Part shown: in pieces, positions 1 to 32,271 of the stretch | How positions within the stretch are numbered: position 1 is the stretch's first letter | How the letters are laid out: every line of letters begins with the position of its first letter | DNA from: Chryseosolibacter indicum | GTDB taxonomy: Bacteria; Bacteroidota; Bacteroidia; Cytophagales; Cyclobacteriaceae | Assembly (NCBI RefSeq): GCF_018598585.1 | Contig: NZ_JAHESD010000065.1 | Span: 1-32,271 of the forward strand | DNA length: 32,271 nt | Reading direction: 5' to 3' | Position numbers and translations under genes: made by a program | Notes under the pieces: model-generated | The model's database searches: none | Told to the model about the DNA's origin: nothing | The model's input: only the letters and a program-made list of their open reading frames with translations

Positions 1-349
1 CCTTTATCCTTAGGTTAACCGCAGCATTACTTGCATTAATAGTCAACTCCTCAATTTTCGGCTTGCGCATATAATCAGCAATGGCAGCCGTGTAAGCATT
101 AGGTAATTTCAGTTTCTTGGCACGCTTCCAGTAGTATGCTTTACGTTCAGCTATCAGCATCATAGCCTTCGCATAGGCAGTAGCGTTCCTAAACCGGTCT
201 CGATTACCACGTTGTAGAGCACTTTCTTTGGTAGTAGGCTTAGCGCGCCGTGCAACTACAGTTTTTCCCCTTAATTGCTTAAAAACGAATTTAGGACCAA
301 ATTTTCCACTCAAACCTTCTGTAAGGTCATTTTCTCTTACAAATGCCAT
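1..349 (-). CDS. Unrecognised small protein, 5' part only (runs off left edge)
   Basis: An uninterrupted minus-strand frame begins at an ATG (349-347) and stays open to the window edge, giving 116 residues with no stop. It starts MAFVRENDLTEGLSGKFG. The protein is very basic, rich in Lys, Arg and Ala, with no signal peptide or membrane segment. A glycine-containing N-terminal stretch (SGKFGPKFVFKQLRGKTVV) is followed by a helical segment with AYAKAMMLIAERKAYYWKRAKKL. The general pattern (short Gly-rich strand segment, then a basic helical region) recalls small uncharacterised Bacteroidota proteins, but I cannot name a family or function. A perfect palindrome lies about 40 nt upstream of the start and could be its operator. 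The coding call rests on the long open frame and coherent composition. Confidence 0.6.
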   Translation of the reverse strand, partial: MAFVRENDLTEGLSGKFGPKFVFKQLRGKTVVARRAKPTTKESALQRGNRDRFRNATAYAKAMMLIAERKAYYWKRAKKLKLPNAYTAAIADYMRKPKIEELTINASNAAVNLRIK

Positions 350-386
350 ATGAATATTTCTTTTTTTTTGGAAAGGTAAATCCCAC

Positions 387-407
387 TTTTGACAAATAGT
401 GTCAAAA
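387..407. promoter_or_regulatory. Perfect palindrome, possible operator
   Basis: TTTTGACA (387-394), a 5-nt spacer AATAG, then TGTCAAAA (400-407) form a perfect 8-bp inverted repeat. It lies 37 nt upstream of the ATG of the partial minus-strand gene. Neither side is followed by a T-run, so an operator fits better than a terminator. No regulator gene is adjacent in the window. Confidence 0.35.
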
Positions 408-613
408 ACCTCCGACAATGCCACATAATTGAAAATAAATTAATGAGTGCAGAATCAGTGGAGAAAGAGTGGAAAACCGCTTAATGTTACCCCTGCCTGA
501 TTAACAATAGCTTGCACCATACGAGCCATTCTCTATTAATATTGACTAAACCGAACTACTTTAATCGATTCGTCTCTCCTACCATAAAAAAAAAATATTC
601 ACCCGAATCATTA

Positions 614-651
614 AAAGAACTTTGTATTTAAAAGTTCTTTCTATACTTTTA
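614..651 (+). promoter_or_regulatory. Promoter of the ABC transporter operon with overlapping 10-bp inverted repeat
   Basis: A Bacteroidota-type promoter can be read as TTTG (621-624), a 19-nt spacer and TACTTTTA (644-651), one base off TAnnTTTG. The -33 element sits inside a perfect inverted repeat: AAAGAACTTT (614-623), GTATTTA, AAAGTTCTTT (631-640). A protein bound to this dyad would cover the -33 box and part of the spacer, so repression is the simplest reading. The repeat is seen directly; the promoter and regulatory role are inferred. Confidence 0.45.
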
Positions 652-656
652 TATCC

Positions 657-694
657 ATGCGGGAAAAGGAATCATCTTTACATCCTTCCCGCAT
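657..694 (+). promoter_or_regulatory. Leader hairpin upstream of the ABC ATPase gene
   Basis: ATGCGGG (657-663) pairs perfectly with CCCGCAT (688-694). After an AA bulge, AAGGA (666-670) pairs with TCCTT (683-687), leaving a 12-nt loop. The structure lies between the predicted promoter and the ATG at 720, so it would form in the transcript leader. It is not followed by a T-run, so it is not a classical terminator. It could act on mRNA stability or translation, or be a second protein-binding dyad in DNA. Confidence 0.45.
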
Positions 695-719
695 AATTAA
701 TCTTTGAGCTCAGAACTTT

Positions 720-1643
720 ATGACACTCCAGATTACTAATATTTCAAAAACTTATCCTAATGGCGTTCATGCCTTAAAAAATGTAACCCTTACTGTCCCC
801 AATGGCATGTATGGACTTCTCGGTCCCAACGGAGCGGGCAAATCAACGCTTATGCGCATTCTGGCAACATTGCAGGAACCCGACGAAGGAACTGTTCATC
901 TCATTGGTTCAAAGTCGGCTCTTGATTTACAGCATGTAAATGTAATAGATGTAGTAAAGGAAAAGGATTTGGTAAGAAAGACGCTGGGCTACTTACCACA
1001 GGAATTTGGTGTCTACCCTAAATCAAAGGCGGAAGACCTCCTTGACTATTTTGCAATACTGAAAGGATTCTCCCAACGCAAGTCGCGTAAGCAAGTAGTA
1101 GAAGCACTCCTGCGAAAGACAAATCTCTGGGACGTTCGTAAACAGAAATTAGGTGGATACTCCGGTGGAATGCGACAACGATTTGGTGTAGCTGTAGCGT
1201 TATTAGGAAATCCAAGACTATTAATTGTAGATGAACCGACTGCCGGGCTTGATCCTGCCGAACGGGTGCGTTTCCTCAACTTGTTAAGTGAGCTCGGCGA
1301 AAATAGCGTTGTAATTCTCTCTACGCACATTGTTGAAGATGTAAGTGAGCTATGCGCACGCATGGCTATTATTAATAAAGGCGAAATTCTACACGAAGCA
1401 GAACCACTGAAAGCCATAGAAGGCCTCAAAGGAAAGATTTGGAGAAAGATGATTCAGAAAAGCGAGCTGCATAAGCTTGAACATGAATATAACATCATCT
1501 CTACCAAATTATTGAGTGGCCGCACAGTGATCCATGTTTACAGTGAAGAATCATTGGGTGATTTTGAACCGGTTCAACCAAACCTCGAAGACGTCTACTT
1601 TACCGCCATGGCCGGCCAGTACCAACAACATGTTCAGCAATAA
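720..1643 (+). CDS. ABC transporter ATP-binding protein (ABC-2 type)
   Basis: This 307-residue protein is the nucleotide-binding subunit of an ABC-2 type transporter and would power the permease encoded directly downstream. It has Walker A GPNGAGKST (35-43), Q-loop LPQ (92-94), signature GYSGGMRQR (146-154), Walker B LLIVDEP (167-173) and the H-loop histidine in STH (about 203). All catalytic motifs are intact. Residues after about 230 form the variable C-terminal extension usual for this subfamily. The gene is followed after 17 nt by the permease/peptidase gene, whose start has a good GGAG ribosome site, so the two form one operon. Substrate is unknown. The family is common in Bacteroidota beside permease/M1 fusions. 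The leader carries a dyad and a hairpin, suggesting regulated expression. Confidence 0.93.
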   Translation: MTLQITNISKTYPNGVHALKNVTLTVPNGMYGLLGPNGAGKSTLMRILATLQEPDEGTVHLIGSKSALDLQHVNVIDVVKEKDLVRKTLGYLPQEFGVYPKSKAEDLLDYFAILKGFSQRKSRKQVVEALLRKTNLWDVRKQKLGGYSGGMRQRFGVAVALLGNPRLLIVDEPTAGLDPAERVRFLNLLSELGENSVVILSTHIVEDVSELCARMAIINKGEILHEAEPLKAIEGLKGKIWRKMIQKSELHKLEHEYNIISTKLLSGRTVIHVYSEESLGDFEPVQPNLEDVYFTAMAGQYQQHVQQ

Positions 1644-1660
1644 AAGGATAGGAGTTAACA

Positions 1661-4600
1661 ATGAAATTTTTGGAAATCTTCCGCTTCGAAATTGCATACC
1701 AATTGCGCCGTTCATGGCCGTGGCTTTCTTTCATCGTGATGATCGTATTTGCTTTCTTTTCAACACGTATCGCTATTGTTCCCGTTACTCTTCCGCAGGA
1801 TTTTATTCTCAATTCTCCTTTCATTATCACAGCGGTCTCAGTTTTTAGTTGTCAGATCTGGTTACTCCTCTCGCCTGTTATAGCAGGTGACGCCGCAGCA
1901 CGTGATCTCCAAACTTTGATGCATCCCCTCATGTATACAAGTCCTGTTACCAAATCCTATTACTTGGGAGGTCGGTTTCTCGCTGCCTTTGCACTGCATG
2001 CACTTATTCTTATTGGAGTTCAGATTGGCAGTTTGCTAGCCGTGTATGGTCCTGGTGCCAACCCTGAGATAATTGGTCCGTTCCGTCCCATGGCTTACAT
2101 AACTGCATATTGCTTTATTGCATTAACCAATGCAATAATTGCTACTACATTTCAGTTTTCTATAGCACTATTCACAGGCAGGCCCATGGCGAGTTATTTT
2201 GGTAGCTTGATCCTGTTCTTTCTCTCGTATCCTGTCACTTTCGCACTATACTTTGGTGGATTTGGAAATCGTGCACTACTGGCAGATCCTATTGGCGTTA
2301 TGGCTATCATGAACGAGATGATGTCGAAATGGACAATCGTTGAGAAGAACGTTCGCATGTTTACCCTCGAAGGTGCAATGCTTTGGAATCGCTTGCTCTG
2401 GTTGGGCATTGCGCTAGGTTCCATTGCTTTAATGTACTTGCGCTTTCGAATGGCACATCGCATTTCCAATGGCTTGTGGAGTAGACTTATGCGTAAACTT
2501 CCCCGAAGAGAAATCTCAACTGCTGACATAGAGCTATCGGCTCAAACGCAGGTCTATCTCCCATCAATACACCAATCGTCTAGTTTCAGGCTACATCTTC
2601 AACAAATAATAGCAACTGCTTTGAGCTCATTCAAAACAATTGCCGCAAGTCCTGGTGGTCTTTTCTTATTGATAGCTTTTCCGATGCTGCTAACTTTTGT
2701 TGTACTGGTGGAAATGCAGCACTGGGGTATTTCCCTGTTACCACGAACACCTCACCTATTGATGCGACATCTTACTGGCCTGCTTACTGCACCTAATAAC
2801 TACTGGATTATGGTTCCCCTATTCACCATATACTTTTCCGGCGACTTGATATGGAGGGAACGTGACGTTAGAATGAGCGAGTGTGTAGACGCAACACCAG
2901 TACCAGGATGGGTTCTTTTCCTTGGCAAGTTTATAGGACTTGCTTTGGTACTCGCAACGCTCATGACAATCACGGGAGTAGTGGGGTTAATTGTACAGGT
3001 AATTAAAGATTACCACGATTTTCAGATTGTACGATATGTACAAGTCCTCCTGGGGCTTCAGTTAACTGACTACCTGCTCTTCGCAGCACTTGCGTTTATA
3101 GTGCAGGTCGTTGTAAACCAAAAGTACGTCGCACATCTTGTAGCACTCACCTTATACATGCTGATCATCTTCTCATCCTTCCTGGGCATCGAGCACGATC
3201 TTCTTGTTTATGCATCAGGACCCAAGTGGTTGTTTACCGACATGCGTGGACTTGAGTCGATAGTTCCCTGGCTATGGCTTAGGCTTTACTGGGCAGCATG
3301 GGCTTTACTCCTGTCTATTGTTGCAAGACTACTATGGATACGTGGAAAGGAAGTACGATTCAATACACGGATTAGAATAGCAGTTCAAAACTTCAATCGA
3401 CCAGTCAAGGTAGCAACTGGTATCTCAATAGTACTTATTATTGGATTAGGAAGCTATATTTTCTACAACACAAATGTACTTAACGAATACATTACTGACG
3501 AGGAGCATGTCGAGCGTCGTGCACAGTACGAACGTCTTTATGGAAGATATCAAGGCATCACTCAACCCGAGCGTTCAGCAACAGATTTGAAGATTGATAT
3601 TGATCCTATCCGGAAAGTCGCTACTATAAATGGCACCTATCGCCTTGTTAACAAAAGCAATTTCCCAATCGATTCTATTCATGTAGAACCCGCTTTCTAT
3701 GTGACCACAAGCATAAGGTTTGATCGTCCATTAAAGTTGCTTATCGGTGATGAAAAGCTTGGCCACTACATTTACAGGCTGAACAAGCCTCTTCAGCCTG
3801 GTGACTCACTTATTCTAAGCTTCGATGTAAAGTTCGAGCCGCAAGGTTTCAACAGCTCGCGAGGCTTCAGAAATACAGGAGCCGGCATCGGTATTTTTGA
3901 TAACGGAACATATTTTACTGGTGGCGCTTTGCCTGTAATAGGATACCAGCCTCTTCGTGAACTATCGGACGCTGAAGGCCGTAGGAAGCATGGCCTTCCA
4001 CGCCAGGTTACGCTTCCTGCCCCAGGTGATATTGACCCTGGTGTTGCCTCAAGCAGTCCGGCAACGTTTAAAGCAATTATAAGCACTACTTCAGATCAGG
4101 TAGCTGTGGCACCAGGAGAATTGCGTCGTACATGGAATGAATCTGGTCGTAGTTATTTTCAATATGTTAGTGATGTTCCGATTAATGGCCAATATATTTT
4201 CTTCTCCGCAAAGTATAAGGTCCATCAGGAACGGTGGAATAATATAGACCTTCAGCTCTTCATCCACCCTACCCACGCTGAGCACCTTGAGCGGCTCCTT
4301 AGAAGCGTACGGGCATCGCTTGACTACTACTCGTCACAATTCGGCACATACCCATATCGTTTTCTGCAAATCATCGAGCAACCGGGCAATTTTATAGGGA
4401 TGGGTGTCGATGGCAGTGGAGTGATAACAGGAGGTGAAGGATTTTTTCTACTCGATCCGAAAGGCGAAGGTTTCGATGCCATGTTCGAAATTGTCGCACA
4501 TGAAATGGGACATCAGTGGTGGGGAGTGCAACTAAAGCCGGCTTTTGCCGAAGGAGGTGGAGTCATCTCTGAAGGCCTCGCTTGGTATTCTGCTATGCAG

Positions 4601-5269
4601 CTTGTGAAGAATGAGAAAAGCCGCGAAGCCCTTCGACGTTTCATGAGTTTCATGCGTGAACCTAATCCTTGGCCTCCCATACGCACTGGTCTTCCCCTGC
4701 TCCGCGCAATGGATCCTTGGGCAAATTACCGCAAAGCACCATACGCAATGCATGCAATTAGCGAATACGTTGGGGAAGCACGCATTAACAATGCACTTAA
4801 CAAACTGATCAAAAAGAAGAAGTTTTCTCTTGCGACAACCATTGATCTATACAACGAACTGCAAGCAGTCACTCCAGATTCCCTGAAAAATTTGCTTCAT
4901 GATCTGTTCGAAGTAAATGCTTTTTGGACTTTTAATACTAAACAAGCAAAGGCCGAGCAAAAAGATAAAGATAACTGGCAAGTAACTTTCGACATCGAAG
5001 CTCATAAAGTAGTTGCGGATAGCGCAGGCGTAGAAACAGAGGTTCCAGTGGACCAGTGGGTAGAAGTTGGAGTATTTGCCCCTGCTAAACCAGGTGAAAT
5101 TTTGGGAAAGCCATTATATGTACAAAAACATTTTATTCATTCAGGCGAGCAATCCATCACCGTTACAGTACCTCAAAAACCAGCCCGGGGAGGCATTGAT
5201 CCCTACAACCTGCTCGACTGGGAAGAAGGAGACAACATTGAGAAGATCTTAGTCGAGGATATAAAATAA
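1661..5269 (+). CDS. ABC-2 permease fused to M1-type metallopeptidase
   Basis: This 1202-residue protein joins an integral-membrane ABC-2 permease (about residues 1-605, with many hydrophobic segments, the last near 583-604) to an M1-like zinc peptidase domain (about 630-1150). The zinc site is intact: HEMGH at 947-951, followed by WW and by the third ligand glutamate in SEGLAWYS (E971). The classical M1 GAMEN motif is not seen; the matching place near residues 910-918 reads GNFIGMGVDGSG. GGAG at 1651-1654 supports the ATG at 1661. The gene pairs with the upstream ATPase, and fusions of this kind are a known Bacteroidota family. Whether the peptidase processes an exported peptide is not established. 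The 3' end converges on the histidine kinase gene, with only 14 nt between the two stops. Confidence 0.9.
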   Translation: MKFLEIFRFEIAYQLRRSWPWLSFIVMIVFAFFSTRIAIVPVTLPQDFILNSPFIITAVSVFSCQIWLLLSPVIAGDAAARDLQTLMHPLMYTSPVTKSYYLGGRFLAAFALHALILIGVQIGSLLAVYGPGANPEIIGPFRPMAYITAYCFIALTNAIIATTFQFSIALFTGRPMASYFGSLILFFLSYPVTFALYFGGFGNRALLADPIGVMAIMNEMMSKWTIVEKNVRMFTLEGAMLWNRLLWLGIALGSIALMYLRFRMAHRISNGLWSRLMRKLPRREISTADIELSAQTQVYLPSIHQSSSFRLHLQQIIATALSSFKTIAASPGGLFLLIAFPMLLTFVVLVEMQHWGISLLPRTPHLLMRHLTGLLTAPNNYWIMVPLFTIYFSGDLIWRERDVRMSECVDATPVPGWVLFLGKFIGLALVLATLMTITGVVGLIVQVIKDYHDFQIVRYVQVLLGLQLTDYLLFAALAFIVQVVVNQKYVAHLVALTLYMLIIFSSFLGIEHDLLVYASGPKWLFTDMRGLESIVPWLWLRLYWAAWALLLSIVARLLWIRGKEVRFNTRIRIAVQNFNRPVKVATGISIVLIIGLGSYIFYNTNVLNEYITDEEHVERRAQYERLYGRYQGITQPERSATDLKIDIDPIRKVATINGTYRLVNKSNFPIDSIHVEPAFYVTTSIRFDRPLKLLIGDEKLGHYIYRLNKPLQPGDSLILSFDVKFEPQGFNSSRGFRNTGAGIGIFDNGTYFTGGALPVIGYQPLRELSDAEGRRKHGLPRQVTLPAPGDIDPGVASSSPATFKAIISTTSDQVAVAPGELRRTWNESGRSYFQYVSDVPINGQYIFFSAKYKVHQERWNNIDLQLFIHPTHAEHLERLLRSVRASLDYYSSQFGTYPYRFLQIIEQPGNFIGMGVDGSGVITGGEGFFLLDPKGEGFDAMFEIVAHEMGHQWWGVQLKPAFAEGGGVISEGLAWYSAMQLVKNEKSREALRRFMSFMREPNPWPPIRTGLPLLRAMDPWANYRKAPYAMHAISEYVGEARINNALNKLIKKKKFSLATTIDLYNELQAVTPDSLKNLLHDLFEVNAFWTFNTKQAKAEQKDKDNWQVTFDIEAHKVVADSAGVETEVPVDQWVEVGVFAPAKPGEILGKPLYVQKHFIHSGEQSITVTVPQKPARGGIDPYNLLDWEEGDNIEKILVEDIK

Positions 5270-5283
5270 CAGCATTGAAAAGG

Positions 5284-8200
5284 CTATTCGCAATGGGTGG
5301 ATTCTTCCAACGGGAAGTCGATTAGAACTTGCATCCCCTTTCCAGGTTGACTCTCCATACCAAATGTTCCATGAAACAAATTTACTTTGGATTGTATAGT
5401 ACTCAAACCAAGGCCGTAAAAGATACTATCCTTCTTGATTCCTATTCCGTTGTCTTCAACAATCAAATTCAAGCAATCATCATGTTGAATGACTTGAATT
5501 CGAAGCATGGTTGCTTGAGCATGTTTAATAACATTTTGAACAAGCTCCTGACAAATTCTGTAGACAGCAACTTCTAGGTCTTCACATAGCTTGCGCTCAT
5601 ATCCCAGAACTTGGAGATCAATCTCCAATTGTTCCGATGTCTGAATTTGCTCAACAAATGTTTCAAGTGCTGATTTTAAACCAAACCTGCTCAGAGAGAC
5701 TGGTACCATCCGATGTGATACTTGTCTCAATTCTGCTATCGCTTCGTCCAGCAGTGTTAAAGTGTCATTGTAGCGAGTTGCTTTTTCAGGAATCCGAACC
5801 TCAAAATCATGTTGAAGCCCATTGAAACGCAAACGAACACTTGAAAGAAGTGATCCCAAACTATCATGGAGATCACTGGCAATACGCTTTCGTTCATTAT
5901 CCTGGGCCTGCACTACTGCTTTAAGATGGGCATCCTTCTGCGCATCAATCAAAGACGAAAGACGCTCACGCTCCTGCATTTCTTTTCGAAGCTCGTCGTT
6001 TAACTTTAATGATCTTTCGTGTATCCGTGCATTCTCTAAAATAATAGCACCTTGATTAGCTCCAATCCTTATCGCCTTAACTCTTTCATTCGTATACCAG
6101 TTTTTAGCAAAAGTATTTTCCAGGTAAACAACCATTGATAATTGATCACTTAACGTAACAGGAAGAATCATGAAAGACTTAACTCCACGCATTTGAATAG
6201 ACTCATGTTCTCTCCAGGTTCTGTCACCCTTTGAGTCATTGACAATTATTGTATGCTGCGACTTTAACGCCATTAAGATCATTGAGGTAGGAAAAAGATT
6301 CGTTCTTCCACGAGGATAATTCAAAAGAGAGAGACTGTCATATAAAATCCGTTGTCCTTTATCTTCTACCAACTCAAGTACAACCTGTGTCGATCCTGAA
6401 ATTCTTAACAGTAATACCATGAGCTTTTTTACCAATGATCCTACTTCCAAATCTCCGCTTAACTCATACTGAAGTGTTTCAATATCCATTTGCGCTCTAA
6501 AACTGCCGTCAGAGACTATCGCTGCATATTGTTGTAATAGTTGTTCCACCTTCGCAGAAGCTCCCCATTCCCTGAAACTTTCTATTGACGTCAGCAAATG
6601 TTCTAGCCCGGGACCTTCGGATCCGTAAACGGATAGCAGGTATTTACCCCACAGTTCATTAGTCACTGCACGGTGATAAATATTAGAACCAGATGCATCA
6701 AGTGACTTCTGGTAGTATATCGATGCTTCTTCATCGTTATCCTGTACCCTGTTCCATTCGGCATTCATCAATAGCCATGCACCCTCATAATTCTGTGGTG
6801 CATACTGCCTCCATGTTCTGAATGAATGTAACACTTCTGTGACCCTCTTCTCATACGAGTTACGCTTTTCGCTAGAATAGTTAAGCCAGTTTTGCGTTAC
6901 AGATAAAAACCAAATCAATAGGTTAGCAGGTAACAACGGAGATCCTTCTTGCAATTTACAATTATCATGTGCTTCCTCAGATGCTCTTGCCGCGAGTTCA
7001 TAATAACCAAATAAAAAGTAATATCGTCCCCAAACGTAATTGCGATAGAACTTTTCCTCCTGAATTGTTAACCTCGCTGCTAGTGATGGAGGGTTTTGCC
7101 TCGGTATAGAGAAAACTTCAGTATCTCCCGTTAAAAACCTTATTAAACTCTTTTGATAATGGGTGATATAGTAAGTTAACTCCATTCCGGGATATGACTC
7201 CTCAAAATCCATTTGTAAGAGTGAGGTTAACGACAACCCTGAGATAAAATGGAGATTAAGATGATGCGTTTTAAGTATGTATACACCAATTAAGTCGCCT
7301 GCTTTTCTGCCTGCGTCAGCTGCCTCATCAAGAAGCTTGTAACTGTCGGCAAATGGTTTTTTCCATGGTTGTATATAAAAAGCATATACGCCAAATACAC
7401 GACAACGCAAGCTGATGTCACTAAGCAAACCGTTAATTTTAAGGCCCTTTACACCGTATTCAAAACCTTTTTCAATGTCACCTGAAATGATAAGCATACG
7501 TCCATACGACACATACCCAATTGCCTTTACTACTGATATTTTTGTACGGCCCGAACGTAATATGATCTGTAGCGCAGCCCATGTCATCAATACATCTGAC
7601 GTATGATGTAAACTCATACCGCCAACATAAAGTAGTTTTAGAACAGCATCTTTATAATTATGATTTCCATCCTCTATCACCATGTTGGAGTGAGGGCCTT
7701 CTTCCTGTACATTAAGCGAGCGTTTAAGATGAGTTAACTCAAGATGCAATATCTGCTCGTCTAGAGGCAACTCTAAACCAAGTTCCGCTAAACCTTCTTT
7801 TAGAATCCATACACCCTTTTGATAACGTCCCAAGTGATTATTAATAGTTACCTTTAGCTCAAAAACCTTTGATCTCTTTATTGGGTCTGAGGTCCTTTCA
7901 AGTAAATAATCAAGATGAATTTCAGCCAAATCGTACTCACCTAAAATATATTCGAGCCGCGCACGGTCCATGTGAACAGACCAGGCTAGTTCGTATACCT
8001 GATCCCAGTCACATTCCTTCAAAAGCTCAGCACTCATCTTGAAAAAGTATCTGGCTTGATCTGATGCTTTGTCCTGAAGAGAAATTTTTCCAGCTTCATA
8101 ATTTAACTGCGCGGATAAAAGTTGCTTTTGATCTCGCCTTACCTTATCCAATGAATTATTAAAGCTTGTTGCCATGAGCACAATCTCAGTACTGCTCAAA

Positions 8201-9435
8201 TTCTCCAGACCGCGGGAATAAAATAAGTTGGCAATTGTATAATGAATTTCAAGCTTTCTGGCATCAGACAATTTATTATATATCATTTCACCGATCTGCA
8301 TCTCAGAAAAGCGAACTTCATTCTCATCAAATTCAATCAAACCAGCATCGCCAGCTTCATTCAATAAGCTCTTTAATTTCTGCTCGTCACCTCCCATCCA
8401 GTCCAATATAATACCTCGGTCAAACCGCCCCATACAGGCAATAATGCATAGCACGCTGTAAGCACCAAAAGAAAGTCTCCTTACATGCGTCCATAGTATT
8501 CGCTCTGCTTTTAATCCCGAAAACTGCTCCGACACCGCGGAAACATCACAAGACCAAACGCCTTCGTCTAGCCATATTAATTCCGATTTTCTTAAACTCT
8601 CGAGTAATGCCTGCAAATGCGAGGGATTTCCTTCGGTCAAACTATAGCAGAGGTCAACCATATTACCGTGACATTTTCCAGATAACGTCATTTCTGTAAA
8701 CAACTTGGCCTCCTCTCGATCAAGTCCTTTTAAGGTAATCCCCTCAAATTGTATTTTGCAAAAATGAAGCTCTTCTGCAAATTGGTGCAGCAGCAGACTT
8801 TTATTCTGATAAGTACGGCATGCACCTATCCATATAATTTCTTTTGTTGATAAGCTGATTAGCAGGTATTTCAGAAGATTAATTCCAGAAGCATCGATCC
8901 ATTGCAGATCATCAGTAAAAAACAAAACAGGCCTTTTGTAATAATGGGCTAGAAATTCAAAAAGCTTTTTAAATAGAGGGTATAGCTGATTTTCTATAGT
9001 TACTGGAGGGTATTGCGCAGTTACTGATTCTTTCCCGAATATCAGAGACAGTTCAGGTATATAATCTGCAAGCAACAAAAAAGTTTCACCTAAATACGAT
9101 TTGAGTGCTGCGGCAAAATCCTGAAGTTCCGCTTTATTAAATCGATTATAAACTTTACTTAAATAATCAGAGATACAATATTTAAAACCAAAGTAGGGAA
9201 TGTTCTGATGTTGCTGATAATGCCGGGCAATAAGCAATGGACTTGAACCTTCAAATCTTTCAAGATAACTCTCGATGAAAAACGTCTTTCCAGTACCTGT
9301 ATTTCCGGATATTAAAACGCCACGCAACGAGCCATTGCCGCTTGCAAACATTTGTTGTACATAAGTATCCAGCTGGATGCTACTCTTTCTTCCAGCGTAT
9401 ACTTTATGACGGGTATTATAAACATTGCTTGTCAT
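5284..9435 (-). CDS. Cytoplasmic AAA-TPR-GAF sensor histidine kinase
   Basis: This 1383-residue soluble protein has no signal peptide or membrane segment. Domains in order: AAA_16/STAND-type ATPase with Walker A GNTGTGKT (44-51) and Walker B LFFTDDLQWID (171-181); a long helical, TPR-like region (about 420-960); a GAF domain (about 985-1135); a coiled coil (about 1140-1178); a HisKA_3 dimerisation domain with phospho-acceptor H1190 in SDLHDSLG; and a HATPase_c domain with N-box ELVQNVIKHA and G1 box DNGIGI (1328-1333). The layout resembles large signalling kinases with an N-terminal Ser/Thr kinase, which is absent here. HisKA_3 kinases normally pair with NarL/LuxR-type regulators, and one lies at the other end of this gene cluster. 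The gene is 99 nt downstream of the GH3 fusion; CGAGG sits just before the ATG. Its ligand is unknown. Confidence 0.9.
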   Translation of the reverse strand: MTSNVYNTRHKVYAGRKSSIQLDTYVQQMFASGNGSLRGVLISGNTGTGKTFFIESYLERFEGSSPLLIARHYQQHQNIPYFGFKYCISDYLSKVYNRFNKAELQDFAAALKSYLGETFLLLADYIPELSLIFGKESVTAQYPPVTIENQLYPLFKKLFEFLAHYYKRPVLFFTDDLQWIDASGINLLKYLLISLSTKEIIWIGACRTYQNKSLLLHQFAEELHFCKIQFEGITLKGLDREEAKLFTEMTLSGKCHGNMVDLCYSLTEGNPSHLQALLESLRKSELIWLDEGVWSCDVSAVSEQFSGLKAERILWTHVRRLSFGAYSVLCIIACMGRFDRGIILDWMGGDEQKLKSLLNEAGDAGLIEFDENEVRFSEMQIGEMIYNKLSDARKLEIHYTIANLFYSRGLENLSSTEIVLMATSFNNSLDKVRRDQKQLLSAQLNYEAGKISLQDKASDQARYFFKMSAELLKECDWDQVYELAWSVHMDRARLEYILGEYDLAEIHLDYLLERTSDPIKRSKVFELKVTINNHLGRYQKGVWILKEGLAELGLELPLDEQILHLELTHLKRSLNVQEEGPHSNMVIEDGNHNYKDAVLKLLYVGGMSLHHTSDVLMTWAALQIILRSGRTKISVVKAIGYVSYGRMLIISGDIEKGFEYGVKGLKINGLLSDISLRCRVFGVYAFYIQPWKKPFADSYKLLDEAADAGRKAGDLIGVYILKTHHLNLHFISGLSLTSLLQMDFEESYPGMELTYYITHYQKSLIRFLTGDTEVFSIPRQNPPSLAARLTIQEEKFYRNYVWGRYYFLFGYYELAARASEEAHDNCKLQEGSPLLPANLLIWFLSVTQNWLNYSSEKRNSYEKRVTEVLHSFRTWRQYAPQNYEGAWLLMNAEWNRVQDNDEEASIYYQKSLDASGSNIYHRAVTNELWGKYLLSVYGSEGPGLEHLLTSIESFREWGASAKVEQLLQQYAAIVSDGSFRAQMDIETLQYELSGDLEVGSLVKKLMVLLLRISGSTQVVLELVEDKGQRILYDSLSLLNYPRGRTNLFPTSMILMALKSQHTIIVNDSKGDRTWREHESIQMRGVKSFMILPVTLSDQLSMVVYLENTFAKNWYTNERVKAIRIGANQGAIILENARIHERSLKLNDELRKEMQERERLSSLIDAQKDAHLKAVVQAQDNERKRIASDLHDSLGSLLSSVRLRFNGLQHDFEVRIPEKATRYNDTLTLLDEAIAELRQVSHRMVPVSLSRFGLKSALETFVEQIQTSEQLEIDLQVLGYERKLCEDLEVAVYRICQELVQNVIKHAQATMLRIQVIQHDDCLNLIVEDNGIGIKKDSIFYGLGLSTIQSKVNLFHGTFGMESQPGKGMQVLIDFPLEESTHCE

Positions 9436-9534
9436 CTACCTCGAATGAGTTGCACACCATCAAGTATCTGATAGTAACTCAGCTCAATATAGGAAGAGAT
9501 ATTAGTAGTTTAAAGTAAAAATAGGGTCATAATA

Positions 9535-12501
9535 TTAATGCGTGTTGTTGTTCTCATGATAAAGGGCATCATACATCACCTGCTGGATTTTAGTGCGGGT
9601 ATTTAACTGATACAACCTTGTGTTGTCGCGTGTAGGATTTACACGATTGGAAAGAAAGATGTACAAGAGGCCAGTTTGAGGATCCATCCAGGTCATTGTA
9701 CCGGTAAAACCGGTATGCCCGAAACTTAGTGGACTGGCGTCTTTTGCTGCATTGTTATTCTCACCCAGATATTTTAAATTCGGTTTATCAAAGCCTAAAC
9801 CTCTTCGATTATTGTTTTCCGGAAATTGATACTTTGTCCATTCCATCAATGTCTCTGATTTGATATAGCGCGTACCTCCGTATTCTCCCATACTCAGATA
9901 CATTTGCATAAGTTTCGCTAGATCATTAGCATTTCCGAAAAGCCCAGCGTGACCAGAAACACCACCTAACATAATTGCACCTTCATCGTGAACAGTTCCA
10001 TGTATTGGCTCATGCCTGAAATAATAATCATGCTCCGTTGGAACGATAGAATTCTTCAGATATCTCTTTCTTGGATTATAAGTAAGGGTAGTTGCACCCA
10101 ATGGCTTGTAAAAGTTCTTATAGATATAATAGTCAAAACTTTCATCAATCATGCTTTCTACAACTCTTGGTGCAAGAATGAAGAAAAAGTCAGAGTACAA
10201 ATATTTCTTTTCCGCTTCTAAAGGAGATTTACGTATCGTATTGACAATCCTGTCAGGGTAGTGCCTATGTAAATACATCTTATCTTTGAGTTTTGTAGGA
10301 AAACGTTTAGATGAGTCACTCTTAATCGTAAACCATTTATACCCGCCATTCTTCTTTACCGTATTCTTGTAAAAAGGAATCCATGGTTTAAATCTTGCTT
10401 GATGCGTTAATATATCAGACATCGGTATATCTGATTTATTTGATCGCTTAAATTTAGGAAGGTAATCAGCGAGGGTGGCATCCAGTTTAAAGTGTCCCTC
10501 ATCATACAACTTCATAAGTGAAGGAAGGCTGGTTGAAATCTTCGTCACAGAAGCAAGATCATATAGATCGGTATTTTTTACTTTGATTGTATCAGCATAA
10601 TCATGATATCCATAACTTTTATACAGTACCACCTTTTTATCTCTCGCTATTAACACCTGGCATCCGGGAATAGCCCGTAAAGACAGCGCCTGGTTTACTA
10701 ATGAATCAACTCGTCTGTAAAGAATACCTGAGTTCATTTGTGCGTCTTCAGGTATTGTGTATTTAAACCGAATTCCTCCATCAACGTCAATTCCTGCGCC
10801 GACAGGAAACTTCTGCCCGATACTTACTGGCAATCTTCCTCGTGCACCTATTCCACCAAAAATAAGTTGTGCTGCAAGTTCCTCCGTGTTCACGTTATCC
10901 TGGTATGTGACAATCAGGGCATCAGAATTTTCAATTGAACTAAGCTTATCAATCACATAAGGATTTTTAAAAACAGAAACAATTGAGCCCTTTCTATTTG
11001 CAACATCAGTAATAAAAGTAAGTACGGGATCTGAAAAGCTAAGTTTATTTAAAGGTCTAATACCATCGTCGTGAATAGCCGCTATTAAGAGGTTATAGTT
11101 CTGAAGCTGCTTTCTTAATGAATCAACCAATTCCGCGTTAGCATCTTTAGGGAGAACGAAATGTTGTACCTCTGTATACAATCCAAGAGTCTTTTGAAAA
11201 GGACTAACGCCATTCTTTCCAATTGAAACCGAAGCAATATGAACTGTGTCGAGTCTTTGCACTGGCAATAAATTGCCATGGTTATTTAACACTGTGATGG
11301 ACTTCTCTATCAGGGTACTATTGAGTAATTGGGCATCAGGAGTAACAAGCTCTCGGGCAATACCTGATGTTTTAACAGGTTGACGCTGCTTTAATCCTAC
11401 TGTAAACTTAATTGCAAGTATCTTCCTGCATTTGTCGTCAATTTCTTTTTGGCTTATTAATTTCTGGTTAATAGCTCTTTTAATCTCTGCAATAGTTCGT
11501 GACACATCTTCCGTAAATTCTAGCATGTCATTGCCGGCAATGATGGCATCTCGGTCTACAATACCTGGAGGATTACTTGATGTTACTCCTTTCATATTCA
11601 TCGCATCCGTTACAATCAGTCCTTTAAATCCAAGATCTTTCCTTAAGAGATCTGTAATGACTTTTCTTGACAGTGTTGAAGGCAAGGAAGAAGAATCTAG
11701 GGCAGGAATATTCAAATGAGCCACCATCACTCCGCCTATCCCAGCCTTAATAACTTCTTTAAAAGGATAAAGCTCGAGTGAGTCCAGGCGGGCTCTCGAA
11801 TGATTTATCTGAGGCAATGCATAATGAGAATCAGTGCCTGTGTCTCCATGACCTGGGAAATGCTTTGCAGTGGTAAGTATACCATTATCCTGCATCCCTT
11901 TCATATAAGCAATTGCCTTTCGGGATACATTTCTTTTGTCTTCACCGAACGATCTGTAGTTAATAACAGGATTACTTGGATTATTATTGACATCAACTAC
12001 TGGGGCAAAATTTATGTGAACACCTGATCGTTTAAGTTGTCTCGCAACTTCAACGCCAAGGTTATAAACAAGACTATCATCCTGGATTGCACCAAGTGTC
12101 ATTTGATAGGGAAAACTGATTGTACTATCCAACCGCATTCCCAAGCCCCATTCTGCATCCATTGCAATCAATAGAGGAACTTTAGATGTAGCCTGATACT
12201 CATTGATAAGCCGGGCTTGTCTGCCAGGGCCTCCTTGAAAAAAAATCAACCCTCCTATCTTTTGCTCCCGAATTAACTTCAATATCTCTTGCTTATGGGC
12301 TTCATCTCTGTTTGAGTAAGCCGCAACCATGATGAGTTGTCCTATCCTTTCATCTATCGTCAAGGTGTTAAACACAGAATCGACCCAGGACTTATGTGAT
12401 GAATTAATGAAGGGAACATCAGAACCTGGAAGGTGCTGTGCAATGGATAACTGAGAAACAAAAGAAAGAATAATTAAAAGTCTTTGATATGCAGTCCTCA
12501 T
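9535..12501 (-). CDS. Exported GH3 beta-N-acetylglucosaminidase (NagZ type) fused to serine hydrolase/beta-lactamase domain
   Basis: This is a 988-residue two-enzyme protein. A Sec signal peptide (about 1-21, SIA/QH) implies periplasmic or outer-surface action. The GH3 domain (about 35-370) has the NagZ motif KHFPGHGDTGTDSH (213-226), with the Asp224-His226 dyad found in NagZ-type enzymes, and the nucleophile Asp299 in VTDAM. A GH3 C-terminal-like region follows (about 390-585). The second half (about 600-985) is a PF00144 serine hydrolase with SVTK (S651, K654), YSD in the YxN position and HTG (929-931). In B. subtilis the separate neighbours NagZ (YbbD) and AmiE (YbbE) do these two jobs: removing non-reducing GlcNAc, then cutting MurNAc from the peptide. 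The fusion suggests both steps occur in one protein. The serine hydrolase specificity is inferred. A terminator separates it from susD. Confidence 0.9.
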   Translation of the reverse strand: MRTAYQRLLIILSFVSQLSIAQHLPGSDVPFINSSHKSWVDSVFNTLTIDERIGQLIMVAAYSNRDEAHKQEILKLIREQKIGGLIFFQGGPGRQARLINEYQATSKVPLLIAMDAEWGLGMRLDSTISFPYQMTLGAIQDDSLVYNLGVEVARQLKRSGVHINFAPVVDVNNNPSNPVINYRSFGEDKRNVSRKAIAYMKGMQDNGILTTAKHFPGHGDTGTDSHYALPQINHSRARLDSLELYPFKEVIKAGIGGVMVAHLNIPALDSSSLPSTLSRKVITDLLRKDLGFKGLIVTDAMNMKGVTSSNPPGIVDRDAIIAGNDMLEFTEDVSRTIAEIKRAINQKLISQKEIDDKCRKILAIKFTVGLKQRQPVKTSGIARELVTPDAQLLNSTLIEKSITVLNNHGNLLPVQRLDTVHIASVSIGKNGVSPFQKTLGLYTEVQHFVLPKDANAELVDSLRKQLQNYNLLIAAIHDDGIRPLNKLSFSDPVLTFITDVANRKGSIVSVFKNPYVIDKLSSIENSDALIVTYQDNVNTEELAAQLIFGGIGARGRLPVSIGQKFPVGAGIDVDGGIRFKYTIPEDAQMNSGILYRRVDSLVNQALSLRAIPGCQVLIARDKKVVLYKSYGYHDYADTIKVKNTDLYDLASVTKISTSLPSLMKLYDEGHFKLDATLADYLPKFKRSNKSDIPMSDILTHQARFKPWIPFYKNTVKKNGGYKWFTIKSDSSKRFPTKLKDKMYLHRHYPDRIVNTIRKSPLEAEKKYLYSDFFFILAPRVVESMIDESFDYYIYKNFYKPLGATTLTYNPRKRYLKNSIVPTEHDYYFRHEPIHGTVHDEGAIMLGGVSGHAGLFGNANDLAKLMQMYLSMGEYGGTRYIKSETLMEWTKYQFPENNNRRGLGFDKPNLKYLGENNNAAKDASPLSFGHTGFTGTMTWMDPQTGLLYIFLSNRVNPTRDNTRLYQLNTRTKIQQVMYDALYHENNNTH

Positions 12502-12622
12502 GTAATCGCTTTTCTAAAATAGCAGACAAAACAAATTTCGACAATAAGCGCCTTTCCTGAAACATCAATCATACGAACGGCAAGCCGAAGTTTTGGAAAT
12601 ATAAAGAGTAGTATCAATAAGA

Positions 12623-12656
12623 AAGGCCCTCCCAAAAGAATTTGGAGAGGGACCTT
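12623..12656 (-). terminator. Terminator-like hairpin after susD
   Basis: AAGG (12623-12626), CCCTC, CC and AAA (to 12636) pair with TTT, GG, GAGGG and CCTT (12641-12656), interrupted by two single-A bulges. This gives about 14 base pairs around an AGAA loop. On the minus strand the stem is followed by a moderately T-rich stretch. It lies about 50 nt after the susD stop and before the GH3 fusion gene, so it probably ends or attenuates the susCD transcript. Confidence 0.55.
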
Positions 12657-12704
12657 AAACCAAACCAATTTAATCTAGTTGTAAAAAATAACAACCTGGT
12701 TTAC

Positions 12705-14546
12705 CTACCAGCCCTTGGTCTGAGTAAGTGTATAACCACGTTCCAGATATTGACTGATTTCATTGTTTCCAACGGGGGCTAAATACACTCTGTCATTAAA
12801 TGGATCTCTGTTAGCAACATTTTCAGGAATATAAAAACCTACCATGTCTGCCGCATTCGATCCGTTATATGTAACTACAGTACCATCTGCTTTTTTTACT
12901 TTCAGTAGATTCACCTTCGCGGGAATCAGCCAGTCAATAGTTTTAGCGGCTTTCTCAGCTGGAAAGTCAACCCAAGGGCCAAGAAGGATGTCAGGATTTG
13001 TTACACCATTCATATATTCAATTTTCTTCCAACGCTTAATATCCATCAAGCGGGTATGTTCAAATACAAATTCCATTCTACGCTCTCTTCGTATTTCCCA
13101 AATGAGAGCTGGCACATCAGCATCGCGATCAGGGTCATCTGGCAACGCATTGATGTCAAGAGAAGCAGTTTTTACAACTCCCTTTTCTACGGCAAGCTGA
13201 TCGAGCGGACGACTCCTTATTGCATTGATCGAGGCATCTATGTCTCCTTGAGTTACAGCGGTGCTTCCTATCGTTTCCAATTCGGCTTTTGCTTCAATCC
13301 AGTTTAAAACAACTTCGCCTAAACGCATTACAGGGGCATCGTTTGTATTAGTATTTGATCCATACTTGGGTGGGTACGTTCCTCCTGCAAATGTGGGGCC
13401 CTCCCTGTCAATAAATTTGTCTGCGTACAACAAAGTTGCAGATTGCGTCCTCGGCACATCCCAGAACGTAGCTTCGAAACGTGAATCACGTGTACGCTGA
13501 AGCGTCCTGATATCAAATTTAACCGCATCTGCTACGGACGAATGCTGGTAAGGCTGACCATCAGTGGTGATAAAAGATTTTACGAGATCGAGATTTGCAG
13601 CAGGGGTTTGACTTTCAGTAATATTTGAATATGATGCTATACTGTGCGTTATTCCTAAAGCAGCGTCATACTGCCTGTACATGAGCACTTCACGATTACC
13701 TTCTAAACTCTCTGATCCGAACAGCGCTCTAAAGGTGCTTCCAAAATTCCATTTACCAGCTTTCATCACTAGGTCTGCCGCTATCACAGCCAACTCAAGA
13801 TATTGTTTTGCTTTCTCGGAATTCCCAAGGTGATATTTCTGCCAGGTACCTTCGTATAACATGAAACGAGAGATAAAGCCTGCTGCAATATGTCTGTTTA
13901 AATATTGGCTGTTACCGTTGTCAACTAAACGCATGTTATCCAATGCATACACAAAATCGTCATATACCTTGTCCATAACAAGTGTTCTGTCGTCTCTGTC
14001 CTTATACATCTCGGTCTGCTCTTCTTCCCGTAATACATGATCGTAGTAAGGTACATCTCCAAAAACACCAACAAGACGGCTATATTCAAAACCTCTGAAA
14101 AAACGGGCAACAGAACTCCAGTGTAGATATGCTTCATCTGTTAGATATGCGCCTTTCATCTCCTCTACATTTTCCAGCATCATGTTTGATTTTCTCACCC
14201 AGGTATAGTTCCAGGTAGGACCGGCATAAGTGGTTAACCAATCTGCAGTTTCTGTTAAAGATGATCTAGATGGTGGTGCCTGAATTTCAAAACTCGTTTG
14301 TTTTCCTGTTGATGTAAGATCATCAGAAAAGGTATATCCCCTGAGAGGTGCGTAGTTAAGGGTAAATCCTGTATTATATCCTGCAAAATAATTCGAGTAA
14401 AAACCATTTGCGAATAACCTTACGCTGTTTTCGGTTGTCCATAAGTTCTCTTCCTTCATTTGACTTAATGGCGGTCTGTCAAGAAAATCATCACAACTGC
14501 CAAGAACAAGCGCGATTGCCAATATTATAATAGAATATTTTTTCAT
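12705..14546 (-). CDS. SusD/RagB-family outer-membrane lipoprotein
   Basis: This 613-residue surface glycan- or peptide-binding lipoprotein is the partner of the SusC porin upstream. The signal peptide ends in a lipobox LGSC, giving lipidated Cys18, followed by DDFLDRPP, the usual SusD start. The rest fits the RagB/SusD fold in length and pattern, including the C-terminal region with IRRERRMEFVFEHTRLMDIKRW, a hallmark of the family. The start lies 13 nt after the susC stop, so the two are co-transcribed. SusD proteins act as a lid over the SusC barrel and bind the ligand to be imported. The neighbouring NagZ, NamZ and GHL10-type enzymes suggest peptidoglycan fragments as the ligand, but the sequence does not show the ligand directly. 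Confidence 0.94.
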   Translation of the reverse strand: MKKYSIIILAIALVLGSCDDFLDRPPLSQMKEENLWTTENSVRLFANGFYSNYFAGYNTGFTLNYAPLRGYTFSDDLTSTGKQTSFEIQAPPSRSSLTETADWLTTYAGPTWNYTWVRKSNMMLENVEEMKGAYLTDEAYLHWSSVARFFRGFEYSRLVGVFGDVPYYDHVLREEEQTEMYKDRDDRTLVMDKVYDDFVYALDNMRLVDNGNSQYLNRHIAAGFISRFMLYEGTWQKYHLGNSEKAKQYLELAVIAADLVMKAGKWNFGSTFRALFGSESLEGNREVLMYRQYDAALGITHSIASYSNITESQTPAANLDLVKSFITTDGQPYQHSSVADAVKFDIRTLQRTRDSRFEATFWDVPRTQSATLLYADKFIDREGPTFAGGTYPPKYGSNTNTNDAPVMRLGEVVLNWIEAKAELETIGSTAVTQGDIDASINAIRSRPLDQLAVEKGVVKTASLDINALPDDPDRDADVPALIWEIRRERRMEFVFEHTRLMDIKRWKKIEYMNGVTNPDILLGPWVDFPAEKAAKTIDWLIPAKVNLLKVKKADGTVVTYNGSNAADMVGFYIPENVANRDPFNDRVYLAPVGNNEISQYLERGYTLTQTKGW

Positions 14547-14559
14547 GATTTCTTATGTT

Positions 14560-17500
14560 TTAGAAGCTCAATTGAAGACCTACTGATGCACTTTTAAAAG
14601 TTGGAACTCCAACTCCCGTACGCCCCGAATTATAATTTGCATCATCCCGCCACATAGAGACTCCTGAAACTACTTCAGGATCTATTGGGAGATCTCCTAA
14701 GTGGTGGAAGGTGAAGAAATTCTCCAATGAGCCATATATACGAACCTTAGATAAGTGAACTCTTTGAGTAAGAGACAATGGTAAAGTATATCCTAAAGTT
14801 ATGTTCTTGATTCTCAAATATGCCATATTGAGCAAATACCTTGTCTGCGGCTGCATATTTAAAGTAGTGCTACTTCCGGCTTGATTATAAGGTCTTGGAT
14901 AGAAAGCGTTAGTTCGGTCTTCGCGCCAGAAGTTACCAGCAAAAGCTTGAGGCATCGCCCCATCAGCTGCATTAAAGCCGGGAATTGCCAAAAAGCCTTC
15001 TCCCCATAGTTCTCTCTTTCCTATACCCTGAAAGAAAATATTAAAATCAATTCCTTTGAAGTCTGCTCCTGCCCTAAAGCTATATTCATACCGTGGCGTG
15101 GAATTACCAATTACTTTTAAATCGCCATGGTCATCGAGTAATCTGTTTCCATCATTAATAACACCATCGCCATTCAAATCTTTAAACTTAACGTCACCAG
15201 GTCCAAATCTGAAGTTACCTGATTGCAACTCTTCCTGAGTTGCACCATTTTCATCTGCGAGCTGATTTATGGTAACTCCATTTACAACAGTAGTTACTAA
15301 TTTCCCATTGCCGTCATATATAAAATCATTGCTTTGGTAAAGTCGATCGGTCTCATATCCCCATATTTCACCATATGTTCTGCCAACATACCACGATGGA
15401 CTTGTTACTGTACCGATACTCTTCGTACTGCCGTACTTGGTGATCTTGGTAACTGCGTCTGCGAACGTACCTACAAAATTCAATCGAAGCCCATTCTCGA
15501 ATTGATGCGTATAATCAAGCTGAAGTTCTATGCCTTTCGTTCTTAAAGAACCAAAGTTACTTTGGGGTGCCTGGTTTCCAAAGGTAGCAGGAATACCTTC
15601 CATGGGAACAATCATGTTTTCTGTATCACGCCTGAACCAGTCAAACGCAATTCCTAAAGCGCCCTTTAGCACCCTAACGTCTGCGCCAAGATCTAGTGTG
15701 GTAATGTCCTGCCAGGTTACAGATGATGAAACAGCAAGTGGCGTACTATAACCTGGAGTGGCAGGAGCAACTGTGGGCGCACCAAATTGAAAGAGTCTGA
15801 CTCCTGAAACTACCCAGTTTGTAAGACCTCCGTTAAGAAGAGGAAGATAAAGGTTGTTCGGTACTGACTGATCACCGATTGTTCCCCATGATCCGCGTAC
15901 TTTAAACTCATCAAGAAACGCGCTGGCCCAATCCATCCACGACTCTTCACTTACTCGCCATCCCGCGGAGAATGACGGGAACCATCTCCATCGCAGATCT
16001 TTCGGAAATTTAGAAGTACCATCATACCTCATGTTGGCTTCTAATAAATACTTCTCTTTATAATTGTAGTTAACACGGCCGAAGAATCCCAGTTGAGAAT
16101 CCCAGTACTCGGCACCACCGGCAGTTTGCGTCCCACCTGCAAGATCAAATTGAGGGTTTGAAATGTCGGCTAACGCGGTAATCTGTGACCAGTTAGAAGC
16201 GTACTTATATCCTACCCTGTTCATACCCAACATAAACTTGAAGTTCTGGTCTTCGTTTAAACTTAGGTCATAAGTAGAAAACAAATTAATCGTATTGCGT
16301 TGATCGTTTTGAGCGATACGATATACATGATCTGGGTTAGCACCAGGAGCGGTATATGTGGTTTGATTCAATTTGAACGCAGGCATTGTTCCGGGGTCAG
16401 TAGCAGCAACTACCTCACCTGCATTATTCACATATATCCTGTTTCCGTTTTCATCATTTTTAGGAACTGCCGCGCTCCAGGAATCTCTTGCAGTAAAGCG
16501 CGTACCAGGTCGCTTGCTAATGTATTCTTCATTAGCATGAGTAAAATCAAATTTGATCGTCCAATTCTTTATTGGAGTAATTGTTAGCCCTCCGTTCAAA
16601 GTTGTATAATTTCTCTCTTGGAAAGCAGTATTTGCTGCAGCAATTTCATAAGCAGGGCTTCTAATAGGATCACCATCCTCCGTAGTCATAGGATAAGTAG
16701 ATGCCCACCTGTATAAATACAACCATGGATCAGCAGTTGTTGAGTTGGTAGCGTATGCATAATTCTTTACCCTTTTAGAATAGATCGCTCCAACATTAAA
16801 CTTCAACCACTTATTTACTTCCGTACCAATTTGAATAGATCCATTGTATCGACTAAAATCATCCTTCTTCGCGGGCTTAATCAAACCAGTTTGATCGAGA
16901 TAACCAAAACCAAGATTGTAGTTTGTTTTTCCGCTAAGCCCATTCACTGAGAAATCATGTATTTGAGTAGGAGTCCATTCCTTAATCATGTATTCATAAG
17001 GATCATACATTCTTAATCCAACTTTTTGAGCGTTAGCATTTACATACCAGTCACGTCCATACAGCATAGGATCATTAGGCTTCACAATATCGCCCCATTG
17101 TTGCTGCCATTCCTTAGCTTTCTCATATCCTTCCCTTGTAACATACCAAAATGCACCCGACGCAGTACTGCCAACACGTTCAGCAGCAAGTAGGGTGTAC
17201 TCCATACCATCAATCCCTGCCATCTTCATTTCCTTTGAAAGATTTTGGAAAGAAAGATTTCCCTGATAAGAAACAGTAACGCCTTCCTTTTTTGCGCCTT
17301 TCTTTGTCGTTATTAATATTACCCCAAAGGCACCTTTCGCACCGTAGATTGACGCCGAAGCCGCGTCCTTCAATACAGATATTGACTCAATATCGTTAGG
17401 ATTTACTAATTGAAGAGATGGGATTTCAACGTTGTCAAGCAGGATTAAAGGAGAAGCACCTCCTTGCATGGAGGCAAACTGACCACGAATCCTTATTAGG

Positions 17501-17994
17501 GGATCAGAGCCCACTTCACCACTTGGTATTACTATATTTAGGCCTGGAGTTGAACCTTGAAGGCCGCGTCCTACATCTGCAATAGGTCGCGACTCTAATA
17601 CCTTTGTATCAACTGATGCTACCGCCCCTGTAAGGTTAGTTTTCTTCTGCTCACCATAACCAACAATAACAATTTCTTCAAGGCTTTTGAGATTCTCTTT
17701 AAGTGATATCGTTATGTCGCTAGACGCACCGGCCGTTTGTTCATAAGTCTCCATTCCAATGAAACTAAAAACAAGAACATCATTAGGTTCTGCGACGATT
17801 GAAAACCTTCCATCGCTATCTGTCACCGTTCCGCGCGATTTACCTTTTAAAGCAACTGTTACTCCGGGAAGTGGCGTGTTGTTGGAAGCGCTTATTACAG
17901 TTCCTGTTATTGTATTACTTTGAGCAACACCTTGGAAATGGAATAGGAGAAAACCTATTAACCATAGTGAAGAACATCGTAAAAATTTTTTCAT
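14560..17994 (-). CDS. SusC/RagA-family TonB-dependent outer-membrane transporter
   Basis: This 1144-residue protein is a TonB-dependent import channel. It has a Sec signal peptide (about 1-24, ending VAQ), a CarboxypepD_reg-like domain (about 28-100, ITGTV...TPLPGVTV), a conserved segment EEIVIVGYGEQKK (106-118), a plug domain (about 118-225) and a C-terminal beta-barrel that ends in phenylalanine (VGLQLSF), as outer-membrane barrels do. It would carry SusD-bound oligomers into the periplasm using TonB energy. No extra N-terminal STN domain is present, so it is probably not part of a sigma/anti-sigma FecR system. Its own promoter carries the shared 41-nt element. The 43-nt leader predicted from the -7 box is short. 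Confidence 0.95.
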   Translation of the reverse strand: MKKFLRCSSLWLIGFLLFHFQGVAQSNTITGTVISASNNTPLPGVTVALKGKSRGTVTDSDGRFSIVAEPNDVLVFSFIGMETYEQTAGASSDITISLKENLKSLEEIVIVGYGEQKKTNLTGAVASVDTKVLESRPIADVGRGLQGSTPGLNIVIPSGEVGSDPLIRIRGQFASMQGGASPLILLDNVEIPSLQLVNPNDIESISVLKDAASASIYGAKGAFGVILITTKKGAKKEGVTVSYQGNLSFQNLSKEMKMAGIDGMEYTLLAAERVGSTASGAFWYVTREGYEKAKEWQQQWGDIVKPNDPMLYGRDWYVNANAQKVGLRMYDPYEYMIKEWTPTQIHDFSVNGLSGKTNYNLGFGYLDQTGLIKPAKKDDFSRYNGSIQIGTEVNKWLKFNVGAIYSKRVKNYAYATNSTTADPWLYLYRWASTYPMTTEDGDPIRSPAYEIAAANTAFQERNYTTLNGGLTITPIKNWTIKFDFTHANEEYISKRPGTRFTARDSWSAAVPKNDENGNRIYVNNAGEVVAATDPGTMPAFKLNQTTYTAPGANPDHVYRIAQNDQRNTINLFSTYDLSLNEDQNFKFMLGMNRVGYKYASNWSQITALADISNPQFDLAGGTQTAGGAEYWDSQLGFFGRVNYNYKEKYLLEANMRYDGTSKFPKDLRWRWFPSFSAGWRVSEESWMDWASAFLDEFKVRGSWGTIGDQSVPNNLYLPLLNGGLTNWVVSGVRLFQFGAPTVAPATPGYSTPLAVSSSVTWQDITTLDLGADVRVLKGALGIAFDWFRRDTENMIVPMEGIPATFGNQAPQSNFGSLRTKGIELQLDYTHQFENGLRLNFVGTFADAVTKITKYGSTKSIGTVTSPSWYVGRTYGEIWGYETDRLYQSNDFIYDGNGKLVTTVVNGVTINQLADENGATQEELQSGNFRFGPGDVKFKDLNGDGVINDGNRLLDDHGDLKVIGNSTPRYEYSFRAGADFKGIDFNIFFQGIGKRELWGEGFLAIPGFNAADGAMPQAFAGNFWREDRTNAFYPRPYNQAGSSTTLNMQPQTRYLLNMAYLRIKNITLGYTLPLSLTQRVHLSKVRIYGSLENFFTFHHLGDLPIDPEVVSGVSMWRDDANYNSGRTGVGVPTFKSASVGLQLSF

Positions 17995-18043
17995 GGATTT
18001 AAATGGGTTAGGTTTAAGTTTTTTAGTTACTCACGCAACCACC

Positions 18044-18106
18044 CAAATTTTCCTTATTCTTAAAGGAATTGCATCCCTGAAAATGGTGATTTAAAAATAT
18101 CACTGA
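18044..18106 (-). promoter_or_regulatory. susCD promoter with shared activator-like element
   Basis: On the minus strand, AAATCACCATTTTC followed by AGGGATGC runs 18092 to 18071. Nineteen nt later comes AAAATTTG (18051-18044), a near-consensus -7 box; the element's 5' edge is 41 nt from the box. No TTTG is found at the -33 position. A further half-site TCAGTGAT lies six nt upstream (18106-18099), giving an ATCAC/GTGAT dyad. The same layout occurs before the kinase gene, and the 41-nt element before namZ and the phosphoesterase gene. Confidence 0.7.
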
Positions 18107-18166
18107 TTTCGTTCTGTGATATGAACGAGAACCTGGTAAGTAAATTAAGGAAAGGCGCCGAACTGA

Positions 18167-19705
18167 TTATCTTCTTTTAATTGAGCCCCGTTTACCCCTT
18201 GTTTTTATAGAGACAGATGTGTTGTTTGTACTCTCATTGTGAAGTCGGTCTACAGCTGTGACAACATAAGTGTATTGCTTTCTTTTTTGTGTTTTGTTAT
18301 CCGACCATGATTGAATCTCATAAAAATTCCGAAACACTATCGCTTGAATTTTGGACGGGTCATTAAGGTTAAGTGTATCTGATTTATTAAACCTGTAAAC
18401 AATATAATAGGTAGCATCGGTAAGCACAGAATCTCTCCATGTTAGTAGTAAACCATGGCCTTGTGAACCACTTATGTTCTCTAAAACGGGCTTAGCCGGT
18501 GGTATTGAATCGATCCACCCCATGACAGGAATTAGTGCCTGATGAGGATACATCTCTTTCAACCTATCTCTTATTCCGTTCTTGTTTTGAAGAAATACTT
18601 TCGCACTAAAGAACATGCTTCCGTTCACATCCGTATTACTTCTGTTTAACCTTATCTGGTTATTTAGTTCATCAGGATTCTCCCATCCTTTACCTCCTAT
18701 TCTATAAGCACCTTGCCCTATGTATAAATGTTTTCCATACGTATGCCTGCTCCACCAATCCAGAAGAACGGTATAATCAGCAACTTTAAAACCTATATTC
18801 CAATATAATTGGGGTGCAACATAATCTATCCATCCTTCTTTGAGCCACTTCAGTACATCAGCATACAAGTCATCATAATTTGTTTGACCAGCCTGCGTAT
18901 CAGAGCCATCAACGTCTTTGTTTTTGTTTCTCCATACACCGAAAGGACTTATTCCGAATTTTACGTGTGGCTTTTCAACTTTGATTCTTGTTGATAGCTC
19001 CTTCACAAAATAATTAACATTCTCGCGCCTCCAATCATCTCTGCTTTCGTTATTTACTACTCCGTGCGTATAATAGGCACAACTGTCTGGAAATTCTTCA
19101 TTAGCGATACGATAAGGGTAAAAGTAATCATCAAAATGAACGGCGTCTAGATCATAATGCTTAACTGTTTCCATGATCGACTGCAAAACAAACTCCTGGG
19201 CCTCCTTGTTGCCTGGATCATAATACCATTTACCTCCGTATTTTAAAAACCACTCTGGGTGCTTATACGCCGGATGATTCGCATCAAACTGATATTTATC
19301 CGACATGCTTACACGATAAGGATTAAACCAGGCATGAAACTCTAGCCCTCTTTTTCTTGCCTGCTCAATCATAAAAGCAAGTGGATTATAATATGGAGAA
19401 GGACTTCGACCCTGAATCCCCGAAAGATATTCTGACCAGGGTTCATAAGAAGAAGGATAGAAAGCATCTGCAGTTGGACGAACCTGCACGATAACTGCAT
19501 TCATTCCTGCCTCCTTTAGAATATCAAGCAATTTTACATACTCCTGTTGTTGTTGATAACTATTCAATCCCTTTTGCGATGGCCAATCAACATTAACAAC
19601 ACTGGCAATCCACGCAGCCCTCAATTCCCTCTTGGGATGCAACTGAGCACACAACAAATTTGAAGTAAATATGAAGACAAGTGAGAAAAAAAAGCGGTTC
19701 GTCAT
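18167..19705 (-). CDS. Exported GHL10-family glycosidase (PF02638, YngK/DigH-like) with C-terminal FnIII-like domain
   Basis: This 512-residue protein has a Sec signal peptide (1-20, cleavage after CA before QL) and begins its mature part with the family's ELRAAWIASVVNVDWPS. The barrel domain (about 27-395) contains VQVRPTADAFY (74-83), FHAWFNPYR (123-131) and the acidic motif HFDDYFYP (190-197), all typical of PF02638. A fibronectin III-like domain (about 400-500) and a basic tail follow. The best-studied member, E. coli DigH (YddW), cleaves peptide-free peptidoglycan strands, so a role in cutting denuded glycans is a reasonable inference here. It starts 31 nt after the kinase stop and is probably co-transcribed with it. 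Cys19 is not in a proper lipobox (LLC), so it is unlikely to be a lipoprotein. Confidence 0.9.
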   Translation of the reverse strand: MTNRFFFSLVFIFTSNLLCAQLHPKRELRAAWIASVVNVDWPSQKGLNSYQQQQEYVKLLDILKEAGMNAVIVQVRPTADAFYPSSYEPWSEYLSGIQGRSPSPYYNPLAFMIEQARKRGLEFHAWFNPYRVSMSDKYQFDANHPAYKHPEWFLKYGGKWYYDPGNKEAQEFVLQSIMETVKHYDLDAVHFDDYFYPYRIANEEFPDSCAYYTHGVVNNESRDDWRRENVNYFVKELSTRIKVEKPHVKFGISPFGVWRNKNKDVDGSDTQAGQTNYDDLYADVLKWLKEGWIDYVAPQLYWNIGFKVADYTVLLDWWSRHTYGKHLYIGQGAYRIGGKGWENPDELNNQIRLNRSNTDVNGSMFFSAKVFLQNKNGIRDRLKEMYPHQALIPVMGWIDSIPPAKPVLENISGSQGHGLLLTWRDSVLTDATYYIVYRFNKSDTLNLNDPSKIQAIVFRNFYEIQSWSDNKTQKRKQYTYVVTAVDRLHNESTNNTSVSIKTRGKRGSIKRR

Positions 19706-19736
19706 TTACTCAACTGTAATTTAATGTTGAAAACAG

Positions 19737-20600
19737 TTAATTGTTATTCACTGGTACAGTTGTACAATGATACTTTACCAATCCATCCATAGGATGCTGC
19801 ACGATCTGCTCAATAATAATTCCCATGTCCTCTGCTGTTTCCTGTAAGTAACCACTAAAATTATGAGCGACGGAACCAATGAAACTGACTTTTATCTGTT
19901 TTTTAATATGCGGATAACGCAACACGTAATAAAGAAAAAACTTACTGAAGTTTCCCAATATAATACTTCTTAATTCCGGCACCATAGAATATTTTAATAA
20001 GAACGGAGTAAATGAAGCTAAGAACTTGTTGGGAAGAGGCCTATTGTAAATACTGTCAAGTATCGTAGCCCGATCTAGTTGGTAAGTATGTTTGAAATCT
20101 TCAAGGATCTGCGAAGGGAGTTTTTCCTGTAACAGTAAAGCTAGTAAATCTTTACTCATTACGGTACCGCTACCCCAATCTGAAAATATGTAGCCTAATG
20201 AGGGCATAATATTAGCAATTTCACGACCATTGTATAGACATGAATTAGCACCTGTGCCAAGAATACATGCAATACCTTCTTCGTCTTGAAGCAAACTTCT
20301 TGCTGCACCTAAAATATCACCACAAACTTCAGCGGAAGTCTTAGCTGGGACAACTGCATCTATTGCGTCCCTCACCTGTATTGCCTTTACAGGTAAACCA
20401 CAACCCGCTCCGTAGAAGAACACTCTTTCTACACCTTTTACCTGAGGTAAAACCTTTTGTTCAATGGTTGAAGCGATTTTTTCAGTAGTTAAAAAATAAG
20501 GATTAAGTCCTTCTGTAATTATAGTAGTTATAGTATTGCCTATATCATCCACTAATCTCCATTCCGTTTTTGTTGAGCCACTATCAGCTATTAAGAGCAT
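19737..20600 (-). CDS. BadF/BadG-family amino-sugar kinase (GlcNAc or MurNAc kinase)
   Basis: This 287-residue cytoplasmic ATPase of the BadF/BadG/BcrA fold belongs to the group that includes N-acetylglucosamine kinase and the clostridial MurK. Seen in the sequence: the phosphate-1 loop ADSGSTKTEW (5-14), FYGAGC (62-67), the likely catalytic aspartate in VCGDILGAARSL (D95), the phosphate-2 loop LGTGANS (114-120) and SDWGSG (140-145). It would phosphorylate the free sugar released by NagZ- and NamZ-type enzymes, trapping it inside the cell. Which of GlcNAc or MurNAc it prefers cannot be told from sequence alone. It leads a two-gene unit with the GHL10 glycosidase and has its own promoter with the shared element. 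Confidence 0.88.
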   Translation of the reverse strand: MLLIADSGSTKTEWRLVDDIGNTITTIITEGLNPYFLTTEKIASTIEQKVLPQVKGVERVFFYGAGCGLPVKAIQVRDAIDAVVPAKTSAEVCGDILGAARSLLQDEEGIACILGTGANSCLYNGREIANIMPSLGYIFSDWGSGTVMSKDLLALLLQEKLPSQILEDFKHTYQLDRATILDSIYNRPLPNKFLASFTPFLLKYSMVPELRSIILGNFSKFFLYYVLRYPHIKKQIKVSFIGSVAHNFSGYLQETAEDMGIIIEQIVQHPMDGLVKYHCTTVPVNNN

Positions 20601-20655
20601 AATACTAGTTTATTAGAAAACCTATCAAGAATCGATTCTATCCATCCAAATCAGA

Positions 20656-20718
20656 CAAAGATTGGTTTTCTAATTATCGTAGGCATCCCGGAAAATGGTG
20701 ATTTGGCAGAATCACTGA
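20656..20718 (-). promoter_or_regulatory. Kinase-GHL10 promoter with shared activator-like element
   Basis: On the minus strand AAATCACCATTTTC followed by CGGGATGC runs 20704 to 20683, one mismatch from the susC copy. Its 5' edge is 41 nt from AATCTTTG (20663-20656), the -7 box. TCAGTGAT lies six nt further upstream (20718-20711), the same spacing as at susC, and overlaps the TGA stop codon of the response regulator gene. Confidence 0.7.
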
Positions 20719-21347
20719 ATTAACCGCTGTTTATAAGCATTATTAACCAATTCAGCGGTATTCTTAGCTTTCAATTTATAAAGAAGATTCTTTCGATGGG
20801 TTTCAACAGTATTTTTACTAATGAAAAGCTTGTCTGCTATCTCATGGGTTGTAAGACCTGATGCTATACATTCAAGTACTTCTTTTTCCCTATCCGACAA
20901 TTTTTCTAGCATCTGCTCGCCGCTATGACTTTTCATAAAACTGTTGAGCAAAGTTTTACTGGCTTCCTCACTCAGATAATTGGAACCCGATTGTAATGAG
21001 GCAATTGCGCTAAGCAAACTTTCTTTTCCTGTATTCTTTAATACATACCCGCGCGCACCAGCCTTAAGAATGTCTGAAATGTAGTCCCGGTCATTATACA
21101 TTGAGAGGCCAAGGATTTTAACAGATGGATGTTTTTTAGATAACTCTCTGGATGTTTGTATGCCATCCATTTGCGGCATGTTTATATCCATTATTACAAT
21201 ATCGACATCTTCATGAGAACATATTTCTAGAACTTCATATCCATTCTTCGCCTCCCCTACCACACACATATCTTTTTCCTCAACTAAAAGTGATTTAAGG
21301 CCGTCCACAAACATTTGATGATCATCAGCTATCAATACTTTAACCAT
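20712..21347 (-). CDS. NarL/FixJ-family response regulator
   Basis: This 211-residue two-domain transcription factor has an N-terminal receiver (1-120) with the acidic pair D8-D9, phospho-acceptor D54 in VIMDINMP, S82 and K104, and a C-terminal LuxR-type HTH (about 149-205) with LSDREKEVLECIASGLTTHEIADKL and the recognition helix region SKNTVETHRKNLLYKL. All receiver residues needed for phosphorylation are present. No kinase gene is adjacent, but the HisKA_3 kinase at the far end of this cluster is of the type that pairs with NarL-family regulators. It is divergent from namZ across a 301-bp gap and ends just before the kinase promoter. It is a candidate binder of the shared promoter element; this is inference. 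Confidence 0.94.
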   Translation of the reverse strand: MVKVLIADDHQMFVDGLKSLLVEEKDMCVVGEAKNGYEVLEICSHEDVDIVIMDINMPQMDGIQTSRELSKKHPSVKILGLSMYNDRDYISDILKAGARGYVLKNTGKESLLSAIASLQSGSNYLSEEASKTLLNSFMKSHSGEQMLEKLSDREKEVLECIASGLTTHEIADKLFISKNTVETHRKNLLYKLKAKNTAELVNNAYKQRLIQ

Positions 21348-21648
21348 AAAGCTTCGTTAGATGAGTTAATATAGTAAAAGATTTAAGACCAAAACATTAA
21401 AACCTTATGGAATCACAAATAGCCGCTCTTTATTTTTCTTTTTCGAAACTAAGCATATGTCATACAGTGCTAGTTCAGAAATTACTTTTTCCATATAACA
21501 ATTTTTAAAAACGGTACTTTAAATCACTGTTTTTGGTGAGCAATAAAAAGAATGAGTATTTTAAATTTGATCTAAACTTGTTCACTACTCCTGGATTGAT
21601 CTAACATAAAAGAATTATAATAAATATCTTTAAAACACCTCTCAGATA
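21348..21648. other. 301 bp divergent intergenic region (response regulator / namZ)
   Basis: It holds the namZ promoter with the shared element (21521-21569). No clear -7/-33 pair was found for the response regulator gene on the minus strand, and no small gene is evident. The region is strongly AT-rich. Confidence 0.6.
21521..21569 (+). promoter_or_regulatory. namZ promoter with shared activator-like element
   Basis: AAATCACTGTTTTT followed by GGTGAGC (21521-21541) is a TCAC-N8-GTGA dyad. Its 5' edge is 41 nt before a perfect TAnnTTTG box, TAAATTTG (21562-21569). This is the plus-strand counterpart of the susC and kinase promoters. The predicted leader to the ATG at 21649 is about 75 nt. Confidence 0.65.
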
Positions 21649-22863
21649 ATGAAAACTATTATAACCTTCTCCCTCCTTCTTCTGGTATTTTTATTTTTCT
21701 CAGCACGTTTAAGGAGCAATGATAATCTATCCACTAGTACGGAAATTGTAACTGGAGCTGACCAGGTAGATCAATATATCGGTTATCTTAAAGGAAAGCG
21801 AGTTGGAATGGTGGTAAATCAGACATCGATTATAGGCAATACTTTAAGTGTAGATAGCCTTCTTTCCCTTGGAATTAATGTAACAACCATTTTTGGTCCA
21901 GAACATGGTTTTCGTGGTAATGCAAGTAACGGTGCATTTGTACAAGATGAGATAGACACAAAAACAGGCAAGCGGATTATTTCCCTCTACGGAAAGAAAC
22001 GAAAACCTTCTAAAGAAGATCTTGATCTTATCGACGTGATGGTGTTCGATTTCCAGGATGTCGGCTGTAGGTTTTATACCAATATCAATACTTTGGCTGA
22101 TGTAATGTCTGCCTGTGCGGAAAACGGAAAAGAGCTATTAATTCTAGATAGACCAAATCCCAATGGATATGTAGATGGCCCAGTGCTGGACATGTCGCTC
22201 ACTTCTGCCATTGGAAAGTTTCCTATTCCTATAACCCATGGCATGACTATAGCAGAATTTGCGCTAATGCTTAATGGCGAAGGATGGCTTGAGAATAAAC
22301 AGAAATGCAAACTAAAAATTATAAAAGTTGCAAACTACACGCATGATATGTCTTATACATTACCCGTGAAGCCTTCTCCAAACCTCAATACTCAGCAAGC
22401 AGTTCTGCTATACCCTTCGCTTTGTCTTTTTGAAGGCACTACGCTTAACCATGGAAGAGGTACCTATATGCCATTTGCAGTGCTTGGCAGTCCTGAACTC
22501 AAAGGAAAATATGATTTCTCATATATACCAAAAAGCATTCCCGGCATGAGTGAGAATCCCTTACATCAGGACAAAGCTTGCTATGGCATTGACCTTAGAA
22601 ATTATGATACACACACGTTACATAAAAACGGAAAGATAAACCTACAATGGCTTTTCGAACTGTATAATGCTTATCCGGATAAACAACATTTTTTTAGCAC
22701 AGTTCAGGGCACGCAAATGGGAAACTTTCATAAGTTAGCAGGCACTACTCTATTGAAAGAACAAATTGAAAAAGGGGTTCCTGAAGAAGAAATTAGAAAG
22801 AGCTGGGAGCCAGGACTCTCTAAATACAAAGAAATGAGGATGAAATATCTCTTATATCCTTAG
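21649..22863 (+). CDS. namZ: Exo-beta-N-acetylmuramidase NamZ (DUF1343, GH171)
   Basis: This 404-residue exported protein has an N-terminal hydrophobic signal (about 4-18). It carries the full set of DUF1343 landmarks: GMVVNQTS (53-60), FGPEHGFRG (82-90) with the conserved Glu85, FDFQDVGCRFYT (133-144), LDRPNPNG (166-173), ITHGMTIAE (195-203) and KPSPNL (241-246). Length matches the family. NamZ of B. subtilis (YbbC) releases MurNAc from the non-reducing end of glycan chains and works with NagZ and AmiE, whose counterparts are fused in the GH3 gene of this window. It is transcribed alone, from a promoter with the shared element, and ends in a hairpin that overlaps its own stop codon. Confidence 0.9.
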   Translation: MKTIITFSLLLLVFLFFSARLRSNDNLSTSTEIVTGADQVDQYIGYLKGKRVGMVVNQTSIIGNTLSVDSLLSLGINVTTIFGPEHGFRGNASNGAFVQDEIDTKTGKRIISLYGKKRKPSKEDLDLIDVMVFDFQDVGCRFYTNINTLADVMSACAENGKELLILDRPNPNGYVDGPVLDMSLTSAIGKFPIPITHGMTIAEFALMLNGEGWLENKQKCKLKIIKVANYTHDMSYTLPVKPSPNLNTQQAVLLYPSLCLFEGTTLNHGRGTYMPFAVLGSPELKGKYDFSYIPKSIPGMSENPLHQDKACYGIDLRNYDTHTLHKNGKINLQWLFELYNAYPDKQHFFSTVQGTQMGNFHKLAGTTLLKEQIEKGVPEEEIRKSWEPGLSKYKEMRMKYLLYP

Positions 22864-22890
22864 TTGTAAAATAATACCAAGGATATAAGA
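22850..22890. terminator. Bidirectional terminator-like hairpin between namZ and the phosphoesterase gene
   Basis: TCTTATATCCTT (22850-22861) and AAGGATATAAGA (22879-22890) form a perfect 12-bp stem with a 17-nt loop. The left arm includes the last namZ codons and the first base of its TAG stop. The plus-strand side is followed by a T-containing but not pure T-run. Its position between convergent genes supports a shared terminator. Confidence 0.55.
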
Positions 22891-22905
22891 CTTGTTATTC
22901 AGATT

Positions 22906-23958
22906 CTATTTCACTATCTTCTGAGCTGCGCTTATTTCTTGTTCTCGAAGCTCTTCCTGCTGTTTCTCAAAAGCTTCGTATTCCGCTATTCGCTGGCGCT
23001 CAAGGCTATCTTCTGGCTCCAGGTGGTGTTGCCATTCAAAAATGCGCCGCTCCCAACGGAGGGTTTCTCCCGAAGTGTAAAATACCGTATATCCTGGCAT
23101 AAATCCTTTCCAGTTACCTCCCCACCACGCCGCGCTTACTGATTGGCTTGTTATATACCATATACCTTTGTAGAAAAAATCTTCCGGCACATGACTGTGC
23201 CCCTGCAATACTGCCTTTACATTATGCCTTTCAATAATCTTCCTGAAGTTTACAGTATCTTCTACAACCATATGGCCAAAGGGATTAAACTTGGGATCAC
23301 CATTCATTTGCCCAAGATGACAGAAGGCTGCAATATGAGTCATCACTACAGTAGGCATCTGCGAATGTTTGCCCAAATCAAATCGCAACCACTCTAACTG
23401 CTGCTCACCAAAAGCTCCCTTGTAAGTTATCCCATGTTCTCCTTCTACAGGATGAATGGAATCCATTACAACAAAATGCCAGCCTTTGTGATTGAAGCTG
23501 TAGTAGCTTTCTCGCATGCCAAGCTTGTCCATAATAAGTTTTTTACCTAAATCGGGATCATCTGTAGATACCTTTCTGCGCGAATGCCAGCCCAATACAT
23601 CATGATTTCCAATAGAATTATAATAAGGCATTTTTAATTTATCAGACGCATTTTTATAAAGTTCAATCTGGTCGACAAACTCATCTTTAGCTGTATAATT
23701 CCCGTCAAACGCCAGATCTCCTCCCATTAAAACAAAATCAGCAGACCTATTATTCTTATTAACCGCGTCAATGCAAGCCTGATAACCAATATGTCCTTGC
23801 CTCTTTCTGCGTACATGCATATCAGTAAGGTGAAGGAACGAGAATCCATCTTTAGCAATCTCTCTCTCTGTCATCAAATCAACAGGCTTCAGCAGACCAA
23901 GGCTTACGCTTGCGAAGATCTTCTTTATTGCACTTCTTCTATGGCTAAAACTATTCAT
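22906..23958 (-). CDS. Exported calcineurin-like metallophosphoesterase
   Basis: This protein has 350 residues when started at the ATG 23958-23956. The longer frame to 24021 uses a TTG lying inside the predicted -7 box and is unlikely. The N-terminus MNSFSHRRSAIKKIFASVSLGLL resembles a twin-arginine signal (RRSAIK plus hydrophobic stretch). Metallophosphoesterase motifs are complete: DMH (46-48), GGD (79-81), GNHD (117-120), a downstream THIAAFCH and GHSH. Such enzymes hydrolyse phosphomonoesters or phosphodiesters using two metal ions; the substrate is unknown. It is convergent with namZ and shares the 41-nt promoter layout, suggesting co-regulation with the peptidoglycan genes, perhaps for phosphate-containing wall material or nucleotides. 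Confidence 0.85.
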   Translation of the reverse strand: MNSFSHRRSAIKKIFASVSLGLLKPVDLMTEREIAKDGFSFLHLTDMHVRRKRQGHIGYQACIDAVNKNNRSADFVLMGGDLAFDGNYTAKDEFVDQIELYKNASDKLKMPYYNSIGNHDVLGWHSRRKVSTDDPDLGKKLIMDKLGMRESYYSFNHKGWHFVVMDSIHPVEGEHGITYKGAFGEQQLEWLRFDLGKHSQMPTVVMTHIAAFCHLGQMNGDPKFNPFGHMVVEDTVNFRKIIERHNVKAVLQGHSHVPEDFFYKGIWYITSQSVSAAWWGGNWKGFMPGYTVFYTSGETLRWERRIFEWQHHLEPEDSLERQRIAEYEAFEKQQEELREQEISAAQKIVK

Positions 23959-24264
23959 CTTTAAATTCAAATTAATATGAGGTAAATATCCGTTACTTAA
24001 TAAAGTTTTTTGGTAAGACAAATGTTATGATAATACTAAATAATTCCATCACTGAAAACTGGTATTCACCGCGCATCCATTATCTCTTTTGGTACACTCA
24101 GTGGTACAAGTAGCAACAATTCAACCGTGCTCTACCGAATAATATAGATGAGCCTGTATCCTTAAGTTGGTAGTTTCAGCCTTCTAATTTTGATATACCA
24201 GATGATAAAATATCGGAGAAACATATTATCATTACGGGCGTTGGTATGTTTTGTCCTACTATTT
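23959..24264. other. 306 bp divergent intergenic region (phosphoesterase / TetR)
   Basis: It holds the phosphoesterase promoter (24019-24067) and, on the plus strand, a TAATTTTG box (24185-24192) that fits the TAnnTTTG consensus and could serve the TetR gene. No -33 TTTG was found at the right distance for that box, and no small gene is evident. Confidence 0.5.
24019..24067 (-). promoter_or_regulatory. Phosphoesterase promoter with divergent copy of the shared element
   Basis: On the minus strand GAATACCAGTTTTC followed by AGTGATGG runs 24067 to 24046 and matches the susC element at 15 of 22 positions, including TTTTCAG and GATG. Its 5' edge is exactly 41 nt from AACATTTG (24026-24019), a -7 box of the same (T/A)AnnTTTG form. 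The match is weaker than the other three, but the spacing is identical. Confidence 0.5.
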
Positions 24265-24852
24265 ATGGAAGATTCAAAAGTAAAAATTATCCTGGAGGCT
24301 GCAAAAAAGAGGTTTGCTCATTATGGACTTGCAAAAACGGCAATGAATGAAATTGCTAACGACATTGGAATGTCAAAGGCTTCCTTGTACTACTACTTTA
24401 AAGACAAAGATCAGATTTTCATAGCAGTAGTTGAACAGGACATCAACGAATTTGTAAAAGTCATTGAAGAAGTGGTTGAACGACCAAGCAAGGCCTCCTT
24501 TAAATTAAAAAAATATATCACGTTAAAGAATAATTTACTTATCAAGCTAATCAACCTTGCTAAGGTAGAAACATTTAATGCCGCAGATGTTTTTAATCCG
24601 GTATACGATGAATTAAAATTTAATTTTTTCACAAAAGAAAAAGTATTAATACAAAAAATCTTCGGACAAGGTATTGAGCAGAAGGAGTTCAATAAATTTC
24701 CTGTTGAGCAATATGCCGAACTTTTTTTAACGGTTACCGGAGGCTTGCGAACCATTGCTCTGGCAACACCTGGAGTAGCCCAAACCCAGGAAAGAGTGAA
24801 TGAACAAACTGCACTCTTTTTAGACATCTTCCTAAAATCAATACGTCCGTAA
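24265..24852 (+). CDS. TetR-family transcriptional regulator
   Basis: This protein has 195 residues from the ATG at 24265 (MEDSKVKIILEAAKKRFAHYG). The open frame extends to a TTG at 24190, but that codon lies inside a TAATTTTG promoter box and the extra residues do not look like TetR. The N-terminal HTH is clear (about 15-50): TAMNEIANDIGMSKASLYYYFKDKDQIF. The C-terminal part is the variable ligand-binding and dimer domain. It lies 244 nt before a second TetR gene that leads an RND operon, with no close partner of its own. It may act on the efflux operon or on a distant target. Confidence 0.88.
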   Translation: MEDSKVKIILEAAKKRFAHYGLAKTAMNEIANDIGMSKASLYYYFKDKDQIFIAVVEQDINEFVKVIEEVVERPSKASFKLKKYITLKNNLLIKLINLAKVETFNAADVFNPVYDELKFNFFTKEKVLIQKIFGQGIEQKEFNKFPVEQYAELFLTVTGGLRTIALATPGVAQTQERVNEQTALFLDIFLKSIRP

Positions 24853-25096
24853 CTTATTGGCATGTGAAATTTCTACCCAATTGGACAAATAGTCAAATTG
24901 AGTCAGAAACCAAACATTTGACCTTTTCAGTAAATCGGTCAATAAAAAAGCTCTATTACAGCTCAAAAAAGCAACTTTTTAAATATTTATTGTAATTTTT
25001 TTTAAATTAGCAAGAACTTAATCCTAATCTTGCCGTTATGGAAACTAAGGAAACTTAAATTTATTGAAGAGTTTCCGTGGAATTAAAAGGCGGCTG
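24853..25096. promoter_or_regulatory. Upstream region of the TetR-RND efflux operon with two dyads
   Basis: Two imperfect inverted repeats are visible: TTGGAC-AAATA-GTCAAA (24881-24897) and TTGACC-N13-GGTCAA (24918-24942). A TAATCTTG box at 25025-25032 is one base off TAnnTTTG and is a candidate -7 element. TetR proteins commonly bind dyads near their own promoter, so these are candidate operators. Neither is long enough to be certain. Confidence 0.35.
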
Positions 25097-25738
25097 ATGA
25101 ACGAGATTAGTATAAAGGAAAGGATATTGACAGAGGCGAGTGCGCTTTTTGCCAAGTTTGGATTAAGAAGTATTTCGATGGACGACATTGCTCGTCATCT
25201 TGGGATGTCTAAAAAGACTATATACCAGCATTTCTCAGATAAAGATGAGATCATTACGTTGAGCCTCAAGAGACACCTTGCTGGTGAACGTAACCATCTT
25301 ATAACATTAAAGCGGGAAGCTGTAGATTCAGTTGACTTCCTCATAAAATTAAATCACTTCGTTTTAAAGTATACCAATCAAACTAATCCTGCTATTCTAT
25401 TCGAACTACAAAAATATTATATGGAAGCCTATGAGCTTCTTGAAGAATTTGGACGAAACTTCCTGCTGCAAATCGTTTTTGAAAATCTGCAGGAAGGAGT
25501 TAACGAAGGCAATTTCAAACTGGAAAGTAATCTTGAAGTGATGGCCAGGATGAGGCTTCAGCAGTGCTCGATGCCCCTTGATGACAACCTTTTTCCTCGT
25601 ACAACCTTCAAACCTGAAGAAGTCTCTTTTGCAATTCTCGATCATTTCATTTCAGGTATTGCAACAGAAAAAGGAAAGAAACTTTACCAGCGATACAGGG
25701 CAAAACTTGAAAAGAACTCATTTACTACGATTTTATAA
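25097..25738 (+). CDS. TetR-family regulator of the RND efflux operon
   Basis: This protein has 213 residues from the ATG at 25097, which is preceded by AAAAGG six nt upstream. An in-frame TTG at 25064 would add 11 residues with no better signal. The HTH is typical (about 10-50): ALFAKFGLRSISMDDIARHLGMSKKTIYQHFSDKDEI. The remainder is helical, as in TetR ligand-binding domains. The stop is only 6 nt from the outer-membrane factor gene, so regulator and pump are one transcript. This is the standard Bacteroidota arrangement TetR-TolC-MFP-RND, which suggests autoregulated repression relieved by a pump substrate. Confidence 0.92.
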   Translation: MNEISIKERILTEASALFAKFGLRSISMDDIARHLGMSKKTIYQHFSDKDEIITLSLKRHLAGERNHLITLKREAVDSVDFLIKLNHFVLKYTNQTNPAILFELQKYYMEAYELLEEFGRNFLLQIVFENLQEGVNEGNFKLESNLEVMARMRLQQCSMPLDDNLFPRTTFKPEEVSFAILDHFISGIATEKGKKLYQRYRAKLEKNSFTTIL

Positions 25739-25744
25739 ATATCT

Positions 25745-27115
25745 ATGAAACTTAAATTATTTGCATTTCTAATGACGGTAATCCTGGGCCTTACCAGCGT
25801 ATATGCGCAGGAAGGTCCTGCACCATACTCGTTAAAACAGATTTTGGACATAGCTTTGAAAAACAATAACAGTATTATCAAAGCCAAATACGACTACGAA
25901 GAGGGTGCAGCTAAAACAAAACAGGTGAAATCAGCAGCGCTGCCGCAGGTTAATATTAATGCCGACCTTACTGACAATGTAATAAGACAGGCATTTGTAT
26001 TCCCAAGAAGTCTCGGTGATCCTAACGCAAGCCCTGATGACTATATAGTGCTTCGTGCTGGTATGCAATACTCAACCAGTGTTACTGCACAGGCAACGCA
26101 GCAACTTTTTAATCAAAGTGTTCTCACTGGGATTAAAGCAGCAAAAGCAAGCGAAGAGTTTTATCGAAACAACATTGTAAGAACTGAAGAAGAAGTAATT
26201 CAGCAGACCTCTACCCTCTTCTACCAGGTTGCATCTTTGCAGGCACAGAGAGAAGTACTACAATCAAACTTTGATCAAACTAATAAGAACCTTAAAATAA
26301 CCTCGGAGCGGTACGAAAACGGAATAGCCAGAAAGCTAGACGTTGATCGTCTAAAAGTCAGCTTAACAAATATTCAAACTCAGTTAAGAACAATTGACGA
26401 CAACTACTCCAACATTCTCAATCAGTTAAAACTTTCTATAGGGCTAGATGTTAATACACCCATTGAAATTTCTGAGCCTTTGTTATCTGATTCTTCTACT
26501 TATCAGTTGAATTCAACACTCGTAGCAAACGACTGGAATTTCGAAAACAAGATCGAATACAAGCAGCTTTCAAACCAGATACGTCTTTACGATCTTGAAC
26601 GGAAAAACTTTTCGGCGGGATATTTTCCGACGTTGTCTGCCTATGGAAACTATACTTATAATGGGCAAAGCAATAGCTTCTTTCTTTCATCAAGTGCCAA
26701 CCCTATTTGGTTCGACATTGCTTCTATCGGTCTGAAACTGAGCGTTCCCGTATTCGATGGCTTTAACAAATCAGCCCACATCCAACAATCTAAAATACGT
26801 AGAATGAAAGTAGAACGCGATCTGGCATTTACAAAGCAACAATCCAACATGGAGTATTTAAATGCTTCTAAAAGCTTTGAAACAAGCTACGCAAGTTACC
26901 TGGCACAAAAGGAAAATGTTGCGCTTGCCAATAGTGTTTACGATGTAACACTTCAAAATTATAATGAAGGTGTAAGTCCACTGACAGATCTGCTTCAGGC
27001 AGAATCATCACGCATTGAAGCGCAAAGCCAACTCATTGAGTCGCTTTTGAAAGTGAAACAGGCGGAGATAGCCTTGCTTAAGGCTAAAGGAGAAATTAAA
27101 AATCTATTGAACTAA
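25745..27115 (+). CDS. TolC-family outer-membrane efflux protein
   Basis: This 456-residue outer-membrane channel belongs to a tripartite pump. It has a signal peptide (1-21, VYA/QEG) with no lipobox, so it is TolC-like rather than an OprM lipoprotein. The two repeats of the outer-membrane efflux fold are visible: an N-terminal YSLKQILDIALKNNNSI segment, and a second half beginning near EYKQLSNQIRLYDLERKN, with QNYNEGVSPLTDLLQAES near the C-terminus. Long heptad-like helices with many Gln, Asn and Ala match the periplasmic barrel. It is followed after 17 nt by the membrane fusion protein. Confidence 0.92.
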   Translation: MKLKLFAFLMTVILGLTSVYAQEGPAPYSLKQILDIALKNNNSIIKAKYDYEEGAAKTKQVKSAALPQVNINADLTDNVIRQAFVFPRSLGDPNASPDDYIVLRAGMQYSTSVTAQATQQLFNQSVLTGIKAAKASEEFYRNNIVRTEEEVIQQTSTLFYQVASLQAQREVLQSNFDQTNKNLKITSERYENGIARKLDVDRLKVSLTNIQTQLRTIDDNYSNILNQLKLSIGLDVNTPIEISEPLLSDSSTYQLNSTLVANDWNFENKIEYKQLSNQIRLYDLERKNFSAGYFPTLSAYGNYTYNGQSNSFFLSSSANPIWFDIASIGLKLSVPVFDGFNKSAHIQQSKIRRMKVERDLAFTKQQSNMEYLNASKSFETSYASYLAQKENVALANSVYDVTLQNYNEGVSPLTDLLQAESSRIEAQSQLIESLLKVKQAEIALLKAKGEIKNLLN

Positions 27116-27132
27116 TTACAATATTAATAAAA

Positions 27133-28194
27133 ATGAAACGGACCATTATTACCATTATAATTGTTGCCATTGCCATCGCAGGAGCGGCTTTCGTTCTAAC
27201 GAACAACAAGAAAAAGATGCAGGAGCAGACTGATCTTGCAAAAAAGGTAAATCCCACAACTCCTGTACAGGTCGCTGAAGTAAAAGAAGAAAATGTTGGC
27301 GGAACATTTACTGCTACCGGAACATTTGCTCCTTCCAAACAAACTGTTGTTGTAACCGAAGTTGCAGGCAAAGTATTACGCATATCTACAGATGAAGGTC
27401 AGTACGTAACCAAAGGACAGCTGCTGGCTAGAATCGAGTTTGCCACACTGGCAGCTGATCTACAGTCAGCAGAAGCAAATCTTCAAAAGCTTTCAACAGA
27501 CAAAGCGCGTTATGAAAGACTCGTTAAGAGTGGTGGTGTAACACAAGCACAGCTCGATGATATTAACCTGAACTATGTAAATGCAGAAGCGAGAGCCATT
27601 GCAGCAAGAAAGAAACTTACTGATACATATATCAAAGCTCCGTTTGCAGGATTTGTAAACAAACGTTATGTAGAGGAAGGTGCGTACGTAGGTGCAGGAA
27701 AGGAAATGTTTGAAATTGTTGAGACAACAAAGCTTAAGATGATTGTAAATGTTTCAGAAAGCCAGGTATTGGCAGCCAACGAAGCGAAGAATGTTCGTGT
27801 TACCGCTGATGTTTATCCTGGAGCTGAGTACCCTGCTAAGGTAAAATTCATTGCAGCAAAAGCAGATGCTAACCTAAACTTTCCTGTTGAACTGGAAATC
27901 TCGAACATTAAAAATAAGCCTTTAAGAGCAGGTATGTACGGACGTGCGACCTTTGAGATGCCGAGCGGAAGAACAGGATTACTTATCCCCCGAGCTGCCC
28001 TTATTGGTAGTATAAATGATGCTCAGGTATATGTAGTAAACGGAGATTCTGTTCAACTTAAGAACATTGTAGCAGGAACACAATACGCAAATACGATTGA
28101 AGTAGTTGAAGGTTTATCCAAAGGGGATAAGGTAGTAACAAGTGGCCAGATCAATTTGGTGGACGGCGCTAAAGTTACAGTGTTAAATAAATAA
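27133..28194 (+). CDS. RND efflux membrane fusion protein (HlyD/AcrA family)
   Basis: This 353-residue periplasmic adaptor is anchored by an N-terminal hydrophobic helix (about 4-23) rather than a lipid. The lipoyl-like half-motif EVAGKVLRISTDEGQYVTKGQLL (near 75-100), an alpha-hairpin (about 105-155) and the second half-motif YIKAPFAGFVNKRYVEEGAYV are in the usual order, followed by beta-barrel and membrane-proximal domains. It links the TolC-like channel upstream to the RND pump 26 nt downstream. Confidence 0.93.
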   Translation: MKRTIITIIIVAIAIAGAAFVLTNNKKKMQEQTDLAKKVNPTTPVQVAEVKEENVGGTFTATGTFAPSKQTVVVTEVAGKVLRISTDEGQYVTKGQLLARIEFATLAADLQSAEANLQKLSTDKARYERLVKSGGVTQAQLDDINLNYVNAEARAIAARKKLTDTYIKAPFAGFVNKRYVEEGAYVGAGKEMFEIVETTKLKMIVNVSESQVLAANEAKNVRVTADVYPGAEYPAKVKFIAAKADANLNFPVELEISNIKNKPLRAGMYGRATFEMPSGRTGLLIPRAALIGSINDAQVYVVNGDSVQLKNIVAGTQYANTIEVVEGLSKGDKVVTSGQINLVDGAKVTVLNK

Positions 28195-28220
28195 GAGACA
28201 GGTATTCCTGAAATACAGAT

Positions 28221-31200
28221 ATGAAAATTACAGAAATTTCAATTAAACGGCCGTCGATCATACTTGTGCTGTTCATCATTCTCACCTTTTTGGGATTGAG
28301 CAGTTACAACAAGTTGAGCTACGAGCTGCTACCAAAATTTAGTTCGCCCATTGTTACCGTTCAGGCACTATATCCTGGTGCTTCTCCAAACGAAGTAGAG
28401 AATACCGTTACCAAGAAGCTGGAAGATGCAGTGTCGTCTATGGAAAACGTAGACAAGATAACAGCAACCTCATATGAAGGGTTATCCGTTGTCGTCGTTC
28501 AATTAAGAACGGAAGCAAATGTTGACCTTGCCTTACAGGATGCACAGCGAAAAGTAAACGCTATTCTTGCTGAATTACCAGAAGATGTTAAAAGTCCTTC
28601 GTTAGGTAAATTCTCGATTGATGATCTTCCCATTATGCGCATGGGGGTTTCTGCCAGCATGAATGCTACAGAACTATATGATCTTGTAGAACAACGTATA
28701 CAACCTAACCTGGCAAAAATACCAGGCGTAGCCCAGACAAACCTTATCGGTGGTGAAGAGCGTGAAATTCGAGTTAACGTAGATAATGATAAACTTCAAG
28801 CATATAGATTGTCATTACCTCAATTGGTGAACCTCATTGAATCTTCAAATCTTGACTTCCCAACAGGAAAAATTAAGACACAGGAAGAACAGGTATTAAT
28901 TCGTCTTGCAGGAAAATATGCCAACCTTGACGATCTCAGAAATCTTGTTGTTGCTTATGCACCTAATGGCGGGCCTGTTCGTCTCTCTGATGTAGCTGAA
29001 GTTCAAGATACTAAAAAAGAAACTGAGCTGGTAAACCGAATCGATTTACAAAATTCTATTGGTATCTCTATTCAGAAACAGTCAGACGCAAATGCTGTAT
29101 CAGTAAGTGAGCTCGTAAGAAAAGAGTTATTGAGGTTAGAACAGATCTACGGAAAGGAGAACCTTAAATTCACCATTGCTCAAGATTCTTCGGAATATAC
29201 ACTTGATGCAGCTGATGCGGTCATTCACGATTTGATTTTAGCAGTAGTACTTGTGGCTGCAATTATGCTTTTGTTCCTTCACTCGCTCAGAAACTCTGTG
29301 ATTGTGATGATCGCGATACCATTATCGTTGATTGCTACCTTTATTGGAATGTCATTGTTTGGGTTTACCCTCAACTTAATGTCATTACTGGGGCTTTCAC
29401 TGGTGGTAGGTATCCTCGTAGATGATGCGATTGTTGTTATTGAAAATATCTACAGGCACATGGAGATGGGTAAAAGCAAAGTACAAGCCGCTTATGACGG
29501 GGTCAAAGAAATCGGTTTTACCGTTGTATCCATTACCCTGGTAATTGTGGTGGTGTTCCTTCCCATTGCGTTAACCACCGGGCTGATTTCAAACATCATG
29601 AGGCAATTCTCCCTTGTGGTCGTAATAGCAACACTACTCTCGCTGTTGGTGTCTTTTACAATGGTGCCCTATCTCTACTCAAGGTTTGGTAAGCTTGAAC
29701 ACATTTCAGCAAAGAATTTCTTCGGCAGAATTATCCTGGGCTTTGAAAAAGCACTCGATCGCTTTACTGTATGGATTCAGGGAATTCTTAAATGGGCCCT
29801 TGCTCACAGAGCTGTAACTATCATTGGTGCTGTGGCATTATTCTTTGCGTCAATAGCCTTAGTTGGTGGCGGTTTTATTGGGTCTGAATTCGTTTCTCAA
29901 GGTGATAGAGGTGAATTTATTCTTGTTCTCGAATATCCTAAGAAAACATCTGTAGAACAAAATAACATAATGACGAAGCAGATCGAAGAATTTGTGTCTT
30001 CAAAGCCAGAGGTTACTTCATTGTTCACATCAATTGGCCAGACAAGCGAAAGTGGTATGGGTAGTTCACAGGCAACTGCTTACAAGTCTGAGATCAACGT
30101 TAAACTTGTACCTGAAGACCAAAGGCAAGAGAGCTCCGCCATTTATGGTGCATTGTTAAAAAATGAAATCCTTCAGAAATTTCCCGGTGTAAAAGTGAAA
30201 GCTACCCCTATCTCTATATTGGGTTCTGCGGAACAGGCACCTATCCAGCTAATTGTTACTGGTCCAACGTATGATACAGTAATGCAATTTGCTAATAAAC
30301 TGATGGACAGGGTAAAGAAAGTTGAAGGTACACAGGAAGTGAAGTTATCTGTAGAAAGCGGTAGCCCTGAAGTAGTGGTAACGACCGATCGCAGAAAGAT
30401 GGCAGAGCTTGGCCTTGATCTTCAAAATGTAGGTGCCACCATGCAATATGCGTTCAGTGGCAATACAGATGCTAAATTTCGGCAGGGAGAATATGAATAC
30501 GATATTAACGTTCGCTTTGATGAGTACGACAGAAGAAGTGTTGATGACATCAAGTCAATTACATTCCTTAACAAGTTTGGTCAAACCGTAAGATTAGATC
30601 AGTTTGCTGAAGTTAAAGAAAGCTCTGGTCCTTCAAGACTTGAACGCTATAACAGGATCACTTCTGTTAACGTTAACTCACAGTTACTTGGTCGTTCGTC
30701 AGGTGCTGTAGCTGCGGAGATCAAGACTATACTTGACACTATGGATAAGCCATCAGGTGTAGCAGTAACGTTTGGCGGAAACCAGGAGAACCAGGAAGAG
30801 TCGTTTGCATCCCTCGGATTTGCGTTCATGACTTCTATCCTATTGGTATACCTGATCATGGTGGCATTGTACAACAACTTCATCTATCCGTTTGTTGTAT
30901 TGTTCTCCATCCCGCTTGCCATGATTGGTGCTTTATGGGCGCTGGCACTTACAGCAAATACCTTAAGTATATTTACAATACTGGGTATTATCATGCTGAT
31001 AGGTCTCGTGGCCAAGAACGCTATCCTGGTAGTAGATTTTACTAATCATCTAAAAGAAAAGGGTATGCCTACCAACGAAGCATTGCTTGAAGCAACCAAA
31101 GAACGTTTGAGACCTGTTCTTATGACAACCATTGCCATGGTTGTAGGTATGTTACCTGTAGCACTTGCAACAGGTGCAGGAGCTGCTTGGAAAAACGGTT

Positions 31201-31352
31201 TGGCATGGTCTATCATTGGCGGTTTGATCAGTTCAACTTTCCTTACCCTTGTTGTGGTACCAGTGGTATACCAGCTTGTAGACCGTCTCATGGAGAAGAC
31301 GGGCCTGGTCAACAAAGAGAAGGAAGTTCAATACACGCAATTCGAAGTTTAG
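28221..31352 (+). CDS. RND efflux transporter, HAE-1/AcrB-like permease
   Basis: This 1043-residue inner-membrane proton/drug antiporter has the length and twelve-helix layout of the AcrB group. The proton relay is intact: the Asp pair D401-D402 in GILVDDAIVVIENI of TM4 and K932 in GLVAKNAILVVDF of TM10. It starts MKITEISIKRPSIILVLFIIL, as family members do, and the two large periplasmic loops are complete. The absence of heavy-metal (HME) motifs and the presence of VDDAIVVIENI place it with multidrug-type pumps. It is last in the operon and followed by a strong terminator. Substrates are unknown. Confidence 0.95.
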   Translation: MKITEISIKRPSIILVLFIILTFLGLSSYNKLSYELLPKFSSPIVTVQALYPGASPNEVENTVTKKLEDAVSSMENVDKITATSYEGLSVVVVQLRTEANVDLALQDAQRKVNAILAELPEDVKSPSLGKFSIDDLPIMRMGVSASMNATELYDLVEQRIQPNLAKIPGVAQTNLIGGEEREIRVNVDNDKLQAYRLSLPQLVNLIESSNLDFPTGKIKTQEEQVLIRLAGKYANLDDLRNLVVAYAPNGGPVRLSDVAEVQDTKKETELVNRIDLQNSIGISIQKQSDANAVSVSELVRKELLRLEQIYGKENLKFTIAQDSSEYTLDAADAVIHDLILAVVLVAAIMLLFLHSLRNSVIVMIAIPLSLIATFIGMSLFGFTLNLMSLLGLSLVVGILVDDAIVVIENIYRHMEMGKSKVQAAYDGVKEIGFTVVSITLVIVVVFLPIALTTGLISNIMRQFSLVVVIATLLSLLVSFTMVPYLYSRFGKLEHISAKNFFGRIILGFEKALDRFTVWIQGILKWALAHRAVTIIGAVALFFASIALVGGGFIGSEFVSQGDRGEFILVLEYPKKTSVEQNNIMTKQIEEFVSSKPEVTSLFTSIGQTSESGMGSSQATAYKSEINVKLVPEDQRQESSAIYGALLKNEILQKFPGVKVKATPISILGSAEQAPIQLIVTGPTYDTVMQFANKLMDRVKKVEGTQEVKLSVESGSPEVVVTTDRRKMAELGLDLQNVGATMQYAFSGNTDAKFRQGEYEYDINVRFDEYDRRSVDDIKSITFLNKFGQTVRLDQFAEVKESSGPSRLERYNRITSVNVNSQLLGRSSGAVAAEIKTILDTMDKPSGVAVTFGGNQENQEESFASLGFAFMTSILLVYLIMVALYNNFIYPFVVLFSIPLAMIGALWALALTANTLSIFTILGIIMLIGLVAKNAILVVDFTNHLKEKGMPTNEALLEATKERLRPVLMTTIAMVVGMLPVALATGAGAAWKNGLAWSIIGGLISSTFLTLVVVPVVYQLVDRLMEKTGLVNKEKEVQYTQFEV

Positions 31353-31374
31353 TAGTTTACAAGTGTAAAATAGA

Positions 31375-31409
31375 GAAGAGTCCGTTGGTAGTGGACTCTT
31401 CTTGTTTTC
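31375..31409 (+). terminator. Rho-independent terminator of the RND operon
   Basis: AGAAGAGTCC (31375-31384) and GGACTCTTCT (31394-31403) form a perfect 10-bp stem with a 9-nt loop, followed by TGTTTT. It lies 23 nt after the RND stop codon. Confidence 0.85.
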
Positions 31410-31599
31410 AAGGCTTTCATTCCTTTCATATCAGCTGAATCAAAGTAACATCATCACGAGAAAGTGAATCAGCAGGTCAACAATATGCATTGCACTTAAA
31501 TAGTGGTGCTTCAGTTACCAGATAGTTCACGAAGCAATAAGTATTAAGATACTTTAAGGTAATCCACCTTCTCATCTTTATACCAAATCCATAGTGAAT

Positions 31600-31640
31600 T
31601 GTAAAAAGACAAAGCCTGTAAGTCATCCGACCTACAGGCT
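31600..31640 (-). terminator. Rho-independent terminator of the partial outer-membrane factor gene
   Basis: AGCCTGTA (31613-31620) and TACAGGCT (31633-31640) form an 8-bp stem with a 12-nt loop. On the minus strand the stem is followed by TTGTCTTTTT. It lies about 75 nt downstream of the minus-strand stop at 31717. Confidence 0.8.
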
Positions 31641-31716
31641 CTTGTTCTACTAACAGGTACAAGTCAGGTTAAAAACTCGTACTGATTTTAAAACTGTTGT
31701 TCGTACTAAATATGCA

Positions 31717-32271
31717 CTACTTCCATCCGCCACCCAATGCCTGGTAAATATTTACCATTGCATTCATCTGCTCCTTCTTTGTTTCAATTAATTCAAACCT
31801 TGATTCTAGGGCATCCCGTTGTGTCATGAGCACTTCCATATAGTCTGCCCTCGCAGACTTGAAAAGACCCGTCGAAATATTTATAGATTGAGTAAGTGCA
31901 TCAACCTGCTTCGATTTTAAATCATAACTTCTTTCGAGATTACTAATGTTCGACAACTGGTTTACTACTTCAATATAGGCATTAAGAATTGTTCGTTCGT
32001 AATTATACACTGCTTGTATCTGCCTGGATGAAGCAGAGTAATAATACGCCTTAATTGCATTTCTATTAACCAAAGGTGCGATAAGGTCCCCTGCCAAAGT
32101 ATACAACATCGACTCAGGTGTTGTTAACAAATATTTCGGATCAAAAGCCTGGTATCCGACCCCTGCCGTAATTCTTAAAGAAGGATAAAAGTTTGCCTTG
32201 GCAACCTTTATGTCCAGCTTCGCTGCTGCAAGATCAAGCTCTACCTGTTTTATATCAGGACGAATTTGCAA
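31717..32271 (-). CDS. Efflux outer-membrane factor, NodT/OprM-like, C-terminal part only
   Basis: This minus-strand frame enters from the right edge, so only the last 184 residues are visible; the first codon in view (TTG) is an internal Leu, not a start. The visible part begins LQIRPDIKQVELDLAAAKLD, with the RPDI and AKANFYPSL segments typical of the second repeat of NodT/OprM-type factors, and ends LIETKKEQMNAMVNIYQALGGGWK, the usual C-terminus of that group. It differs from the TolC-like protein of the plus-strand operon, so a second efflux system probably lies to the right. Its own terminator follows. Confidence 0.88.
   Translation of the reverse strand: MQIRPDIKQVELDLAAAKLDIKVAKANFYPSLRITAGVGYQAFDPKYLLTTPESMLYTLAGDLIAPLVNRNAIKAYYYSASSRQIQAVYNYERTILNAYIEVVNQLSNISNLERSYDLKSKQVDALTQSINISTGLFKSARADYMEVLMTQRDALESRFELIETKKEQMNAMVNIYQALGGGWK

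Follow-up and report, generated by a model that had tools for sequence, protein, structure and literature searches.

A palindrome in fixed register with the -7 box as the likely operator of a NarL-type regulator at a predicted peptidoglycan/MurNAc scavenging locus of Chryseosolibacter indicum

What binds a promoter element that recurs at four promoters, on both strands, of a single SusCD-centred locus, and what would be controlled through it? The window analysed here is a 32,271-nt stretch of Chryseosolibacter indicum DNA (contig NZ_JAHESD010000065.1). At the susC promoter (18044–18106, minus strand), a GTGAT at 18103–18099 precedes a palindrome at 18092–18071 and the -7 box AAAATTTG at 18051–18044, with a predicted start near 18039. 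The kinase promoter (20656–20718, minus strand) has the same arrangement: GTGAT at 20715–20711, whose TGA is the stop codon of the response regulator, the palindrome at 20704–20683, the -7 box AATCTTTG at 20663–20656, and a predicted start near 20651. The namZ promoter (21521–21569, plus strand) consists of a palindrome at 21521–21542 and the box TAAATTTG at 21562–21569 (predicted start near 21574), and the phosphoesterase promoter (24019–24067, minus strand) of a degenerate palindrome of 13 bits at 24067–24046 and the box AACATTTG at 24026–24019 (predicted start near 24014). From the 5' edge of the element to the -7 box the offset is 41 at all four promoters; the first-pass annotation had reported these copies, boxes and offsets, and all were reproduced.

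The palindrome reads ATCMCYR-TTTT-CRGKGAT. At the susC and kinase promoters an 8-nt gap separates it from a third half-site upstream, GTGAT, giving GTGAT-N8-ATCMC-N8-GKGAT overall; no clear copy of this upstream half-site was seen at the namZ or phosphoesterase promoter. Among relatives, the commonest form of the element is AAATCCCTR-TTTT-CAGGGATG. We predicted transcription starts from the position of the -7 box, which was mapped at -12 to -5 in Flavobacterium psychrophilum with the consensus TAnnTTTG, according to the available sections of PMC9723704. With the box so placed, the centre of the palindrome falls at about -42.5, one base from the -41.5 given in the first-pass annotation.

We searched the element in its own genome (5.8 Mb, 99.4% complete). 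Genome-wide, the element combined with TTTG at the set distance had three exact matches and one with a single mismatch, all four in the window; at two mismatches there were 15 matches elsewhere in the genome, and the reversed pattern gave 7 in all. The element alone, searched with another pattern, had three exact matches genome-wide, again all in the window, and 16 one-mismatch matches outside it, compared with 4 for the reversed pattern. A wider regulon built on those outside copies was rejected, as 15 of the 16 fall at least partly within open reading frames of at least 80 codons and no composite outside the window has fewer than two mismatches. We built a 21-nt matrix from 9 sites, of which the window supplied 3; on either strand of the window, the four promoter copies were its only matches of at least 10 bits. 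Sixty Markov-simulated windows had a mean of 0.13 matches of at least 12.9 bits, and no simulated match had TTTG at the required distance. Together the simulations and the genome scan rule out chance occurrence, and random scatter through the genome, which would have counted against the earlier claim of a local regulon, was not what we found. A sigma-70 scan (26 matches, 19.9 expected) was uninformative.

The genes behind these promoters point to cell-wall scavenging. The susC promoter precedes genes for SusC, a TonB-dependent outer-membrane transporter (14560–17994, minus strand; Pfam) and predicted regulon member, and, after a 13-nt gap, the SusD lipoprotein (12705–14546, minus strand; Pfam). 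Downstream of susD lies a GH3 and beta-lactamase-like fusion (9535–12501, minus strand; Pfam, NCBIfam), which N-acetylhexosaminidase and PBP4B models match, both below their cut-offs, and at the end of the predicted unit a histidine kinase of 1383 aa (5284–9435, minus strand; Pfam AAA_16, a STAND-like ATPase, with HisKA_3 and HATPase_c). The first gene of the kinase unit encodes a BadF-type sugar kinase (19737–20600, minus strand) related to Tannerella MurK/K1058 and to solved MurK, with a Pfam BcrAD_BadFG match slightly below cut-off; a GHL10 glycosidase (18167–19705, minus strand; Pfam) follows after 31 nt. The other two predicted members are the NamZ exo-beta-N-acetylmuramidase (21649–22863, plus strand; Pfam) and a metallophosphoesterase (22906–24021, minus strand; Pfam), whose real start is probably the ATG at 23958, as the listed TTG falls within the -7 box. 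A locus from another genome of the genus (L125) carries a 22-bit copy and the identical box AACATTTG at 41 before an 82% identical phosphoesterase orthologue of 345 aa. In L264 the site likewise stands before a 78% identical NamZ, and TAGTTTTG follows at 41. A peptidoglycan/MurNAc utilisation locus would combine genes for a MurNAc hydrolase, a kinase and an etherase. NamZ and the MurK-like kinase are encoded in the window itself; two Amidase_2 proteins and a SIS protein (GKRP_SIS_N), which we read as MurQ type, were seen in a relative only (g48), which also has an SSF transporter.

Between the kinase and namZ promoters lies the gene for the proposed binder, a response regulator (20712–21347, minus strand) with a receiver and a C-terminal GerE/LuxR helix-turn-helix (HTH), the NarL/FixJ domain arrangement (Pfam Response_reg 2.2e-30, GerE 4.8e-21). 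Its nearest solved chains are VraR, NarL, DesR and DevR, and its HTH is almost invariant among orthologues. Such orthologues were present in 30 of 390 family genomes, its own included, the other 29 being 63–87% identical. The element lies near the regulator gene in all 30, usually before the MurK-like kinase gene and susC, and is conserved across nine genera, which bears out the conservation in related genomes that a local regulon would require. Of the window's own genes, only the response regulator and the MurK-like kinase have relatives in all 30 loci; relatives of the histidine kinase were found in 23. One genome (G101) has a 52% regulator match that passes the E cut-off, at a locus without a site above 17.1 bits.

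We also scored loci fetched by the regulator alone, 80 named loci from 161 candidates, 13 of them at 63–87% identity and the next at no more than 47%. A matrix built from the sites of 5 genomes scored at least 26.4 bits in all 22 regulator-fetched loci of other genomes, and likewise in 3 loci first noticed by pattern. Among 66 control loci around other NarL-type regulators, many from distant phyla and left after 4 of 70 were dropped as shorter than 8 kb, one reached 19 bits. A first control of 73 loci had 5 at that level: L084–L086, which a pattern search had brought in, the NamZ locus L072, and L159, which remains in the 66-locus control. A 36-nt model without the box, trained on the same loci from 46 hand-chosen of 71 distinct 36-mers, matched every one of the 30 orthologue genomes and none of the 360 others at E ≤ 1e-5, a threshold set afterwards; the best match among the others had 1.4e-5. 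Beyond the family, 3 of 5 homologous loci of a second family have the site with the box at 41; no site was found within 20 kb in L279, whose regulator is 61% identical, and in L282 inspection by eye yielded only weak copies (12.6 and 5.0 bits).

Of 148 genomes, the 11 that have the regulator are also the 11 that have a MurK-like kinase orthologue (at least 49% identical); around more distant kinases, none of the 19 loci fetched had the site. Regulator, kinase and sites thus travel together, so that co-occurrence cannot fully tell the regulator from its targets. NamZ relatives at 61–72% identity (L041–L048) had no site with a box, the 19.5-bit match in L041 lying inside the gene; membership of namZ in the regulon is therefore not general.

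The register with the -7 box is strict. At offset 45, 64 of the 83 sites have TTTG and 71 have TTTG or TTTA; no other offset between 21 and 66 has TTTG in more than 4 sites. Grouped by genus and target (82 of the 83 sites, L122:790 being removed as it lies in a coding frame), TTTR is the majority at offset 45 in 24 of 26 groups and at any other offset tried in at most 4. A palindrome serving both sides was rejected, reverse-orientation TTTR occurring in 2 of 83 sites. Counting against the proposed operator, only 1 of the 10 g48 sites that lie across the regulator gene has TTTR at 45 (in L080, the one tested, such a site precedes an Amidase_2 gene).

Sigma-A promoters of Bacteroidota carry a -33 element, TTTG. 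Here TTTG starts at offsets 21–25 in 1 of 83 sites, in keeping with the earlier claim that it is absent, and no full sigma-A promoter was seen; AnnTTTG of the -7 box is retained, with its first T in only 7 of 83 sites. The position fits a class II-type site, overlapping the -33 region and keeping one distance from the -7 box in 71 of 83 sites. Because the downstream half-site lies at the -33 position, we propose that the regulator works as a class II-type activator on promoters reduced to an imperfect -7 box. That same overlap could let it act as a repressor covering the -33 region and relieved by a signal, but these promoters offer no -33 TTTG for blocking, and rigid spacing together with a -7 box that rarely has its first T is what we would expect of activator-dependent promoters; we consider repression improbable.

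Nor does the palindrome behave as an RNA element. As RNA, ATCCCTG-TTTT-CAGGGAT could form a stem of 7 bp closed by a UUUU loop, and the palindrome directly follows the regulator stop codon in several genomes, as a terminator or leader hairpin might. Pairing and covariation were no higher than in shuffles, however, with pairs broken in 17 of 46 and 26 of 46 sequences; a terminator-like pattern had no match at the sites, and Rfam none in 17900–24300. Moreover, a palindrome at a fixed distance upstream of the -7 box lies outside the transcript of that promoter. Pair counts, pattern scan and Rfam rule this reading out, and its probability is close to nil.

Could the element instead be bound by an activator encoded elsewhere, such as a global CRP/FNR-like or AraC-like protein, with the linked regulator controlling something else? 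The core palindrome does occur near other NarL-type systems in genomes lacking the orthologue, and among 148 genomes a narrow pattern gave 9 matches in 7 that lack it. Against this, model matches at E ≤ 1e-5 are limited to genomes with the regulator, and in its own genome the composite with at most one mismatch occurs only at this locus. CRP/FNR-type sites have the form TGTGA-N6-TCACA, and the half-site order here, ATCAC followed by GTGAT, is the opposite. The two TetR regulators of the window (at 24190 and 25064) were rejected as binders, having no relative in the other 29 loci. We therefore think an unlinked activator unlikely.

We consider it likely that the element is the operator of the regulator encoded at 20712–21347, acting as a class II-type activator of a peptidoglycan/MurNAc scavenging regulon with the STAND-type kinase as its likely sensor. 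The first-pass annotation had listed this regulator as one candidate to test, and had missed both the third half-site and the cell-wall function; the dimeric activator that it proposed fits all the tests and is supported by them, dimer and activation being what we infer from sequence. Phosphorylated and probably dimeric, the regulator would bind the palindrome around -42.5 and, where the upstream GTGAT is present, make another contact there at the same 13-bp step, and the downstream half-site would take the place of the absent -33 element. Four units would thereby be activated, providing SusCD uptake, hydrolases (GH3 fusion, GHL10, NamZ), the MurK-like kinase and the phosphoesterase. The histidine kinase, as proposed cognate partner, may sense a cytoplasmic cell-wall metabolite and, if co-transcribed with susC, would create positive feedback.

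The proposed regulator resembles NarL, VraR, DevR/DosR and LuxR in its NarL/FixJ-type receiver and GerE HTH and in a dyad operator near -42; LuxR acts at a lux box near -42.5. It appears to differ from NarL/FixJ activators in its ATCMCYR-TTTT-CRGKGAT palindrome with a third half-site, a -7 promoter without -33, and a STAND-type sensor. Control of a SusCD-centred locus is shared with the SusR, hybrid two-component and ECF-sigma systems of Bacteroides polysaccharide utilisation loci. In contrast to the hybrid systems, regulator and kinase are separate here and the HTH is GerE rather than AraC; ECF-sigma control, unlike a NarL-type regulator, works through a sigma/anti-sigma pair. The available main text of PMC3878776 describes SusR-like and HTCS systems, and LuxR and NarL are absent from it. 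With the Tannerella forsythia murTKQ operon and peptidoglycan-scavenging cluster, as given in the available sections of PMC10465942, the locus shares a MurK-type kinase and NamZ, and its g48 relatives a MurQ-type SIS protein; those sections say nothing about regulation. The SusCD pair sets the locus apart, as do the GH3 fusion, GHL10 and a two-component system linked to it that would have an operator of its own. Our literature search found no description of this operator.

We regard it as evenly balanced whether the locus represents an undescribed class of Bacteroidota nutrient regulon, in which a STAND-kinase/NarL-type pair would read cytoplasmic cell-wall fragments and activate promoters lacking a -33 element, using an operator of three half-sites kept in strict register with the -7 box, within a wider NarL-type set using CCCTG/CAGGG-type palindromes. 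SusCD loci are usually described under SusR, hybrid two-component or ECF-sigma control; here a separate NarL-type system has a concrete candidate operator, a proposed regulator and predicted targets. The strict register makes possible direct tests of how an activator works at the unusual Bacteroidota promoters of -33/-7 type, and the locus suggests a means by which environmental Cytophagales might detect cell walls and scavenge them.

The first-pass annotation had described one element at four promoters, each copy 41 nt from a −7 box, and all four elements and boxes were found in the window where it had placed them (5′ edge to box 18092-18051 for susC, 20704-20663 for the kinase, 21521-21562 for namZ and 24067-24026 for the phosphoesterase). 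The spacing held as well: when positions are counted from AAATCAC... (offset 0), 4/4 promoters have an 8-base box starting at 41, which reads AAAATTTG for susC, AATCTTTG for the kinase, TAAATTTG for namZ and AACATTTG for the phosphoesterase. With a 21-nt matrix, these four were the only sites of at least 10 bits on either strand, and simulated windows gave 0.13 matches at ≥12.9 bits and none with a box. The window spans an entire contig (G000:C145) of a 5.8-Mb genome; across that genome, a composite pattern gave three exact matches and one with a single mismatch, all four inside the window, together with 15 two-mismatch matches, and the reversed control gave 7 in total. The genome therefore holds a single local set of four element-and-box copies.

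A profile of 83 distinct sites (one afterwards judged coding), found without using the box, consisted of an upstream GTGATT at −11 to −6, a core AAATCMCTR-TTTT-CAGGGATG at offsets 0 to 20 and a box.AnnTTTG at offsets 41 to 48. TTTG started at offset 45 in 64/83 sites (TTTG or TTTA in 71/83). Elsewhere between offsets 21 and 66, no single offset had TTTG in more than 4 of the 83; at the mirrored position on the reverse strand, TTTR occurred in 2/83. Grouped by genus and target (n = 26), the majority was TTTG in 20 groups and TTTR in 24, and any other offset tried gave at most four groups. The first base of the box was T in only 7/83 sites, in contrast to the consensus TAnnTTTG. PMC9723704 maps the F. 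psychrophilum box at −12 to −5, and taking this position puts the palindrome centre at −42.5. The three half-sites follow a 13-bp step with alternating direction. At the kinase promoter of the window, the TGA stop codon of the regulator gene lies inside the upstream half-site; the upstream half-site is not solely a by-product of coding, because it also stands in intergenic DNA before susC.

In 148 genomes of the family, a pattern scan gave 23 matches in 16 genomes (reversed control, 5), 14 of them in nine genomes with an orthologue of the window's NarL-type response regulator (20712-21347, − strand) and 9 in seven genomes without one; several adjoined close relatives of this regulator, again with the box at 41. 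In a second round, loci were fetched from 390 family genomes by the regulator alone (E ≤ 1e-60). Of the 31 genomes with a match, 30 form a clear group (our own and others 63–87% identical, in nine genera), and the borderline one (52% identity) had nothing above 17.1 bits at its locus. The element lay near the regulator in 30/30 genomes of this group, usually directly 3′ of its stop codon and 5′ of the kinase gene, with a further copy before susC wherever the fetched stretch includes susC. A matrix built for a fair test on sites from five genomes only scored at least 26.4 bits in 22/22 loci of other genomes fetched via the regulator alone, and also in 3 loci first spotted by pattern. Controls were 66 loci near NarL-type regulators other than this one, many of them in distant phyla, and one reached 19.5 bits; there (L159), the site lies directly 3′ of a 46% identical regulator. 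In a collection of named species, 13/80 kept loci had regulators 63–87% identical, including Algoriphagus and Anditalea, the next being ≤47%; the two species checked, one of each genus, belong to Cytophagales.

A 36-nt sequence model built on 46 sites, with the box excluded, matched 30/30 orthologue genomes and 0/360 others at E ≤ 1e-5 (best other, 1.4e-5) and 217/390 genomes at E ≤ 0.05. Because the model was trained on the same loci and the cut-off was chosen after the list had been seen, this result shows absence elsewhere better than presence here. The kinase had orthologues (≥49% identity) in the same set of 11/148 genomes as the regulator, and at the 19 loci fetched for more distant kinases no site exceeded 11.5 bits.

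An order-wide search of 291 genomes gave five regulator homologues (54–66% identity) in three genomes of another family. At three of the five loci (L278, L280 and L281), a site scoring at least 20 bits precedes susC or the kinase gene and has TTTG at offset 45. At L282, the kinase and GHL10 genes are preceded by weak copies, two in all, which were picked out by eye (12.6 and 5.0 bits) and each have TTTR at 45. No site was found at the fifth locus, L279, or at two more distant homologues (47–48%).

The response regulator is the best candidate to bind the element, because it is present in 30/30 loci and its orthologues share the HTH LFISKNTVETHRKNLL at ≥95% per position. Relatives of the window's proteins, its regulators being the ones catalogued, were counted in the 30 loci, some of whose stretches stop at contig ends. 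The response regulator and the kinase were the only two with relatives in all 30; the histidine kinase is found in 23, SusC in 25 and TetR in the window itself only. From linkage and its HisKA_3 type, we infer that the STAND-type histidine kinase (5284-9435, − strand; 1383 aa, AAA_16-HisKA_3) is the regulator's partner. Core palindromes also lie near other pairs of NarL-type regulator and HisKA_3 kinase (regulators 30–47% identical), at L254:1149, L255:4497, L256:8456, L256:13146, L259:4288, L261:8175 and L159:10657; none has TTTG at offset 45, and TTTA is there in 3/7. There are thus hints of a wider family of similar operators.

A putative regulator-operator mechanism is well supported by comparison with relatives. 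Its component kinds, a NarL-type activator and class II-type placing, are already known. In the literature searched, which is only part of the whole, we found neither this operator, nor its strict register at a Bacteroidota promoter that lacks a −33 element, nor a cell-wall regulon under a STAND-kinase system.

The locus further encodes a GH3-beta-lactamase-like fusion, SusD, SusC, GHL10, a BadF-type kinase (19737-20600, − strand), NamZ and a metallophosphoesterase, and is flanked by an ABC/M1 pair and a TetR/RND efflux set. At 1661-5269, a 1202-aa protein fusing ABC-2 membrane domains with a peptidase M1 domain adjoins an ABC ATPase. For the phosphoesterase (22906-24021), the TTG annotated as its start falls within the gene's own −7 box; an alternative ATG at 23958 agrees with orthologue length. 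Membership of NamZ in the set is based on the window and one relative (L264), and that of the phosphoesterase on the window and one relative (L125); NamZ relatives elsewhere (61–72% identity) had no site with a box.

At L263:4249-8043 and L264:4703-8497, the gene for a 1264-aa protein runs divergently from that for the histidine kinase, and a site lies between the two genes. In L263, the only one of the two loci in which domains were read, the protein combines phosphodiester glycosidase NAGPA with metallophosphoesterase. Both fetched genomes of genus g79 have a 27–30-bit palindrome without a box (L262:6045 and L270:6798) adjoining genes around an isocitrate dehydrogenase kinase/phosphatase gene (AceK by Pfam, L262 only). 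At L070:9680 (G132:C26), a copy precedes a second, distantly related SusC gene, and its location on a different contig from the regulator suggests control in trans.

Against solved chains, the BadF-type kinase gave six matches of 206–229 bits, including 8ow9 and 8ow7, identified as Tannerella MurK and K1058 in PMC10465942; these scores do not show whether the enzyme is specific for MurNAc or for GlcNAc. Genus g48 has further copies of the site ahead of Amidase_2 genes (tested with Pfam in L080), and the L080 locus also encodes a MurQ-type SIS protein, an SSF transporter, a polysaccharide deacetylase and a GH9 enzyme. Taken with NamZ, GHL10, the GH3 fusion and the MurK-like kinase, these genes point to peptidoglycan and MurNAc scavenging as the probable function of the locus, as judged from gene content.
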